64,000 bases of DNA, from the NCBI GenBank assembly GCA_024653345.1, contig JANLFV010000003.1:116646-180645 (forward strand). The letters run 5' to 3'. The notes under the pieces are model-generated. The model had not been told where the DNA came from, searched no databases, and saw only the letters and a program-made list of their open reading frames with translations. Position 1 is the stretch's first letter; every line of letters starts with the position of its first letter. Shown piece by piece: positions 1 to 64,000 of this stretch. The stretch comes from Candidatus Acetothermia bacterium (GTDB lineage: Bacteria > Bipolaricaulota > Bipolaricaulia > RBG-16-55-9 > JANLFV01). Both the position numbers and the translations under genes were made by a program.

Positions 1-56
1 GCCAGCCTCTCCGGGCTGTAGATCTCGCGTCGCCCCAAATAATCGCCGATATACAT
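1..56 (-). CDS. Acyl-CoA ligase, N-terminal fragment (runs off window)
   Basis: An ATG at 56 on the minus strand opens a frame to the window edge, reading M-YIGDYLGRREIYSPERL. A GAGGAGG Shine-Dalgarno lies about 8 bases upstream. This opening resembles the first residues of AMP-forming acyl-CoA synthetases, where a GDYL-type stretch precedes the A1 region. It follows the KAS III-like gene by 14 bases, so it is the next gene of the same operon and would be a second acyl-CoA ligase. Only 18 residues are visible, so the family call is tentative. Confidence 0.5.
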   Translation of the reverse strand, partial: MYIGDYLGRREIYSPERL

Positions 57-70
57 CGCCTCTCGCCTCC

Positions 71-1087
71 TCAGCTGCTCCCTTGGGTCCACCGCCAGAC
101 CGAGGCGGCCATGGTGATCCCTCCCCCGCTGGTGCAGAAGACGATGATCTGGCCGGGCTTGGGGCCCTTCCCCTGAGCGATGGCGTCATCCAGGGCCATC
201 GCCACGCACGGCGAGCCGGTGTAGCCCCACTTGTCCATCACCCAGTGGGTCTTCTCCAGCGGCTGGCCCAGAAGCTCCATCATATGCTCGATCGTCCGGA
301 GGTTGAGCTGGGTGAAGAGGAAGAGGTCGGCATCTTCCACGGCCAGGCCGGCCTTCTCCAGCGCCTCCCGGACCAGCCTGGGCCAATACTCGGTATTGAA
401 GGTCCGGGGGAACTTCTTCACGAACTCGACCCGCGGGGGGCCGTATCTTGCGAGGTTCTCGGGGGTGCAGGGGCGGAAGGCCCCGCCGGTGTAGATCCCC
501 AGAGCGTCGTGGAACTCACCCCGCGCGAGGAAGCGACTGGCCAGGAAGCCCGGCTCCTCGCCCGGCCCGAGGATGACCGCCCCGGCCCCATCGGCGAAGA
601 GGTTGGCGGTCTTCTTGTCCTTGAGGTCGAGGAACCGGCTCATTCCATAACCCCCGGCCACGAGGACATACCGGAACGAGGGCTCGGTCGCGATGTAGCG
701 GGCCCCCTGGTCTAAGGCCGTGACCCAGCCGGCGCAGGCGCTGTTGACATCCCAGCAGCCGGCGTTGACCGCCCCGAGCTTGTGCTGGACCACCACCGAG
801 GTCGAGGGGGAGAGGTAGTCGGGCGTATCAGTGGAGACGATAATCAGGTCCAGCTCTTCCGGCCTCACACCGGCCCGCTCCAGGGCCCTCCGCGAGGCCT
901 CCACCACCAGGTCGGAGGTGGTCTGGTCGGGGGCCATCCACCTCCGCTCGCGGATCCCGACATTCTCGATCAGCCACTGATCGGTCGGTTCACCGAGGAT
1001 CTGGTCGATCTCGGCGTTAGTCACCACCCTCTCGGGGACATAGCTTCCTGTGGAGAGGATCTGGGCGTGACGGTGATTTGCCCTCAT
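71..1087 (-). CDS. KAS III (FabH-like) thiolase-superfamily protein with altered active site
   Basis: 338 residues with the full KAS III fold length. The nucleophile Cys118 sits in NSACAGW and the glycine-rich C-terminal loop is SGGGITMAASVWRW. FabH normally completes its triad with His in PHQAN and Asn in GNTS. Here the aligned segments read FTQLN (Thr259) and GYTG (Tyr289), so both are replaced. Decarboxylative condensation is therefore doubtful. An acyltransferase role, or an HMG-CoA-synthase-like or regulatory role, is possible. It is the last complete gene of an operon with an SDR, an acyl-CoA ligase and a hydrolase, which points to acyl-CoA metabolism rather than housekeeping fatty acid synthesis. 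The fold is certain; the reaction is not. Confidence 0.8.
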   Translation of the reverse strand: MRANHRHAQILSTGSYVPERVVTNAEIDQILGEPTDQWLIENVGIRERRWMAPDQTTSDLVVEASRRALERAGVRPEELDLIIVSTDTPDYLSPSTSVVVQHKLGAVNAGCWDVNSACAGWVTALDQGARYIATEPSFRYVLVAGGYGMSRFLDLKDKKTANLFADGAGAVILGPGEEPGFLASRFLARGEFHDALGIYTGGAFRPCTPENLARYGPPRVEFVKKFPRTFNTEYWPRLVREALEKAGLAVEDADLFLFTQLNLRTIEHMMELLGQPLEKTHWVMDKWGYTGSPCVAMALDDAIAQGKGPKPGQIIVFCTSGGGITMAASVWRWTQGSS

Positions 1088-1095
1088 CTTCCGGC

Positions 1096-1908
1096 CTATT
1101 CCTTCAGGAATTCTAGGACCACCTTAACCGCCGCTTCGGGGGCCTCGAGGGGGAAGAAGTGGCCCGCGTCCTTCAGTATCCGGACGGTGCTGTTCGGGAT
1201 CGCCTTGGCCAGGAGATCGGCGTTCCCCGGCGGGACCACCCTATCGTGCTCCCCGAAGAGGATGAGGGTCGGGATCCGAACACCCTTGAGCTTCTTCTCG
1301 AAGGAGGCCTCCTCAGAGAGCAAGGCCAGGCCGACCGCCATCTGGGCCTGGTAGGCCGCGGGGTCGAGCGGGTTCTTCGCCCGGTAGGTGAGCCACTCCC
1401 GGACCAGCTCGGGCTCCCGCTCGGCGAACCCCGGAGCGGTGCTGATCACGATCCCCCGCCGGAGGCGCTCGAGTGGGTCCCCGGTCATGTCGGTGAGCAC
1501 GGCCAGGGCCTCCGGGGTGATCGGGATGTGGCGCGGCCCGCCGAAGTTTGTGGCAGCCAGGATCAATTTGCTCACCAGCTCCGGGCGGCTCAGGACCAGC
1601 GCCTGGGCCACGAACCCGCCCATCGAGTGGCCGAGCACGGCCGCGCGACTGATCCCCAGGGCCTGGAGCAAGCCGGCGGTGTCGTCCGCCAGCAGCTGGG
1701 CGGTATACGGCCCGAGAGGTTTATCAGTCTGCCCTACGCCCCGGTTGTCGAAAATGATGACCTGGAGATGCTCCGCCAGGCCGGGGACCATCCTGTGCCA
1801 CATCCAGTGGTCGTAGCCCAGCCCGGCGATCAGGACCAGCGGCTCGCCTTCAGCCGGGCCGTGGACCTCGTAGTAGATGTCGATCCCGTTCGCGCGCACC
1901 TTAGGCAT
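1096..1908 (-). CDS. Alpha/beta hydrolase
   Basis: 270 residues from the ATG at 1908, chosen because AAGGAGG lies 7 bases upstream and the protein begins MPKVRANGIDIYYEVHG, the usual opening of this family. The frame continues upstream but overlaps the ligase gene. Visible catalytic residues are the nucleophile elbow GHSMGG, an acid in FGEHDRVV and the final His in DAGHFFPLE. Overall it resembles 3-oxoadipate enol-lactonase/esterase-type hydrolases. Its position between an acyl-CoA ligase and a KAS III-like gene suggests hydrolysis of a thioester or ester in the same pathway. The substrate cannot be read from sequence. Confidence 0.85.
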   Translation of the reverse strand: MPKVRANGIDIYYEVHGPAEGEPLVLIAGLGYDHWMWHRMVPGLAEHLQVIIFDNRGVGQTDKPLGPYTAQLLADDTAGLLQALGISRAAVLGHSMGGFVAQALVLSRPELVSKLILAATNFGGPRHIPITPEALAVLTDMTGDPLERLRRGIVISTAPGFAEREPELVREWLTYRAKNPLDPAAYQAQMAVGLALLSEEASFEKKLKGVRIPTLILFGEHDRVVPPGNADLLAKAIPNSTVRILKDAGHFFPLEAPEAAVKVVLEFLKE

Positions 1909-1922
1909 CGTAGCCTCCTTCG

Positions 1923-3473
1923 CTAGCCCACAAACCTCTTCCGCAGCTCGGCCTTGATCACCTTCCCGTAGGGCGAGTAGGGCAAGGAATCGGTGAAGAC
2001 GACCCTCTTGGGGATCTTGTAGCGGGCCAGCTTCCCCTCGCAGAAGGCCCGGAGCTCCTCTTCGGTGGCCTTCCTCCCCTCCTTGAGGACCACGACCATC
2101 AGCCCGACCTCGCCCCACTTCTCGTCCGGCACGCCGATGAGGGCCGCCTCGGCCACCGCGGGGTGCTCGCGGAAGACGGCCTCGACCTCGGCGGCGTAGA
2201 TGTTCTCCCCGCCGCTCTTGATCATGTCTTTGTAGCGCCCGACGATGTAGTAGAACCCCTCCTCATCCCTCCGGGCGATGTCCCCGGTCCGGAACCACGG
2301 CCCGCCGGGCTCATCGGAGAAGGCCTCGGCCGTGGCCTGAGGGTCCCGCCAGTAGCCCGAGCAGACATGCGGCCCGGCGAGCCAGAGCTCACCCTCCTCG
2401 CCCGGGGGGACATCCCGACCGGTCTCGGGGTCCACCACCCTCGCCCGGCTGTGGAAGATCGGCTTCCCGACCGAGCCGGCCTTCCGAACGGCCTCCTCAT
2501 CGGTCATGGTGAAGCAGTTGACCCCCGCCTCGGTGAGGCCGTAGCCCTGGCGGAAGTTGACCCCCTTGGCCTTCCGCCAGGCCTCGATGAGCGAGATAGG
2601 GCAGGGCGCTCCACCGCTGATGAAGAACCGGACCGAGCTGAAGTCGGCCTCGGGGAAGTAGGCCGCCTCCATCCAGAGCTTGAAGAGCGTGGGGACCCCC
2701 AGGATCACAGTGCACCGCTCTTCGGCGATCGTCCGGAGGGAGGCCTCCGGGTCGAATGTCCTTGCCAGGACGAGCCTCCCACCAAGGTAGAAGAGCGGTG
2801 TGAGGAAGGCGAAGAGCCCGCCGGCGTGGAAGAGCGGGGTGAAGACCGGCGAGACATCTTGCTCGGTCAGCCCCCAGCTCACGGCGGTGTTGATGCAATT
2901 CCACAGGACCTGGCGGTGGGGGATCATCGCCCCCTTCGGCCGGCCGGTGGTCCCCGAGGTGTAGAGGATGCAGCAGGTGGCCTCCTCGTCGAGCTGGGGG
3001 CGGACCGGCTCCGCCGCGGAGGCCCGGGCCGTCTCCCGCTCGTAGTCGTAGGAGAGGGCCCCGGGGATCGTCGCCCCTTCTAGGGCCACATAATGCGGCA
3101 CTCTCACCAAAGGCCGGAGCTCTTCGATCAGGCCCACGAACTCCGGGCCGAAGAGGAGGACCTTCGGCTCGCAGTCGTTGACGATGTAGGCGAGCTCGCG
3201 GGCGGTCAATCGCCAGTTCAGCGGGGCGAAGATCGCCCCGAGCTTGGCCAGGCCGAAGAATAGGTCGATGTAGACGACGCTGTTGTGGGCCAGGATCGAG
3301 ACCCGGTCCCCTTGCTCGACCCCCAGCCGGCGGAGCCAGTTGGCCAGCCGGTTGGCCCGCGCGTTCAGCTCGGCATAGCTATACCTCCGGCCGGTCGCGA
3401 GCTCGACCAGGGCCACTCGATCGGGGGTCAGCTCCGCCCGCTTGCTCAAGAGGTCGCCTGCATTCACATGCAT
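1923..3473 (-). CDS. AMP-forming acyl-CoA synthetase
   Basis: 516 residues of the ANL superfamily, which activate a carboxylic acid as acyl-AMP and transfer it to CoA. The core motifs are present in order: the P-loop-like YTSGTTGRPKG, GYGLTEAG, the WFRTGD motif, the hinge region KSGGENIYAAEVE and the catalytic Lys in YGKVIKAELRK. I place the start at the ATG at 3473, one base after the stop of the upstream SDR gene; a longer frame exists but overlaps the SDR. No predicted membrane segment. Resembles medium/long-chain fatty acyl or aromatic acid ligases; the substrate is undetermined. Confidence 0.88.
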   Translation of the reverse strand: MHVNAGDLLSKRAELTPDRVALVELATGRRYSYAELNARANRLANWLRRLGVEQGDRVSILAHNSVVYIDLFFGLAKLGAIFAPLNWRLTARELAYIVNDCEPKVLLFGPEFVGLIEELRPLVRVPHYVALEGATIPGALSYDYERETARASAAEPVRPQLDEEATCCILYTSGTTGRPKGAMIPHRQVLWNCINTAVSWGLTEQDVSPVFTPLFHAGGLFAFLTPLFYLGGRLVLARTFDPEASLRTIAEERCTVILGVPTLFKLWMEAAYFPEADFSSVRFFISGGAPCPISLIEAWRKAKGVNFRQGYGLTEAGVNCFTMTDEEAVRKAGSVGKPIFHSRARVVDPETGRDVPPGEEGELWLAGPHVCSGYWRDPQATAEAFSDEPGGPWFRTGDIARRDEEGFYYIVGRYKDMIKSGGENIYAAEVEAVFREHPAVAEAALIGVPDEKWGEVGLMVVVLKEGRKATEEELRAFCEGKLARYKIPKRVVFTDSLPYSPYGKVIKAELRKRFVG

Positions 3474-3474
3474 C

Positions 3475-4239
3475 TTAAGTCCCGACCACGATCCCCCCGT
3501 CGACCCGCAGGACCGCCCCGGTGATGAAGCTCGCCTCCTCCGAGGCGAGGAAGAGGTAGACATTCGCGACCTCATGGGGCTGGCCGAGCCTTCCCAGGGG
3601 CGTGCGGGCCTTCATTGCTTCGAGGATCTTCTCCGGCATGGACTTGAGGATGTCGGTGGCGATGAACCCCGGGGCGACGGCGTTGACCCGGATGTTGTAG
3701 CGCCCGAGCTCTCTCGCCCAGACCTTGGTCATCCCGATGATCCCGGCCTTGCTGGCCACATAATTGGTCTGGCCGAAGTTCCCGTCCAGGCCCACGACCG
3801 AGGCGGCGTTCAGGATCACGCCCCCGCCCTGGCGGATCATGTAGGGGACGACCGCCTGGGTGCAGTTGAAGGTCCCCTTGAGGTTGACGGCGATCACCAG
3901 GTCGAAGTCGGCCTCCGCCATCTGGCCGACCACCGCCCCGTCCTTCCACTTCACCAGCTGGCTGTCCCGCAAGATCCCGGCGTTGTTCACCAGGATGTCG
4001 ATCCGGCCGAACTTGGCGGCCACATCGTCCACCCAGGCCTGGACCGCCTTCCGGTCGGTCACATTAACTTTATAGAAGCTCGCCTGAGGGCCGAGGGCCT
4101 TTGCCGTCTCCTTTCCGGCCTCTTCGGCCACATCGCAGATCGAGACCTTGGCCCCTTCTGCAATGAACCGCTCGGCCGTGGCCTTCCCGATCCCCGCCGC
4201 CCCGCCGGTGATCAACGCCACCTTGCCCTGAAGGCGCAT
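3475..4239 (-). CDS. SDR-family dehydrogenase, FabG-like
   Basis: 254 residues, the typical size of classical short-chain dehydrogenases. The NAD(P) motif TGGAAGIG is at the N-terminus, NNAG follows strand 4, and the catalytic Ser (NAASVVG) and YVASK Tyr-Lys pair are intact. The C-terminus ends in RVDGG, as in 3-oxoacyl-ACP/CoA reductases. The start ATG has a strong AAGGAGG eight bases upstream. It is the first gene of an operon preceded by a TTGACC-N17-TATAGA promoter. With the ligase it probably oxidises or reduces a 3-hydroxyacyl/3-oxoacyl thioester. Confidence 0.88.
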   Translation of the reverse strand: MRLQGKVALITGGAAGIGKATAERFIAEGAKVSICDVAEEAGKETAKALGPQASFYKVNVTDRKAVQAWVDDVAAKFGRIDILVNNAGILRDSQLVKWKDGAVVGQMAEADFDLVIAVNLKGTFNCTQAVVPYMIRQGGGVILNAASVVGLDGNFGQTNYVASKAGIIGMTKVWARELGRYNIRVNAVAPGFIATDILKSMPEKILEAMKARTPLGRLGQPHEVANVYLFLASEEASFITGAVLRVDGGIVVGT

Positions 4240-4273
4240 CGTTTTCCCTCCTTCCTCTCTTCAAGCCCGGAAT

Positions 4274-4302
4274 TCTATATGATCGCCCTGCGGGGCGGTC
4301 AA
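4274..4302 (-). promoter_or_regulatory. Promoter of SDR-acyl-CoA operon
   Basis: On the minus strand TTGACC (4297-4302) and TATAGA (4274-4279) are separated by exactly 17 bases. This sits in the 100-base gap between recR and the SDR gene and points toward the SDR gene. Confidence 0.6.
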
Positions 4303-4340
4303 GTCTCAGCAGATGTTAGGGAGGCCGCTCGAGCGGGCCC

Positions 4341-4940
4341 CTAGAGCTCGCTCCGGCCGCGGAGGGCTTGCGAGAGGGTCAGCTCGTCCGCCAGCTCGAG
4401 ATCGCGACCGAGGGGGATGCCCAGGGCGATCCTCGTGACCCTGATCCCGAGCGGCCTGATCCGCCTGACGAGGAACATCGCCGTGGCCTCGCCCTCGACC
4501 TTGGGGTCCAGGGCCAGGATCACCTCCTTGACCTCGCCGGACTTGAGCCGCTCCTCCAGCGCGGCGATGTGGAGGTCCTCCGGCGCGACCCCCTCGACCG
4601 GGGAGATCAGCCCGCCCAGGACATGGTAGAGCCCGTGATACTCGTTCGTTCGCTCGATCTTCCAGAGCTCTTGGGGCTGGGAGACCACGCAGATCGTCGC
4701 CCGGTCCCTCCCCGGGTCGGCGCAGAGCGGGCAGACCTCGTCTTCACTGTAGTTGTAACAGATCCGACACTCCCTGATCCGGGTCTTGGCCGCGGCGATC
4801 GCCCCGGCCAGCTGCTCCGCCGACTCCTCATCTTGCTTCAGGATGTAGAATGCCAGCCGCTCGGCCGTCTTCCGCCCGATCCCGGGGAGCCGGCCGAGCT
4901 CGCGGATCAGCGCTTCGAGCGGCTCGGGGTATTGGGCCAT
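4341..4940 (-). CDS. recR: Recombination mediator RecR
   Basis: 199 residues, standard RecR length. RecR acts with RecO (and RecF) in loading RecA at gaps. The helix-hairpin-helix GRLPGIGRKTAERLA is at the N-terminus, followed by a four-cysteine zinc motif (C58, C61, C70, C73) and a Toprim domain from about residue 81. The start ATG overlaps the ebfC stop by one base, and the gene order dnaX-ebfC-recR is the classical bacterial cluster. Confidence 0.95.
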   Translation of the reverse strand: MAQYPEPLEALIRELGRLPGIGRKTAERLAFYILKQDEESAEQLAGAIAAAKTRIRECRICYNYSEDEVCPLCADPGRDRATICVVSQPQELWKIERTNEYHGLYHVLGGLISPVEGVAPEDLHIAALEERLKSGEVKEVILALDPKVEGEATAMFLVRRIRPLGIRVTRIALGIPLGRDLELADELTLSQALRGRSEL

Positions 4941-5272
4941 CAGAAGAGCCCCGGGATGTTCGGCAGCCCCAGCCCGCCGAGGAGGCCGCCCATCTCCTTC
5001 TGGGCCACCTCCTTCGCCTTGGCCCTGGCCTCCCTCAGCGCCGCCAGGATCAGGTCCTCGAGCATCCCCACATCCTGAGGGTCGACGACCTCCGGGGCGA
5101 TCTTGATGTCCAGCACCTCCTCCCGACCGTTCACGACCACCTTGACCATCCCCCCGCCGCTAGAGGCCTCGATCCTCAGCTCCCCCAGCTCCGCCTGCTT
5201 CTTCTCCAGCAGCTCCTGGGCCCGCTTCACCTGGCGCATGATCTCCTGGATGTTCCCTGGCATGCCTTTCAT
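4940..5272 (-). CDS. ebfC: YbaB/EbfC nucleoid-associated protein
   Basis: 110 residues from the ATG at 5272 (MKGMPGN); an in-frame ATG at 5302 would add ten residues. I prefer 5272 because GGAGGTGA lies just upstream and a promoter's -10 box overlaps the 5302 codon. The body has the long N-terminal helix (IMRQVKRAQELLEKKQAEL) and the GMVKVVVNG strand typical of this dimeric DNA-binding family. It sits between dnaX and recR as in most bacteria. The Gly-rich C-terminal tail is usual. Confidence 0.9.
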   Translation of the reverse strand: MKGMPGNIQEIMRQVKRAQELLEKKQAELGELRIEASSGGGMVKVVVNGREEVLDIKIAPEVVDPQDVGMLEDLILAALREARAKAKEVAQKEMGGLLGGLGLPNIPGLF

Positions 5273-5300
5273 CTCCGACCCTTCACCTCCGGGTTGAGCC

Positions 5301-5330
5301 ATTATATCCTTCTGAAAAGCGGTCCTTCAA
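5301..5330 (-). promoter_or_regulatory. Internal promoter for ebfC-recR
   Basis: Minus-strand TTGAAG (5325-5330), an 18-base spacer and a consensus TATAAT (5301-5306) lie in the 60-base gap after dnaX. The -10 box covers the upstream alternative ATG of ebfC, which supports the downstream start at 5272. Confidence 0.5.
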
Positions 5331-5362
5331 GGGACCAGGCTGGAGCCACCGATCAGAGCGGC

Positions 5363-6835
5363 CTAGCCCACGAGCCTCCCGTGGAAGGAGCGCTTGATCA
5401 GCTCGACCTTCTGGCGGAGCTGGGTCTTCTTCTGATCCGCACCGGCGGGCGCGTGGGCGGCAAAGCCGATCTCGACCGCGAGATCGCCGTAGAACTTGCG
5501 GACCATCTCCAGGAGGAAGGAGCGGTTCTCGGCCTTCTCCAGGCTCTCCTTGTGGAACCTGTAGTCCGGGCCGTATTCGATGCACAGCCTCCCCTCGCGG
5601 AACGAAGGCCGCCCCTCGGCGAGGAAGGCGTAGACCGCCACCCGCTCCTGCTTGATCTCCTCCAGCATCAGCCGCCACTTCTCGTCCGGCTCCGCGGGCG
5701 GGGCAGGCGGCTGGGGGGCCTGCTCCGGCTTGGCGCGCGGCCGCGCAGGATTGCCCGAGCCCTTCCGCTCGAGGCCCTTCAGCCCCTCGATGATCCGCAG
5801 TGTCCCCACCTCGAGCACAATCCGCTTGTCCAGGAGGAAGCGGAGCTCCCGCTTCAGCTCGAGGAGCCGATCGGAGAGGAAGACCAGCTCGTCATTCGAG
5901 AACTCAAGCTCCGGGAGGGCGCTCTCCTCGCCCTTCCCCAGCCGGGCGATGAGCCAGTCGCGGCAGAGCTCGACCGCCCCCTCGAGGAAGAGCTCGGGGT
6001 CCTTCCCCGCCTCGCTCACCCGGGCGATGATCTCGAGGGCCGCCGAGGCGTCGCGAGCCAAGCAGGCCCTGAGATACTCCGCCAGGACCTCCTCTCGCGG
6101 CAGGCCCAGGAGCTGGAGGAGGTCCTCTTCCTCGATCCGGGCCTCGCTCTTGTAGGAGGCGAGCTGTTCAAGTAGCACCTCCGCGTCGCGGAAGGAGCCC
6201 TTGGCCCGGCGGGCGATCGCCCGGAGAGCCTGCGGGCTCACCTTGATCCCCTCAGCCTTGGAGATCTCCTGGAGCTTCCGCGCGATCAGCTCGGGCGGGA
6301 TGTTCTTGAACTCGAACGCCTGGCAGCGCGAGGCGACCGTCGGCGGGAGCTTGTGCGGCTCGGTGGTGGCAAAGATGAAGATGACCCGCCGCGGCGGCTC
6401 CTCCAGGGTCTTCAGCAGGGCATTGAAGGCCTCGTTGGTCAGCATGTGGACCTCATCGATGATGTAGACCTTGTATTTCACCTCGGCGGGGACGAAGTTC
6501 ACCTCCTCGCGGAGCTGCCGGATCTGGTCGATCCCGCGGTTGCTCGCCCCGTCGATCTCCAGGAGATCGAGGGAGATCCCCCGCCCGATCCGCTGGCAGG
6601 CCGGGCACTCGTTGCACGGCTCCCCTTCCCTGGGAGCCTCGCAGTTCACCGCCTTGGCGAAGATCCGGGCCACCGAGGTCTTCCCCGTCCCCCGCGGGCC
6701 GGCGAAGAGGTAGGCGTGGTGGAGTCGGCCCTGGGCCACGGCATTCTGCAATGTCTTGACGGTATAGTCCTGCCCGATGACCTCGCTGAAGCGCTGGGGC
6801 CGCCAACGGCGGTAGAGCGACTGACTGGTCAGCAT
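5363..6835 (-). CDS. dnaX: DNA polymerase III subunit gamma/tau
   Basis: 490 residues; the clamp-loader ATPase. It begins with the family signature LYRRWRPQRFSEVIGQ. Walker A is GPRGTGKTS (about 46-54), the zinc cysteines are C65, C74, C77 and C80, Walker B is IIDEVHML and the sensor-1 region is IFATTEPHKLP. Domain III follows, then a short Pro/Ala-rich linker (about 375-395) and a compact C-terminal domain. GGAGAAGAG immediately precedes the ATG. First gene of dnaX-ebfC-recR. Confidence 0.95.
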   Translation of the reverse strand: MLTSQSLYRRWRPQRFSEVIGQDYTVKTLQNAVAQGRLHHAYLFAGPRGTGKTSVARIFAKAVNCEAPREGEPCNECPACQRIGRGISLDLLEIDGASNRGIDQIRQLREEVNFVPAEVKYKVYIIDEVHMLTNEAFNALLKTLEEPPRRVIFIFATTEPHKLPPTVASRCQAFEFKNIPPELIARKLQEISKAEGIKVSPQALRAIARRAKGSFRDAEVLLEQLASYKSEARIEEEDLLQLLGLPREEVLAEYLRACLARDASAALEIIARVSEAGKDPELFLEGAVELCRDWLIARLGKGEESALPELEFSNDELVFLSDRLLELKRELRFLLDKRIVLEVGTLRIIEGLKGLERKGSGNPARPRAKPEQAPQPPAPPAEPDEKWRLMLEEIKQERVAVYAFLAEGRPSFREGRLCIEYGPDYRFHKESLEKAENRSFLLEMVRKFYGDLAVEIGFAAHAPAGADQKKTQLRQKVELIKRSFHGRLVG

Positions 6836-7225
6836 CTCTTCTCCATTAGGGCATTCTGAAGGCCAATTTCAACGGTTGCCCGCCCCCTTTATTCCCCATC
6901 CCCGGTGGCCCGTCAAGCCCGGCTGTCATCCCGTGGATCGGCGGAAAGCCTTTCGGGATGAGATCTTCCTGGGCGGGAATCTCCCCCTCGATCTGGAGTT
7001 GTGCTCTTCCGGGAGGCCAAACGGCGATTGGCCCCTGCCAGTCTGAGCCGAGATCAGGCGAACCGGAGGCGAGGACATTCGTTCCGCGCAACTCTCCTCC
7101 AGGGCCGTGGAGCGCTCCATCGCGGGACGAGGCGGCCTGCTCTGGCCCTCGCCTCACCCGGGGATGGGCGACGGCGAGGGATAGCATCTGCTCCTGGGGA
7201 GGGAGCGCCCTTGGAGCTTTTCTGC
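6836..7225. other. Intergenic stretch upstream of dnaX
   Basis: About 390 bases between meaB and dnaX. Apart from the dnaX promoter I find no convincing coding sequence: the short frames on both strands lack ribosome sites and family-like composition. I looked for an SRP RNA, which often sits next to dnaX, and did not find its conserved tetraloop segment on either strand. Confidence 0.5.
6888..6916 (-). promoter_or_regulatory. Promoter of dnaX operon
   Basis: Minus-strand TTGACG (6911-6916), a 17-base spacer and AATAAA (6888-6893), about 50 bases upstream of the dnaX start. The -35 matches consensus at 5 of 6 bases and the -10 at 4 of 6. Confidence 0.45.
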
Positions 7226-8155
7226 TTAGCGGCCGATCTCCCGGAGGATCTCCTCAGCCACCTGATGCGGCCCCGCCCGCCGCTCCAGGAGGGCCTCGAC
7301 CTTGCCGTTCAGGGCTTCCAGACCGCGCTCGTCCCAGAGCTGCCGCTCTAGCTCCTCGGCGATGATCCGCTTCAAGAAGGCCCGGAGCCTCCCCCGCCGC
7401 CGCTCGAGGAGCGGCCCGCCCTCAAGATACTGTCGATGGCGCGCGAGGGCCTTCGCCAGTTCTGGGATGCCCTCGCCATCCTCCGCCGCCGCGCGGATCA
7501 CCGGCGGCCGCCAGTCGCGCGAGGAGAGGCTGAGGGCCGACTCGAGATTCTGGAGCGCGGCGTCCGCCCCGCCCTGATCCGACTTGTTCACCACGAGAAT
7601 ATCGGCGATCTCCATCAGCCCGGCCTTCATCGCCTGGATCGCGTCCCCCGACTGGGGCGTGAGGACCACGACCACGGTGTCCGCGGCCTCGACGATCTCC
7701 ACTTCGGCCTGGCCGACCCCGATGGTCTCGAAGATGATCAGCTCGAACCCCGCGGCCTCCAGGAGGAACGCCGCCTCGTGCGTCGCCCGCGCCAGGCCCC
7801 CGAGCGCCCCGCGAGTGGCCATGCTCCGGATGAATACGCCCTCTCTCTGGTCAATCCCGCGCATCCGGATCCGGTCCCCGAGGAGGGCCCCTTCCGAGAA
7901 GGGGCTCGAGGGGTCGCAGGCCAGGATTGCCGTCCTCCCGTGACTCTCCTGCAGCAAGGGGACGAGCCGGTCGACGATGGTGGACTTCCCCACCCCAGGG
8001 GGCCCGGTGATCCCCAAGCGGTAGGCCCCGCCGGTATGAGGGAAGGCCCGCTCGATCAGCTCCTTCGCCCGCGGGTCGCGGTCCTCCACCAGGCTGATCG
8101 CGCGGGCGAGGGCCCGCTCCTCGCCCCGGAGAAGCCCCTGGACCAGCTCTTTCAC
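7226..8155 (-). CDS. meaB: MeaB/ArgK-type GTPase (B12-mutase chaperone family)
   Basis: 309 residues, G3E-type P-loop GTPase. Motifs: GPPGVGKS for the P-loop, DPSSPFSEGALLGDRIRM (the family hallmark switch region), ETIGVGQAE and NKSD for guanine specificity. Known members protect and reload methylmalonyl-CoA or related adenosylcobalamin mutases. The start is GTG, overlapping the upstream DUF35 stop by four bases (GTGA), so the two are translationally coupled. No mutase gene is in the window, so the client is either elsewhere or a non-mutase enzyme of this operon. Confidence 0.9.
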   Translation of the reverse strand: MKELVQGLLRGEERALARAISLVEDRDPRAKELIERAFPHTGGAYRLGITGPPGVGKSTIVDRLVPLLQESHGRTAILACDPSSPFSEGALLGDRIRMRGIDQREGVFIRSMATRGALGGLARATHEAAFLLEAAGFELIIFETIGVGQAEVEIVEAADTVVVVLTPQSGDAIQAMKAGLMEIADILVVNKSDQGGADAALQNLESALSLSSRDWRPPVIRAAAEDGEGIPELAKALARHRQYLEGGPLLERRRGRLRAFLKRIIAEELERQLWDERGLEALNGKVEALLERRAGPHQVAEEILREIGR

Positions 8156-8622
8156 TTGATGGGCCGGAAGTAGCGGATGTCAGTGACCTTCCCCTCGCGC
8201 TCGCGCTTCGGCTTGAGGACCGCCTCGACCTCCATCCCGATGTAGACCTCCTCCGGCTCGACCTCGCCGAGAAGGTGCAATAGGTCCGTTGTGTCCTCCC
8301 CGAAGGAGATGAGGGCCCGGATCTCCGGCGGGTCCAGAGGGCGGCCGTCCCGATCGATCCTGGCGATGGTGAAGCTCCTCACCTCCCCTTCGAGGCCGAG
8401 GTCTACATACTCATCCAGCTCGGCGAAGCACTCCTCGCAGTAGATCCGCGGCGGGATGTAGGTCACGCCGCAGCTCTCGCAGCGCGCCCCGAGGAGCTTA
8501 CCCTCCTCCCGCAATGCGGTGAAGAACCGCTCGCCCGCCAGCCCGACTGTATAGTGGTAATGGTCGACCTCCATGTGGCCGAGCTGGTGCTTGATCTCCG
8601 TCGGCTTGGAAATCTTCTCCAT
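8152..8622 (-). CDS. DUF35 OB-fold/rubredoxin-like acyl-CoA-associated protein (second copy)
   Basis: 156 residues from the ATG at 8622, which overlaps the stop of the preceding gene (TAATG). A zinc-ribbon with two CxxC pairs (CESCG and CEECF) is followed by an OB-fold and the C-terminal signature MEVEAVLKPKREREGKVTDIRY. DUF35 proteins partner thiolases and HMG-CoA synthase, binding the CoA moiety (archaeal thiolase/HMGCS complex; BbsA with BbsB). It lies directly after another DUF35 gene and two thiolase-like genes. The two DUF35 copies are clear paralogues sharing the end motif (IT/VTDIxYFRP). Confidence 0.88.
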   Translation of the reverse strand: MEKISKPTEIKHQLGHMEVDHYHYTVGLAGERFFTALREEGKLLGARCESCGVTYIPPRIYCEECFAELDEYVDLGLEGEVRSFTIARIDRDGRPLDPPEIRALISFGEDTTDLLHLLGEVEPEEVYIGMEVEAVLKPKREREGKVTDIRYFRPIK

Positions 8623-9131
8623 TATTGCCGATCCTCCTTCCTCCGCGGCCGGAAATACTTGATGTCCGTGATCGCCCCTTCTCGCTCGGCTTGGGGCTTC
8701 CAGACCGGCTCGACCTCCATCCCGATGTAGAGCTTCTCGGGCGCGACCTCCCCGAAGTAGTGCATGATCCCGCAGCCCTCGCTCGCCCCGTCGAAGGCCA
8801 GCACTCCCACGAGGATCGGCTTCGCTATCCGATTGGCGTCCGTGTCGATGTAGGAGATGCTGTAGGTCTGGATCGTCCCCGTCCCGGGAAGATAGACCCA
8901 CTCATCGGTCGGGCGGAAGCACCTCTCGCAGAACATCCTCGGGGGGACGAGGACCCGCCCGCAGCCGTTGCACCTCCGGGCGAGGACCCTCCCCTCTTTC
9001 AATTCCTCGAGGAACCGGCCCGTCGCCGGCCCGGCGGACCAGGCATAGCGGGCCTTCGGCCGGGCGACGACATGCGGCACGCGCTCTGCCTCTTCCCTGG
9101 AGAGCTTCCTCCCTCTGGGCTGGCTGATCAT
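8622..9131 (-). CDS. DUF35 OB-fold/rubredoxin-like acyl-CoA-associated protein (first copy)
   Basis: 169 residues. The zinc-ribbon cysteines CNGCG and CERCF precede an OB-fold that ends MEVEPVWKPQAEREGAITDIKY. An N-terminal extension of about 35 residues is not present in the second copy. It is 3 bases downstream of the thiolase-like gene and overlaps the second DUF35 gene. By analogy with archaeal acetoacetyl-CoA thiolase/HMG-CoA synthase it should bridge CoA between partner enzymes. Two thiolase-like and two DUF35 genes together suggest matched pairs. Confidence 0.88.
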   Translation of the reverse strand: MISQPRGRKLSREEAERVPHVVARPKARYAWSAGPATGRFLEELKEGRVLARRCNGCGRVLVPPRMFCERCFRPTDEWVYLPGTGTIQTYSISYIDTDANRIAKPILVGVLAFDGASEGCGIMHYFGEVAPEKLYIGMEVEPVWKPQAEREGAITDIKYFRPRRKEDRQ

Positions 9132-9134
9132 TCT

Positions 9135-10301
9135 CTACCTCCTTCGCATCACTAGGACGCTGCTGAACTGCATCAGGTCCCCCCAGGCCTGGCAGACCCC
9201 GGTCACGGGGTCGTTCCTCACCTGGCGCTTCCCGGCCTTCCTCGCGAGCTGCCAGTAGATCTCTCCAACCTTGATCCCCATCGTCGCGGCGATCGGGTTC
9301 CCCACCCCGAGCAAGCCCCCGCTCGGGCAGACTGGGAGCCTGCCATCCCGCTGGGTCACCCCCTCCCGGGTCAAGATGGCCGCCTCGCCCGGCTCGCAGA
9401 GCAAGAGCCCCTCCATGTGCTGGAGCTCCTTGTAGTTGAAGGGGTCATATGGCTCGGCTATATGGATCTCTTTCTTGGGGTCCTTGATCCCGGCCATCCT
9501 GTAGGCCTGATCCGCGGCCCGGGCCAAAAACTTCGGGAAGGCCAGGTCACGGTTGGTCCACATCGTGGTGTCGATGCACCACCCGACCCCGTCGATGGTC
9601 ACGATCCGGTCAGGGCAGATCTCCCTGGCCACATCGAGGCTGGCCAGGACCAAGGCGCTCGCCCCGTCCGAGGGGGGGCTGATGTCGAGCCTCCGGACCG
9701 GCAGGGCCATCGGCTCGGAGTTCAGGACATCTTCGACCGTGATCTTCGGATCGGCGAGCTGGGCGCAGGGGTGGTCGACGGCGTTCCTTTTATTCTTGAC
9801 CGAGACGAGGGCGATGTCCTCCTTCCGCACATTGTATTTGTGCATGTAGCGTTGCATCTCCATCGCGAAGATCCAGACCAGATTCGGCCGGAGCGGCCGG
9901 TCCAGGATCGGGTCCCAGATGTGGGCGAAGACCGACTGGGCGTGAGGCCTCGCGCTCGACATCTTCTCCTCGTTCACCACCAGGACCGTGTCGAACATCC
10001 CCGAGGCGATGTGCCACCAGCCCGCGATCGGGGTCATCACCGCCGTCCCGCCGCCGGTGTAGACCCGCATGTAGGGCTTATTCGCCCCGCCGGCCCCGTC
10101 GAGGAGGTTCTCCCCCTTCTTGTGGATCCCGTCGAACGCGTCCGGCGCGGTCCCCATGATCACCGCATCGATCTCTTGCAACGAGAGGCCGGCCTCGTCC
10201 AGGGCCTGCTTGGCCGCCTCCCAGCATAGTTCCTTCCCCGTCTCCATCATGCGCGAGGCGAAGAGGGTCATCCCTGCCCCGACTACCGCTACTTCCTTCA
10301 T
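9135..10301 (-). CDS. Thiolase-like protein lacking catalytic Cys and His (A)
   Basis: 388 residues with thiolase superfamily fold, closest in form to SCP-x/acetyl-CoA acetyltransferase-like proteins that pair with DUF35. The nucleophile region, normally ACASG, reads YTGGGTA (about 81-87), so the Cys is absent. The C-terminal GGxxxxGHPxGATG motif reads GGLLGVGNPIAATMG, with Asn for His. A cysteine just before it (VCPSGG) replaces the usual Asn. The remaining scaffold, including ELQHMEGLLL and the N-terminal VAVVGAGMT, is well kept. It overlaps the next thiolase-like gene by four bases. It is either non-catalytic or uses different residues. Confidence 0.82.
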   Translation of the reverse strand: MKEVAVVGAGMTLFASRMMETGKELCWEAAKQALDEAGLSLQEIDAVIMGTAPDAFDGIHKKGENLLDGAGGANKPYMRVYTGGGTAVMTPIAGWWHIASGMFDTVLVVNEEKMSSARPHAQSVFAHIWDPILDRPLRPNLVWIFAMEMQRYMHKYNVRKEDIALVSVKNKRNAVDHPCAQLADPKITVEDVLNSEPMALPVRRLDISPPSDGASALVLASLDVAREICPDRIVTIDGVGWCIDTTMWTNRDLAFPKFLARAADQAYRMAGIKDPKKEIHIAEPYDPFNYKELQHMEGLLLCEPGEAAILTREGVTQRDGRLPVCPSGGLLGVGNPIAATMGIKVGEIYWQLARKAGKRQVRNDPVTGVCQAWGDLMQFSSVLVMRRR

Positions 10302-11449
10302 GCTTCCCTCCTGAAGATGGCAACTGCGCCGCTCCCGTGGGGGAGGCCCCGCCAGGACATGGCGAGCCCGACCTCCGGGTCTGGCAGCTGGCGTGCTCCG
10401 GCCTCGCCCCGCAATTGTAGGATAATCTCGAGCGCCCGCTGGAGCCCCCCGGCCTCGACCGCGTCCCCCATCCCGAGCGAGCCCCCGCTCAGGTTCACCG
10501 GGAGCTGGCCGTCGAGGTCGAAGGCCCCCTCTAAGAGGAGCTGGCCGGCCTCGCCCGGGCGGGCGAGCCCCAGGGCCTCGAGGTGCTGCAGCTCCTTGTA
10601 GGCGAAGCGGTCATCGACCTCCGCCAGGTCGATCTCTTGTATGGGGTTGGTGATCCCGGCCTGGGCGTATGCCAGCTCCGCCGCCAGGCGGGCGTAGCGC
10701 GCATCGGGGAGGCGCGTTCCTACCCACGGCGATTCGGACGACCAGCCGATCCCCTCGAGTAACACGGCCTTGTCCGTCAAGCGCCGGGCCAGCTCGCCCT
10801 CGGCCAGCACGAGGACGATCGCGCCGTCGACGAGCGGGGCGATCTCCAGCTTCTTCAGCGGAGCGAAGAGGTAGGGCGAGGAGAGCACATCCTCGCGGGC
10901 GATCGCCGCCCCGTAGGGTGCGAGCGGATTCCGGAGCGCGTTCCACTTGTTCTTCACCGCTACGGCGGCGCACTCCTCTTCCGTCGTCCCGGTCCAGGCG
11001 AGATACTCCCGCATCTCCAGCCCCGCGAGGTAATGAGGGTGCCCCCCGAGCGGGGCCTCATAGATCGGGTCGAAGGCCAGCATCAGGACATCCTCGTAGG
11101 TCAACAGGTCCGAGATCTTGCTGTGAGCCTCCACGACGACGATGTCGAACAGGCCGGTCTTGATCTGCATGTAGGCGTTCGCCAGGCCCAAGAGCCCGTC
11201 GCCGGCGACGGTGTGCATCAGGCGAAGGGCCGCGCCGAGCTGGTCGGGCGTGAACTCGTCGAAGATCGAAAAGCCCTCCCAGTAGTCCTCGGCGCAGGTG
11301 ATGAAGCTCTGGACATCCTTGCGCGGGTCGATCCCCGCGTCGGCATAGGCCCGGGTGGCCGCCTCAAACATCAGCTCTTTCCAGCTCAGGTCCGGGGTGA
11401 CCGGGCTGAAGCTGGTGTAGCCGATGCCGACTATCGAGACCTCTCTCAT
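10298..11449 (-). CDS. Thiolase-like protein lacking catalytic Cys and His (B)
   Basis: 383 residues, paralogous to the adjacent thiolase-like protein A. The nucleophile loop reads TVAGDG rather than CASG, and the C-terminal motif is GGSLGMGDAVEAGG, with Asp where His is catalytic. The conserved ELQHLEALGLARPGEAGQL segment confirms the alignment. Both members of the pair have lost the same two residues, which argues for a conserved altered function rather than random decay. Upstream AAGGAGG precedes the ATG. It probably forms a hetero-oligomer with A and the DUF35 proteins. Confidence 0.82.
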   Translation of the reverse strand: MREVSIVGIGYTSFSPVTPDLSWKELMFEAATRAYADAGIDPRKDVQSFITCAEDYWEGFSIFDEFTPDQLGAALRLMHTVAGDGLLGLANAYMQIKTGLFDIVVVEAHSKISDLLTYEDVLMLAFDPIYEAPLGGHPHYLAGLEMREYLAWTGTTEEECAAVAVKNKWNALRNPLAPYGAAIAREDVLSSPYLFAPLKKLEIAPLVDGAIVLVLAEGELARRLTDKAVLLEGIGWSSESPWVGTRLPDARYARLAAELAYAQAGITNPIQEIDLAEVDDRFAYKELQHLEALGLARPGEAGQLLLEGAFDLDGQLPVNLSGGSLGMGDAVEAGGLQRALEIILQLRGEAGARQLPDPEVGLAMSWRGLPHGSGAVAIFRREA

Positions 11450-11464
11450 ACATGGACCTCCTTC

Positions 11465-11962
11465 TTACAGGGTGAACTTGGAAAAGGCCGGGAGGAGCGC
11501 GGCCGTGAGGGCCGTGCCCCAGAGGGCCCCCGCGATCACGTCCGAAAGATAGTGCTCGCGCACGTAGATCCGGGACAGGCCGACGAAGGCCGCCGTGAGG
11601 TAGACGGCCAGCTGGCCCCAGAGCAGCGGGTAGAAGTAGGCCACGAGGAAGGCGATGCTGAACGAGATCGAGCTGTGGCCTGAGGGGAAGGAGTAGCGTT
11701 CGAGCACCAGCGAGCGGAGGGAGCTCTGGAAGGGGACAGGGCGAGGGCGCTTGAAGCAGAGCTTGAGGAGGGTGTAGGTGATGACATTGATGATCGTCAC
11801 CCCCACACCGATCAGGACATACCGGCGGTCCGCCTCCCCGCGGAGCATCAGGAGGAGGGCCAGTCCGCCCCAGAGGTAGCCGTCCCCGAGGTAGGTAGCG
11901 CCAGTGAACAGGGGCGAGAGCGGGGCGAGGAGCCTGCTCCCGCTGATCTTCTCCAGGCTCAC
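11465..11962 (-). CDS. PAP2-family membrane phosphatase
   Basis: 165 residues from GTG at 11962. The three phosphatase motifs are intact: KLCFKRPRP, FPSGHSS and SRIYVREHYLSD. Four or five hydrophobic segments make it an integral membrane lipid phosphatase, of the type that dephosphorylates undecaprenyl pyrophosphate or phosphatidate. The frame stays open upstream, and the peptide ADWDR just before the GTG looks like family sequence, so the true start may lie 10-20 codons upstream at a non-ATG codon. It sits between the dehydratase-like gene and the thiolase-like genes, an unusual neighbour. Confidence 0.85.
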   Translation of the reverse strand: MSLEKISGSRLLAPLSPLFTGATYLGDGYLWGGLALLLMLRGEADRRYVLIGVGVTIINVITYTLLKLCFKRPRPVPFQSSLRSLVLERYSFPSGHSSISFSIAFLVAYFYPLLWGQLAVYLTAAFVGLSRIYVREHYLSDVIAGALWGTALTAALLPAFSKFTL

Positions 11963-12024
11963 CCGGTCCCAATCGGCGAGCCGGGCCGCCAGCGACCTAA
12001 CGCGGCTAGCGAGCTTGGGAATGG

Positions 12025-13281
12025 CTATGGCGATCGCCCCCGCGCGGCTGAGGCGGCGAACCGCCGCGCCTGGAAGATGAACGCCTCGAGCCTGGTCTTC
12101 AAGTTCGTCTGCTTCTGCCCGTCGAAGGTGAGGTTGAGCCAGGGGATGTTCCCGTGGTCCTTCCGGACCAGCGTCGAGACCGCGCTCACCATCGTCCCCG
12201 GCATGCAGGAGAACGGGAGGGTGTTGATGATCCCCGCCGCCCCCTTGGCGATGTAGTCCACGGCCTTCCCGATGTCGAGGACCGGCTCGCCGCGGTAGAC
12301 CTCCTTGACGTAGGGGTCGCTGTTCCTGATGAGCTGGCTCACCGGGGGCTCACGCAGCTCGGGCGGGGCCAGAAACCCCGCGAACCGCTGGCCCACCTCC
12401 TTCTCGCCGTGGTGCTGCCAGAGGTCCTCGATCCAGGTGTTGATCAGCTTGAGGAACTCCTTCCGCTCCCGGGTGTCCTGGATCTTCTTCCGGTTCGTGT
12501 AGTAGAGCCACTCGCAGACCGGGGCCACGCGGACCTCCCCGCCCAACCCCTCGACCAGCCTGATGATCTCGGAGTTCCCATAATCGTTGGCGCGGATGTA
12601 GATCTCCCCCACGACCCCGATCTTGGGGCGCTCCTCCTCGCGGACGGGGATCTCCCCGAAGCGGGCCACGCTCTCCCCAAGGCTCAGGAGGAGCCGCTTC
12701 CGCCCGCCAGTCCCCAGGGCTTCTTGAAGCGAGCGGAGCGACTCTTGATAGATCCGATCGGTCGCGCCCGGCTCGAGCTCATACGGGCGGGTCTTCCAGA
12801 GGAGCTTCTGGAGGAGATCGACCGCCAGCAGCCCATACCAGGTGCACTTGCGGAACTCCCGCCCCAGGTCTTGGATGGTGTAGGAGTCGTAGGACTCGAC
12901 CGAGATGATGTCGATGTCATAGCCGAGGGAGGAGAGGATCAGCTTCTGCACATTGTAGTATTGCCCGAAGCGGCAGGGGCCGCAGGAGGTGGGCATGAAG
13001 AGCGCGGCCTTCTGGGGGTCGAAGCCGGGGGATTCGAGGAGTTTCAAGAATTCGCCGGTGGTGAGGATGAACGGGAGGCACTCCCCGCCGCTGGCATAGC
13101 GGCGGCCGTAGGCCAGGGTCTTCTCGTCATGCGGCGGGAGGACCTTCCCCTCGATCCCGCACCAGGCGAGCGCCCCCACGATCACATGGGCGTGGTCGCA
13201 CATGTAGGGGAGAAAGACCGTCTTCTTCCGATCGAACCCCCGCTTAGCCGTCGGGGCGACCTCGATCCGCTTCAGCGCCAT
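12025..13281 (-). CDS. 2-hydroxyacyl-CoA dehydratase-related protein (C-terminal half of large activase family)
   Basis: 418 residues from the ATG at 13281, which overlaps the stop of the upstream gene (TGATG). Conserved cysteines occur in FLPYMCDHAH, GGECLPF, TSCGPCRFGQYY and CMPGTM, the pattern of the dehydratase-like module that corresponds to the C-terminal third of the ~1400-residue CoA-substrate-specific enzyme activases. The preceding gene supplies the first 1002 residues, so the usual single polypeptide is split here. The cysteines likely bind an Fe-S cluster. The substrate is unknown. Confidence 0.8.
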   Translation of the reverse strand: MALKRIEVAPTAKRGFDRKKTVFLPYMCDHAHVIVGALAWCGIEGKVLPPHDEKTLAYGRRYASGGECLPFILTTGEFLKLLESPGFDPQKAALFMPTSCGPCRFGQYYNVQKLILSSLGYDIDIISVESYDSYTIQDLGREFRKCTWYGLLAVDLLQKLLWKTRPYELEPGATDRIYQESLRSLQEALGTGGRKRLLLSLGESVARFGEIPVREEERPKIGVVGEIYIRANDYGNSEIIRLVEGLGGEVRVAPVCEWLYYTNRKKIQDTRERKEFLKLINTWIEDLWQHHGEKEVGQRFAGFLAPPELREPPVSQLIRNSDPYVKEVYRGEPVLDIGKAVDYIAKGAAGIINTLPFSCMPGTMVSAVSTLVRKDHGNIPWLNLTFDGQKQTNLKTRLEAFIFQARRFAASAARGRSP

Positions 13282-16200
13282 CACTCGACCTCCACTCCCG
13301 CCGGGGCGACCGCCCGAGCGAGCGCAACATGGGAGAGCGAGTCGAGGTAGGCCTCGAGGCGCGTGAGAAGGCCCGCATCGCCGGAGTGCTCGTCCAACTC
13401 CAGGAAGAGGAGCGGCTCGTCCCCCAAGATGTGGCGGACATGGTGGATGATGAAGGAGTCCGGGCCGCACATGAAGTGCGAGAGATAGACCGCATGGAGG
13501 TAGGGCGTCCTCTTCACGATCTCCGCGGCGCACAAGATCCGCTTCCCGCAGTTCCAGTGGACAGCGGAGAACGGCCTCCAGTCCACCTCCTCCAGGGGGA
13601 GGAAGTCCAGGGGGATCGGGAGCGCGCCCATCTCGCGGAGCTTGGCCGGGACATCGAGGTTGAGCCCCCGGTCGCAGCCATTGTAGGACCGCGCGAGGAG
13701 GACGACCCCGCGCCGCTGCGGCCCGAGCTCGTCAAGCATCTCTTGGCCTCGCTTCCGGCAGCCGCGCTCGAACGCGCGCTGAGCCGCCCAAGCCCGGGCG
13801 ATCGCCTCCTCGACGCGCGCCCCGCGCCCGCCCAGGCGCCTCCCCAGCTCGGCCAGCTCCAGGCGAAGCTTCCTCGGCTGATAGAAGTGGAACGGCTCCT
13901 CGATCACGGGGATGGAGCGGGAGGCAAAGTCGAACTGCCCGTTCGCGACATAAGGCATCCCCTGGATCAGCGGGCAGTTGTGGTTCACTTGGGTGGTGAG
14001 CCCAGGGAAGTCGGCGTCGATCATCGCCGGGAGGAAGAGATAATCGAGCTTCTGCTCGAGCAGGGCCTTCACATGGCCGTGGACGACCTTTGAGGGGAGA
14101 CAGGCGAGGGCCATGGCCCCCTGGACCGAGGCCTTCAGCAGCTCCCGGTCGGTCTGGGGCGAGACGAGGACCTCGTAGCCCAGCGCGAGGAAGAACTCTC
14201 GCCAGAAGGGGAGCTTCTCCCAGAAGAGCAATGCCCGTGGCACGCCGATCCGCCCCTGCTTCCTCCCCCGCGGCTCATAGCTGAGGAGGCCGTCGTAGTC
14301 CTCGTTCTTCCCCCAGAGGAGCCGCTCGCGCTCCTCGAACAGGTCGGGAATCTCCGGATGAGCCCGCCGGCGCTGGAGCTCGTCGAACTTCCCGCAACGG
14401 GAGCCGTAGAAGAGCGGCGGCCCGTCGCGGAACTTCACCTGCTTGATCTCGCAGACATTGGCGCAGGCGCGGCAGGTGAAGTGCGAGACCTCATAATTCC
14501 TGTCCAGATCGAACCCGCGGAAGGCGGTCCTCTTGCCTTCCCCGTTCCCGTTCTCCATCTGCTCCCGGACGAGCAGGGCCATCCCGTAAGCGCCGGTCAC
14601 ATCGTGATGGGGCGGGACGAGGACCTCCTTCCCCGTCAACTCCTGGAAGGCGGCCAGCACGGCCTTGTTGTGGGCCACCCCGCCCTGGAAGAGGATCCGC
14701 TCCCCGATCTTCCGGTTTCCTACCACGCGGTTGAGGTAGTTGTAGGCGATGGAGTAGGCCAGGCCAGCCACGAGCTCCTCCTTCGAGGAGCCGCGCTGCT
14801 GGTGATGGATCAGGTCGGACTCCATGAAGACGGTGCACCGCTCGCCGAGCGGCGCGGGCGCGGGGCAGCGGAGGGCAATCTCGGAGAATCGCTCGATGGG
14901 GATGCTCAGCCTCCCCGACTGCTCTTCCAGGAAGGAGCCGGTCCCGGCGGCGCAGGCCTTGTTCATGGCGAAGTCGATGATCGCCCCGTTCTTCAGGCGG
15001 ATGAACTTCGAGTCCTGGCCGCCGATCTCGAAGACCGTATCCACCTCGGGGTCGATGACCACCGCCGCGGTCGCCTGAGCGGTGATCTCGTTCTTCACCA
15101 GATCGGCCCCGACGAGCCGACCGATCAACTCCCGCCCCGAGCCGGTCGTCCCCGCGCCGATGACCACCAGCTTCCCGCCGGTCTCGGAGTCGAGGATCTT
15201 CAGCCCCCGCCGGACCGCGAGCAAGGGGTCGCCACCAGTCCGGAGATAGACCCGCCCGAGCATCCGCCCCTCGCGGTCGATCGCCACGAGGTTGGTGGAG
15301 ATGCTCCCGACATCGATCCCCAGGTAGGCCTCGACCGCGGTCTCGCCGTCAAGCGAGCGCTCGGGGAGGACCAACGCGCGGCGGGCCGGCCGGAGGAAGA
15401 GCTGCCGGTGCGCCCCCTCCCGCCCCTCGCGAGCTCGGGCGAGCCTCGCCAGCTCCTCCCGCTTCTCCTCCCAGGGGAAGGCGATCTTGTGGTTGTCCTT
15501 AGCGATCAGCGCTGTCCCGATCGCGGCCATCAGCACCTGATGCTTGGGGATGATCAGCTCGCCCGGCTCGAGCTCGAGGACCTGCTCGAAGGCCCGGACC
15601 ATCCCGGGGTTCCTCGAGACGCCCCCTTGGAAGACGATCGGCCTGTTGAACTCCCTCCCCCGGCCGATGTCGCTCCGGAAGTTCCTTGCCAGGGCGAGGC
15701 AGAGCCCGGCCACGATCTCCTTGGTCTCAACCCCCACCTGCTGGAGATGGATGATGTCGGACTTGGCGAAGACGGCGCACCGGCCGGCGATATAGGGCGG
15801 GTTCTTCGACTCGAGGGCCAGTTTGGAGAACTCCTCGATGCTCATCCCCAGCCGGGCCGCCTGCTGGTCCAAGAAGGAGCCGGTCCCCGCGGCGCACTGG
15901 GTGTTGAGGGAGAAGTCGACTAGGACGGTCTCCTCCCCGCGCCGCTCCAGGATGAGGAGTTTCGAGTCCTGGCCGCCGATCTCGATCACCGTGCGTGCCT
16001 CGGGATGGAACCTGTTGATCGCCCTCACCTGGGCGATCAGCTCGTTCATGTGGATCCCCCCGAGCAGTTGCGCGAAGAGCTCGCCCCCGGAGCCGCTTGT
16101 GCCGAGGCCGACCACCAGCTCGGCGGGCAGGCAGGTGAAGAGGTCGTCCAGGATGGTGATGACCGTCGAGAGCGGGGTGCCGTGCGAGCGGCAGTAATAG

Positions 16201-16289
16201 TCCCGCAAGAGCTCACCGTGGCGGTCGAGGGCCACGACCTTGACGGTGACCGAACCGACATCGATCCCGAGGTAGAACTGGTCACTCAT
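13281..16289 (-). CDS. Acyl-CoA dehydratase activase, tandem BadF/BcrA/HgdC domains plus DUF2229
   Basis: 1002 residues from the ATG at 16289 (MSDQFYLGIDVGS), chosen over an upstream GTG because AGGAG spacing fits. Two ASKHA ATPase domains follow each other: YLGIDVGSVTVK (about 6) and YLGIDVGSISTN (about 322). Each carries the two Fe-S cysteines of HgdC-type activases (C132 in CAAGTGSF and C171 in GRCAVF; C446 and C485 likewise). From about 650 comes the DUF2229 region (RIGVPRALLFWEKLPFW). Known relatives use ATP to drive electrons to a 2-hydroxyacyl-CoA dehydratase or benzoyl-CoA reductase-type partner; here the partner module is the next gene. Oxygen-sensitive chemistry, so the host is anaerobic. 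Confidence 0.88.
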   Translation of the reverse strand: MSDQFYLGIDVGSVTVKVVALDRHGELLRDYYCRSHGTPLSTVITILDDLFTCLPAELVVGLGTSGSGGELFAQLLGGIHMNELIAQVRAINRFHPEARTVIEIGGQDSKLLILERRGEETVLVDFSLNTQCAAGTGSFLDQQAARLGMSIEEFSKLALESKNPPYIAGRCAVFAKSDIIHLQQVGVETKEIVAGLCLALARNFRSDIGRGREFNRPIVFQGGVSRNPGMVRAFEQVLELEPGELIIPKHQVLMAAIGTALIAKDNHKIAFPWEEKREELARLARAREGREGAHRQLFLRPARRALVLPERSLDGETAVEAYLGIDVGSISTNLVAIDREGRMLGRVYLRTGGDPLLAVRRGLKILDSETGGKLVVIGAGTTGSGRELIGRLVGADLVKNEITAQATAAVVIDPEVDTVFEIGGQDSKFIRLKNGAIIDFAMNKACAAGTGSFLEEQSGRLSIPIERFSEIALRCPAPAPLGERCTVFMESDLIHHQQRGSSKEELVAGLAYSIAYNYLNRVVGNRKIGERILFQGGVAHNKAVLAAFQELTGKEVLVPPHHDVTGAYGMALLVREQMENGNGEGKRTAFRGFDLDRNYEVSHFTCRACANVCEIKQVKFRDGPPLFYGSRCGKFDELQRRRAHPEIPDLFEERERLLWGKNEDYDGLLSYEPRGRKQGRIGVPRALLFWEKLPFWREFFLALGYEVLVSPQTDRELLKASVQGAMALACLPSKVVHGHVKALLEQKLDYLFLPAMIDADFPGLTTQVNHNCPLIQGMPYVANGQFDFASRSIPVIEEPFHFYQPRKLRLELAELGRRLGGRGARVEEAIARAWAAQRAFERGCRKRGQEMLDELGPQRRGVVLLARSYNGCDRGLNLDVPAKLREMGALPIPLDFLPLEEVDWRPFSAVHWNCGKRILCAAEIVKRTPYLHAVYLSHFMCGPDSFIIHHVRHILGDEPLLFLELDEHSGDAGLLTRLEAYLDSLSHVALARAVAPAGVEVE

Positions 16290-16313
16290 TATCCGAGGCA
16301 CTCCTGTTGCAGA

Positions 16314-16342
16314 AGTCTAGCATGAAACACTGCCGAGATCAA
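16314..16342 (-). promoter_or_regulatory. Promoter of activase-thiolase operon
   Basis: Minus-strand TTGATC (16337-16342), 17 bases, then TAGACT (16314-16319), about 25 bases upstream of the activase start. The eight genes from here down to meaB have gaps of at most about 60 bases, mostly overlaps, and could be one transcript. Confidence 0.55.
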
Positions 16343-17490
16343 CCGCTCTGTTGCCCGATCCTCTCCCCGCTCACCTGACGATAGATCGAGAGGAGCCTCT
16401 GGGTCGAGGCTCGGGCGCTCCGGGCCGCGGCCCACCTCCGGCCAGCCTCCCCGAGCCGCTCCCGCTCCCGCTCGTCCTCGAGGAGGCTGAGGCAGGCCCG
16501 GGCGAACTCCTCCTCGTCCTCGCCCACTAAGAGGCCCGTCTCGCTGGGCGTGACGACATCGAGGACGCCCATCGCGCCCACGGCCACCGGGGGAAGGCCG
16601 GCCATCATCGCCTCGACCAGCACCAGCCCCTGGGTCTCGGTCTTCGAGGCGAAGACGAAGAGCGTGGCCTGCTTGTAGAGGTCGATCAGCCGCTCCCGCG
16701 GGAGATAGCCGGTGAAGATCACGCTCTCTCGCAGGCCCAACTCAGCCGCGTAGCCCTCCAGCTCGTGGCGATAGGGCCCGTCCCCAGCGATGATCAGCCG
16801 GGCCTGAGGGCGGTCCTGCAAGAGCCGCTTGTAAGCCCGCAGGAGGAACCAGAGGTTCTTCTCCATCCCCAGCCGGCCGACATAGAGGAGGAGGTCCTGA
16901 TCAGGCAGGCCGAGGGCCGCGCGCACATCCCAGGCCGGCTGGCGGGCGAACTCCTCCTCGTCCACCCCGAAGGGGAGGGCGAAGATCGGCCTGGTGATCC
17001 CGTATTTCCGGAGCTCCTCCGCCATCTGCTCCGAGGGGGCGATGACCGCGTCGCACCTGTTGCAGAACGCCCGGCTCATCTCCTCCGTCATCCTGCGGGA
17101 GGGCCGGATCGGCCAAGGGAGGTAGCGCCGGTATTCGGCGTAGAAGGTGTGGTAGGTGTGGACATGGGGGATGGAGTATCTCTTCGAGGCCCAGAGGGCT
17201 AGCAGGCCGAGGGAGAACGGGTCGTGCGAGTGGATGATCTCGAGCCCCGAGATGGCCCTGAGCGCCCGCCGATTGTAGGGGAGCGCCACCCGGCGCCCCT
17301 TGTAAAAGATGAAGTTCCAGGAGGGGAAGCGGTAGGCCTCCGCGGCCACGCTTCCCTGCTCCGGATGGGTCGGGGCGAAGACGGTCACCTCGTGGCCCTC
17401 CCGGCGAAGCTCCCGCTCCATCAGCCGGACAACGCTGACCACGCCGTTGATCTCCGGGAGGTAGGTGTCGGTGAAGATCCCGATCTTCAT
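16339..17490 (-). CDS. Glycosyltransferase family 4
   Basis: 383 residues, GT-B fold. The N-terminus MKIGIFTDTYLPEINGVV and the HSHDPFSLG and HTYHTFYAEY segments match GT4 enzymes that add sugars to diacylglycerol or phosphatidylinositol. The donor-binding region has YVGRLGMEKN and FVFASKTETQGLVLVEAMMAG with the EX7E-type glutamates. The start overlaps the stop of the upstream glycosyltransferase by four bases. No signal peptide; likely a cytoplasmic peripheral membrane enzyme. Confidence 0.87.
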   Translation of the reverse strand: MKIGIFTDTYLPEINGVVSVVRLMERELRREGHEVTVFAPTHPEQGSVAAEAYRFPSWNFIFYKGRRVALPYNRRALRAISGLEIIHSHDPFSLGLLALWASKRYSIPHVHTYHTFYAEYRRYLPWPIRPSRRMTEEMSRAFCNRCDAVIAPSEQMAEELRKYGITRPIFALPFGVDEEEFARQPAWDVRAALGLPDQDLLLYVGRLGMEKNLWFLLRAYKRLLQDRPQARLIIAGDGPYRHELEGYAAELGLRESVIFTGYLPRERLIDLYKQATLFVFASKTETQGLVLVEAMMAGLPPVAVGAMGVLDVVTPSETGLLVGEDEEEFARACLSLLEDERERERLGEAGRRWAAARSARASTQRLLSIYRQVSGERIGQQSG

Positions 17491-18500
17491 CTCCTCTCCA
17501 GCAGATTGGTGTAGAGCTCGACCAGCCGCTTCCCGACTATCTCCAGGGAGTGCTGCTCCGCCAGGCGGCGGGCCACCTGGGCCAGCCGCGCCCGCAACGG
17601 CTCGTCCTCGGCCACCCTCCTGATCAGCCGGGCGAACTCCTCGTTCGTCCGCCCCTTGAGGCAGTTCTCACCCTCTTCGAGCCAGCCGCGGTATTCCGGG
17701 AGGTCGCGGACCACAAGCGGGAGCCCGATCGCGGCCGCCTCGAGGAGGGCCACCGGCTGGTTCTCCCCGTAGGAGGGGAAGAAGAAGAGGTCCCCGGCCG
17801 AGAGGGCCCCCTGGATGTCGTGGACGAACCCGGGGAGCCGGAGGTTGGGGGGCTTGGAGCGGAGCGTCCGCTCCAGCTTCGGGTGAAAGGCGAGGAGCCG
17901 ATTCCAGTGCTGGCCATACCAGACGAAGTCATACTGGGGTAGTGCGCGGGCCAGGGCGATGAAGTCCAGCACCCCCTTACGGGGGATGATGTTCCCCACA
18001 GAGACCACCGTGAACCGGGCCAGGCCGAGCCGCTCCCGGAAGCGCTCGCGCTTCTCCGCGGAGAAGGTGAGCCTCTCCCCATCGATCCCGTTGCTCACCA
18101 CCTCGATCCTGTTGGCGAGGCCGCTTCCCTGGAGCAGCTCCTTCGCCCGCTCCGAAGGGGTGAAGATCGCGTCGCCCTGGGAGTAGAAGTAGTGGAGGAG
18201 CCGCTCGTAGAGCGGGGCGATCCAGTTCGTCAGGGTGAAGCTCCCCCGCAGGTCGTAGCTGCCGATGGAGTGGGCGTGGACCACCACGCTCTTCCCCTGG
18301 CGCTTGGCCCGCTTCAGATAGTAGAACGAGCGGGGGCCGTAGCCCTGGAGGTGCAAGAGCTGGTAATCACTGTGGGGATCTGTGACGACCTCCACGCCGG
18401 CCAGCTCCAGGGCGCGCTTCTGGTTCAGGAAGGCCGTGTGGAACCCCGATTTCGCGACCAGGGGCAGCCGGCTGAACTCGAGATAGAGGCAGACTCTCAT
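17487..18500 (-). CDS. Glycosyltransferase family 4
   Basis: 337 residues of GT4 type. The short N-terminal domain has HAHSIGSYDLRG, and the C-terminal Rossmann domain has SVGNIIPRKGVLDFI and FPSYGENQPVALLEAAAIGLPLV, the nucleotide-sugar site with its glutamate pair. It is coupled to lysS upstream and to the second glycosyltransferase downstream by 4-base overlaps. Two distinct GT4 genes side by side usually build a glycolipid or surface polysaccharide. The specific sugar and acceptor are not readable. Confidence 0.85.
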   Translation of the reverse strand: MRVCLYLEFSRLPLVAKSGFHTAFLNQKRALELAGVEVVTDPHSDYQLLHLQGYGPRSFYYLKRAKRQGKSVVVHAHSIGSYDLRGSFTLTNWIAPLYERLLHYFYSQGDAIFTPSERAKELLQGSGLANRIEVVSNGIDGERLTFSAEKRERFRERLGLARFTVVSVGNIIPRKGVLDFIALARALPQYDFVWYGQHWNRLLAFHPKLERTLRSKPPNLRLPGFVHDIQGALSAGDLFFFPSYGENQPVALLEAAAIGLPLVVRDLPEYRGWLEEGENCLKGRTNEEFARLIRRVAEDEPLRARLAQVARRLAEQHSLEIVGKRLVELYTNLLERR

Positions 18501-19969
18501 CGCGGAGCTCGCAGCGTGGGGAAGAGGATCACATCGCGGATCGAGCGCGCGTCAGTCAGGAGCATCACCAGCCGATCGACCCCGATCCCCAGGCCCCCCG
18601 TCGGGGGCATCCCGTGCTCGAGCGAGATGAGGAAGTCCTCGTCCAGGACCTGGGTCTCCTCATCGCCCAGCCGACGCTGCTCCTCCTGCTGCTGGAAGCG
18701 GGCGGCCTGATCGAGAGGGTCGTTCAGCTCGGAGAAGGCGTTCCCCATCTCCAGCCCGCCGATGAACAGCTCGAACCGCTCCGCGAGCGAGGGATCGCTC
18801 GCCTTCCGTTTCGCCAGGGGCGAGATCTCCACGGGGTAGTCCAGGACGAATGTGGGCTGGATCAGCTTCGGCTGGACGAACTCGCTCAGCAGCTTGTCCA
18901 CCGCCTTTCCCCAGGTCGGCTGCGGCTCGAGCCGGAGCCCCAGCCGCCGGGCCTCGCGCTCCAGGGCCTCCTTCGTCCGCTCCTCCCGGATGTCGAGCCC
19001 CGTCCCCTCCAGGATCGCCTCGCGGAGCGTGACCCGCCGCCAGGGCGGGGCAAGGTCGATCTCCTCCCCTTGATAGGCGATCTCGGTCCGACCGAGCACC
19101 CCGCGGGCGACGGAGGAGATGAGCTCCTCAGCCAGGTCCATGATGTCATGGTAGTCAGCGAAGGCCTGATAGCACTCCATCACCGTGAACTCGGGGTTGT
19201 GCTCGGTGGAGATCCCCTCGTTCCGGAAGTCCTTCCCGATCTCATAGACCCGCGGGTAGCCCCCGACGATCAGCCGCTTCAAGTAGAGCTCGTCCGAGAT
19301 CCGGAGGAACATCCTCTGCCCCAGGGCGTGATGGTAGGTCTCGAACGGCCGGGCCGACGCCCCGCCGTAGAGCGGCTGGAGGATGGGGGTCTCGACCTCG
19401 AGGAACCCGCGGGAGTCGAGGAAGGCGCGCATAGCGGTGATGATCCGGCTCCGGGTCACGAAGGTCCGGCGGACCTCCTCATTGGCCAGGAGATCGAGGT
19501 AGCGCTGCCGATAGCGGATCTCGACATCTCTCAGGCCGTGCCACTTCTCCGGCGGAGGCCGGAGGGCCTTCGCCAGGAGGGTGAAGCTCGCCAGGTCGAC
19601 GGAGAGCTCGCCCCGCTGGGTCTTGAAGACCTCGCCCTCGACGCCGAGGAAGTCGCCGATGTCGAGCAGCTCCAGCAGTTCGTAGCGTTCGGCCAGGCCG
19701 TCCTGGTTGGCGTAGCCTTGGATCTTGGCCTCCCCCTGGCGCAGGTCGAGGAAGGTCGCCCGGCCCATCCGCCGGATCGCCGTGATCCGGCCGGCCAGCC
19801 GCGGGCGCGCGCCGGTCCGCGCCCCGGGGGCCAGGCTCGAGAAGCGGTCCACGATCTCGCTTATCTCCGCCGTAGTGCGGAAGGATGAGGGGTAGGGCTC
19901 GATCCCGCGGCCCTCGAGGATCTCTAATTTTCTCAGGCGCTCTTGGCGGAGCGACCCGGTCTCAGCCAA
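18497..19969 (-). CDS. lysS: Lysyl-tRNA synthetase, class II
   Basis: 490 residues, normal LysRS-II length. An N-terminal OB-fold anticodon-binding domain is followed by the class II core: motif 1 around RSRIITAMRAFLD, motif 2 VYEIGKDFRNEGIS with HNPEFTVMECY, and motif 3 GMPPTGGLGIGVDRLVML. The start lies 2 bases after the greA stop; lysS-greA coupling is common in bacteria. Confidence 0.95.
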   Translation of the reverse strand: MAETGSLRQERLRKLEILEGRGIEPYPSSFRTTAEISEIVDRFSSLAPGARTGARPRLAGRITAIRRMGRATFLDLRQGEAKIQGYANQDGLAERYELLELLDIGDFLGVEGEVFKTQRGELSVDLASFTLLAKALRPPPEKWHGLRDVEIRYRQRYLDLLANEEVRRTFVTRSRIITAMRAFLDSRGFLEVETPILQPLYGGASARPFETYHHALGQRMFLRISDELYLKRLIVGGYPRVYEIGKDFRNEGISTEHNPEFTVMECYQAFADYHDIMDLAEELISSVARGVLGRTEIAYQGEEIDLAPPWRRVTLREAILEGTGLDIREERTKEALEREARRLGLRLEPQPTWGKAVDKLLSEFVQPKLIQPTFVLDYPVEISPLAKRKASDPSLAERFELFIGGLEMGNAFSELNDPLDQAARFQQQEEQRRLGDEETQVLDEDFLISLEHGMPPTGGLGIGVDRLVMLLTDARSIRDVILFPTLRAPR

Positions 19970-19971
19970 GG

Positions 19972-20454
19972 CTAACCTCGCTTCTCGATCCCCAGGATCC
20001 TGTAGCTGGCGGTCTTGCCCCGAGGGAGCTCGACCTTGATCTCGTCCCCCACATGGCGGCCGACCAGGGCCTTCCCCACGGGGGACTCGACCGAGATCCT
20101 CCGCCGCTTGAGATCGACCTCTGCAGCGCTCACCAGCTCGACGGTCTCCACCCGGCGCTGCTCACGGTCCTCGAGGATCACCCGCGAGCCGAGCCCGACG
20201 AACTCGGTGCTGATCTCCTTGTCCTCGAGGACCCGGACATTGTCGAGCAGCTCCTCCAGCCGGCGGACCTCGGCCTCGTAGAACTCCTGCTCGCGCATCA
20301 GGTCCAGATACTCCTTGTTCTCCCGCAGCTCGCGGCCGTGCTCCGCCGCCCGCTTCAGCTGGTTCGGGATCCGCTCAAAGAGGATCTGGCGATATTCCTC
20401 AAGCTCCTTCTTCTTCAGCTCATACCCCGCACGGGTTAACAGGATCTCAGCCAT
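19972..20454 (-). CDS. greA: Transcript cleavage factor GreA
   Basis: 160 residues from the ATG at 20454 with GAGGGG just upstream; an in-frame GTG four codons earlier is less likely. The N-terminal antiparallel coiled coil (LTRAGYELKKKELEEY... with LRENKEYLDLMREQEFYEAEV carrying the acidic tip) is followed by the FKBP-like domain with SPVGKALVGRHVGDEIKVELP. It rescues backtracked RNA polymerase. First gene of greA-lysS-GT4-GT4. Confidence 0.95.
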   Translation of the reverse strand: MAEILLTRAGYELKKKELEEYRQILFERIPNQLKRAAEHGRELRENKEYLDLMREQEFYEAEVRRLEELLDNVRVLEDKEISTEFVGLGSRVILEDREQRRVETVELVSAAEVDLKRRRISVESPVGKALVGRHVGDEIKVELPRGKTASYRILGIEKRG

Positions 20455-20511
20455 CTTGCCCCTCACTTCCTCTTGCTAGTCGAGCGAGTTGAGATTGGGA
20501 TTTCAAGTAAT

Positions 20512-20540
20512 AATATAGCGGAAGGGGGGCGAGCGTGCAA
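20512..20540 (-). promoter_or_regulatory. Promoter of greA-lysS operon
   Basis: Minus-strand TTGCAC (20535-20540), 17-base spacer and TATATT (20512-20517), between rnpA and greA. About 55 bases of leader would precede the greA ATG. Confidence 0.55.
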
Positions 20541-20546
20541 CCCCGC

Positions 20547-20891
20547 CTAGTCCAGTCGGGCGAGGCGCGCACCGACCTTGAGGAACTCCTCCCTCAGCTC
20601 CCCCTTGGAGAGGGCCATCGCTGCCGGCCGGAGGTGGACGATCAGCTCGAGGCCGGCGAACAGCCCCTTGTTCGTCCGGAAGGCCTCGCGGATCACCCGC
20701 TTCGCCCGATTCCGCTCCACCGCCCCTCCCAGCCGGCGAGCCGCCACCAGCCCGAGCCGGGGCGGCCCCCCGGCTCGGCGGTAGACAACGCGGAAGCAGC
20801 GGTCCTCGAAGGATCGCCCCTCGCGGTAGACCCGCTGGAAGTCGCGCCTGGACCGGAGGCGGCTCTCCCTGGCAAACCGCTCGTCCTCCAT
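20547..20891 (-). CDS. rnpA: Ribonuclease P protein component
   Basis: 114 residues from the ATG at 20891. The RNase P signature RNRAKRVIREAFR is intact, together with the N-terminal RLRSRRDFQRVYREG and the RCFRVVYRR strand. It supports the catalytic RNA in 5' maturation of tRNA. No Shine-Dalgarno is obvious before the ATG. rnpA normally follows rpmH; here the upstream neighbour is the divergent uppP, so the usual rpmH-rnpA-yidC cluster is broken. Confidence 0.92.
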   Translation of the reverse strand: MEDERFARESRLRSRRDFQRVYREGRSFEDRCFRVVYRRAGGPPRLGLVAARRLGGAVERNRAKRVIREAFRTNKGLFAGLELIVHLRPAAMALSKGELREEFLKVGARLARLD

Positions 20892-20937
20892 ACCAACTCG
20901 AGAAGATAGGGCACCGAAGCCCCCGAGGCAAAGGGAT

Positions 20938-20966
20938 TTGGCGTCATGACCCTCCGCGGCTATGAT
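20938..20966 (+). promoter_or_regulatory. uppP promoter, apparently leaderless
   Basis: TTGGCG (20938-20943), a 17-base spacer and TATGAT (20961-20966). Transcription would begin about 20972-20975, at the in-frame GTG codons at 20970 and 20976, leaving no room for a ribosome-binding site. Confidence 0.5.
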
Positions 20967-20975
20967 CCCGTGAGA

Positions 20976-21779
20976 GTGATCGAACTGGTCATCGTCCTGA
21001 GCCTGGTCCAGGGGCTGACGGAGTTTCTGCCGATCTCCAGCTCCGGCCACCTGGCAATGATCCAGGTCCTGTGGCGGGCCCCCTTGCCCGGGCTGCTCTT
21101 CGACGCCCTGGTCCACCTCGGGACGCTCCTCTCTATTCTATGGGTCTTCCGCCGGCGAGTGAGCCTGCTGTTAGCTGCTTTCCGCCGCCGGGATGAGAAC
21201 CGCCATCTTCTCTGGCTCATCATCCTCGGGACGATCCCCACGGCCCTCCTCGGGCTATTGCTCAACCCCTGGATCGAGCGGGCCTTCAGCTCGCTCCTCG
21301 TCGTGGGCCTCGGACTGCTCTGCAGCGGCGGGCTGCTCCTGCTCGCCGCCCGCGTGAGCGCGCGGGCGGGGCGGAGCCACCGCGCCCTGGAAGGGATGAC
21401 GGTCCGGGACGCGCTGCTCATCGGGCTGGCGCAGGGGATCGCGATCCTGCCGGGGATCTCGCGGAGCGGGCTCACCATCGGGGTCGGGCTCCTCCTGGGG
21501 CTCGAGCGGGGCCTGGCGGCGGAGTTCTCCTTCCTCCTCGCCGGGCCGGCGATCCTCGGGGCAGTAGCGTTGAAGGGCTGGGAGGCACTCCAGCAGCCCG
21601 GAGCCCACGCGGCCCTCGCCGGCTACTACCTCCTGGGGACCGGGCTCGCCGCGATCAGCGGGGCCGTGGCGATCGGGCTCCTTCTCCGGTTCGTCCAGCG
21701 GGGAAGGCTCGCCCCGTTCGCCTACTACTGCTGGGCGGTGGGGCTTGGCGCGCTCCTCCTCTTCTCCCTCAACAGATGA
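20976..21779 (+). CDS. uppP: Undecaprenyl-diphosphatase UppP/BacA
   Basis: About 267 residues from GTG at 20976; an ATG at 20946 is also in frame but lies inside the promoter spacer. Family motifs QGLTEFLPISSSGHL near the N-terminus and PGISRSGLTI near residue 165 are intact, within eight or so hydrophobic segments. It recycles undecaprenyl pyrophosphate for cell-wall synthesis, in the membrane. Starting at VIELVIVLS matches the short N-terminus of characterised homologues. Confidence 0.93.
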   Translation: MIELVIVLSLVQGLTEFLPISSSGHLAMIQVLWRAPLPGLLFDALVHLGTLLSILWVFRRRVSLLLAAFRRRDENRHLLWLIILGTIPTALLGLLLNPWIERAFSSLLVVGLGLLCSGGLLLLAARVSARAGRSHRALEGMTVRDALLIGLAQGIAILPGISRSGLTIGVGLLLGLERGLAAEFSFLLAGPAILGAVALKGWEALQQPGAHAALAGYYLLGTGLAAISGAVAIGLLLRFVQRGRLAPFAYYCWAVGLGALLLFSLNR

Positions 21780-21805
21780 GTCGCGCGTGGCCCTGGCGGG
21801 GCCGC

Positions 21806-21834
21806 TTGACAGCCGGCCCGGCCATCCTTATAAT
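21806..21834 (+). promoter_or_regulatory. clpC promoter, consensus sigma-70 type
   Basis: TTGACA (21806-21811), 17 bases, TATAAT (21829-21834): a perfect consensus on both boxes. The start site, about 21841, falls inside the CIRCE-like inverted repeat. Confidence 0.85.
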
Positions 21835-21838
21835 CTCT

Positions 21839-21865
21839 TTAGCAATTAGACCTTGAGACTGCTAA
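21839..21865 (+). promoter_or_regulatory. CIRCE-like operator (HrcA site) at clpC
   Basis: TTAGCAATT, nine bases, GACTGCTAA. The CIRCE consensus is TTAGCACTC-N9-GAGTGCTAA; the right arm differs at one base and the left at two, and the 9-base spacing is exact. It covers the predicted transcription start, the usual HrcA repression site. Confidence 0.7.
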
Positions 21866-21878
21866 ACGGTGGTGAACC

Positions 21879-24302
21879 GTGATCAACTTTGAGGGATTCA
21901 CAGAGACGGCCCAAGAGCTCTTCCGCGAGGGGGCGGAGCTGCTGCGGAAGCTGAAGCAGAACCAGCTCGATGTCGAGCACATCTTCTATGTCCTGGCCGC
22001 GCGTGCGGGCGTGGGCCGCGAGGTCCTGGAGGAGATGGGGGTAAACATCCCCGGCCTGCTCAAGGACCTCGAGGTCCTCCTCGAGCGCCGGCCGGCAGTC
22101 AGCGGCGCGACCGGTCAGCAGATCTACATCACCCCCCGTCTGGAGAACACCGTCCGGGCCGCGGAGATGGAGGCGGAGCGGCTCAAGGACGAGTTCGTGG
22201 GGATCGAGCACCTCCTGCTCGCGATCAGCCGCGACTCGAACCTCGACCTCCGCCGGCTGCTGGACAAGCACCGGATCAATCCGGAAGCCATTTACTCCGC
22301 TCTGCGCAAGGTCCGGGGCGAGCAGCGGGTGACCGACCGCGCGGCGGAGGAGCGCTACCGGATCCTCCAGAAGTATGGGACGAACCTCACGGAGATGGCC
22401 CGCCGGGGCGAGCTCGACTCGGTGATCGGCCGGACGGCCGAGATCCGCCGCGTCGCCCAGATCCTCTCCCGCCGGCGGAAGAACAACCCCGTGCTCATCG
22501 GCGAGCCGGGGGTGGGGAAGACGGCGATCGTCGAGGGCCTGGCCCAGCGGATCGTGGCCGGCGATGTGCCCGAGACCTTGAAGAATAGGGAGATCGTGAT
22601 GCTCGACCTCGCGGCGATGGTCGCCGGGTCGAAGTTCCGCGGCGAGTTCGAGGAGCGGCTCAAGGCGGTGATCACTGAGCTGGAGGCCGACAAGGGGCGG
22701 ACGATCCTGTTCATCGATGAGCTCCACAACATCGTCGGGGCCGGGGCGGCTGAGGGGGCGATCGACGCCTCGAACATCCTCAAGACCCCCCTGGCCCGCG
22801 GCCTCTTCCAGGTGATCGGGGCCACGACCCTCGACGAGTATCGCGAGCATGTGGAGAAGGACGCCGCGCTCGAGCGCCGCTTCCAGCCGGTCTTCGTGGC
22901 CGAGCCCTCAGTGGAGGAGACGGTCCAGATCCTGGTCGGCCTCCGGCGGAGGTTCGAGGAGCACCACCAGCTGAAGATCACCGATCGGGCACTCGAGGCC
23001 GCGGCCAAGCTCTCGGAGCGCTACATCACCGACCGCTTCCTCCCGGACAAGGCGATCGATCTGATCGACGAGGCCGCCTCAAAGATCCGGGTCGAGCGCT
23101 CCTTCCCGCCCGAGGTGAAGGAGCTCGAGGACCGGATCCGGCTGTGCGAGGAGCGGCTGAAGCGCGCCGAGGATGGCCAAGCCGAGAAGCTCGAAGAGGA
23201 GCTGGCCCGGCTCCGGCAGGAGCGCGACTCCCGCGAGCAGGAGTGGCGCGAGCGCTGCGCCAAGGACAGCGTGGTGGACGAGGAGCAGGTCGCCGAGGTC
23301 GTCTCCCGCTGGACGGGGATCCCGGTCGAGCGGATGCTCGAGGCCGAGCGGGAGCGCCTGGCGAGGATGGAGGAGTTCCTCCACCGGCAGGTGATCGACC
23401 AGGAGGAGGCAGTCCGCGCGGTCTCCCAGGCCGTGAGGCGGTCCCGGGCCGGGTTGAAGAGCCGGAACCGCCCGATCGGGAGCTTCCTCTTCCTCGGCCC
23501 GACCGGGGTGGGGAAGACCGAGCTCTCCAAGGCCCTCGCCCGGTTCCTCTTCAACGACGAGGACGCCCTCCTCCGCCTGGACATGTCGGAATACATGGAG
23601 CGCCACTCCGTGGCCCGGCTCATCGGCTCCCCGCCGGGGTATGTCGGCTACGAGGAGGGCGGCCAGCTCACCGAGGCCGTCCGGCGCAGGCCCTACCGGG
23701 TGATCCTCTTCGACGAGATCGAGAAGGCCCATCGCGATGTGTTCAACATCCTCCTCCAGGTGATGGACGACGGCCGGCTCACCGACGGCCACGGGCGGAC
23801 GGTCGACTTCAAGAACACGATGATCATCATGACCTCGAACATCGGGAGCGAGCTGCTGAGCGGGGCGAGCCGGATCGGTTTCGACAACGGGGAAGAGCCG
23901 GAGCGCTGCACCTTGAGCCAGGAGGAGATCGAGCGGCGGGTCCTGGAGGAGGTGAAGCGGAGCTTCCGGCCGGAGTTCCTCAACCGGCTCGACGGGATGA
24001 TCGTCTTCCACCAGCTCACCCCGGAGGACATCGCCAAGATCGTTGACCTGAAGATCGACGAGCTCCGGGCAAAGCTCCAGGAGCAGGGCGTGGCCCTCGA
24101 GGTCAGCCCGGAGGCGAAGGCGCTGCTCGGCCAGCGGGGCTACTCCCCGGACTACGGGGCGCGGCCGCTGGTCCGCCTGATCCAGAGCGAGCTGGAGAAC
24201 GAGCTCGCCCTCCTGATCATCGAGGACAAGGTGAAGGAGGGCGACACCGTCCGCGTTGAGGCGGCTGGCCAGAGGTTTGCCTTCGAGGTCCTGCCCCGTT
24301 AA
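21879..24302 (+). CDS. clpC: ClpC-type AAA+ unfoldase
   Basis: 807 residues from GTG at 21879. Two N-terminal Clp repeats are followed by AAA domain 1 with GEPGVGKT (about 208) and [12 protein letters not shown] short coiled middle domain (about 405-475) is of ClpC rather than ClpB length. AAA domain 2 has GPTGVGKT (about 540) and LFDEIEKAH. The insertion loop typical of ClpP-binding IGF/VGF lies near [16 protein letters not shown]. It unfolds substrates for ClpP; ClpP is not in the window. Regulation looks like HrcA/CIRCE heat-shock control. Confidence 0.93.
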
Positions 24303-24339
24303 CATCCTCGCGAGTCGGCTGTGAGGCAGGAGGTGCGCG

Positions 24340-24531
24340 ATGGCTTACATGACGAAAAAGGAGCTAGTGGATAAGGTCCAGCCGTTGAGCGACCGGCTCC
24401 GGCAGGCCCAGCGGGAGCTGGAGGAGTTGGCCGAGGGGTCGGGGGACGATGACCTGGTCGACGCGGTCGAGCGGCTCTCCCTGACCCTGGACGAGCTCGA
24501 GGAGGTGCTGAGCGAGGCGAGCGAGGAGTGA
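24340..24531 (+). CDS. Small acidic coiled-coil protein, unknown
   Basis: 63 residues beginning MAYMTKKELVDKVQPLSD, with AGGAGGTG seven bases upstream of the ATG. The sequence is almost entirely charged heptad-like helix, broken once by SGDDD, with an acidic C-terminus; I predict a helical hairpin. I do not recognise a family. It lies 37 bases after clpC on the same strand and just before the tRNA genes, so it may be co-expressed with clpC. Confidence 0.65.
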   Translation: MAYMTKKELVDKVQPLSDRLRQAQRELEELAEGSGDDDLVDAVERLSLTLDELEEVLSEASEE

Positions 24532-24537
24532 TCGTGC

Positions 24538-24613
24538 GGGCGGATAGCTCAGCCGGGAGAGCGCCTGCCTTACACGCAGGAGGTCGCGGGTTCGAGCCCT
24601 GCTCCGCCCACCA
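24538..24613 (+). tRNA. tRNA-Val (anticodon TAC)
   Basis: Acceptor GGGCGGA pairs with TCCGCCC, then discriminator A and an encoded CCA. The anticodon loop CTTACAC is closed by CCTGC/GCAGG; the T arm GGTTCGAGCC is canonical. Confidence 0.95.
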
Positions 24614-24624
24614 GGCCAATTACC

Positions 24625-24653
24625 TTGACATTCCCCGGGCCGGCCAGTAAGAT
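24625..24653 (+). promoter_or_regulatory. Promoter of tRNA-Asp/tRNA-Phe
   Basis: Consensus TTGACA (24625-24630), 17-base spacer, TAAGAT (24648-24653), ending 12 bases before the tRNA-Asp 5' end. Confidence 0.7.
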
Positions 24654-24664
24654 GAGCGACGCGC

Positions 24665-24741
24665 GGGGGCGTGGTCTAGTGGTCTAAGATGCCTGGCTGT
24701 CAACCAGGAGGTCGGCGGTTCGAATCCGCTCGTCCCCGCCA
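24665..24741 (+). tRNA. tRNA-Asp (anticodon GTC)
   Basis: Acceptor GGGGGCG pairs with CGTCCCC (one G-T), discriminator G as expected for Asp, CCA encoded. The anticodon loop is CTGTCAA between CCTGG and CCAGG. Confidence 0.95.
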
Positions 24742-24747
24742 GCGAGC

Positions 24748-24823
24748 GCCGAGGTAGCTCAGTTGGTAGAGCACGGGACTGAAAATCCCGGTGTCCCCGG
24801 TTCGAGTCCGGGCCTCGGCACCA
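24748..24823 (+). tRNA. tRNA-Phe (anticodon GAA)
   Basis: Acceptor GCCGAGG pairs with CCTCGGC, discriminator A, CCA encoded. The anticodon loop is CTGAAAA between GGGA and TCCC. Six bases after tRNA-Asp, so co-transcribed. Confidence 0.95.
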
Positions 24824-24842
24824 TTTCTTGTCAAGAAAGGAC

Positions 24843-24884
24843 GCGGCCGCGCCTCGGAAATGGCCTGTCCGAGTGCGCGGCCGC
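24843..24884 (+). terminator. Long GC hairpin after tRNA-Phe
   Basis: The left arm 24843-24858 and right arm 24868-24884 form a roughly 15-pair stem (GCGGCCGCG, then CTCGGA/TCCGAG) with one small bulge and a 9-base loop. No T-run follows, so it may be a processing or protective hairpin rather than an intrinsic terminator. Confidence 0.5.
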
Positions 24885-25397
24885 AATAGTCTTCTCCTGA
24901 GCCTTCGTCGCTTAGGAAGAGAAGCTACTCGCCTTCGCTCCCGGGCGTGATGTTCCAGGTGATCCTCGTGAGCTGGGTCGAGACGCCCGAGCCGAGGTCA
25001 AGAGCGAGAAAGTCTCTCACGAGGCTTGATGACCCACATCCTGGGTCAAACAGCAATTCGCCCGTCTTCGGACTTGGCTCGTTCCCCTCGTTCCCAAAGG
25101 GAGCAGTTGAGCGGGGGATGGATCGCTTCCGGATGCGCGTTGTCCTGGCGATGGATGTCGCCGCGCTCATCCCGGCCTTCCCCCTCTAAGGGAGAAGGCG
25201 ACCGAGGCATGGCACGCGAGGCTTCCGCTCTGGAGAGTCTGATCGAGCCGATCGCTGAGGCAGTTTGCCAAGGCTGCGCTCGATAAGGCTCCTCGGTTCA
25301 GGCCAGCTGGGGCTCATCCTGCGCTAGAGGCTGAGCTTGCAGAGGACTCCAGCCGAGACTGCTGGGGGATCGCAAGTCAGAGCTGCTCAGGCGCTCT
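24885..25397. other. Non-coding or relic stretch
   Basis: About 510 bases without a convincing gene. On the minus strand 24925-25170 reads as an 81-residue frame whose last third (a Cys-Gly turn, then alternating polar/hydrophobic residues ending ITPGSEGE) looks protein-like, but the first part does not and no ribosome site is present. It may be the tail of a decayed gene. Nothing else stands out. Confidence 0.35.
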
Positions 25398-25862
25398 TCA
25401 CCGCGGGCTTCCCCAGTCCCCCTCCTCATCGCAGGGGATCTGCTCCCACGCCTCGTCACGAAGGAGCGCCAGCAGCCTCCCCACGCCCCGGCTCACCTGC
25501 TCGCTCAGCCCTGCCCCCAGCTCCAGCTGCCGGGGCTGGACCCCGATGAGGACGATCTCGGGGCAATAATCTTCGAGGTAAGAGATGAGCGTGGAGATGG
25601 GGAGCGTGTGCGTGCTGATGAGCATCGTCTCCGCCCGCTCGGGCCGGAGGCGGCGGAACTCCCCGGGAGGGAGGCCGAGCTCCGCCGCGTCGACGATGAC
25701 CAGGAGCTCGGGGCTGTGGCGCTTTACGAGCGAGGTGAAGTTCTCCGGGGCGGTCCCGCAGTCAATCGCTTTCCAGCCTGGGGCGGCGAAATGGTTCGCC
25801 ACATACGGTCCCAGGCCGTCGTCCCCCAAAAGGTCGTTTCCCACACCGAGGAGCAGCTTCAT
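25398..25862 (-). CDS. hycI: [NiFe] hydrogenase maturation protease, HycI type
   Basis: 154 residues from the ATG at 25862. The family motifs GVGNDLLGDDGLG (nickel-sensing Asp), DAAELGLPPGE and STHTLPISTLISYLE with IGVQPRQLELG match HycI-type endopeptidases that trim the C-terminus of hydrogenase large subunits after nickel insertion. It is divergent from the hydrogenase genes. Its client is presumably the group 4 large subunit at 30695, which has an intact DPCxxC and a C-terminal tail; the Mvh-like subunit at 26907 has no such site. Confidence 0.88.
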   Translation of the reverse strand: MKLLLGVGNDLLGDDGLGPYVANHFAAPGWKAIDCGTAPENFTSLVKRHSPELLVIVDAAELGLPPGEFRRLRPERAETMLISTHTLPISTLISYLEDYCPEIVLIGVQPRQLELGAGLSEQVSRGVGRLLALLRDEAWEQIPCDEEGDWGSPR

Positions 25863-25981
25863 CGCGGCCCATTCTACCTGCTGGCCTCGGGCCGGGACCA
25901 TTGACCGAGATCATCCCCGAGGCCGATTTGAGTCATAGAATGGCCCTCACCGGGGCCATAAGATCGCCGGCGGAGGAGAGA

Positions 25982-26917
25982 TTGGCCAAGCCGAAGGTAG
26001 CCTTCTATTGGTGCGGGAGCTGCGGCGGCTGCGAGGCGACGATGCTCGACCTGGGCGAGGGCCTCCTGGACCTCGCGGGGAAGGTGGAGTTCGTCCTCTG
26101 GCCCTTGCTGCTGGACTTCACGAGAGAAGACCTCGAAGCTCTGGCCGACGGGGAGATCGCCCTCGCCATGATCAGCGGGATGCTCAACAACTCCCACCAT
26201 CGGGAGATGGCCGAGCTCCTCCGCAGGAAATCAAGGTTCGTCCTGGCCTTCGGGGCCTGCGCTCAGCTCGGAGGCGTCCCCGGGCTGTGGAACCTCTACG
26301 GCCAAGGGGCAGTCAGAGAGCACTATTCGCTCGACGGCTCGGACCCGCAGCAGGGGGGGCCGAGCCTCCTCCCCCAGCTCTGGGAGAGCGTCCAGCCCTT
26401 GGATCAGGTCATTGAGGTCGACTACTACCTCCCGGGCTGCCCGCCGCTCCCCCAGTGGATCACCATCGCCATGAACGCCCTCGTCGAGGGGAACCTTCCT
26501 CCCAAGGGGACGAACTTCGTCCCGGACAAGGCCCTCTGCTCCGTCTGCCCGCGGCGGGAGACCAAGCCGAAGAAGATCGTCCTGGAGAGGCTCAACCGGT
26601 TCCACCGGGCCGAGGTCGATCCGAGCCTCTGCCTCCTGGCCCAGGGGCTCGTCTGCTTCGGCCCGGCCACAAGAGCCGGCTGCGGGGCCCTCTGCATCCG
26701 CGGGAACATGCCCTGCACCGGCTGCTTCGGCCCGACCGATCGGGACAAGGATTACGGGACTCGGGCCCTCGCGGCCGTCGCCTCCCTCGCCTCCCTCGCC
26801 CTGCCTGGCGCGGGCGAGGGCCTGGCCGGGCCGCTCCCCGACCCGGCGGGGGTCTTCTACTTCTACAGCCTGGCGGCACTCGCCCTCAGCCGGGCAAGGA
26901 AGGGCCATGGCCGCTAG
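25982..26917 (+). CDS. [NiFe] hydrogenase small-subunit-like Fe-S protein (MvhG-like)
   Basis: 311 residues from TTG at 25982, chosen because GGAGGAG lies 4 bases upstream and the protein then starts AKPKVAFYWCGSCGGCE; an ATG at 25940 and a TTG at 25901 are alternatives. The proximal cluster ligands are present (C11/C14, FGACAQLGG, LPGCPPLP). A C-terminal Cys-rich part (CSVCPRRE; then CLLAQGLVC, GCGALC, CTGCFG) should bind one or two more [4Fe-4S] clusters, as in group 3 F420-non-reducing hydrogenases. It is coupled to the next gene by an 11-base overlap. It can carry electrons even though its large-subunit partner lacks a Ni site. Confidence 0.85.
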   Translation: MAKPKVAFYWCGSCGGCEATMLDLGEGLLDLAGKVEFVLWPLLLDFTREDLEALADGEIALAMISGMLNNSHHREMAELLRRKSRFVLAFGACAQLGGVPGLWNLYGQGAVREHYSLDGSDPQQGGPSLLPQLWESVQPLDQVIEVDYYLPGCPPLPQWITIAMNALVEGNLPPKGTNFVPDKALCSVCPRRETKPKKIVLERLNRFHRAEVDPSLCLLAQGLVCFGPATRAGCGALCIRGNMPCTGCFGPTDRDKDYGTRALAAVASLASLALPGAGEGLAGPLPDPAGVFYFYSLAALALSRARKGHGR

Positions 26918-28259
26918 GGAGATCCTCCTCGAGCCGACCAGATTGGCGGGCCAGGGGAGGGTGAGCCTCCTCCTGGACGGGGAAGGCCAGGTCGAGCGGG
27001 CTTACTTCCAGACCCTGGGGCTAAGGGCGTTCGAGAAGCTCGCTCAGGGCCGCCAGGCGGAGTATCTCCCTCAGCTCAGCTCCCGGATCTCCGGCCTGGC
27101 CTCCTGGCCCGAGCACCTGGCGGCCACGAAGGCCCTCGATGAGCTGTTCCAGGTCCAGCCCCCTCCGGCGGCGAAGAAGGCCCGCGAGCTGCTCCTGAAC
27201 ATCGCCATCCTGGAGAACCACCTCTTCCACTTCTTCTACCTCAGCGGGCCGGACATCTTCCTCGATCCGGGAACTCCCAAGGCCGAGCGAAGCATCATCG
27301 GGCTCATCGCTAAGCTGGGGCCGGAGCTGGGAAAGCAGGTCCTCGGGCTCCGCCGCGAGCTGCGGACGCTCCTCCTCCTGGCGGGCGGGAAGATCATCAA
27401 CCCCGTCCTCGGGCTGCCCGGCGGGATTGCTAAGCCCCTCTCCGACCAGAAGAAGTTCCAGGCCGCCGCGACGAAGGCCCTCGAGCTAGCCCTCCGGACC
27501 CTCGAGCTATTCCGCGAGCAGGCATTGACGAGCAGCGAATACCTGGATCTGCTCAAGGCCGATGCCTATACCCAGCAGACCTACTACCTCGGCCTAGTCG
27601 ACGCCGAGGGGAAGCTGAACTTCTATGACGGCCAGATCAGGGTCGTCGATCCTCAGGGGAAGGAGTGGGCCAAGTTCAGCGTGAGGGACTATGCTAGCCA
27701 GATCGACATCCATGTCGAGCCCTGGAGCTACAGCCGGTTCTTGTTCCTGAAGAAGGTGGGCTGGCGAGGCTTGGCCGATGGGCCTGCCTCCGGGCTGTTC
27801 ACCGTCGGCCCCTTGGGCCGCCTGAACGCTGCCGCAGGGCTGGCCACGCCCAAGGCCGCGGAGGCCCATCAGGAGCTCCTCGAGAGGCTGGGCGGGAGGC
27901 CAGTGCATTACACCCTGGCGAGCGATTGGGCGCGGATCGTGGAGATGATCTACGCCGCTGAGCGGATGGGGGAGCTGGCCAGTGATCCCCAGACCTTCGA
28001 TCCCAAGGTGCGGACCATCCCGAGCGCCGCTCCCAAGGAGGGCTTCGGCGCGCTCGAGGCTCCCGAGGGGACGGTGATCCACCACTATCGTGCGGACGAG
28101 CAGGGCCTGGTGACCGAGGCCCGGATCCTCCTGCCCGGGGAGATGAACAACGGGCGGCTCAACCTGGCGGCGGACAAGGCCGCGAGGGCCTTCTTCAAGG
28201 AAGGCGAGGTAGAACGAGTCTTCCTGCCCCTGCGCGGCCTGGCCTCCCAGGGCGGCTAG
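26907..28259 (+). CDS. Hydrogenase large-subunit-like protein without Ni ligands (MvhA-like)
   Basis: 450 residues that align through their length with group 3 [NiFe] large subunits, for example EAPEGTVIHHYRADEQG and the LNLAADKAARAFF region. Both metal-binding motifs are gone. The N-terminal RxCGxC is RISGLAS (residues 60-66), keeping the following H and LAATKALDEL. The protein ends at VFLPLRGLASQGG, where DPCxxC would be. There is no cysteine anywhere in the 450 residues. It therefore cannot hold a NiFe centre and needs no maturation protease. A scaffold or quinone/flavin-type electron relay like NuoD is one possibility. The gene is full length, in frame and in host codon usage, so it is not a fresh pseudogene. 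Confidence 0.8.
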   Translation: MAAREILLEPTRLAGQGRVSLLLDGEGQVERAYFQTLGLRAFEKLAQGRQAEYLPQLSSRISGLASWPEHLAATKALDELFQVQPPPAAKKARELLLNIAILENHLFHFFYLSGPDIFLDPGTPKAERSIIGLIAKLGPELGKQVLGLRRELRTLLLLAGGKIINPVLGLPGGIAKPLSDQKKFQAAATKALELALRTLELFREQALTSSEYLDLLKADAYTQQTYYLGLVDAEGKLNFYDGQIRVVDPQGKEWAKFSVRDYASQIDIHVEPWSYSRFLFLKKVGWRGLADGPASGLFTVGPLGRLNAAAGLATPKAAEAHQELLERLGGRPVHYTLASDWARIVEMIYAAERMGELASDPQTFDPKVRTIPSAAPKEGFGALEAPEGTVIHHYRADEQGLVTEARILLPGEMNNGRLNLAADKAARAFFKEGEVERVFLPLRGLASQGG

Positions 28260-28266
28260 CGACGCC

Positions 28267-28295
28267 TTGACTTAGGCCAAGAGAGGTGCTATAAA
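28267..28295 (+). promoter_or_regulatory. Promoter of hydrogenase-Mrp operon
   Basis: TTGACT (28267-28272), 17 bases, TATAAA (28290-28295), between the Mvh-like gene and the membrane-subunit gene. Thirteen tightly packed genes follow. Confidence 0.65.
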
Positions 28296-28331
28296 GTTGC
28301 CAGTTTTGGGAAGCACTCTTGAAGAGCGAGC

Positions 28332-29255
28332 ATGAGATACGTCCTGGAATTGGTCATCTATCCTGGCTTCATCTTCGCCACGGCCGTCGGCCTTCTGACG
28401 AGCTGGTTCGAGCGGAAGGTCTCGGCCCTCGTGCAGTGGCGGAAGGGGCCGCCCGTGCTCCAACCGCTCTATGACCTGGTCAAGCTGGCGGGGAAGGAGA
28501 CCCTCGTCTCCGAGCGGGCGAACAGCGCCGGCTTCCTCCTCGCCCCGTTCCTCGGGTTCGCCGGGGCGATCGTGGCCTCCCTGATCCTGTGGAACGCGAA
28601 CCTCGGGCGGTCGTTCCTCGGCGACTCGATCGTCCTGCTCTACCTGCTCGTCCTCCCCGCGCTCGCGGTGATCCTGGGCGGGCTGGCCTCGGGGAACCCG
28701 ATCGCGATCCTCGGCGCAACGCGCGAGCTGAAGCTCGTCCTGGCCTACGAGGTCCCGCTCGTCCTGGCGGTGATCGTCGCCATCCTCAAGGCTGATTCGC
28801 TCCTCCTCCACCGGCTTGGCAACACCATCACCATCGGAAGCCTCTCGGGAGTGCTGGCCTTCTTCGTCGCGCTCCTGGCGGTCCAGGTGAAGCTCGGCTT
28901 CGCCCCGTTCGACATCGCCGAGGCGGAGACGGAGCTGATCGCCGGCCCTTACATCGAGTATTCCGGCCCGCCGCTGGCCGTCTTCAAGCTCACGCACGCG
29001 ATGCTCCTCTTCATCTTGCCCCTGTTCCTTGTGACGCTCTTCCTCGGGGGGATCGACTTCCGCGGCCTAGGCTGGTTGTGGGGGATCTTGAAGTATCTCG
29101 GGGTGGTGCTCGCGATCGTCCTGATCAAGAACACCAATCCCCGGCTGAGGATCGATCAGGCGATCCGCTTCTTCTGGCGGTATGGGCTCGGCTTGGCCCT
29201 GCTGGCCCTGGTCTTGGCGATCATAGGAGATCAAGTTGGCCTCCGCTGGCTCTAA
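28332..29255 (+). CDS. Membrane anchor subunit of group 4 hydrogenase (NuoH/MbhM/EchB-like)
   Basis: 307 residues with eight hydrophobic segments. NuoH-family signatures include SWFERKVSALVQWRKGPP near the N-terminus, the PLYDLVKLAGKE loop and KLGFAPFDIAEAETELIAGPYIEYSG, whose acidic residues line the quinone-like cavity and ion path. In Mbh/Ech enzymes this subunit joins the hydrophilic hydrogenase to the antiporter-like arm. First gene after a clear promoter; overlaps the small-subunit gene by 20 bases. Confidence 0.9.
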   Translation: MRYVLELVIYPGFIFATAVGLLTSWFERKVSALVQWRKGPPVLQPLYDLVKLAGKETLVSERANSAGFLLAPFLGFAGAIVASLILWNANLGRSFLGDSIVLLYLLVLPALAVILGGLASGNPIAILGATRELKLVLAYEVPLVLAVIVAILKADSLLLHRLGNTITIGSLSGVLAFFVALLAVQVKLGFAPFDIAEAETELIAGPYIEYSGPPLAVFKLTHAMLLFILPLFLVTLFLGGIDFRGLGWLWGILKYLGVVLAIVLIKNTNPRLRIDQAIRFFWRYGLGLALLALVLAIIGDQVGLRWL

Positions 29256-29715
29256 GACGAGGACCTCTCCCTGGCAGGCTTGGGGGATCTCCAGGTCTCC
29301 CTGGGTCTACCATCTGGCCACGGGGACCTGCAACAACTGCGATATCGAGCTGTTGGACTGCCTCACGCCCCGGTATGATCTCGAGCGGTTCGGGATCAAG
29401 CTGGTCGGCTCGCCCCGCCACGCCGATGTCCTGATGGTCACGGGGATGATGAACCGGAAGTGCCTCCCGCGGTTCATCGCGGTCTGCCGCCAGGTCCCCA
29501 AGCCTTACATCATCGTAGCTCTCGGGGCCTGTGGCGCGAACAAGGGGATCTTCCACGACAGCTACAACACCGTCGGCCCGGTAGAGCGGGTGGTCCGGGA
29601 GATCATGAAGGAGGACACGATCGTGGTCAATGTCCCCGGCTGCCCGCCGAAGCCCGAGGCGATCATCCTCGGGGTGGTCAAGGGTTTGAAGCTCCTGCAG
29701 GAGAGGCGGAGATGA
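29236..29715 (+). CDS. Group 4 hydrogenase small subunit (MbhJ/EchC/NuoB-like)
   Basis: 159 residues from TTG at 29236 with GGAGAT just upstream. The proximal [4Fe-4S] ligands are C32 and C35 (TCNNCDIE), C99 (GACG) and C135 (PGCPPKPE), the NuoB/MbhJ pattern. It passes electrons between the ferredoxin subunits and the NiFe site of the large subunit. Overlaps the next gene by 4 bases. Confidence 0.92.
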   Translation: MASAGSKTRTSPWQAWGISRSPWVYHLATGTCNNCDIELLDCLTPRYDLERFGIKLVGSPRHADVLMVTGMMNRKCLPRFIAVCRQVPKPYIIVALGACGANKGIFHDSYNTVGPVERVVREIMKEDTIVVNVPGCPPKPEAIILGVVKGLKLLQERRR

Positions 29716-30695
29716 AGGTCAAGATCGCCAATCGCGAGGCCGAGATCGAGGTGAAGCAGGGGGCGAAGCTCCTCGAGGCCCTGGCGGAGAAGGGCTACCG
29801 GCTGATGAGCAGCTGCGGTGGGGAGGGGAGTTGCGGGATGTGCCGCGTCAAGGTCCTCGAGGGGCTGAAGGAGCCGAAGCCCGAGTATTTCGGCCCCCTG
29901 AGCGAGGACCTGCGGAAGGCCGGCTGGGTCCTGTCCTGCCAGCTTAAGGTCGAGAGCGACCTGGTGATCCAGCTTGACGAGAAGCTCGTTGAGCGCTGGC
30001 CGGGCGAGGGGGTGGAGGCGGTCGAGCCCGGCGCGGCGGAGCTCTCGCCGCTGGGGCTGAAGCTCCGTCGAGCCCTCCCCGGGTTCGGCTGCGGCGGGTC
30101 GATCTGCGGCTACGCCTCCTGCGCCCTCTATGCCGAGGCCCTGGCTCGGGGGGAGGCCTCTCCCGAGGCCTGTCTCCCCGGCGGGGAGCCGGTCCGCGCG
30201 GCCTTGAAGAGGATCATCGCGGCGGAAAAGGAGCAGCAGGCCTTGATCGCCGGGCTGCTGGAGGGGATCGCCGCGCAGGTCAAGCTCGAGAGGCGGCTGG
30301 ACCGGCGGATCTACCTCCGTGTCGAGCGAGCTGCACTGGAAGAGGTGGCCAGGCACCTGATCCTGGAGAAGGGCGGGCGGCTGGCGACGGCCTCGGGCGT
30401 GGACAAGCCTGATTCCAACGAGATCGAGCTCTTGTATCACATCTCCTTCGACCGGGCGGGGCTACTGGCCTCCGTCCGGACAACGCTCCCGCGCACGGAG
30501 CCCCGGTCCGCGAGCGTGGCCTCCTTCCTCCCCGCCGCGGAGTTCATCGAGCGGGAGATCCGCGAGTTCTTGGGCGTAGAATTCATCGGCCACCCCCGCC
30601 CGGAGCGGCTGATCAAGGCCGAGGAGATCCCCGACGATGTCTACCCGCTGCGGAAGGACTTCAAGCTCGAGGACCTCAACGGGAGGAGGAAATAA
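29712..30695 (+). CDS. Fusion: [2Fe-2S] ferredoxin + RnfB-type [4Fe-4S] + NuoC/EchD-like subunit
   Basis: 327 residues. Residues 1-90 form a plant/adrenodoxin-like [2Fe-2S] ferredoxin with C35, C41, C44 and C76. Residues 115-160 form an RnfB/ASKHA-type [4Fe-4S] module (PF04060-like) with C127, C132, C137 and C154 and the following LPGGEP. Residues 195-327 are the 30-kDa NuoC/MbhK/EchD domain (AAEFIEREIREFLGVEFIGHP and the C-terminal PLRKDF). In known Mbh and Ech complexes the NuoC-like protein stands alone. The start ATG overlaps the upstream stop (ATGA), and the large-subunit gene starts in this gene's stop (TAATG), so the fusion is built into the complex. It would add two clusters to the electron-input arm. 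Confidence 0.88.
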   Translation: MKVKIANREAEIEVKQGAKLLEALAEKGYRLMSSCGGEGSCGMCRVKVLEGLKEPKPEYFGPLSEDLRKAGWVLSCQLKVESDLVIQLDEKLVERWPGEGVEAVEPGAAELSPLGLKLRRALPGFGCGGSICGYASCALYAEALARGEASPEACLPGGEPVRAALKRIIAAEKEQQALIAGLLEGIAAQVKLERRLDRRIYLRVERAALEEVARHLILEKGGRLATASGVDKPDSNEIELLYHISFDRAGLLASVRTTLPRTEPRSASVASFLPAAEFIEREIREFLGVEFIGHPRPERLIKAEEIPDDVYPLRKDFKLEDLNGRRK

Positions 30696-31891
30696 TGCCG
30701 TCGAAGATCCCGATCGGGCCCTATCACCCGCTGCAGGAGGAGCCAGAGCACTTCATCCTCACCATCGAGGGGGAGCAGGTCGTGGATGTCGATGTGAGCA
30801 TCGGCTACAACCACCGCGGGATCGAGAAGCTGGCCGAGAGTAAGACCTACGATCAGGTCCCGTTCCTCGTCGAGCGGATCTGCGGGATCTGCTCGATGTC
30901 CCATCCCCTGGCCTTCTCCCTCGCGGTGGAGAACTGCGCCGGGATCGAAGTCCCCCCGCGGGCGAATTACATCAGGACGATCCTCGATGAGATCAGGCGG
31001 CTCCACTCGCATCTCCTCTGGGCCGGGCTCGCGGGCCACTTCCTGGGATATAACACCGTCTGGATGTGGGCCTGGAAGTATCGTGAGCCCTTGCTGGAGC
31101 TGAGCGAGCTCCTCACCGGGAACCGGAACCATTACGGGATGATCAAGGTCGGCGGAGTGAGAAGAGACATCCCCCCGGAGCACTACCCCTTGATTCGGAA
31201 GGCACTGGACGAGCTGAAGCCGAAGCTGGAGATGCTCTACGGCGCGGTCCTCGACGACCCGGTCCTGCGGGCCAGGCTCGAGGGGGTCGGCCACCTCTCG
31301 AGAGAAGATGCCATCCGCTATGGTGTGCTCGGGCCGACGGCAAGGGCCTCCGGCGTGGACATCGACATCCGGCGGGATTATCCCTACGGCGCCTCGGATA
31401 AGGTCGAGTGGCGGGTGATCACCAGCGAGCGGGGGGACCTGCTCGCAAGGGTCGAGGTCCGCTTGCTCGAGTGCTTCGAGTCGATCAAGCTGATCGAGGG
31501 CTGCCTCGAGCAGATGGAGCCCGGCCCGATCTCCGCTGATGTCCCGAGGAAGATCCCCCCGGGCGAGGGGATCGGCCAGGTCGAGGCCCCCCGCGGGGAG
31601 TGCTTCCACTATGTCGTGGCGAACGGGACCGATAAGCCGGAGCGGCTGAAGATCCGGGCCCCGACCTACATGAACCTCCCCTCCTTCCGGGCCACCTGCC
31701 TCGGGGAGACCTTGAGCGATGTGGCGATCATCCTCGCGGGGATCGACCCCTGCTACTGCTGCACCGAGCGGCTGGTCCGGATCAAGGATGGGAGGGGCGA
31801 GCGCCGCCTCAGCTTTGAAGACTTGCTCAAGCTGAGCTGGGAGAAGACCGCCCGCCTGCGGAAGGAGGCCAAAGATGGCTGCGTGGAGTGA
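30695..31891 (+). CDS. Group 4 [NiFe] hydrogenase large subunit (MbhL/EchE-like)
   Basis: 398 residues. Both NiFe ligand pairs are intact: C63 and C66 in ERICGICSMSH and C353 and C356 in DPCYCCTER. The tail of about 40 residues after the second motif is a plausible maturation extension, and a HycI-type protease is encoded at 25398. NuoD-like landmarks such as IGYNHRGIEKL are present. This is the catalytic H2-producing or H2-oxidising centre of the complex, unlike the nearby cysteine-free homologue. Confidence 0.92.
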   Translation: MPSKIPIGPYHPLQEEPEHFILTIEGEQVVDVDVSIGYNHRGIEKLAESKTYDQVPFLVERICGICSMSHPLAFSLAVENCAGIEVPPRANYIRTILDEIRRLHSHLLWAGLAGHFLGYNTVWMWAWKYREPLLELSELLTGNRNHYGMIKVGGVRRDIPPEHYPLIRKALDELKPKLEMLYGAVLDDPVLRARLEGVGHLSREDAIRYGVLGPTARASGVDIDIRRDYPYGASDKVEWRVITSERGDLLARVEVRLLECFESIKLIEGCLEQMEPGPISADVPRKIPPGEGIGQVEAPRGECFHYVVANGTDKPERLKIRAPTYMNLPSFRATCLGETLSDVAIILAGIDPCYCCTERLVRIKDGRGERRLSFEDLLKLSWEKTARLRKEAKDGCVE

Positions 31892-33707
31892 GCCCGGACT
31901 CTGGCTCTTGCTCCTCCCCTTCGGCGGAGCGATCGTCAGCCCGCTCCTTGGCTTGGCAAGCCGCCGGCTCCGGAACGGCTTCGTCGGGCTGGCCGCGCTC
32001 GGGACGCTCGCGCTGGGGCTGCTCGCGCTCCTCCGCCTCGACGGGGGAAGGCTCGCGCTCGTGAGCCTTCCCCAGTATCACATCATCTTCCGGCTCGATC
32101 CGTTGAGCGCGCTCATGGCCACGCTCATCTCGCTCTTGGGCGCGGCAGCGGCGTTCTTCTCCTTCCGATACATGGAGCACTATCCCCGGCTCAACCAGTA
32201 TTACGCCCTCCTGATGCTGTTCCTCGGGGCGATGATCGGGGCGGTCCTGGCGGGGGAGCTCTTCACGATGTTCGTCCTCTGGGAGCTGATGACGCTCGCG
32301 GCCTTCTTCCTGGTGATCTTCGATGAGCGGCCGGAGTCGATGGCTGCGGGGATCAAATACCTGGTGATGAGCGAGGCCGGGGCGCTGGCGATGCTCGCGG
32401 GGATGATCCTGATCCAGCAGCTTGCCGGCATCACCGACATCCTGGAGTTGAAGCGGACCCGGGCCCTGGCGGACCCTTGGCTCGCCTCGATGCTCTGGCT
32501 CTTCCTTCTCGGGCTGGGGGTGAAGGCCGGGATGGCGCCACTCCACACCTGGCTCCCGGACGCCCACCCCGCAGCCCCGTCGCCGATCTCAGCCCTGCTC
32601 TCCGGCGTGATGATCAAGGTCGGGCTCTTCTGGATGCTTCGCATCTTCTTTGAAATGCTCCCACCGATCCTCACCTGGCAGCTTGTGTTGGGATTGCTCG
32701 GCGCGGGCACGATCCTCGTCGGGGGGCTGGTGGCCCTTGTCCAGACCGACATCAAGCGGCTGATCGCCTACTCCTCCGTCAGCCAGGTGGGTTATATCAT
32801 CCTGGGGCTGGGACTCGCCACGAGCTTGGGCACCGCCGGTGCGCTCTATCACCTGGTCAACCACGCCCTCTTCAAGGGGCTGCTCTTCCTCGGGGCCGGG
32901 GCGATCATCTACCGCTGTGGGACGCGAAACCTCGAGGAGCTCGGGGGCCTGGCCCGGAGGATGCCTCTCACCTTCGCCTGCTTCCTCATCGCGGCCTTAT
33001 CGCTCGCGGGGGTTCCCCCGCTCGGCGGGTTCTACTCCAAGTGGATGATCTATCAGGCCCTCGTGGAATCGAAGCTCGCGATCGCCCCGCTCCTCCTCGG
33101 TGCGGCCCTCGCGGGGACGGCCCTAACCCTGGCCTACATCCTGAAGGTGGTCTTCGCCGCATTCTTCGGGGAGGAGACCGCGGCGAGCAGGGATGCCCGG
33201 GAGGTGGGACCGACGATGGCGATTCCGCTGGGGCTGCTGGCCGCGCTCTGCATCCACCTCGGGGTCTATCCGGCCTGGCCAATCCGGCACCTGATCGAGC
33301 CGGCCGTCGGCTGGTTCCGGCTCGTGGGGGTCTGGAACGCCCCGCTCGCGACCGGCCTTCTCCTCCTCGGCTTGGCGGTCGGGCTGCTGGTCTACCTCTT
33401 CCCGCGGGCGATCAAGCTCCGGCCCGTCCCGCTCTTCCTCGGGGGGGAGTCGATGGCCGGCGAGGACACGCGCGTCCGCGGGACGGAGATCTACGGTAGC
33501 CTGATGAGCCTCACGGCTCTAGCGAAACTCTACCACCAGCAGAGTCTAGGCAAACTGGATATCTACAATATCACTCGGGGGATCCGGGGCGGGCTGACCA
33601 AGGCCCTCCGCTGGGCCCACAGCGGCCTTCTGCCGAACTATGTCGCCTGGGTGGCGGTCGGGCTGATCGTCCTCCTGTTCTTAATCCTAGGGGGTGGGCC
33701 AAGATGA
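31875..33707 (+). CDS. NuoL/MrpA-N-like antiporter subunit
   Basis: 610 residues, about 14-16 transmembrane segments. The ion-channel signature is complete: an acidic residue in FVLWELMTL, lysines in GVKAGMAPLHTWLPDAHPAAPSP and DIKRLIAYSSVSQVGY, and HALFKGLLFLGAGA. The C-terminal extension beyond the core fits MrpA/NuoL. With the next gene (DUF4040 plus MrpA-C-like) it makes up the equivalent of MrpA, here split in two. Overlaps the large-subunit gene by 17 bases. Confidence 0.88.
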   Translation: MAAWSEPGLWLLLLPFGGAIVSPLLGLASRRLRNGFVGLAALGTLALGLLALLRLDGGRLALVSLPQYHIIFRLDPLSALMATLISLLGAAAAFFSFRYMEHYPRLNQYYALLMLFLGAMIGAVLAGELFTMFVLWELMTLAAFFLVIFDERPESMAAGIKYLVMSEAGALAMLAGMILIQQLAGITDILELKRTRALADPWLASMLWLFLLGLGVKAGMAPLHTWLPDAHPAAPSPISALLSGVMIKVGLFWMLRIFFEMLPPILTWQLVLGLLGAGTILVGGLVALVQTDIKRLIAYSSVSQVGYIILGLGLATSLGTAGALYHLVNHALFKGLLFLGAGAIIYRCGTRNLEELGGLARRMPLTFACFLIAALSLAGVPPLGGFYSKWMIYQALVESKLAIAPLLLGAALAGTALTLAYILKVVFAAFFGEETAASRDAREVGPTMAIPLGLLAALCIHLGVYPAWPIRHLIEPAVGWFRLVGVWNAPLATGLLLLGLAVGLLVYLFPRAIKLRPVPLFLGGESMAGEDTRVRGTEIYGSLMSLTALAKLYHQQSLGKLDIYNITRGIRGGLTKALRWAHSGLLPNYVAWVAVGLIVLLFLILGGGPR

Positions 33708-34267
33708 TAACAACGCTCTACATCTTTATCTTCTTCATCATTGCCGCGGCGCTCGTCGCCGTGGAGACGCCCCATGCCCTCTCGGCGGTCATCGCCCTGG
33801 GGGCGGTCGGCTTCGGGCTCTCGATCGTCTGCCTCTTCATCGGCGCCCCGGACATTGCCATCACCCTGGTCGTGGTGGAGATCCTCGTCTTGATCCATAT
33901 GATCCGCGCCACGCTCCAGCGGGACATCATCACGATCATGGGCCCCTTCTCCCGACTGAATGTGATCGCCACGATGCTCATCTTCGGGATCGGGGTCGCC
34001 TTCTTCTACCAGGTGGCGCTGCAGTTGCCCCCGTTCGGCCAGGCGGTGATGACGCTGATCGAGAACAGCCCCTCGCGCTTCTATCTCGAGGAGAGCCTCA
34101 ACCAGACCGGCGCCGCGAGCGCGATCACCGCGGTCCTCCTCGACTTCCGGGCCTACGACACCCTGGGCGAGGCCACGGTCATCTTCACCGCGATCATCGG
34201 GGCCTTGGCGCTGCTCCGCAGGACGGTGAAGCGGGAGAGGAAGGGGAAAGGAGCGGGAGATGCCTGA
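33704..34267 (+). CDS. MbhD-MbhE-like (MrpA C-terminal) subunit
   Basis: 187 residues, about five transmembrane segments. The first part (ALVAVETPHALSAVIALGAVGFGLS... and PDIAITLVVVE) is the DUF4040/MbhD domain. The second, ending YDTLGEATVIFTAIIGALALLR, is the MbhE/MrpA C-terminal segment with its conserved GE. Pyrococcus Mbh encodes these as two small genes; here they are one. Overlaps both neighbours. Confidence 0.85.
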   Translation: MITTLYIFIFFIIAAALVAVETPHALSAVIALGAVGFGLSIVCLFIGAPDIAITLVVVEILVLIHMIRATLQRDIITIMGPFSRLNVIATMLIFGIGVAFFYQVALQLPPFGQAVMTLIENSPSRFYLEESLNQTGAASAITAVLLDFRAYDTLGEATVIFTAIIGALALLRRTVKRERKGKGAGDA

Positions 34268-34724
34268 GAAGGAAGGAATGAGCTTGATCGTCAAGGAGGT
34301 TGCCCGGCTGATCGCGCCGCCGATCTTCATTTTCGGCCTCTATCTCACCCTCACGGGCCACCTCACCCCCGGCGGGGGCTTCCCCGGCGGGGTGGTCTTC
34401 GCCTGCGGGTTCATCCTGGTCGTGCTGGCCTACGGGGGGAAGCGGGCGTTCCGCCGGCTCCCGCCCGAAGGGGCCTCGAAGTATGACAGCGGCGGGGCGC
34501 TCCTCTTCCTGGTCATCGGTCTCATCGGATCGCTGGTCGGCGGCCACTTCCTCTACAACTTCATCCAGGCCGCCCTCCCGGGAACCGTCTTCCACCTGCT
34601 GAGCGCGGGGACGATGCCCCTGATCAACATCGCCATCGGGATGAAGGTCGCCGCCTGCCTCTTCATGGTGGTAATGGCCCTGACCCTCTTCCGACTGGCG
34701 GGCGAGAAAGGCGGTGAGAGCTGA
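34260..34724 (+). CDS. mrpB: MrpB/MbhF-like subunit
   Basis: 154 residues (or 148 from the second Met), four transmembrane segments. The MnhB-family core LYLTLTGHLTPGGGFPGGVVFA is unmistakable. Part of the Na+/H+ antiporter module. Starts within the stop region of the upstream gene and ends where the MrpC gene starts. Confidence 0.9.
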   Translation: MPEKEGMSLIVKEVARLIAPPIFIFGLYLTLTGHLTPGGGFPGGVVFACGFILVVLAYGGKRAFRRLPPEGASKYDSGGALLFLVIGLIGSLVGGHFLYNFIQAALPGTVFHLLSAGTMPLINIAIGMKVAACLFMVVMALTLFRLAGEKGGES

Positions 34725-35071
34725 TGCTATACACGCTGGTCTTCGCACTGTTCCTCATCGGCCTCTACGCGACGATCACCAAGCGGAACTTGATCAAGAT
34801 CATCATCGGGGTGATCATCATGGAGCAGTCGGTCAATCTCTTCTTGCTCCTCGTCGGCTACCGCATGGGCGGGATGGCCCCGATCCTGGACAAGGAGACC
34901 TCGTTGCAGGAGTTCGTCGCCAGGGCAGTCGACCCTCTGCCGCAGGCCCTGGTGATCACCTCCATCGTCATCAGCCTCGGGACGATCGCGCTGATGGTGG
35001 CGATCGCCATCAGGATCTACGAGAAATACGGGACCTACGACATCGCGGAGATCCGGAGGTTGCGCGGATGA
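34724..35071 (+). CDS. mrpC: MrpC/MbhG (NuoK-like) subunit
   Basis: 115 residues with three transmembrane segments, the NuoK/MrpC size. The family run KRNLIKIIIGVIIMEQSVNLFLL with the membrane Glu is present, as is the DPLPQALVITSIVISLGTIAL signature. Overlaps mrpD by four bases. Confidence 0.92.
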   Translation: MLYTLVFALFLIGLYATITKRNLIKIIIGVIIMEQSVNLFLLLVGYRMGGMAPILDKETSLQEFVARAVDPLPQALVITSIVISLGTIALMVAIAIRIYEKYGTYDIAEIRRLRG

Positions 35072-36588
35072 GCTGGGTCTTCCTCCTCGTAGCCCTGCCC
35101 CTCGGCGGAGGGTTCCTCCTCCCGCTCTTCGACAAGCGCTGGGCGGAGAGGTGGCTCCCCAGGGGCTCGGAGGCCCTCACTCTCGCCCTGACGCTGGCGA
35201 CCGCCGGCCTAGCCTTCGCCACGATCGGCTGGGAGGGGATCTACCGGATGGGCGGCTGGTCCCCGCCACTGGGGATCAACCTTGTGGTCGACGGCCTCTC
35301 CTCGCTGATGCTGGTCGTGATCAATTCGATCGCCCTCTTGGTCACGATCTACTCCTTCAAATACATGGAGGACTACACCCCGACGGGGAAATACTACAGC
35401 CTCTTCCTCCTGATGCTCGCGGGGATGAACGGGGTGATCCTCACCGGGGACATGTTCAACCTCTTTGTCTTCCTCGAGATCGCCTCGATCGCCTCCTACG
35501 CGCTCGTGGGCTACCGCCGCGGGGCGGTGGAGCTGGAGGCGGCCTTCAAATACCTGATCCTCGGGTCGATCGGCTCAGCGTTCATCATCTTCGGGGTGGG
35601 ACTGCTCTACGCCGCGACGGGCCAGCTGAACATGGCCCAAGTCTCGCGGAACCTCGCCGGCCAGGGGCGTGGGGTGATCGGCGGGATCACCGCGGCCTTC
35701 TTCCTCGTCGGCTTCGGGCTGAAGGCGGCCCAGGTCCCGTTCCACGCCTGGCTCCCGGACGCCCACTCCTCCGCGCCCAGCCCGATCTCAGCGATCCTCT
35801 CGGGCGTGCTCATCAAGGCCCTGGGGGTCTACTGCCTGGCCCGGGTCTTCTTCAATGTCCTGGGGATCGACGAGATCGAGGGGAACATCCTGATGTGGGG
35901 CGGGACGCTCTCCATGGTGGTCGGGGCGCTCTTGGCCGTCGGGCAGGAGGACCTGAAGCGGCTGCTCGCCTACTCCTCGATCAGCCAGGTGGGCTACATC
36001 GTCCTGGCCCTGGGGATGGGCGGGATCATGCTCTCGCGAGGCGAGCAGGCCCTGGCGAGCCTGGCCCTAGTCGGGGCGCTCTTCCACTTGATCAATCATG
36101 CGGCCAACAAGGCCCTCTTGTTCCTCGCCAGCGGCGCGATCGAGGAGCAGGCCCAGACCCGCCAGCTCGGGGAGATGGGCGGCCTCTTCCACCGGATGCC
36201 GGTCACGGGGACGACTACCCTCTGCGGGGTCCTCTCCATCGCGGGGATTCCGCCGTTCGCCGGGTTCTGGAGCAAGCTGATCATCATCGTCGCTGCCCTG
36301 TGGGGCGGGTTCTATGCCGTGGCCACGCTGCTGATCGCCACGAGCGTCCTCACCCTGGCCTATTACATGCGCGTTGAGCGGGAGGCCTTCTTCGGCGCTG
36401 TCCCCGAGAGGCTCCAGAAGGTCAAGGAGGCCCCAGCCGCCATGGCCTGGGCGATGGGGCTCCTGGCGGCCGGCGCGGTCGGGCTGGGAGTGCTCTACCT
36501 CCCGGGGCTGCGGGAGATGGTCCTCCAGCCGGCGATGAATGTCCTCTTGGAGGGGCTGCGGTATGCCCAGATGGTCCTCGGAGGTTAG
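35068..36588 (+). CDS. mrpD: MrpD/MbhH (NuoN-like) antiporter subunit
   Basis: 506 residues from the ATG at 35068 (ATGA overlap with mrpC), about 14 transmembrane segments. Channel residues: Glu in LFVFLEIASIASYALVGY, Lys in GLKAAQVPFHAWLPDAHSSAPSP and in DLKRLLAYSSISQVGY, and NHAANKALLFLASGAIEE. Together with the NuoL-like gene at 31875 the complex has two antiporter-type subunits. Confidence 0.92.
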   Translation: MSWVFLLVALPLGGGFLLPLFDKRWAERWLPRGSEALTLALTLATAGLAFATIGWEGIYRMGGWSPPLGINLVVDGLSSLMLVVINSIALLVTIYSFKYMEDYTPTGKYYSLFLLMLAGMNGVILTGDMFNLFVFLEIASIASYALVGYRRGAVELEAAFKYLILGSIGSAFIIFGVGLLYAATGQLNMAQVSRNLAGQGRGVIGGITAAFFLVGFGLKAAQVPFHAWLPDAHSSAPSPISAILSGVLIKALGVYCLARVFFNVLGIDEIEGNILMWGGTLSMVVGALLAVGQEDLKRLLAYSSISQVGYIVLALGMGGIMLSRGEQALASLALVGALFHLINHAANKALLFLASGAIEEQAQTRQLGEMGGLFHRMPVTGTTTLCGVLSIAGIPPFAGFWSKLIIIVAALWGGFYAVATLLIATSVLTLAYYMRVEREAFFGAVPERLQKVKEAPAAMAWAMGLLAAGAVGLGVLYLPGLREMVLQPAMNVLLEGLRYAQMVLGG

Positions 36589-36591
36589 AAG

Positions 36592-37083
36592 ATGAGATGG
36601 GCTTGGGCGTTCGTGCTCTCGTTCGGCTTCTGGCTCCTCCTCACCTGGCCTCCGGGCTGGCAGGAGCTCTCCGTCGGGCTGGTCGCCGCAGTCGTGGCCA
36701 CGACCTTCTTCGGGAGGATGCTCCGGCTGAAGACCGTCCGCCGCCTCTTCGACCCCCGCCGCTACTTCTGGGCGATCTGCTATGTTCTAGTGCTCATCTA
36801 TCGGATCTTCGTGGCCAACCTCGATGTGGCCTATCGCGTCCTCCACCCCGAGATGCCGATCAAGCCGGGGATCGTCAAGGTGAAGACCGTCCTCCAGAAC
36901 GAGGTGGCCAAGACGGTCCTGGCCAACTCGATCACCCTCACCCCCGGGACGCTCTCGGTCGACATCACCGATGACGGCTACCTCTATGTCCACTGGATCA
37001 ACGTCCGCGCGATGCAGGAGGAGGAGGCCTCGAGCTACATCGTTGGCCGGTTTGAGTCGCTCTTGAGGAGGATCTTCGAATGA
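36592..37083 (+). CDS. mrpE: MrpE subunit
   Basis: 163 residues, two or three N-terminal hydrophobic segments then a soluble domain. MnhE hallmarks: NLDVAYRVLHPEMPIKPGIV and NSITLTPGTLSVDI. Three bases after mrpD; overlaps mrpF by four bases. Confidence 0.92.
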   Translation: MRWAWAFVLSFGFWLLLTWPPGWQELSVGLVAAVVATTFFGRMLRLKTVRRLFDPRRYFWAICYVLVLIYRIFVANLDVAYRVLHPEMPIKPGIVKVKTVLQNEVAKTVLANSITLTPGTLSVDITDDGYLYVHWINVRAMQEEEASSYIVGRFESLLRRIFE

Positions 37084-37346
37084 CCGCTTATGATGTGACC
37101 TTCTTTGCGCTCCTCGGCGCATGCTGCTTCCTCTGCCTCTACCGGATCGCCTTCGGGCCGACCCCGCCCGACCGCGCGGTGGGGATCGACATCCTGGGGA
37201 TCGTCATCGTGGGGTTCTCCGCGCTGTCCGCCCTGATCACGGGGAAGGATTACTACATGAACATCGCCCTGGCCTGGACGCTGATTGCCTTCATCGGGAC
37301 GATCGCCCTGGCGAAGTTCCTCGAGGGGAGGAGCTACGATGAGTGA
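37080..37346 (+). CDS. mrpF: MrpF subunit
   Basis: 88 residues, three transmembrane segments, with the MnhF pattern LYRIAFGPTPPDRAVGIDILG. The order mrpE-F-G matches canonical Mrp operons. Confidence 0.92.
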   Translation: MTAYDVTFFALLGACCFLCLYRIAFGPTPPDRAVGIDILGIVIVGFSALSALITGKDYYMNIALAWTLIAFIGTIALAKFLEGRSYDE

Positions 37347-37689
37347 GCCGATCGGGATCACCTTGATCTTCATTGGCGTCCTGTTCGACCTCCTGGGCTG
37401 CATCGGGCTCATCCGCCTCCCCGATGTCTATAACCGCCTCCAGGCGGCGACGAAGACCGTGACCTTGGGGACCTGCCTGATCCTGACCGGCGTGGCGGTC
37501 GCCTCGGGCACGGTCACCATCCAGATCAAGGCGATGCTCGCCCTGGCGCTCGTCCTGATTGCCTCGCCCACAGCCGCCCACGCCCTGGCCCGCGGGGCCT
37601 ACTCGCTGGGGGTGAAGCTCTGGGAGAAGAGCGTCGTTGACCGCTACGGCGAGGACCTGGGGAAGGAGGGAGAAGATGAGGCGGCCTAA
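37339..37689 (+). CDS. mrpG: MrpG subunit
   Basis: 116 residues from the ATG at 37339, three transmembrane segments plus a charged tail. The MnhG core GCIGLIRLPDVYNRLQAATK is conserved. Overlaps mrpF by 8 bases and the ferredoxin gene by 14. Confidence 0.92.
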   Translation: MSEPIGITLIFIGVLFDLLGCIGLIRLPDVYNRLQAATKTVTLGTCLILTGVAVASGTVTIQIKAMLALALVLIASPTAAHALARGAYSLGVKLWEKSVVDRYGEDLGKEGEDEAA

Positions 37690-38113
37690 GCTGCGGGAGC
37701 TCGGGGAGGCCCTCCTCGCCCTCCTCCAGGGGCCCTACACCACGAAGTTCCTCGCCGCGCCCGCACCGGCCCCGACCTACCGCGGCGCGCCCCGCTACTA
37801 TGAAGATCTTTGCATCGCCTGCGGGACCTGCTTCCGCGTCTGCCCCGCCAACGCCATCTCGCTCGAGGAGCTGGGGGAGCGCGAGGGGGTCAAGTGGCGC
37901 CGCCTGCGGGTGGACTACGGCCGATGCATCTTCTGCGGGACCTGCGAGGCCAACTGCCCCGTCAACCCCAAGGCGATCCGCCTCTCCAACGAGTATGACC
38001 TCGCCTATGTCGGGGACGAGGACCACTACTCCGTCTCCGAGGTCCCGATCGGGGGGAAGAAGGTCCTTCAGAAGGGCTCCTCAGCCCTGCGTTCAGGTTC
38101 AGGCTCAGCCTGA
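37676..38113 (+). CDS. 2x[4Fe-4S] ferredoxin subunit (MbhN/EchF/NuoI-like)
   Basis: 145 residues from the ATG at 37676 with GGAGG upstream. Two CxxCxxCxxxCP clusters are present: CIACGTCFRVCP and CIFCGTCEANCP, in a NuoI-like setting (KFLAAPAPAPTYRG then YYEDLC). It links the external donor to the small subunit. Last gene of the operon; its final 46 bases overlap the 3' end of the convergent topA. Confidence 0.92.
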   Translation: MRRPKLRELGEALLALLQGPYTTKFLAAPAPAPTYRGAPRYYEDLCIACGTCFRVCPANAISLEELGEREGVKWRRLRVDYGRCIFCGTCEANCPVNPKAIRLSNEYDLAYVGDEDHYSVSEVPIGGKKVLQKGSSALRSGSGSA

Positions 38114-40365
38114 GCCTCGATATACCCGCATTCCTTGTTCGAGCACACGAGCTTCCCCTTGCGCTCGGTCAGGACACCCTGAGCGCACTTCGGGCAGAGC
38201 TTGACCGGCCGGGCATTGGTGATGAAACTGCACTCCGGGTAGCGGGAGCAGCCGTAGAAGACCCGGCGGGCCTTAGGAGAATAGCGCTCGACCAGCTCGG
38301 CCCCGCAGAGCGGGCAGGGGACCCCGATCGTGTAAGGCCGGGTCCCCTTGCACTTCGGATAGTCCTTGCAGCCGTAGAACCGCCCGAACTTCCCCTGGCG
38401 GAGGACCATCGGCCCGCCGCAGATCGGGCAGCGAAGCTTAGGCTCGACTGCTGGCGCGCTCGGCGGCCCTTCGCTCGGGGGAGCCGCCTTCACGAGCAGC
38501 TTCTGGTCGACATAGGCGACCTCCACCCCTTCGGGGAGCGGCTTGGTGTTCTTGCACTCGGGGTAGCGCGAGCAGCCGAGGTAGGCCTTCCCCTTCCAGA
38601 AGCGGAGCTCCATCGGGGCCCCGCACTTGTCGCACTCCTGGTCAGTGAGGACCCGGAAGGGGCTCCGGCCGTCTTGGACCTCCCGCTTCACCTTCGCCAG
38701 CTGCTTCTCGAACGGGCCGTAGAAGCCCTGGAGCACATCGAGGCGGGAGAGCTCCCCCTCGCTGATCCGGTCGAGGCTCTCCTCCATCTTGGCCGTGAAG
38801 CCCTCCTCAACAGTGAGCGGGAAGTAGCGCTTGAGGAAGTCGGTGGCCACGAAGCCGAGGAGCGTCGGTCGGAGAACCCCCTTCTCCTTCTGGACATAGC
38901 CCCGCTCCTCGATCGTGGAGACGATCGTGGCATAGGTCGAGGGCCGCCCGATCCCCTTCTCCTCCAATGCTTTTACTAAACCGGCCTCGCTGTAGCGGGC
39001 TGGCGGCTCGGTGAAGTGCTGCTCCGGGAAGGCCCCGAGCAGCCTCAGCCGCTCCCCGGCCTTAAGATCCGGGACCTCCACCCCCTCGTCCGCCAGCTTC
39101 TGGAGCTTGAGGACCTTGAGGAAGCCCTCGAACTCGAGCCTGCTCCCCGTGGCCTGGAAGAGGCAGTCGCCCGCGCCGACCTCGGCCTTCCGCCGGGAGT
39201 AGCGGGCCTCGGCCATCTGGGTGGCGACAAACCGCTCCCAGATCAGCTTGTAGAGCCGGTATTGGTCGCGAGTCAGGAATCGCTTGACCGATTCGGGCGT
39301 CCTTGCCACGGCGGTCGGGCGGATCGCCTCGTGCGCGTCCTGGGCCTTCTTGCTCTTGAAGAACCGGACCTCGGGGGAGAGATACTCTGCGCCATACTCC
39401 TCCTTGATGAACGCCCTCAGCTCGGCCTGGGCCTCGGCGGAGACCCGCGTCGAGTCGGTCCGCATGTAGGTGATCAGCCCCTCGTGCCCCTCCTCGAGCT
39501 CCACGCCCTCGTAGAGCTGCTGCGCCAGGTCCATCGTCCGCTTCGGCGAGAACTTCAGCAGGGAAGAGGCGGCCTGTTGGAGGGTGCTGGTGATGAACGG
39601 CGGCGGGGGCGTCCGGGTCTGCTCCTCCTCGGTGACGCTCCGGACGAGGAACTCGGCCCGGCCGAGCTCCTCGAGGAGCGCGTCGACCGCCTCGCGGCTA
39701 CCGAGGGCGGGCTTCTTCCCCTTTACCTTAACCAGCTCAGCCCGGAACGGCGCGCCGTCCCCCAGCTCGACCTCGAGGGTCCAATACTCCTCCGGCTTGA
39801 AAGCCTGGATCTCCCGCTCCCGGTCGACTATTAGTCTCAGGGCCACCGACTGGACTCGACCGGCGGAGAGGCCCTCATACCTGCTCCCGGAGAGGGACTT
39901 GGAGAGCAAGGGGCTCACGAGGTAGCCGACGAGCCGGTCGAGGATCCGCCTCGCCCGCTGGGCCTCGACCCGCGCGAGGTCGATCTCGCCCGGCTGTTCA
40001 ATGGCCTTGAGGATCACCTTCTTCGTGATCTCGTTGAAGACGATCCGCTGGAAGCGCCTCTTGTCCTGGTGGTCGAGGACCTCGAAGAGGTCGTAGGCGA
40101 TCGCCTCCCCCTCGCGGTCGTTGTCCGTAGCGAGGTAGATCACGCTCGCGCGGGCCGCCTCCTCGCGGAGCTTCTTCACCACCCGGCGGTCCTTGATCAC
40201 CAGGTGCGGCTCGAACCCCCGCTCGATGTCCACGCCCAGGCTCGTCTCGAGGAGGTCCCGGACATGGCCCATCGAGCTCACGACCTTGAAGCCCCGGCCG
40301 AGGTAGCGGCCGATCGTGCGGGACTTGGCCGGGGATTCAACGATCACCAGCTTGCTCAATGTCAC
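38068..40365 (-). CDS. topA: DNA topoisomerase I
   Basis: 765 residues, type IA. The Toprim domain begins KLVIVESPAKSRTIGRYLG with DNDREGEA. The active-site Tyr is in ITYMRTDSTRVS, and the GLSAGRVQSVALRLIVDRE segment is intact. Four C-terminal zinc-ribbon modules (CDKCGAPM, CPICGGPM, CPLCGAEL, CPKCAQG) bind DNA. The start is GTG (40365) or TTG (40359); a TATAGT box about 7 bases upstream suggests a leaderless message. The 3' end overlaps the ferredoxin gene. Confidence 0.95.
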   Translation of the reverse strand: MTLSKLVIVESPAKSRTIGRYLGRGFKVVSSMGHVRDLLETSLGVDIERGFEPHLVIKDRRVVKKLREEAARASVIYLATDNDREGEAIAYDLFEVLDHQDKRRFQRIVFNEITKKVILKAIEQPGEIDLARVEAQRARRILDRLVGYLVSPLLSKSLSGSRYEGLSAGRVQSVALRLIVDREREIQAFKPEEYWTLEVELGDGAPFRAELVKVKGKKPALGSREAVDALLEELGRAEFLVRSVTEEEQTRTPPPPFITSTLQQAASSLLKFSPKRTMDLAQQLYEGVELEEGHEGLITYMRTDSTRVSAEAQAELRAFIKEEYGAEYLSPEVRFFKSKKAQDAHEAIRPTAVARTPESVKRFLTRDQYRLYKLIWERFVATQMAEARYSRRKAEVGAGDCLFQATGSRLEFEGFLKVLKLQKLADEGVEVPDLKAGERLRLLGAFPEQHFTEPPARYSEAGLVKALEEKGIGRPSTYATIVSTIEERGYVQKEKGVLRPTLLGFVATDFLKRYFPLTVEEGFTAKMEESLDRISEGELSRLDVLQGFYGPFEKQLAKVKREVQDGRSPFRVLTDQECDKCGAPMELRFWKGKAYLGCSRYPECKNTKPLPEGVEVAYVDQKLLVKAAPPSEGPPSAPAVEPKLRCPICGGPMVLRQGKFGRFYGCKDYPKCKGTRPYTIGVPCPLCGAELVERYSPKARRVFYGCSRYPECSFITNARPVKLCPKCAQGVLTERKGKLVCSNKECGYIEAQAEPEPERRAEEPF

Positions 40366-40400
40366 TTTGTCACTATAACTGAGGCAGACTAGCCCTGCAA
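40366..40400 (-). promoter_or_regulatory. topA promoter, apparently leaderless
   Basis: Reading the minus strand, TTGCAG, 17 bases and TATAGT end about 7 bases before the GTG start of topA. The -35 is weak, the -10 good. Confidence 0.4.
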
Positions 40401-40468
40401 GGACGCCGGTGAGGCCGCGCTCACGCCAGACTATCTCCCGCGTTTCTCGAGGATTCTCTCCCTCCCTC

Positions 40469-43400
40469 TTACTGCCTCCTCACCTCGATGTTATCGATGA
40501 CCAGATCGCCGTTGAAGTCGTCGATCGTAGCCACGATGCGCGGTTGCAGCACACGATAGTTGCTGAAGGCATATATTACGATGTAGCGCCGATCGTCCGC
40601 CGCGCCATCACTGTCAAAGTCCCCCTCTCTGATGTCGCGGGGCTTGATGATCTCCACCCGCGCATCGAGCAGCACGTTGGAGTCTATATCGATCGCCACT
40701 GAATCGGCTATGCCATCCCTATCGCTATCCTCCAGCCAGAGCCGGTCGTCCTCCTCCCCGTCCAGGTCTAGATCCGCGGTGAAGGCAATGGGATGGTCGT
40801 CGGCGTCAAGGAGATCAGTCCCGGCCACAACTTCATCCTCATCCGCGAACCCGTCGCCATCTCTGTCCACCGGTTCGCCCCGCAGCGGCCAAATGATCGG
40901 GATCAACGGCGAGTTGCAGGGGTCAGGATCGAGCCCGTCGATGAACCCGTCGGAGTCGGAGTCGCGGTTCGTCGGGTCCAAGAGCGACACGGAGATGGTG
41001 GTGAAGTCCGGGCCGTCCTCATCAAGGCGGCCGTCCAAGTCATTATCAAGGCCATCTGGTGGGTCCTCATCGATCAGCCCGTCACCATCGTTGTCCAGGT
41101 TCGTGATGGGGGCTGGCGCTGGGCAGACGTAGGCAACCTCTGCTCCGTCCAGGAGCCAGTCGTTGTCCGTGTCGTGATCGAGCGGATTCGTCGGGTTGAA
41201 CGGGAAGGCGTGTGGCGGGTTAGGCTGGTTCCGTTCCGCGTAGTCAGAGAGCCCGTCGTGGTCAGTGTCAAGGTCGCAGGGGTCGGTCTCTGTTGGGTAA
41301 GGGATCGGGGGGCCAGGGAGGGGGTCAGCATGATCGAACTCACTGGGCAGAAAGTCGAAGTTCCCATCGTGATTGCGGTCCTCATATCCATCGGACAGTC
41401 CGTCGCCATCACTGTCCGGGTTGAGAGGGTCCATGCAGCCGCCTGCCGGGTAGACAACAGTGATCGGACGCCCGAAGAGGTCCTCAGCCGGGATCATCCC
41501 CTGGCGTGAGCTAGAGAATCCCAGCTTCTCTACACCGTCGCCCTCTCCATCGCCGTCGGTATCGAACTGATTGGGATCAGTCTCTCCCGCGTCCACTTTG
41601 CCGTTGCCGTTCTCATCCTCACCAAGTCCGTTGGGGTTAGGGTGGTCGCCTATCTGGCCCACGCTGCCAGTGCCGCCGAAGCACAAGGGATTGGTGCCCG
41701 AGTCATCGATCCCCGCGGAGGGCGTGTGGCCTCCGCCGTCGCATAGGCCGTCGCCATCGGTGTCAGCCGTGACCGGGTTAGTTGTATTCGTGCTGAAGAC
41801 CTCCACCCCGTCACCCAAACCGTCGTCATCTGTGTCGAAGTCCAGCGGATCGGCGGGAATCGGGCCTTGGCCCAAGAACTCACTGTCGACACGGCCGTCG
41901 TTATCCGTATCCCAGTCGAGGGGATCCGTGCCGATCTGGAACTCCTCGCCATCGAGCACTCCATCACCGTCGGAATCAGGATCGCAGATGCCAGTCACAA
42001 GTTCCCCGACTTCCAGCTCGCCCGCGTTGTTCTTATCCGGAACAGCCGGGGTCTTGTTCGGCGTCGGTGCGTCGGCTACATCGGCCACTGCGTCTTCTCT
42101 GTCACGCAAGCCGTCGGCATCGGAGTCGAAGCTGTTCGCATATCCATCCAGCAGAGTCCCGGAGCCATTGTCCGTGTTGCACCCGGGCCGGAACTCAATG
42201 TTGTCGTTGATCCCATCACCATCGGTGTCCATCTGCAAGGGATCAGTCTCGTCTAGTGGGCCAGGTGGGTTGTGGAACTGCGCTGTGCCGCTGAGCGCCT
42301 CTTCACAGTCGGACAGGCAGGCGATAGTGCCAGCGCCACTATGCCCAGCCAACAGTGGGGCGCTACCAGGAGCCCGGCCAAAGATGACGCCATCCGCAGT
42401 ATCGCCATCGGTGTCAGGGTTCAGCGGGTCGGTGAAGAAGGTCTGGATCTCTTCCGTATCGCTGAGCCCGTCGTTATCACTATCCCAATCCCCCGCGTCT
42501 GTCCCCTGGGCAATCTCCTTACCGTCCAGGGTGCCGTCACCGTCAGAGTCAGCATCGCAACGGTTGACTCTGAAATCGTCATTCAATTCGCCGTCATTGC
42601 CTGCAGCAGCGGTGACGTCCGTGTCTGCCTCAACTCCATCCTGAAGAGCATCATCATCGGAGTCATCGTCGTTGATGAACGGACAGACAGTGTCGCGGAT
42701 TGTCCCATCGACTGTGCCGCCAGGAAACTCGATAGCATCTCCAAGCCCGTCATCATCGGTATCCGGGTCGAGCGGATCACTGACCTGCTCGAACTGGCGG
42801 TCTGGGAAGGCCCCGCTCAGGATGAAGACCTCGTCATAGTCCGCGAGCCCATCACCATCAGAATCGGCAGCCGAGCAGGTCGTGAAGGTGCGGTTCTGCT
42901 CTTCATTGTCCGAGAGGCCATCGTTGTCAGTATCGGGGTCGGCCGGGTGGCAGCCCGAGCCGCTACCCAGCTCGAAGCCGTCGCTGAGGCCGTCGCCATC
43001 CGTGTCAAACACCGTTGGGTCAGGCTCACCTTCTCCCGAGCAATCGCCGAAAGGAGCCAGCGTGCAACCCGAGACTCCAAAGATCCCATCGCCATCAAGA
43101 TCCTCCGCCCCATCGAGGATCTCATCCCCGTCGGTATCGGGATTCATGGGGTCGGTCCCCGCGCTCGCCTCACTCCGAACGATCCCCGTGACCGGGTGTA
43201 AGGGACAAGCCGAGGTGCCGTCACCATCGACATCCCCGCCATCCCCGTCGCAGAGGCCGTCGTCATCGGTATCCAGGTCCAGGGCGCTTGTGCGCTGGGC
43301 CAAGTCCTGTGGATCGGTCTTCCCGTCGTCATCGGTGTCCTTGTCGCACATGTCCGTGAGCTGGAACGTGGACTCAAACCCATCCGATGTCCCCACTCCG

Positions 43401-45646
43401 CCAACGCTGCCCGTGGGATCCGTGAACCCATCGCCGTCGCTGTCTGGATCGGTGGGGTCCGGGCAGTGCCTGCCCTTGGGGTGTCGAGCTGCAGCGCCCC
43501 CACTGGCCCCGCCAAAGAAGCCGCCGGCCGCGTCGATCTCGGAGCCGTCGGTGAGCAGGTCGTCATCGCTGTCAGGGTCGACATCGCTGGTTCCTATATC
43601 CAGCTCGATCACCCCGGGGAGACCATCGCCATCGAGGTCCGTGCAGGCGATGAGTGAGAAGGTTTGCAGAATGACCCGTGCTATCCCAATAGCCGTGGCA
43701 GTAATATCACTCGTGGGAATGGTTACACCTGTTACGACAACTGTGACGACAAGTATTCCTCCCCCTACACCCACCCCGATCACGGGGTCGGGAGTCGGAT
43801 CGACGGTCAGCGCATAGATATCCAGCGCGAGGCCGGCCAGTGACGCCGTGAAACAGGCGGTGATAAGGCCTGATTTTATCTTGGCGATGTTCTTGCCGCC
43901 GCTGCCATCCACAGGGGCTGGAGTGGTGATGTTGTCGCCCCCAACGGATTTGAGATGGACGTTGTCATTTGGCTCGTATCTGACCGTAACGTTCTGCATG
44001 ATCGTGCTAATCGTTACAGTAAAGCTACATGATCCGCCGCTCAGCGTGCAGAGCGTCGTATTGTCTGCGGCGTCTTGGATAACCCCCGTGGGGGTTGACG
44101 ACGTGCCCCGTGCTGCAGTGTCGGTAACTGTCACTTGACAGGTAGAGGTGTTATTGCAACTGGCTGTCGTCTGGGTGGTGCGCCTCATGATGGCCTGCCC
44201 GAAGCCGAAGTTGCTGGAGGCGTGGGTAGTGGAACCACCGTAGACAGCCCCGATCGTGTGGAATCCGCTGTCGACCGAGAGCGACGTGGGCGTGTAGCTG
44301 AATGAACAGGTGGACTGCCCTGTGCCTGTCGTCAGAGCGCAGGGGTCGTTGGTGATCGTAAAGCTTCCACCCGAGCCTGTGGTGTCAACCATTAGATCGC
44401 CGGATCCGGTGGGTGCCAGGGCTGAATCCGTCGGGCCGCTGTCCTTAACCGTCACGGTGCAAGCCCCGGTTTCATTGACGAATAGCTCGCCGCTTGCCGC
44501 ATTAGCCGAGTTCTTGCAAGTGATCAGAGTGGTCGTCGGCCGCAGGCGCACGGTCAGCTGTTGCCTGTCCGAGCTGGGCTGATGCACGGAGGAGCCCCCA
44601 TAGCTGGCGGTGATCGTCGTCGTAGCAAGAGAAGTGCCGGCATCGCCCGGAGCCGGCGTATAATTCACGCTACAGGAGCCGGCACTCAGCGTGCAGCTAT
44701 TGGCAGAGAACGCGCCGGCTTTGCCACCATCATCAAAGCTCACATCTCCTGCCGGGATCGCGGCTGTTCCCACTGTCGTGTCATCTTTGGCGGTCACGGT
44801 GCAGGTGATTTGCTGGTTGATATAGATATCCGTGGGCATGCAGCTTAAGAAGAGATCTGAGGCACGCTTCACCACGACCTGATCGAACGTGTCGCTACTG
44901 CTGTTATGTATGCTGTCCCCTCCGTAGCTAGCGGTAATCGTGTGCGTCGCCGTGTCCCCCTTGCTGGGGGTGTAGCGGACGGTGCATTCCCCTACGGGGT
45001 TGAGGGTGCAGCTTGTTGAGTCAAAGCCCCCTTCCGAGGGCACAGAGGTTGAGAAGGTCACCGTGCCCGTCGCAGCCAAGGCGGTGGCTTGTGACACGAT
45101 GTGCCCGAACGTGCCGTTACTGCTGCTATGTCCACTGTCCCCTCCGTAGCTGGCAGTGATGGTGTGCGTCGCGACCTCACCACTGACGCTGGCCGTGCAG
45201 ACCGCCTTCTCATTGACGACGAGGGCGGTCTCCGAGCAGGTCACTGTCGTCGTGGTCGGCAACTTGGTGGGGGTATAGGTCACGCTGCAGGATGAAGACG
45301 GTCCAGATCCGCTCAAGGTGCAGCTATTCCCGGGAGTAAATGTCCCCGAGCTCCCCGGGGTGGCACTGAAGGTCACCGTGCCCGTGGGTGTGGTTGGCGA
45401 TCCGCCAATATCCGTCACGATTGCAGTGCAGGTGGTCGTGTCATTGACGAGGACAGGACTAGGCTCGCAATTGAGCACAGTGCTCGTAGGATTTGCAGCG
45501 AGCGCCACAAACTCAGAGCCGGCGATCAACAATCCGCAGAGGATCAGTAGGGCAAGGCCCAACTTTCCAGATGGCCGCAATCGAGGAAACAAGGGCATCG
45601 GCAGGTCCGCCCTCAGCGCTCCTCTTTCTTCAACTCTCTGTCGCAT
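40469..45646 (-). CDS. Giant surface protein: Ig-like domains plus thrombospondin type 3 repeats
   Basis: 1725 residues from the ATG at 45646, preceded by GGAGGGAG. An N-terminal signal/anchor (LGLALLILCGLLIAGSEFVALA) leads into about five bacterial Ig-like domains (about 50-550), two sharing near-identical HTITASYGGDS segments. A hydrophobic stretch (about 610-670) with LITACFTASLAGLAL and GGGILVVTVVVTGV could span or associate with a membrane. From there to about 1640 run calcium-binding thrombospondin type 3 repeats (DxDxDGxxD). The C-terminus ends with a short beta-type module. Likely a Ca2+-dependent adhesin or cell-surface stalk. GC content is lower than in neighbouring housekeeping genes. 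Confidence 0.85.
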   Translation of the reverse strand: MRQRVEERGALRADLPMPLFPRLRPSGKLGLALLILCGLLIAGSEFVALAANPTSTVLNCEPSPVLVNDTTTCTAIVTDIGGSPTTPTGTVTFSATPGSSGTFTPGNSCTLSGSGPSSSCSVTYTPTKLPTTTTVTCSETALVVNEKAVCTASVSGEVATHTITASYGGDSGHSSSNGTFGHIVSQATALAATGTVTFSTSVPSEGGFDSTSCTLNPVGECTVRYTPSKGDTATHTITASYGGDSIHNSSSDTFDQVVVKRASDLFLSCMPTDIYINQQITCTVTAKDDTTVGTAAIPAGDVSFDDGGKAGAFSANSCTLSAGSCSVNYTPAPGDAGTSLATTTITASYGGSSVHQPSSDRQQLTVRLRPTTTLITCKNSANAASGELFVNETGACTVTVKDSGPTDSALAPTGSGDLMVDTTGSGGSFTITNDPCALTTGTGQSTCSFSYTPTSLSVDSGFHTIGAVYGGSTTHASSNFGFGQAIMRRTTQTTASCNNTSTCQVTVTDTAARGTSSTPTGVIQDAADNTTLCTLSGGSCSFTVTISTIMQNVTVRYEPNDNVHLKSVGGDNITTPAPVDGSGGKNIAKIKSGLITACFTASLAGLALDIYALTVDPTPDPVIGVGVGGGILVVTVVVTGVTIPTSDITATAIGIARVILQTFSLIACTDLDGDGLPGVIELDIGTSDVDPDSDDDLLTDGSEIDAAGGFFGGASGGAAARHPKGRHCPDPTDPDSDGDGFTDPTGSVGGVGTSDGFESTFQLTDMCDKDTDDDGKTDPQDLAQRTSALDLDTDDDGLCDGDGGDVDGDGTSACPLHPVTGIVRSEASAGTDPMNPDTDGDEILDGAEDLDGDGIFGVSGCTLAPFGDCSGEGEPDPTVFDTDGDGLSDGFELGSGSGCHPADPDTDNDGLSDNEEQNRTFTTCSAADSDGDGLADYDEVFILSGAFPDRQFEQVSDPLDPDTDDDGLGDAIEFPGGTVDGTIRDTVCPFINDDDSDDDALQDGVEADTDVTAAAGNDGELNDDFRVNRCDADSDGDGTLDGKEIAQGTDAGDWDSDNDGLSDTEEIQTFFTDPLNPDTDGDTADGVIFGRAPGSAPLLAGHSGAGTIACLSDCEEALSGTAQFHNPPGPLDETDPLQMDTDGDGINDNIEFRPGCNTDNGSGTLLDGYANSFDSDADGLRDREDAVADVADAPTPNKTPAVPDKNNAGELEVGELVTGICDPDSDGDGVLDGEEFQIGTDPLDWDTDNDGRVDSEFLGQGPIPADPLDFDTDDDGLGDGVEVFSTNTTNPVTADTDGDGLCDGGGHTPSAGIDDSGTNPLCFGGTGSVGQIGDHPNPNGLGEDENGNGKVDAGETDPNQFDTDGDGEGDGVEKLGFSSSRQGMIPAEDLFGRPITVVYPAGGCMDPLNPDSDGDGLSDGYEDRNHDGNFDFLPSEFDHADPLPGPPIPYPTETDPCDLDTDHDGLSDYAERNQPNPPHAFPFNPTNPLDHDTDNDWLLDGAEVAYVCPAPAPITNLDNDGDGLIDEDPPDGLDNDLDGRLDEDGPDFTTISVSLLDPTNRDSDSDGFIDGLDPDPCNSPLIPIIWPLRGEPVDRDGDGFADEDEVVAGTDLLDADDHPIAFTADLDLDGEEDDRLWLEDSDRDGIADSVAIDIDSNVLLDARVEIIKPRDIREGDFDSDGAADDRRYIVIYAFSNYRVLQPRIVATIDDFNGDLVIDNIEVRRQ

Positions 45647-45662
45647 ATTGTCTCCCTCCATT

Positions 45663-47006
45663 CTAGAAGACGACGGCCGCGCTGAACGCCAGGTGCGTCA
45701 GGCCGTTCGCACCGAAAGTCGGGCTTATCGAGAACACGGCAGGACTGAGCCTGAGGCTGAAGCCAATGGTCAACAAAGTGAACTTCAGACCCGACTCTTC
45801 TCCCGGTCGTATGAAAGCTACCTGGTGATTTGCCGAGAATATCCCCGACGAAATGGCCAGGGCCATCGATAGTGCGGTCAAGCCCTTGCCCGATTCAGTC
45901 GTGGCGATGGCGGAGAACACCGTGGTGACCGCTCCAACGCTGAAAGTGCTGTGCAGATTCAGCGCAGCAGTCCAATTGAACTCCCCTTCGCTGCTGAAGT
46001 TCAGGTTCAAGCTGAGAGGGCTGGAGGAAATCGCCAACGAGATCGCGCCGAATCTCAGCTCTAAGGGGATGCCTGTGACAGAGGTGCTGATCGTCCCCAG
46101 CCCTGAGATGGGCAAGCTGATACTCGTCGTCACCTGGATCGGCAGGCTGCTCGTTGGAGTGAAGCTCACGCTCAAGCCGAGCCGGATCGCTCCAAGCTCA
46201 ATGCCGCTCACCGAGATCTGCTCGAAGCTGAACTCGAAACCCTCTTCCGCACAGTCGAGATCGACCGTTCCAGAGGCCGAGTATTTCTTGACGCTATTGC
46301 TTCCTAACTCGGCACATAGGCCTGTCTGGCTGGAGTAGGAGATGCCGCTGACCGTCTGGCCGGAGATGGTGATGATGTCGCCGAAGGCGAAGGTCTGGTT
46401 CTCGTAATGGAGTGCGTCGTTGGTCTCCACTCCACTGACGCAGGTGCCCTCGGTCTCACCATCTCCGTCGCAATCGCTCGTTCCGTAACCCGATCCCGGA
46501 TCCGGGAAGGTCACATCCTCAAAGATCGCCAGGTTCGTCAATCTCAACCCCAAGATGTTCCCCTCCAAAGTGAAGCGCTTCTTGACAAACAGCATATGTC
46601 CCGGCGGGATGATTACAGTGTTCGGCATGTTATTGACATCCGTGACCGACTCGAAGGGGACTGCGAACCAGACGTCGGGCTTGAGTGTTAGACCACCTAA
46701 GCTAGTGCTTAAGCCCAGGATCAAGTGCTCCATCCCGGCGATGCTGATGGCAAGGCTCTCCGAAAGGACCATCCCGCCAACTACCAGGTTCAGTTTGATG
46801 ATCGACTCGATATCAAACATCAGCAACGTCCGTTCACATGGTGTGTCCAACCTGATCTCGTCGATCAGCGTGCAGGAAAGAGGAGTGGCAGTCATATCTA
46901 ATGCAGAAGTGCCGGATAACTGTGCCTGAACTATCCGAACTCCAGCCCCTAGCAAGACGATGCTGAGCAACAAGAATACAATACGCCAATACCTCTCTTT
47001 AGACAC
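45663..47006 (-). CDS. Secreted beta-rich protein, possible outer-membrane barrel
   Basis: 447 residues beginning MSKERYWRIVFLLLSIVLL, a signal peptide with a likely cut after VQA. The rest is dominated by alternating hydrophobic/polar strands (for example TSISLPISGLGTISTSV), with one short Asp/Gly loop (SDCDGDGETEG) resembling a single Ca-binding repeat. The final residues LAFSAAVVF end in Phe, as outer-membrane barrels do. I do not recognise a family. It lies 16 bases upstream of the giant surface protein gene, so it could be its exporter or anchor. Behind it is the long riboswitch-like leader. Confidence 0.7.
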   Translation of the reverse strand: MSKERYWRIVFLLLSIVLLGAGVRIVQAQLSGTSALDMTATPLSCTLIDEIRLDTPCERTLLMFDIESIIKLNLVVGGMVLSESLAISIAGMEHLILGLSTSLGGLTLKPDVWFAVPFESVTDVNNMPNTVIIPPGHMLFVKKRFTLEGNILGLRLTNLAIFEDVTFPDPGSGYGTSDCDGDGETEGTCVSGVETNDALHYENQTFAFGDIITISGQTVSGISYSSQTGLCAELGSNSVKKYSASGTVDLDCAEEGFEFSFEQISVSGIELGAIRLGLSVSFTPTSSLPIQVTTSISLPISGLGTISTSVTGIPLELRFGAISLAISSSPLSLNLNFSSEGEFNWTAALNLHSTFSVGAVTTVFSAIATTESGKGLTALSMALAISSGIFSANHQVAFIRPGEESGLKFTLLTIGFSLRLSPAVFSISPTFGANGLTHLAFSAAVVF

Positions 47007-47025
47007 CTCGAGCCTCCTCTGCCTC

Positions 47026-47049
47026 GGAATCTGCTCCGGAATCTGCTCC
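47026..47049 (-). repeat. Tandem 12-base repeat in the leader
   Basis: Two perfect adjacent copies of GGAATCTGCTCC (plus-strand sense) lie just upstream of the secreted-protein gene, inside its leader. Confidence 0.8.
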
Positions 47050-47237
47050 AGACGCGAATTCCCCTCTACACATCACCTCGGTTGCTCCCCGATGTCCTTG
47101 CTCGGCTGGAGAGTCGGAGGGGAAACTCAAGGATGGAGGGGCTGGGGCAAAGGGCTCCATACTTCTCCGTGCCGACGGGTTCTATGGCGCTCATCTCCGG
47201 GCCCCTCCTCTTCCCTTGCTTAGCTCGCTACCTCCTC

Positions 47238-47270
47238 AGAAAAGAGTGGCTCACCAGCCAACGGTGAGCC
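47238..47270 (-). terminator. Intrinsic terminator in leader of surface-protein operon
   Basis: Minus strand: GGCTCACC, a 7-base loop GTTGGCT, GGTGAGCC (arms 47248-47255 and 47263-47270), then ACTCTTTTC. A perfect 8-pair stem followed by four T residues, located 230 bases before the start codon, fits premature termination controlled by the upstream aptamer-like fold. Confidence 0.75.
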
Positions 47271-47336
47271 AATCGAATCTGCCCTTGCTCGTCAGTTGTT
47301 GATCTTAGACGTTCACCAGCCCTGCCAGCCTCCTCT

Positions 47337-47443
47337 CACCCCCAGGGGCCTGCTGCTCTACGGCAACTAGACCATCCCTTGGCGGACCCGCGATGTTACG
47401 CCCCTGCCTCCGGATAGGTTTGCCCTTTCCACGAACCCCGGTG
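47337..47443 (-). ncRNA. Candidate c-di-GMP-I (GEMM) riboswitch
   Basis: On the minus strand the hallmark AGGGCAAACC (47417-47426) is followed by a GC-flanked hairpin. Then a 21-base block at 47384-47404 begins GGGGCGTAA and ends CGGGTCC; it aligns without gaps to the GEMM block GGGACGCAA...CGGGTCT. Finally GTTGCCG (47361-47367) matches the second-stem segment. An enclosing stem CACCGGGG/CCCC...GGTG closes the fold. Several bases deviate from consensus, including the tetraloop, so it may be a divergent or different-ligand member. A surface adhesin operon with a terminator downstream is a typical c-di-GMP target. Confidence 0.55.
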
Positions 47444-47484
47444 CTCTGCCTCTAATCGGGCTCAGCTCTCAAGCCCAACCTCTC

Positions 47485-47504
47485 GGCTCACTCAACAGTG
47501 AGCC
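47485..47504 (-). repeat. Upstream hairpin sharing the terminator stem sequence
   Basis: GGCTCAC, 6-base loop, GTGAGCC. The arms are identical to seven of eight stem bases of the terminator at 47248-47270, so the two hairpins could exchange strands. Confidence 0.6.
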
Positions 47505-47680
47505 TCTTCGCGAAGTATAGCCCATTGCCATACTGCCCCCCCTCCCCGGAAATCCGCTTAGGAATGGCACTTTATGGCCTTGACAGCTCCTGAACAACCA
47601 GCAACAGAGCGCTTTACCCTCAGGGAAAACCCCGCACCGGGCAGGCAATCGCCGGGGCCAGCTTCCCGCCCAAAGCCCGG

Positions 47681-48415
47681 CTACCGAAATGGGCTGAGCG
47701 ATTGGTCTATCGTGGCCTCGATGTAGACCACCGCCGCGCGGTAGCGGGCGACGATCTCAGCGGGGGTGAGGATCTCGGTCTGGCGGCCCATCTCCTCCCT
47801 GTGGAAGCCGGGGACCCTCTCGAGCAGAGGTATGGCATCGTTGATCGGGATCGCGAAGTAGAACTCCGACCCCTCGAGCCCGGCGTAGTTCACGCCCAGC
47901 ACCTCGCCCTTGAGGTTGAAGAGCGGCCCGCCGCTGCTCCCGTGGTAGATCGCCGCGTCCGTCTGGAAGGTCTCCTTCCCCTCACGCCCCGGCACATTGG
48001 TCCGGATCGAGGTGATCTGCCCCTCCGCGACGGTCAGGTCCCGCCCGAACCCCGGCTCGGGAAAGCCCATGGCCACGACATGTTCGAGCAGCTCGACCTT
48101 CGTCGAGTCGGCGAGGAAGACCACGGGAAGGCCCGCCGCGGGGATCTTCAGCAGGGCGAGGTCCTCTTGCTCGTCCGCGGCCAGGACTTCCGCGGAGTAG
48201 GCCCGCTCGCCAAGGAAGACCTCGATGGCGAGAGCGCCGTGGACCACATGCTCGTTCGTCAGGATGTAGCCCGCGGAATCGACGATGAACCCCGAGCCCG
48301 CCGCCTTTGGGGGAAAGAGCAGATCGAGGAGATAGCAGCCGGGAAGGAGGGAGAGGCAGAGGAGGGCTAGGATCAGCCCCCCAGCCCGCCAGGCGGACAC
48401 GCCCTTGCCTCCCAA
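47681..48415 (-). CDS. Trypsin-like serine protease lipoprotein (HtrA-like, no PDZ)
   Basis: 244 residues. The N-terminal hydrophobic stretch ends in the lipobox LLPGC, so it is a predicted lipoprotein anchored on the outer face of the inner membrane or on the outer membrane. The catalytic triad is visible: His in TNEHVV, Asp in EDLALLKI, Ser in YHGSSGGPLF. DegP/HtrA relatives continue into PDZ domains; this one stops after the protease domain. It follows the small membrane protein gene by 26 bases. Confidence 0.88.
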   Translation of the reverse strand: MGGKGVSAWRAGGLILALLCLSLLPGCYLLDLLFPPKAAGSGFIVDSAGYILTNEHVVHGALAIEVFLGERAYSAEVLAADEQEDLALLKIPAAGLPVVFLADSTKVELLEHVVAMGFPEPGFGRDLTVAEGQITSIRTNVPGREGKETFQTDAAIYHGSSGGPLFNLKGEVLGVNYAGLEGSEFYFAIPINDAIPLLERVPGFHREEMGRQTEILTPAEIVARYRAAVVYIEATIDQSLSPFR

Positions 48416-48441
48416 CTTCCGACCGTTACCGGCGGTTCAGG

Positions 48442-48804
48442 CTACAGGTAGAACAGCGCGATGACCCAGAGGAGGGACCCCGCGATCGAGGCGATGGTGC
48501 ACATCTGCTTCTTCGTGTTGATGTAAGTCTCCTGGTAGGCCATCTTGTAGCTTGCCGACTTGTTCTGCAAGAAGAGGACCCGATGGACGCTCATCTCCCT
48601 GCTGGTGAACCAGGCATGGGCCCAGCCGATCGGGCCGAGGAACATCCCGCCCATCCCGCAGCCGAAGTAGTTGACATCCGCGTTCGCGTCAGCCCGCGCC
48701 TGGGCCTGGGCCTCCAGGATCTCCTTCTCCTGGGCCATCCCTGCCACGGCCCCCACTGCCAGCGCCAGCAGAACCAAGAGCACTATTGCCAGATACTTCT
48801 TCAT
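48442..48804 (-). CDS. Small secreted/membrane protein, unknown
   Basis: 120 residues from the ATG at 48804. A clear signal peptide (MKKYLAIVLLVLLALAVGAVAGMAQ) is followed by an Ala/Asp-rich helix, a glycine-rich segment CGMGGMFLGPIGWAHAWF and a C-terminal transmembrane helix (IASIAGSLLWVIALFYL). I do not recognise a family. It has its own strong promoter and is probably co-transcribed with the protease lipoprotein downstream, which suggests an envelope role. Confidence 0.75.
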   Translation of the reverse strand: MKKYLAIVLLVLLALAVGAVAGMAQEKEILEAQAQARADANADVNYFGCGMGGMFLGPIGWAHAWFTSREMSVHRVLFLQNKSASYKMAYQETYINTKKQMCTIASIAGSLLWVIALFYL

Positions 48805-48847
48805 CAGGATCGACCTCTCTTTCCGCCTCCTGGGCGAACCAGGAAGG

Positions 48848-48876
48848 AGTCTAGCATGCGCTGAGGGCCCTGTCAA
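48848..48876 (-). promoter_or_regulatory. Promoter of small membrane protein and protease genes
   Basis: Minus-strand TTGACA (48871-48876), 17 bases, TAGACT (48848-48853), about 40 bases before the ATG at 48804. Confidence 0.7.
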
Positions 48877-48955
48877 GAATGGGGCCCGCAGGCCCCCTTC
48901 TCTGGAGCGAGGGCGACTGCAAACCCCATGGCGACCGGGCCTCGCGGAGCACAGG

Positions 48956-48984
48956 TTGCGCGCGGCCCTGTTATCTACTATAAT
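48956..48984 (+). promoter_or_regulatory. Promoter of mtaD-rpsO-pnp operon
   Basis: TTGCGC (48956-48961), 17 bases, consensus TATAAT (48979-48984), about 50 bases before the deaminase ATG. Confidence 0.65.
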
Positions 48985-49035
48985 CTCTCTCGGATAAAGT
49001 GTGAATGGGAATGAGAACAGGAAAAGGCAATCTGG

Positions 49036-50316
49036 ATGAGGATTCTGCTCAAAGACTTCACCATCCTCCCCGCCGCGGGCGGCCCGAAAGAGCACCTTTC
49101 TCTCCTGATCGAGGGGGGACGGATCAGCCGGATCGGAGCCGCGGCGAAGCTGGGGGATGGCCCCTTCGACCGAGTCATTGAGGGGCGCGGTAAGCTGGTC
49201 ATGCCGGGACTGGTCAATGCCCACACCCATCTCCCGATGGTCCTCTTCCGTGGCTATGCCGACGACCTCCCGTTGCGCCAGTGGCTGGAGGAGGCGATCT
49301 GGCCGGCGGAGAGGAAGCTGAAGCCCGAGGAGGTCTACTGGGCCGCGCTCTTGGGGATCGCTGAGCTGTTGCATAGCGGGGTGACGGCCTTCGCCGACAT
49401 GTATTTCTTCATGGACGAGGTGGCCCGCGCGGTCGAGGAGAGCGGGATCCGGGCCCAGCTCGCCTACGGCATGATCGCCTCGGATGCGGCACAGGAGGAG
49501 CGCGAGCTGGCGAAGGGCCTCGAGCTGGCTGACCGGTGGCATGGCGCGGCCGGAGGCCGGCTCCAGGTGGCCCTCGGGCCCCATGCCCCCTACACCTGCG
49601 GAAGGAGCCTCTGGCAGAGAGCGACGGAGGCGGCCCAACAGCGGGGCCTCATGCTCCACACCCACCTCGCGGAGACCGAGGCCGAAGTAGTCGAATCCCT
49701 CCAGAGGCACGGACAGAGCCCGGTCGAGTATCTCGAGGGCCTGGGGGCCTTCGCCGCCCCGATGCTCGCGGCCCACTGCGTCCACCTTTCTGAGAGAGAC
49801 ATCGAGATCCTCGCGGAGCACGGCGTGCACGCCGTCCATAATCCCACGAGCAACATGAAGCTCGGCTCGGGGATCGCCCCGGTGAGGCGGCTCCTCGAGG
49901 CGGGGGTGAATGTGGCCCTCGGGACGGACGGCGCGGCCTCGAACAACGACCTGGACATGTGGGAAGAGCTCCGGCTCGCCGCGCTCCTCGCCAAGGTCGG
50001 GGGCGACCCGACCGCGCTCCCCGCACCGGAGGCGCTCAGCCTGGCCACAGTCAATGGGGCGCGGGCCCTGGGCTTGAATGAGGCCGGCAAGCTCGAGGAG
50101 GGCTCGACGGCAGACCTGGTCATCCTCGACCTGGACCGGCCGCACCTCGTCCCGCAGTATGACCTGGTCTCGAACCTCGTCTACGCCGCCCACGCGGCGG
50201 ATGTCGAGACCGTGCTCGTGGCCGGGGAGATCGTGATGGAAGAGCGGGAGATCAAGAGCTTCGACGAGGGGGAAGTGAAGGCCAAAGTAAGAGAGATAAG
50301 CAGGAAATACAGGTAA
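49036..50316 (+). CDS. mtaD: 5-methylthioadenosine/S-adenosylhomocysteine deaminase
   Basis: 426 residues, amidohydrolase superfamily. Metal ligands: HxH in [11 protein letters not shown] (about 61-66), His in [12 protein letters not shown] and in AAHCVHLS, and Asp in [18 protein letters not shown]. The sequence [19 protein letters not shown] is typical of the MTA/SAH deaminase group rather than chlorohydrolases. It clears methylthioadenosine and SAH by deamination. Precedes rpsO by 26 bases. Confidence 0.9.
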
Positions 50317-50342
50317 GGAACAGAGAAAAGGAGGAAGAGAAG

Positions 50343-50612
50343 ATGGCACTGAGCAAGGAAGCGAAGGCGGCGCTGATCGCGGAGTATGGTCGCGGGCCGG
50401 GCGAGAGCGGCTCGCCCGAGGCCCAGATCGCGCTCCTCAGCGCGGAGATCCGCCAGCTCACCGAGCACCTGAAGGTCCACAAGCACGACTTCCACTCGGA
50501 GCGCGGCCTGATGAAGAAGGTCGGGCAACGGCGGCGGCTGCTCCGCTACCTCGAGCGGGAGGACCCCGCGAAGTATCGGCAACTGGTAGAGAAGCTAGGA
50601 ATCAGAGGCTAG
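50343..50612 (+). CDS. rpsO: Ribosomal protein S15
   Basis: 89 residues, the universal S15 length. The core [18 protein letters not shown] and [20 protein letters not shown] are conserved. A GGAGGAAG-type site precedes the ATG. The rpsO-pnp order is the widespread bacterial arrangement. Confidence 0.96.
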
Positions 50613-50625
50613 GAGAAGACCTAAG

Positions 50626-53070
50626 ATGAGACTGGAAAGAGTCATTGAAGCAACCGAGGGACCGTTCCGGCTCGAGGCTGGGCGGCTGGCCCGCCAGGCC
50701 GACGGCTCGGTCCTGGTCACCTTCGGGGATACGAAGGTCCTGGCCACGGCCACGCGCGGGGAGGTCGAGGAGCTCGACTACTTCCCGCTGGTCGTGGACT
50801 ACGAGGAGAAGTTTTACGCCGGGGGGAAGATCCCCGGCGGGTTCTTCAAGCGTGAGGGGAAGCCCTCGGACGAGGCGGTCCTCCACGCCCGGCTGATCGA
50901 CCGCCCGATCCGACCGCTCTTCCCCTGCGGCTACTGGAACAGGGTCCATGTGGTGGCGACCGTCCTCTCGGCAGACAAGGATCGCCCGCCCGAGGTAGTG
51001 GGGATCCTCGGGGCCTCGACGGCCCTGCTGCTCAGCTCCGTCCCGTTCACCACGCCCGTGGCCGGGGTCCGGGTCGGGCGGGCCAACGGGCGGCTGATCG
51101 CCAACCCCACGGCCGCCGAGCGCGAGGCGAGCGACCTGGATATCGTCGTCGCGGGGACCGCGACGGCGGTGACCATGGTCGAGGGGACGATGAAGGAGCT
51201 CCCTGAGGGAGAAGTGATCGCGGCCCTGGAGTTCGCCCACTCCTACATCCGGGAGCTGTGCGCGTTCCAGGAGCGGTTCGTCTCCCAAGCGCAGGTGGAG
51301 AAGGTGGAAGTGGCCACCCCCGAGATCATGGAACTGAAGGAGCGGTTGAGCCGAGCGATCGGGGACCGGTTCCGCGAGCTCCGCGCGGCCCCGAACAAGC
51401 TGGCCCGCGAGGAGCTCCTCCGCACCATCAAGGAGGAGGCGCTGGCCGAGGTCCGCGCAGAGCTGGAAGGGACTGGGGCCGCGGAGGACCCTCAGCTGGA
51501 GCGGAACCTCTCCGAGGCCTTCGAGGAGTTGTTCCGGGAGTTCATCCGCCGGACGACGGTTGAGACCGGCGTGAGGATTGATAACCGCCGGCCTGAGGAG
51601 ATCCGCCCGATCTCGATCGAGGTCGGCATACTCCCGCGGGTCCACGGCTCGGCCCTCTTCACCAGGGGCGAGACCCAGAGCCTCGGGACCTGCACCTTAG
51701 GGACGACCCGCCAGGACGAGCAGATCATCGACCGGATGCTCGAGGAGGGCCGGAAGCGGTTCATGCTCCACTACAACTTCCCGCCATACTCCGTCGGGGA
51801 GGCCGGGAGGATGGGCCCCCCGAGCCGGCGGGAGATCGGCCACGGCCATCTCGCGGAGAACGCCCTCCAGGCGATCCTCCCCAGCGAGGAGGAGTTCCCC
51901 TACATCATCCGGGTCGTCTCGGAGGTCCTCGAGTCGAACGGCTCGAGCTCGATGGCCACCGTCTGCTCCTCCTCCCTGGCGATGATGGACGCCGGAGTCC
52001 CGCTCAAGGGCGCGGTGGCGGGGATCGCCCTCGGGCTGATCGAGGAGGGCCCGAAGCGCCTGATCCTCAGCGATATCGTGGGGATGGAAGACCACTACGG
52101 GGACATGGACTTCAAGGTCGCCGGGACGAGAAGGGGCGTGACGGCCTTCCAGCTCGATGTGAAGAGCGGTGGGCTGACCCGCGAGCTCCTCGAGGAGGCC
52201 CTCGCCCGGGCCCACAAGGCGCGAATGAAGATCCTGGACGAGATGGAGGCAGTCCTCCCGGCCCCCAGGCCGCGGCTCTCGCCTTACGCCCCGGTCCTGG
52301 AGGTCATCCATGTGAACCCGGACAAGCTCGGCCTGATCATCGGCCCGGGCGGGCGGACGATCCGCGGGATCATCGACAGGACCGAGACGGAGATCGACAT
52401 CGAGGACGACGGGACGGTCCGGATCTCCGGGCCGAACCGGCAGGCCGTCGCGGAGGCGATCGCCACGATCGAGGAGCTGACCGAGGAGCTGGAGGTCGGG
52501 AAGCGCTACCGCGGGAAGGTCACGAGGATCGAGCGCTACGGGGCCTTCGTCAAGCTCCCCAGCGGGGTCCGCGGGCTGATCCATGTCTCCGACCTCGCGA
52601 ACGGCTATGTGAAGAACGTCGAGGACATCGTCAAGCTCGGCGATGAGGTTACGGTCGAGGTGATCGCGATCAACGAGCTGGGCCGGCCCGACTTCCGCCG
52701 CGTCCCGGAGGAGGGGGAGGAGGCCCGGCCCGTGCCGCAGCGGCGCGAGGCCCAGCGGCCTCGCCGGGGCGGGCGGAGGAATGAGCAGGCGGCCGCACCC
52801 GCAGCACCGCCGCGGAAGAAGGAGCTCCAGGCCGGAGATGTCCTGACCGGGACGGTGAAGAACCTCGCCGAGTTCGGGGCGTTCGTCGAGCTGGACGACG
52901 GGGCCGGGGTCGGGCTGATCCACATCTCCGAGCTCTCCGACGAGTATGTGAAGCGCGTCGAGGACGTGGTCCGCCCGGGCGAGCGCGTGGCCGTCAAGGT
53001 CCTCAAGATCGACAACCGCGGCCGGATCTACCTCAAGCGGCTGGCCCGCGCGGACATCAAGGTCTCTTAG
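50626..53070 (+). CDS. pnp: Polynucleotide phosphorylase with duplicated S1 domain
   Basis: 814 residues, about 100 longer than usual. Two RNase PH domains flank the alpha-helical domain, and the second has the active-site stretch SDIVGMEDHYGDMDFKVAGT. KH domain at about 555-615 (LGLIIGPGGRTIRGI). The first S1 domain is at about 622-695 (GKVTRIERYGAFVKLPSGVRGLIH...). An Arg/Pro/Gly-rich linker leads to a second S1 domain at about 740-810 (GTVKNLAEFGAFVELDDGAGVGLIH). Standard PNPase has one S1. It degrades RNA phosphorolytically. Confidence 0.95.
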   Translation: MRLERVIEATEGPFRLEAGRLARQADGSVLVTFGDTKVLATATRGEVEELDYFPLVVDYEEKFYAGGKIPGGFFKREGKPSDEAVLHARLIDRPIRPLFPCGYWNRVHVVATVLSADKDRPPEVVGILGASTALLLSSVPFTTPVAGVRVGRANGRLIANPTAAEREASDLDIVVAGTATAVTMVEGTMKELPEGEVIAALEFAHSYIRELCAFQERFVSQAQVEKVEVATPEIMELKERLSRAIGDRFRELRAAPNKLAREELLRTIKEEALAEVRAELEGTGAAEDPQLERNLSEAFEELFREFIRRTTVETGVRIDNRRPEEIRPISIEVGILPRVHGSALFTRGETQSLGTCTLGTTRQDEQIIDRMLEEGRKRFMLHYNFPPYSVGEAGRMGPPSRREIGHGHLAENALQAILPSEEEFPYIIRVVSEVLESNGSSSMATVCSSSLAMMDAGVPLKGAVAGIALGLIEEGPKRLILSDIVGMEDHYGDMDFKVAGTRRGVTAFQLDVKSGGLTRELLEEALARAHKARMKILDEMEAVLPAPRPRLSPYAPVLEVIHVNPDKLGLIIGPGGRTIRGIIDRTETEIDIEDDGTVRISGPNRQAVAEAIATIEELTEELEVGKRYRGKVTRIERYGAFVKLPSGVRGLIHVSDLANGYVKNVEDIVKLGDEVTVEVIAINELGRPDFRRVPEEGEEARPVPQRREAQRPRRGGRRNEQAAAPAAPPRKKELQAGDVLTGTVKNLAEFGAFVELDDGAGVGLIHISELSDEYVKRVEDVVRPGERVAVKVLKIDNRGRIYLKRLARADIKVS

Positions 53071-54333
53071 GTGAAGGAGCTCTATCCGGGCTGCTCGAGA
53101 GGTGAGCTGGCGAACGGGCTGGTGGTGATCGCCGAGACCCGCGACCGGCGGCCCCTCTCTCTGGGCCTTTGGGTCCGGGCCGGGAGCCGGGACGAGCCGG
53201 AGGAGCGGGCCGGCGCGGCCCACTTCCTCGAGCACCTCCTCTTCAAGGGGACTGCGAACCGGACGGCCTTCCAGATCGCGGAGGAGATCGACTCCCTCGG
53301 CGGGGTGGTCAACGGCGCCACCCACGAGGAATACACGCTCCTCTATGTCAATGTCCTCTCGGAGCACCTCGAGCGGGCGCTTGACATCCTCGCCGACCTC
53401 GTCCGGAACCCGCTCCTCCGCGAGGCGGACATCGAGCGGGAGAAGGGCGTGGTCCTCGAGGAGATCCGGATGGTCGAGGACAACCCCCAGGAGAAGATCT
53501 TCGACCTGTTCATCGAGCGGAGCTGGAAGGATCGCCACCCCCTCAGCCGGCCGGTCCTGGGGAGGGCGGAGACGGTCAAGCGGCTCTCCCGGGCCGACCT
53601 GCTCGAGCAGTTCGCGCTCTACGCCCCTACGAACATGGTCCTCGTGGGGGTCGGGGGGATCGAGTTCGGCCAGCTCGCGGAGCTGGCGGAGAAGAAGTTG
53701 GGTGACTCCACGAAGCGGGCCGCCCCGCCGGAGCGGCGGCCGCCCGCGCCCCAGCGTCACTTCCACCTCGAGGACCGCGACTCTCAGCAGGCCCACCTCT
53801 GCCTCGGCGCGGAGGGGCTGGCACGGGCCGACGAGCGCCGCTATGCCCTCGAGGTGATGAACGCGATCCTGGGGAGCGGGATGAGCTCCCGGCTCTTCAA
53901 GCGGATCCGCGAGGAGCTCGGCCTGGCCTACGCCGTCTTCAGTATGCCCAACTACTACCTCGACAGCGGCCTCTTCCTCATCTACATCGGGACCGAGCCG
54001 CGCAATGCCCCGCGGACGGTCGAGATCGCCCTCGAGGAGGTCGAGCGCCTCCGGCGGGAGCCGGTGAGCCCGGAGCGCTTGAAGCTGGCCAAGGAGAAGC
54101 TGAAGGGGAACCTCCTCCTCGGCCTGGAGAGCAGCCAGGCAAGGATGGTCCGCCTCGGCCTAGGCGAGCTATACGACCTCCACATGGCCACAGAGGATGT
54201 GATCGCCCGGATCGAGAGCGTGACCGCCGCCGATGTGCAGGAGGTGGCCTGCGAGACCTTCGCCCGGCCGCTCTCGCTCACGGCCCTCGGGCCGGAGAAG
54301 CCGCTCCGGGAGCTGGAGAGATTCTTCAGCTAG
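53071..54333 (+). CDS. M16 family zinc peptidase (processing peptidase-like)
   Basis: 420 residues from GTG directly after the pnp stop. The inverted zinc motif HFLEH is at about 51-55 with the downstream Glu in EEIRMVEDNPQE. The C-terminal half has GSGMSSRLFKRIREELGLAY, the non-catalytic M16 domain signature. Homologues commonly follow pnp. Cytoplasmic or periplasmic; no signal peptide visible. Confidence 0.92.
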   Translation: MKELYPGCSRGELANGLVVIAETRDRRPLSLGLWVRAGSRDEPEERAGAAHFLEHLLFKGTANRTAFQIAEEIDSLGGVVNGATHEEYTLLYVNVLSEHLERALDILADLVRNPLLREADIEREKGVVLEEIRMVEDNPQEKIFDLFIERSWKDRHPLSRPVLGRAETVKRLSRADLLEQFALYAPTNMVLVGVGGIEFGQLAELAEKKLGDSTKRAAPPERRPPAPQRHFHLEDRDSQQAHLCLGAEGLARADERRYALEVMNAILGSGMSSRLFKRIREELGLAYAVFSMPNYYLDSGLFLIYIGTEPRNAPRTVEIALEEVERLRREPVSPERLKLAKEKLKGNLLLGLESSQARMVRLGLGELYDLHMATEDVIARIESVTAADVQEVACETFARPLSLTALGPEKPLRELERFFS

Positions 54334-54736
54334 ATGGGCGACTGCATCTTCTGCCGCCCGCCGCGAGGCCGAGGGCCACATCGTCTACGAGAACGAGCGC
54401 GCGCTCGCCTTCCTCGACATCAACCCCCTCACGCGCGGCCATACTCTAGTCATTCCCAAGGAACACTACCCCGATCTATTCGGGATTCCGCCGGAGGATT
54501 GGCAGGCCGTGGCCCGCGCGGGCCAGCGGGTGGCACGGGCGATCCTGAAGGGCTTGGGGGCCGAGGGGCTCAACCTCCTCCAATCGAACGGCCCGCTCGC
54601 GGGCCAGGAGGTCTTCCACTTCCATCTCCACCTCATCCCCCGCTACCGGGGCGACGGCCTCCGCCTCGGCCACCCCAGCTTCTACGAAGAGAAGGACTTC
54701 CCCGGCACGGCCCGGAGGATCAGAGAAGCGCTGTAG
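54334..54736 (+). pseudogene. HIT family hydrolase, frameshifted near the N-terminus
   Basis: MGDCIFCR, the classical HIT start with the first zinc cysteines, is read from the ATG at 54334. The rest (REAEGHIVYENERALAFLDINP to the end) is in the +1-shifted frame from about 54359. Removing one base or adding two near 54358 restores a normal ~135-residue protein. The catalytic HFHLHLIPR triad is intact in the second frame. It is the last gene of the mtaD-rpsO-pnp operon. The C-rich run at 54355-54362 could also produce a sequencing indel, so I keep pseudogene as tentative. Confidence 0.7.
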
Positions 54737-54773
54737 CATATAATCGAGCGCAGCCTGCGACGAGCCACTCGGG

Positions 54774-54801
54774 TTGACCCTCGCTCCCCAGGGGCTATAC
54801 T
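54774..54801 (+). promoter_or_regulatory. Promoter of cas6 and following genes
   Basis: TTGACC (54774-54779), 16-base spacer, TATACT (54796-54801), 25 bases before the cas6 ATG. GGGGAGGAAGGGG lies between. Confidence 0.6.
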
Positions 54802-54826
54802 TTTGGGGAGGAAGGGGCGAGCAGGG

Positions 54827-55590
54827 ATGAGGATCGCGATCGAACTGGCCTCAGCCGAAGCCGATGGCACACTCAGCCTCCCCCTCCAATACAACAGCGA
54901 GGTCCAGGGGCTGATCCACAAGAACGTCGATAAAGTTCTGGCTAACCGAATCCACGACCAGGGGACACCTCTGGGGAAGCGGCAGTTCCGCTTCTTCACC
55001 TTCAGCCGCCTCTCGGGGAAGTATCGAATTGATGGCGATCTCATCGAGTTCTCCGGGCCGGTCCGGCTCCGCATCGGTTCGGTCCACGAGGAGCTCCTCG
55101 AATCGCTGGCCCTCCACCTGCTGCGGGAGCCGCTGGTTCAGCTAGGGAAGGAGGAGTGCGAGGTGCGGAGGCTCGAGGTCGAGCCGCTCCCCAGGATCTT
55201 GCGGCCGACGGTGGTCCGGACGCTCTCCCCGATCACGGCCTACCGGACCCTCTATACGGCCGAGGGCCGGAGGAAGACCTACTATTTCAATCCCTCGAAG
55301 GGGAATGGGAGGAGCTGCTCTTGGCGAACCTCCGAAGGAAGGCTTCAGCCCTCGGCTGGGGGAAGGAGCGGCTGGCAGCCCTCGAGGGGGCGCGGATTGG
55401 ACCTTTTCGGGTGGGGAAGCAGGACCTGCGGGTCCTGGAGTATCGCGGGACGGTGATCAAGGGCTGGACCGGCCTCTATGAACTGGACCTCCCGGAGCCG
55501 TTCTTCTTATTGGCTTATGACTCCGGGCTGGGGTCGAAGAACAGCCAGGGGTTCGGGATGGTGGAGGTGGTCGATGCCCAGAAGGCATGA
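54827..55590 (+). pseudogene. cas6: Cas6 crRNA endonuclease, single frameshift
   Basis: Start ATG at 54827. The N-terminal ferredoxin-like half (LPLQYNSEVQGLIHKNV, FRFFTFSRL, GPVRLRIGS) and the C-terminal half with the glycine-rich loop GLGSKNSQGFG are both clear. They lie in different frames. The break falls at the GGGG run 55300-55303, where one extra G restores FNPSKGEWEELLL and a 254-residue Cas6. Upstream of the shift the frame runs on to 55456 with unrelated sequence. Cas6 cuts the pre-crRNA repeat. The lesion could be real, a homopolymer sequencing error or, less likely, programmed frameshifting. The 3' end overlaps the HEPN gene. Confidence 0.75.
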
Positions 55591-55960
55591 GGACTGGCTG
55601 AGGCAGGCGAAGCGGAAGCTCGATTCGGCTCGCTGGGATCTCCAAGGGGCCTTTTATGAGGACGCCTGTTTCTCCGCCCATCAAGCGGCGGAGTTAGCGG
55701 CCAAGGCGCTCTTGGAGAGCCAGGGTCGGGTCGAGACCGGCCATTCGGTGCAGGCTCTATTGAAGAAAGCGGGCGTCTCTGAGGCGAGACTCCTGGGCGG
55801 AGGGCGGACCCTCGACCGCTATTACATCCCCACGCGCTACCCCAATGGGTTCCCTTCAGGAGCGCCGATGGATTACTACGATGAGCCGACGGCTCAGGAG
55901 GCGATCGAGCTTGCAGCGCGTATTGTCGAGTTCGTTGAGCAGCAGATTGCCGGACTATGA
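55574..55960 (+). CDS. HEPN domain protein (toxin-like)
   Basis: 128 residues from the ATG at 55574. The COG2250-type HEPN pattern is clear: W-LRQAKRKLDSARWDL, then DACFSAHQAAELAAKALLE, a GHSVQALL turn and a C-terminal helix. HEPN proteins paired with minimal nucleotidyltransferases form toxin-antitoxin modules. Starts inside the cas6 3' end and overlaps the MNT gene, so the pair is translationally coupled. Confidence 0.82.
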   Translation: MPRRHEDWLRQAKRKLDSARWDLQGAFYEDACFSAHQAAELAAKALLESQGRVETGHSVQALLKKAGVSEARLLGGGRTLDRYYIPTRYPNGFPSGAPMDYYDEPTAQEAIELAARIVEFVEQQIAGL

Positions 55961-56366
55961 ACACCTGGAGACGCTGGTCTCATTCGTTGAGCGGGCTCAG
56001 GAGAAGCTTCATCCGGCTGCTCTCATCCTCTTCGGCTCACTGACGAAAGGGAACTACTATCTTGACAGCGATGCCGACATCTGTGTGATTCTCGCGCAGC
56101 CGGAGGTGAGCTGGGGCGAAGGCTACAAGCAGGTGGCACCGTTTGATCCCGAGGGCGTAGTCCAACCGCTGGTCTACGGGACAGAGCAGTTTCTGAAGAT
56201 GGTGCGGGATGCCAACGGTCTGGCCTTGGAGGTCTGTCATGACGGCTGGGTCCTGGCAGGCGATGAGGGCTACATCCAGCGCCTCGAGGAAGCTTTCGCG
56301 GAAGCGAAGCGACACTTCGGCCTGGAGAAGACCGAAAGCGGGTGGCTGATGCGGAAGGAGGGGTGA
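55947..56366 (+). CDS. Minimal nucleotidyltransferase (MNT), antitoxin-like
   Basis: About 139 residues. The nucleotidyltransferase core FGSLTKGNYYLDSDADICV (GSx10DxD) is intact. No ATG is available near the N-terminus; TTG at 55947 gives LPDYEHLETLV, with TTG at 55935 or 55923 as alternatives. It overlaps the HEPN gene and in known HEPN-MNT modules adenylylates the HEPN toxin to silence it. Confidence 0.8.
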   Translation: MPDYEHLETLVSFVERAQEKLHPAALILFGSLTKGNYYLDSDADICVILAQPEVSWGEGYKQVAPFDPEGVVQPLVYGTEQFLKMVRDANGLALEVCHDGWVLAGDEGYIQRLEEAFAEAKRHFGLEKTESGWLMRKEG

Positions 56367-56368
56367 TT

Positions 56369-56602
56369 ATGCAGATCCAGGGGCTGGATCGGATCACCTT
56401 CGATCCGCAGATCATGGGCGGGAGGGCCTGCAGCCGCGGGATGCCGATCACCGCCTCACTCATCCTGAACCTGGTGGTCAACGGGATGACCAGCGAAGAG
56501 ATCATCCGGGAGTATCCAGACCTTGAGCTGGAGGACATCCGGCAAGCGTTGAAATACGCGGCCTGGTTGGCCGAGGATCGTCTCTACGAGGTGAAGGTCT
56601 AG
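56369..56602 (+). CDS. DUF433 antitoxin-like protein
   Basis: 77 residues from the ATG at 56369. ITFDPQIMGGRACSRGMPIT followed by VVNGMTSEEIIREYPDLELEDI is the DUF433 helix-turn-helix signature. Usually pairs with a DUF5615 PIN-like toxin, which is the next gene, 2 bases away. Confidence 0.88.
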   Translation: MQIQGLDRITFDPQIMGGRACSRGMPITASLILNLVVNGMTSEEIIREYPDLELEDIRQALKYAAWLAEDRLYEVKV

Positions 56603-56604
56603 GG

Positions 56605-56841
56605 GTGAAGTTCCTAGCGGATATGGGGATTCCAATGGGCAGCGTGGCGCACTTGCGTCGGCTGGGCTATAACATCGCCCACTTGCGCGAGCAGGGACTG
56701 CAGAGGTTGCTCGACCCCGAAATCCTAGAGAAGGCCCGTGATGAGGGGCGGGTGTTGCAGCAAGCGGCGACTGGCCTGGCTCAAGGGGCAACTGTATCCG
56801 TGCGCGAGGGCCAGATCCGCGTGCGCACGCTGCCGATCTAA
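56605..56841 (+). CDS. DUF5615 PIN-like protein, internally shortened
   Basis: 78 residues from GTG. The N-terminus MKFLADMGIPMGSVAHLRRLGYNIAHLREQGL and the C-terminus ATVSVREGQIRVRTLPI are both recognisable. Between EGRVL and QGATVSV about 35-40 residues are missing compared with the usual ~115, including the LLTxDxDF segment that carries an active-site acid. The N-terminal acidic pair is also altered (ADMG instead of ADEN). Probably an inactivated toxin left with its DUF433 partner. Confidence 0.75.
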   Translation: MKFLADMGIPMGSVAHLRRLGYNIAHLREQGLQRLLDPEILEKARDEGRVLQQAATGLAQGATVSVREGQIRVRTLPI

Positions 56842-56855
56842 GAGGCGATAGCAGC

Positions 56856-57680
56856 ATGAGGCTCGCCAAACTCACCGAGGCGGAGATCAAGCGGCGGTGC
56901 GACGAGCAGGTCTGGCAGCGTGGGGAGGACTATTATCGCTCCGGGCGGGTCCGGCGCTGCCTGAAGAGTGCGCGCGGTCTCCAGGCCCAAGTCCACGGCA
57001 CGACGGTCTACGATGTGCGCATCACCGAACGCCGGGGGAAGCTGATCGCGATCTGCACCTGCCCCTTCGCCCAGAGCTGGGAGGGCTACTGCAAGCATAT
57101 CGTCGCGACGCTCTTGGCCTGGCTCGAAGAACCGGAGCGCTTTGTCTCCACCGAGGGCTTTCAAGGGACGCTCAAGAAGAAGACGAAAGGCGAGCTGGTC
57201 GAGATCCTGAGCCGGATCTGTGAGGCCTATCCCCGGATCGCTCAGGACTTTCTCGGGGTCGGCGAGCGGGAGTTCAATCCTCGGGCAGCGGTGGAGGAGG
57301 TCTTGGAAGCGTCTTTGGATGAATGCACTCCCCCGGAGCTGATGCGCCGGCTGGAGCCGATCGCTTCGCGGGCGGAGGCTGCCCTCGCCCGAGGCGATGC
57401 GGAGCTGGCCCGCCGGGTCTACTACGAGCTGATCTTGGGGTGTTTGGCTGTCGACGAAGAATATGGCAGCACCGAGATCTTTCCCGCGAACCTGGTCTAT
57501 ACCTACGCCCAGGGGTATCAGGAGGCCGTGGAGGCCGACCCCGCGCGGGCGGAGAAGGCGGCGGTGATCCTGGAGGAGATCGCCCGGATGGAGAAGAGCG
57601 AGCTGGTCGAGCTCGAGGGGGTCTACTTCGACGAGCTCCGCAGGCTGCTTGGGCGAGCGGAGAAGAAGAGGGCAAGTTGA
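56856..57680 (+). CDS. SWIM zinc-finger protein
   Basis: 274 residues. The SWIM motif CxCx(n)CxH is at about 69-83 (CTCPFAQSWEGYCKH). The rest is helical and charged, with no catalytic domain I recognise. SWIM domains mediate nucleic-acid or protein contacts. It sits at the end of the toxin-antitoxin island, 14 bases after the DUF5615 gene. Confidence 0.82.
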   Translation: MRLAKLTEAEIKRRCDEQVWQRGEDYYRSGRVRRCLKSARGLQAQVHGTTVYDVRITERRGKLIAICTCPFAQSWEGYCKHIVATLLAWLEEPERFVSTEGFQGTLKKKTKGELVEILSRICEAYPRIAQDFLGVGEREFNPRAAVEEVLEASLDECTPPELMRRLEPIASRAEAALARGDAELARRVYYELILGCLAVDEEYGSTEIFPANLVYTYAQGYQEAVEADPARAEKAAVILEEIARMEKSELVELEGVYFDELRRLLGRAEKKRAS

Positions 57681-57712
57681 GGGCCGGGTTGGGAGAATTA
57701 GCATCGCAGACC

Positions 57713-57741
57713 TTGGCATACTTGTGGTCAGCGACTATAAT
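57713..57741 (+). promoter_or_regulatory. Strong promoter upstream of cas8
   Basis: TTGGCA (57713-57718), 17 bases, TATAAT (57736-57741). Transcription would start near 57748 and read the HicB-like fragment, then cas8. Confidence 0.7.
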
Positions 57742-57769
57742 GGGATACCAGGGAGGCGATCCTTGGAGG

Positions 57770-57844
57770 ATGAAGCCACTGGAAGTGGACGGGCTGGTCT
57801 GGCAGGAGGGCCGGGTCTTCGCCTTCCTCAACACCTGGCTTTGA
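57770..57844 (+). pseudogene. HicB-like antitoxin N-terminal remnant
   Basis: A 24-codon frame, MKPLEVDGLVWQEGRVFAF plus five residues and a stop. The opening matches the first strand pair of HicB/UPF0150 antitoxins (M-x-L-x-V-x-x-L-V-W-x-E). The rest of that family is absent downstream, so this looks like a deletion relic. Short, so low confidence. Confidence 0.35.
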
Positions 57845-57897
57845 AATAAACCTCATGACCGCTCCTGTTGCGAAAGAAGTGAATGGCAGGTGCAATG

Positions 57898-59085
57898 ATG
57901 AGTGAGGTGCATCTGACCGGGCAACCTTTCATCGACGCAGGATTAGCAGCCCTGCTGAGCGCAGGGAAGGTTGATCGTTTGGAAGAGCTGTCCGCAGAGA
58001 GACTGGCCCAAGCATGTGAGGAACTCCAACGTGTCCTCCTCAGCGACCAAGCGCTGGGCATCGGTGTAGCAAAGTCGTTTGCCAAAGGGACGATGTCTCA
58101 GCTCTTCCCCAATAGCGAATTGGTCAGCCCTTCCAACTGGAAGGGCGAAACCGTGGAAGAAAAAGCCGAGAGCGTCCGCCGGAAGTTTCGTGAGGCACTT
58201 GTATCAGATCTGCAGAAGGCGCGAGCATCTCTACAAGCTGAGGACGGCGAGGAGGTCTGCTTTGCCTGCGGTGAACGCCGCCCGGCTGCGGCGATGGCGA
58301 CTGTGAGAAAGGCCAATATGCCTTTACTGGAAGGCATCGTCAATTTCTATCCTGCCTTCGCTTATGGCGTGCGCATCTGCGGCTTATGCGCGCTGGCGGT
58401 GCGATTCTTCCCGATGTCCGTTATGCGCACCGGCGTCTATAACCGCCTCTGGTTCTTGCATACGCAAGCACTTCCCATCGCCACTGCTGTTGCGCAAACC
58501 TACGGATGGGAGCATTTCAACCGTGCCATCGCTGCCAACGAATCCCTGGACTTCTTCGGCGCTTGGGCAACGGCAGGCAATGCAGGAACGGTGCTCTACT
58601 TGCTTTTTGAGTTACTGGAGCGCTTCGGTGACCAACTTCGCGGTGTTTGCCAAAATCCATTGCCGACCACGGCGTATCTTTTCCGCAACGACAACCGGGG
58701 CGGCTTCGTGCAGGCGTTGCCAATTCCTCATGAGCTAATGCCGTTCCTGGCAAAGTTGCAGGTTGCCTCGTCTAGTGCCTATCGGCGCCTCTGGTTTGAG
58801 CTGCTGCAAGTGCCCAGTGGCTTGGCAGAGAAAGAGCGGAAGGCGCGTATCGGGTTCGTTCAGTCTGTCGCCCAGAGGGTCTTAGACAGCCGTTCAATCA
58901 TTAATGAGTGCCTTGACGATGCCGCGCTTAGATTGCGTGGCGGTTGGGTCGGCCATCGCCTTTATCTCCAGGAGGTACGCAGGATGGCAACAGAGAAACT
59001 GGCTATTTTGGAGCAGCTGGGCATCTCTCTTGCCCAGAGCGCCGATGTCAAGAAGCATGTCAACGAGCTGCGAGCGGCACGTTGA
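57898..59085 (+). CDS. cas8b: Cas8b1/Cst1 large subunit, N-terminal part (ends at in-frame TGA)
   Basis: 395 residues from the ATG at 57898 (AGGTG five bases upstream; in-frame ATGs at 57883 and 57895 are alternatives). It opens LTGQPFIDAGLAALLSAG and has the CxxC-CxxC zinc motif of the Cst1 family (CFACGERRP and CGLCALA). The frame is stopped by TGA at 59083-59085 but reopens in the same frame as NELYGILLSYVRQGWLKHEEF. Cst1 proteins are ~500-600 residues, so this is a full-length gene interrupted by one stop, or a large/small subunit split. Base composition is less GC-rich than host genes. Confidence 0.85.
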   Translation: MSEVHLTGQPFIDAGLAALLSAGKVDRLEELSAERLAQACEELQRVLLSDQALGIGVAKSFAKGTMSQLFPNSELVSPSNWKGETVEEKAESVRRKFREALVSDLQKARASLQAEDGEEVCFACGERRPAAAMATVRKANMPLLEGIVNFYPAFAYGVRICGLCALAVRFFPMSVMRTGVYNRLWFLHTQALPIATAVAQTYGWEHFNRAIAANESLDFFGAWATAGNAGTVLYLLFELLERFGDQLRGVCQNPLPTTAYLFRNDNRGGFVQALPIPHELMPFLAKLQVASSSAYRRLWFELLQVPSGLAEKERKARIGFVQSVAQRVLDSRSIINECLDDAALRLRGGWVGHRLYLQEVRRMATEKLAILEQLGISLAQSADVKKHVNELRAAR

Positions 59086-59103
59086 AATGAGCTTTATGGC
59101 ATA

Positions 59104-59622
59104 TTGCTAAGTTATGTGCGACAGGGTTGGCTCAAACACGAAGAGTTCTACACTCTGCTGCCGCCCAGCGGTTACGAGGTGGCAAGCGAGGTGCGAGACA
59201 TTCTCCTGGCAGTGATTTACGAATGGCAGCGTTGCCAGGAGCAAGGCGCGGAATTACAAATCCTTACTGAACAAGTGGCGCTCTCGTCGGACGAAACGCT
59301 GTTGCGCTTGCAGCGGATCGGAGAGCAGCTCATTGAGCGTCTGCCCAACCTGTCCCGTTGGGTGGGCCGACTGCAAACAGCGCGTAGTCCATTCCAAATC
59401 CGCGGAGGTTACCTAAGTGCTGTTGAGCGGGGGGCGATAAGTTTTGATGATTTTCTCTTCCTTGCCCCGTTCGGCGATGCTCAACGCCTTTGGCTCTTGC
59501 GCGACTATCTCCTCGCTTTCTTGTTTGATCGAGCGCGCGAAGCCTTACCGGAAGAGGCAGAAATTGCCGTCGGCATAGAGGCTGATTCACTCGAAGCGGA
59601 GCGATATGGAGGTGATCAGTAA
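59104..59622 (+). CDS. Cas8b1 C-terminal part / possible Cas11-like small subunit
   Basis: 172 residues in the same frame as the preceding cas8 part, from TTG at 59104 (or read through the TGA). The helical sequence (GWLKHEEFYTLLPPSGYEVASEVRD...) matches where the C-terminal helical domain of Cst1 should be. In type I-B systems Cas11 can be produced by internal initiation within the 3' part of cas8, so a separate small protein from here is conceivable. I see no clear ribosome site before the TTG. Its stop TAA overlaps the expected cas7 start. Confidence 0.65.
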   Translation: MLSYVRQGWLKHEEFYTLLPPSGYEVASEVRDILLAVIYEWQRCQEQGAELQILTEQVALSSDETLLRLQRIGEQLIERLPNLSRWVGRLQTARSPFQIRGGYLSAVERGAISFDDFLFLAPFGDAQRLWLLRDYLLAFLFDRAREALPEEAEIAVGIEADSLEAERYGGDQ

Positions 59623-59633
59623 TAGCGTATCCG

Positions 59634-60716
59634 GTGTTGACTGGGGCGGTGCTTGTGGAAGCGAACGGCGCGGCGTTGAACAATGCCGGGCAAGAGCCGG
59701 GGACACGCGTGGAAAACGCTATCGTAGTCAAACAGATCCGTATCGGGCGGTTGCGCTATCCCTATGTGTCAGGGCAGGCATGGCGGCGCTGGTGGCGTGA
59801 GGTACTCTACGCTGACTTTGGCTGGCAACCGAGCGAGGTCACGGTCATTAAGAAGCCTCAACAAGCCTTCACCGTTGGCGACCCAATTCGCTATGAGGAA
59901 GACGACCTGTTCGGCTACATGGTCGCTCGCAAACGTGCCAAGAAGGGCAGGAAGCAGACCGAAGAGGCTGCGGAAGAAGCCGAAGAAGCGCGCGGGACCT
60001 TCCGTCGTATCTCGCCACTCAAGAACAGCCTCTTGATTTCGGTCCTCCCAAACGTCATCGAGCGAGACTTCGGACACTTCACGCGGAACTTACCGCCGGA
60101 GGCTGACCCGCTGCTTTATGAGGCTGAGCACTATACAACCCATTTGCAGGGTGTCTTCACGATTTCTCTAGCAGATGTGGGGTGCTTTGCGATAGGCGAG
60201 ATGCAAGACCTCTCTGACGATATCATCAAGGCTCACGAAGGCGAGCTTCAAGCGAAAAGCGAGCGTCTGTATTCGTTGCCCCCGGACCGGCGCATAAAGC
60301 GGGTTCAGGATGTTCTCAAGGCATTGGCGCGCTTGCGCGGTGGCGCACATCTGGCCCGCAACCTATCTGATGTTGCTCCTGTTGCTGCTCTGGTCGGCTT
60401 TCTTGACGGCGGCAATGCTCCACTCCAGCGTCTGTTTGAACCGGACGAAAACAACGAGAGGGTGAGGTTGAACCTCACACGCCTACGGTCGGTGTTGAGT
60501 GACCATAGAGATCGGCTCCTGACACCTATCAATGGCAAAGCCCTCTACTTCGGTTACCGCCCGACGGTCTTGACGAACGAGACTGATGTGCGCGAGGCAT
60601 TTGAGAACGAGGAGCCATTCAAGACTTGTATCGAGGTTGTGGGCACTCCACAAGAAGCCCTGGAAAAGGCAGCGGGTGTAGTAGCTTCGGTGTTTGAGCA
60701 ACACATCAAACAGTAG
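59634..60716 (+). CDS. cas7: Cas7 (Cst2/DevR) backbone subunit, start codon altered
   Basis: 360 residues from GTG at 59634, the first normal start. Family landmarks: LTGAVLVEANGAALNNAG, VVKQIRIGRLRYPYVSGQAWRRWWRE and a C-terminal GKALYFGYRP. The perfect ribosome site GGAGGTGATC (59608-59617) is spaced for a codon at 59622, which is ATA within TAATA; TAATG would be the normal stop/start overlap. So the native ATG seems to have mutated to ATA, leaving AUA or the GTG 12 bases on. Cas7 coats the crRNA in Cascade. Confidence 0.85.
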   Translation: MLTGAVLVEANGAALNNAGQEPGTRVENAIVVKQIRIGRLRYPYVSGQAWRRWWREVLYADFGWQPSEVTVIKKPQQAFTVGDPIRYEEDDLFGYMVARKRAKKGRKQTEEAAEEAEEARGTFRRISPLKNSLLISVLPNVIERDFGHFTRNLPPEADPLLYEAEHYTTHLQGVFTISLADVGCFAIGEMQDLSDDIIKAHEGELQAKSERLYSLPPDRRIKRVQDVLKALARLRGGAHLARNLSDVAPVAALVGFLDGGNAPLQRLFEPDENNERVRLNLTRLRSVLSDHRDRLLTPINGKALYFGYRPTVLTNETDVREAFENEEPFKTCIEVVGTPQEALEKAAGVVASVFEQHIKQ

Positions 60717-61427
60717 ATGGAAACGGTGCTTGAGGGAGTGCGTGTTGTCTTGACAGCTTACACCGCCTCATTCCGCGTGCCCAGTTTCGTGGGCCACCAG
60801 CTCACACTTCCGGTCCCGCCCCTGTCCACGATCTACGGGTTGCTCTCTGCCGCAGCAGGAAGATGGGTATTGCCTGACGAGGTGACATGGCTGGCGTTTC
60901 GGTGCGAATATGAAGGCAAGGCTATGGATTTGGAGACCATCTATCAGTTTGAGAGAGCTAACGAAGAAGCTCTGCCTATGCCAAAGCCTCTGCCTAAGAC
61001 TCGAACAGTTCTGCAGCGCGAATTCCTAGCGATGCCGCGCTTGACGGTCTATCTGCCACCTGGATGGGAAGCACTGTTCCGCGCACCTCGCTATGCGTTG
61101 CTGCTCGGGCGCACCCAAGATGTAGCGGGAGTGGACTCAATCGCATCGGTGACTTTAGAGCCGGTCAAAGAAGGAGCGGTGAGCGGTGTCTTGCTGCTGC
61201 TGGAGTTGGTCATGCAGAACAATACGCCTGCATGGCTGCATAACTTACCGATAGCCTTCACTGATGAGCCGCGGCGGCGATTGCTGGGCATGGGGATCTT
61301 CGGTGTAGTGGATGCAAGACGCCATTTCGCCCAGTTGCGTGCACCAAATTGGCTCTTTCGGGACACCAGCAACGGCGTCGTCCTGCCGGTTTATCGTCGG
61401 GAGTGGATTGTCGATGTCCTACAGTGA
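60717..61427 (+). CDS. cas5: Cas5 (Cas5t type) Cascade subunit
   Basis: 236 residues, ATG directly after the cas7 stop. It has the Cas5 N-terminal RAMP strand and switch (TASFRVPSFVGHQLTLPVPPLSTIYGLLSAAAG) typical of I-B Cas5t, which caps the 5' handle of the crRNA. The frame is intact, with no lesion seen. Overlaps the cas3 HD start by 14 bases. Confidence 0.88.
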   Translation: METVLEGVRVVLTAYTASFRVPSFVGHQLTLPVPPLSTIYGLLSAAAGRWVLPDEVTWLAFRCEYEGKAMDLETIYQFERANEEALPMPKPLPKTRTVLQREFLAMPRLTVYLPPGWEALFRAPRYALLLGRTQDVAGVDSIASVTLEPVKEGAVSGVLLLLELVMQNNTPAWLHNLPIAFTDEPRRRLLGMGIFGVVDARRHFAQLRAPNWLFRDTSNGVVLPVYRREWIVDVLQ

Positions 61428-62178
61428 GCCATTGGCAAAGCCGGGAGAAGCGCCTACTCCGCTGGCGACGCACCTGGGCCAAGTGGCGGAATATGCTCGC
61501 GCCGCTGCTGAGGCTTGCCGTCCTCACTGGGAACGGGTATTGACCGATGAGTGGGCAGAAATTGTCGAGCAGGCTCTTGTCATTGCCGCGTTGACGCACG
61601 ACCTAGGGAAAGCCGCGGATGGTTTTCAGCGCGCCTTGTGCGATCGCAAATTCCGTTGGGAATTCCGCCACGAGATCTTATCCGCAGCTCTGTTGCTGAC
61701 GGCAGCCCAACCTGATGACGAACTGATGGAACTGGTCATTGCTGCTGTGTTGACGCACCACCGGGACTTAAGCGATCCGCAACTCTGCAAGGATGGAGGC
61801 TGGGTTGCCTTGCCCATGCCCGAGGTTGAACAAGACGCGGTGGCTAAGTTTCAGGCCAAAGCTAGCGAGTTGCGCGCGCATTGGGAGTGGCTTCAGCGAT
61901 TCTGTCATCAACAAACAGCGTTAAACTCCTTCTGTTTGCCTAGTGAACCTGAGGATTTGCTGTTGCCTGCTAGATTCTTGGAGCGTCTGAAGCAAACACT
62001 GCGAGACCAATCGCTCCTCCAAGACGCAAGACAACGGCTCTGTTGCTCACGCGCGGCTGGCTCATGGCCGCCGATCACGCCGTCAGCGCTGGCGTCACTG
62101 AATTCAAGACTGCACTGCCTCTGTTGCTGCCCCTGCCCTCATTGCGTCCGTCATTACGCCCGTTCCAAAGAGTTTTAA
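61414..62178 (+). CDS. cas3: Cas3 HD nuclease part, frameshifted at its end
   Basis: From the ATG at 61414. HD motifs: THLGQVAEYAR, ALTHDLGKAADGFQ, FRHEILSAALL and LTHHRD. Homology stops near 62036. The remaining HD motif, RGWLMAADHAVSAG, is in another frame (from 62043). An extra base at the GG at 62036-62037 would join ARQR to ALLLTRGWLMAAD in one chain. The last ~47 residues of this frame (Cys/Ser/Pro-rich) are out of frame. Cas3 HD nicks and degrades DNA after Cascade binding. Confidence 0.8.
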   Translation: MSYSEPLAKPGEAPTPLATHLGQVAEYARAAAEACRPHWERVLTDEWAEIVEQALVIAALTHDLGKAADGFQRALCDRKFRWEFRHEILSAALLLTAAQPDDELMELVIAAVLTHHRDLSDPQLCKDGGWVALPMPEVEQDAVAKFQAKASELRAHWEWLQRFCHQQTALNSFCLPSEPEDLLLPARFLERLKQTLRDQSLLQDARQRLCCSRAAGSWPPITPSALASLNSRLHCLCCCPCPHCVRHYARSKEF

Positions 62179-63026
62179 GCGAGCACGAAGGTGATGCTTT
62201 CTTGGAAGCACCGACGGGTTCAGGTAAGACCGTCGCGGCGTTATGTTGGGCACTGAACAACCGTCGGCATGGCGAACGGGTTTTCTACCTGTTACCTTAC
62301 CAAGCCAGCATTGAAGCTATGGCGGACACGCTGGAAGAGAGACTCGGTCAGGAGAATGTAGCTGTGCTTCATGCCCGAGCATTGGACTATGCCTTCCGAG
62401 AACACTTCGAGCGAGGAGGCACATACGAGACAGCCCATGCTAGGGCTAAGGCCGAGGTAGACCTCAATCGCCTTGCGCACAAGCCAGTCAAAGTTGCTAC
62501 GCCGTTCCAATTGCTCAAGTGGCTCTTCGGTATCCCGCGCTTTGAGATCGGTCTTAGCGAAATGGTCGGCGGCTTGTTCATCTTTGATGAAATCCATGCC
62601 TACGATGCTCATGTCGTTGCTCTAATTGCGGAGATGGTGCGGGTGCTGAAGCGGCTAGGAGGACATTGTCTGTTTATGAGCGCCACTTTCCCGCCATTCC
62701 TCAAAGCGCTATTGCAGGGAACATTGGAAGCACCAGTGCCAGAATTCACACTCAGAGCAGATGATGAAGACGAATGGACCGATCGCTTCCTCTCTCGAGT
62801 GCGCCACCACTTGCGCTGGCACGATGAACCGTTAGAGGCATTAGTCCCTGCTATCATTCAAGCTGTTGAAGAGAGCCAGCGTGTGCTCGTTGTCGCTAAC
62901 CGCGTAGCACAGGCCCAGGAGATTTATCGCCAGTTGCAGGGATGCTTGAATGGCGTCCATCTCTTGCATAGTCGGTTCACTCGCCGTGACCGCGTGGCGA
63001 AGGAGCAGACAGTCATCAGAGCTTGA
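62043..63026 (+). CDS. Cas3 helicase part, ends at in-frame TGA
   Basis: 327 residues starting at TTG. The first residues (RGWLMAADHAVSAG) are the last HD-domain motif, so this is the continuation of the HD frame rather than an independent gene. Helicase motifs: Walker A EAPTGSGKT, DEIHAYDAH (DExH) and MSATFP. The frame stops at TGA 63024-63026, just before motif V. Confidence 0.8.
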   Translation: MLTRGWLMAADHAVSAGVTEFKTALPLLLPLPSLRPSLRPFQRVLSEHEGDAFLEAPTGSGKTVAALCWALNNRRHGERVFYLLPYQASIEAMADTLEERLGQENVAVLHARALDYAFREHFERGGTYETAHARAKAEVDLNRLAHKPVKVATPFQLLKWLFGIPRFEIGLSEMVGGLFIFDEIHAYDAHVVALIAEMVRVLKRLGGHCLFMSATFPPFLKALLQGTLEAPVPEFTLRADDEDEWTDRFLSRVRHHLRWHDEPLEALVPAIIQAVEESQRVLVVANRVAQAQEIYRQLQGCLNGVHLLHSRFTRRDRVAKEQTVIRA

Positions 63027-63707
<681 letters not shown>

Positions 63708-63817
63708 AGGCACGTCGCAGAATCGTGTGGTGGGCTCCACAGCCAGCTTAATCAACAGTAACATCCCAGCTGCAAGAGCTGTCCAATCATACTGCCCACT
63801 TGAGCGAGGTGAGTTCG

Positions 63818-63928
63818 ATGGCCACCTTGAAGCTGGACCTGCTGACGGAAGTCACTGAGTGGATTAAACTTGAAGCTATGCGGGAGACGCGTTTTGTGAC
63901 CCTCTTCCCAGATCGGGAGGTGGCATAG
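63818..63928 (+). CDS. Short ORF of unknown nature after cas3
   Basis: 36 codons, MATLKLDLLTEVTEWIK and onward to REVA, with GAGGTGA seven bases before the ATG. Amphipathic helix-like. Possibly a remnant of a gene cut by the adjacent element. No family recognised. Confidence 0.35.
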   Translation: MATLKLDLLTEVTEWIKLEAMRETRFVTLFPDREVA

Positions 63929-63945
63929 TCGCGATGAAGATCAAG

Positions 63946-64000
63946 TGTAGTGGACCCCTCGGATTGGACACCTCTGTTAGGGAGGGGTAAGGTCCAAGGA
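63946..64000 (+). mobile_element. Probable left end of an IS3/IS150-like element (partial)
   Basis: TGTAGTGGACCCC followed by GGATTGGACACC resembles the terminal repeat pattern of IS3-family elements (TGTxxTGxCCCC...GTTGGACA), and the window ends in AAGGTCCAAGGA, as if just before an orfA start codon. The rest lies outside the window, so this is a resemblance only. Confidence 0.4.

Follow-up and report, generated by a model that had tools for sequence, protein, structure and literature searches.

A ligand-free group 3c hydrogenase heterodimer next to the operon of an Mrp-linked group 4 hydrogenase in a Candidatus Acetothermia genus

The window, a stretch of 64,000 nucleotides from a Candidatus Acetothermia genome (G000; phylum Bipolaricaulota), contains adjacent genes for a hydrogenase small and large subunit, which we call SSUx and LSUx. 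Profile, fold and tree all place the pair in group 3, within the Hdr-linked subgroup 3c. Judged from its sequence, it is a duplicate of an Hdr-linked group 3c heterodimer that arose within this lineage and lost its active site. The ligand-free pair is so far known from just two genomes, both in the same genus.

Sequence and predicted structure of the pair

The features of the pair, in coordinates of the window, are the following.

25982-26917, plus strand: SSUx, an MvhG-like small subunit with a TTG start and an 11 nt overlap with LSUx (alignment, model)
26907-28259, plus strand: LSUx, an MvhA-like large subunit of 450 amino acids free of cysteine (translation, profiles, PDB matches, AlphaFold model)
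27084-27104, plus strand: the former L1 ligand motif RISGLAS, residues 60-66 of LSUx, in place of RICGVCP (translation, alignment)
28224-28256, plus strand: the C-terminal vestige LPLRGLASQGG of LSUx, with DPCxxCATH and the cleavable tail deleted (alignment)

LSUx scores 46.8 bits against the Pfam NiFeSe_Hases model (cut-off 25.8), and 267.9 bits against the NCBIfam VhuA model over residues 6-431, which is well below the equivalog cut-off of 800. Both profiles place it inside the hydrogenase superfamily. PDB chains of MvhA, VhuA, HydL and HoxH match it over its full length, with E values from 7e-74 to 3e-59. The predicted fold is that of a group 3 hydrogenase large subunit. The AlphaFold model has a mean pLDDT of 90.9 and pTM of 0.93, and superimposes on MvhA (5odc_F) with Z = 50.4 and 1.8 Å over 433 residues; the single-chain model of SSUx (mean pLDDT 81.7) matches MvhG with Z = 32.8. 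An earlier, sequence-only reading of this DNA had described LSUx as a full-length homologue of group 3 (Mvh-type) large subunits with no cysteine, and the translation (0 of 450 residues), the VhuA profile and the PDB matches bear this out. Annotation by homology would name a gene such as this a hydrogenase.

The same reading gave the first ligand motif as RISGLAS instead of RxCGxC, as we also find in the translation and alignment, and the C-terminal DPCxxC as absent. The latter holds with a refinement. LSUx ends just upstream of the position of DPCxxCATH, and the motif is thus deleted rather than mutated. The Glu and His of RxEGH are lost as well, and the arginine of PRG (now PEG). As a reference for conservation we used 64 active MvhA relatives, in which 110 positions are conserved at a level of at least 95%; 68 of these are retained both in LSUx and in its orthologue from a second genome (G001). 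The two proteins have alike lost C62, C65, H16, N129, E268, R387 (of the PRG motif) and T411, and both lack the whole of DPCxxCATH at the C-terminus along with the tail behind it. LSUx, unlike the orthologue, has also lost E14 and H69. The losses fall on the NiFe site and on what we take, from general knowledge of [NiFe] hydrogenases, to be its canopy. Each of the 64 active proteins has at least four cysteines (mean 6.9), so the lack of any in LSUx must reflect loss of the four invariant residues and not chance. With these residues gone, LSUx cannot hold a canonical NiFe site. Compared with an active group 3c large subunit, it has the fold in the predicted model and the place in 3c by VhuA profile and tree, and lacks the four cysteine ligands of L1 and L2.

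The small subunit has kept its ligands. The TTG start of SSUx is preceded by GGAGGAGA. All 12 near-invariant cysteine columns of MvhG are kept in the alignment, in agreement with the earlier statement that the partner retains its Fe-S ligands, and SSUx has the ligands for three [4Fe-4S] clusters, as expected of a group 3c small subunit. The hydrogenase CxxC and all other ligands of the proximal cluster are present. Conservation extends to 64 of the 73 conserved positions, and the medial/distal half is nearly unchanged. Conserved positions altered in both species are 43, 47, 65, 69, 72, 103 and 178, together with a short gap near 122. Judging from other small subunits, the loop of residues 65-72 should face the active site of the large subunit.

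Orthologue, selection and origin

G001, a Candidatus Acetothermia MAG (contig JAPWVC010000015.1), is the second of the two genomes sampled from this genus. Its orthologue of LSUx is 65% identical and lies at the same locus, beside the same group 4 operon. Its L1 motif reads RINGFAP, PRG has become PDG, and DPCxxC is missing. It does contain two cysteines, at positions 273 and 376; the description 'no cysteine' is therefore true of the window protein only, and the feature common to both is the missing ligands. The sequence-only reading had raised the prospects that homologues in other genomes all keep the four cysteines, or that an assembly error had removed them here. Neither is the case, since the ligands are missing in the second species too. 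A pseudogene is ruled out by the open frame in two species and a dN/dS of 0.34.

That value, for LSUx against its orthologue, has a bootstrap range of 0.27-0.43. The corresponding figure for SSUx is 0.29; between the active MvhA proteins of these species it is 0.18. By these ratios LSUx is under purifying selection, and is less constrained than active MvhA.

LSUx and its orthologue group together in the large-subunit tree with 100/100 support, on a stem of 0.63, inside a wider clade (99/98) that also contains the two active MvhA proteins of G000 and G001. This nesting indicates duplication in this lineage. In the small-subunit tree SSUx lies near the MvhG of the genus, with support of only 92/78. 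The active MvhA copies of both genomes lie in HdrA/FlpD loci. In G000 (contig C11, L041:2124-10650) this locus has DHODB-type Fe-S and GltD-like proteins encoded between HdrA and FlpD-MvhG-MvhA. HypD is found in both genomes, so the loss of ligands does not mirror a loss of hydrogenase maturation.

Homologues were taken from 80 loci in genome contigs, found with two short peptide patterns and not exhaustive, plus about 48 loci of relatives. No ligand-free large subunit was found in these beyond G000 and G001. The other homologues, about 120, keep the L1 and L2 cysteines wherever the sequence covers the motifs; the exceptions are L017, L087, L093, L098, L099, L153 and L154, whose rows are truncated, interrupted or masked at one of the motifs, and L038, which was read in a wrong frame. 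Among the other loci compared, an MvhGA pair adjoins group 4 genes in G001 only.

The neighbouring operon and a possible function

The pair is flanked by the following features.

25398-25901, minus strand: HycI-type hydrogenase maturation protease, divergent, a conserved neighbour in G001 (profile search)
28267-28295, plus strand: promoter-like TTGACT-17-TATAAA between LSUx and NuoH (sequence)
28332-29255, plus strand: NuoH-like membrane anchor of a group 4 hydrogenase (profile search)
29236-29715, plus strand: NuoB-like subunit (profile search)
29712-30695, plus strand: NuoC with N-terminally fused Fer2 [2Fe-2S] and FeS (4Fe-4S, RnfB-type) domains (profile search)
30695-31891, plus strand: NuoD-like group 4 large subunit with ligands intact, RICGICS and DPCYCC (profile search, sequence)
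31875-37689, plus strand: Mrp/Mnh/Mbh-type antiporter subunits
37637-38113, plus strand: NuoI-like two-cluster ferredoxin subunit

The pair had been described as lying next to an active group 4 hydrogenase. It does adjoin one, and the NuoD-like subunit has its ligands intact, with the qualification that a conserved promoter-like element lies between. The element was read from the sequence and is below the strict rule of our promoter scan; TTGACC-17-TATAAA occupies the same place in G001. The pair may therefore be a separate transcription unit.

The order common to both genomes is the divergent protease, SSUx, LSUx, NuoH, NuoB and Fer2-NuoC. In the window NuoD, the Mrp subunits and NuoI come next; the G001 contig stops after NuoC. 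Past the protease the window has tRNA genes and, by sequence, a gene for a Clp-type ATPase, and G001 has a second group 4 operon. As this flank differs between the genomes, the conserved block starts at the protease. Within the operon of the window a single protein (33704-34267) fuses MbhD and MbhE domains, and further on the minus strand (40469-45661) encodes a protein of 1730 amino acids in which DxDxDG repeats of a calcium-binding-like type are numerous. G000 has another Mrp-linked group 4 operon (contig C30, L042:13120-14988), in which NuoB is joined with a GltD/NfnL-like NAD(P)-flavoprotein in one protein of 622 amino acids.

Across the phylum set, the ligand-free pair and the full-length Fer2-NuoC fusion are each confined to these two genomes of the genus; their co-occurrence amounts to one phylogenetic event. 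Relatives in the order have Fer2/FeS domains of about 50% identity in operons that look like Rnf/Nqr. Relatives in the class with the closest group 4 operon (L147, L148) have HydB-like Fe-S, FAD/NAD and ferredoxin genes upstream of NuoH. There is no HdrA or FlpD gene at the SSUx/LSUx locus. FlpD is encoded elsewhere in both genomes, in G000 only at C11 and C8. At C8 (L179:6447-12480), and at C58 of G001 (L180), there is another HdrA, fused to a FlpD domain and accompanied by HdrC/HdrB-like genes, with no adjoining hydrogenase; these loci adjoin 2-oxoacid oxidoreductase-like genes and genes that look MetF-like by eye.

Our best reading, which we put forward tentatively, is that the pair is a Ni-free group 3c dimer made up of a scaffold and an Fe-S wire, in electron exchange with the group 4 complex. 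LSUx would be the structural scaffold, which covers the proximal cluster and holds the small subunit in the way that NuoD serves NuoB; SSUx would be the electron wire. We are less confident that this wire has the adjacent Mrp-linked complex as its redox partner; both this partner and the direction are what we infer. Contact could perhaps be made at the [2Fe-2S]/[4Fe-4S] domains that NuoC carries as a fusion, placed like FlpD/MvhD in the Hdr-Mvh complex, and the membrane complex would link this flow of electrons to the transport of ions. The loss of ligands and canopy with the fold kept, the purifying selection, the cysteines kept in SSUx, the conserved block in both genomes and the co-occurrence with the Fer2-NuoC fusion count for this reading. 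Adjacency, the intact Fe-S ligands and the redox genes at the same place in relatives support coupling to the group 4 hydrogenase. Against coupling, the promoter-like element allows separate transcription, and FlpD, with which MvhG usually associates, has its genes away from the locus. A wire also needs a partner at both ends, and the proximal side has no known one. In its most specific form, which we regard as possible but doubtful, a Ni-free electron-transfer pair with the hydrogenase fold would have originated a second time, independently and outside group 4 and complex I, as a 3c dimer serving as an electron conduit that feeds the Mrp-linked, ion-pumping hydrogenase via the NuoC-fused domains.

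Other roles can be considered. The pair might dock on a soluble HdrA-FlpD complex (e.g. HdrABC-FlpD at G000:C8 or G001:C58) as an alternative Ni-free module, the group 4 adjacency being incidental. Its descent from an HdrA/FlpD-linked hydrogenase, the near-unchanged medial/distal region of SSUx and the second, hydrogenase-free HdrA in both genomes would all suit this, yet the locus has no Hdr or FlpD gene and its conserved neighbour is the group 4 operon, and we think it unlikely. It is rather improbable that the emptied pocket is a new active site, where the proximal cluster would reduce a substrate, for example a polysulfide or a small quinone-like acceptor, in the manner of MBS or complex I. 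Loss of the NiFe site did produce a substrate cavity in those two (PMC7684303), and LSUx also lacks the C-terminal plug. However, only three of ten former ligand and canopy positions are identical between the orthologues, against 65% overall (binomial p = 0.025, for a set picked by hand), and this variation argues against a conserved catalytic pocket. In addition SSUx retains the hydrogenase CxxC and every proximal ligand, unlike complex I (adjacent Cys) and MBS, making a catalytic proximal cluster less likely. For these two reasons we favor scaffold and wire over a new pocket.

A role in regulating or assembling the group 4 hydrogenase, or in its maturation, with no electron transfer, would fit the conserved divergent pairing with the HycI-type protease and the lack of a cleavable tail on LSUx itself. 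It is nonetheless very unlikely, as SSUx has kept all of its Fe-S ligands, which suggests that it works in redox chemistry. Least of all do we believe that the pair is decaying towards loss. LSUx does evolve about twice as fast as active MvhA in the same two species (0.34 against 0.18), but frames are open and synteny is kept in both, dN/dS is far below 1, the 68 of 110 conserved positions are kept in both proteins, and the small subunit is as well preserved as the active one.

Comparison with known systems

Large-subunit homologues that lack nickel have been described as relatives of group 4, namely MbxL, NuoD and the like (PMC6085437), Ehr (PMC6349859) and MbsL (PMC7684303). The sequence-only reading had put such proteins on the group 4/complex I side, and the papers that we found describe them for group 4 only. 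No Ni-free group 3 large subunit was found in the literature within our reach, which excluded most subscription journals; by the papers found, a Ni-free member of group 3 is new and those of group 4 are already known. The ancestor of complex I is believed to be a membrane hydrogenase whose NiFe site was lost stepwise (PMC7684303). A recent loss in group 3, with the active parent in the same genome, would open the step from catalyst to electron-transfer scaffold to direct study, and could show what goes first, what the small subunit keeps and what partner is gained.

The split VhuA/VhuU hydrogenase resembles LSUx in that VhuA too ends before DPCxxC. VhuA keeps the L1 cysteines and VhuU supplies the other pair. 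An arrangement of this kind was rejected for LSUx, as window positions 20-40 kb contain no separate DPCxxC or DPCxxU peptide except that of NuoD.

The pair is like MvhG/MvhA of the group 3c HdrABC-MvhADG complex (PDB 5odc) in sequence, predicted fold, small-large gene order, the three-cluster small subunit and direct ancestry. It differs in having no NiFe ligands, C-terminal plug or cleavable tail, and in a locus that lacks Hdr and FlpD and adjoins an Mrp-linked group 4 operon. With NuoD, FpoD, MbxL/MbsL and Ehr it shares a large-subunit fold without Ni ligands, an Fe-S small-subunit partner and a link to Mrp-type subunits. Unlike these group 4 relatives, LSUx is not of group 4 descent, given 268 bits with VhuA against about 20 or less with NuoD models, and its place in the MvhA tree. 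The proximal cluster has adjacent cysteines in complex I and has lost one ligand in MBS (PMC7684303), whereas that of SSUx keeps the CxxC of a hydrogenase.
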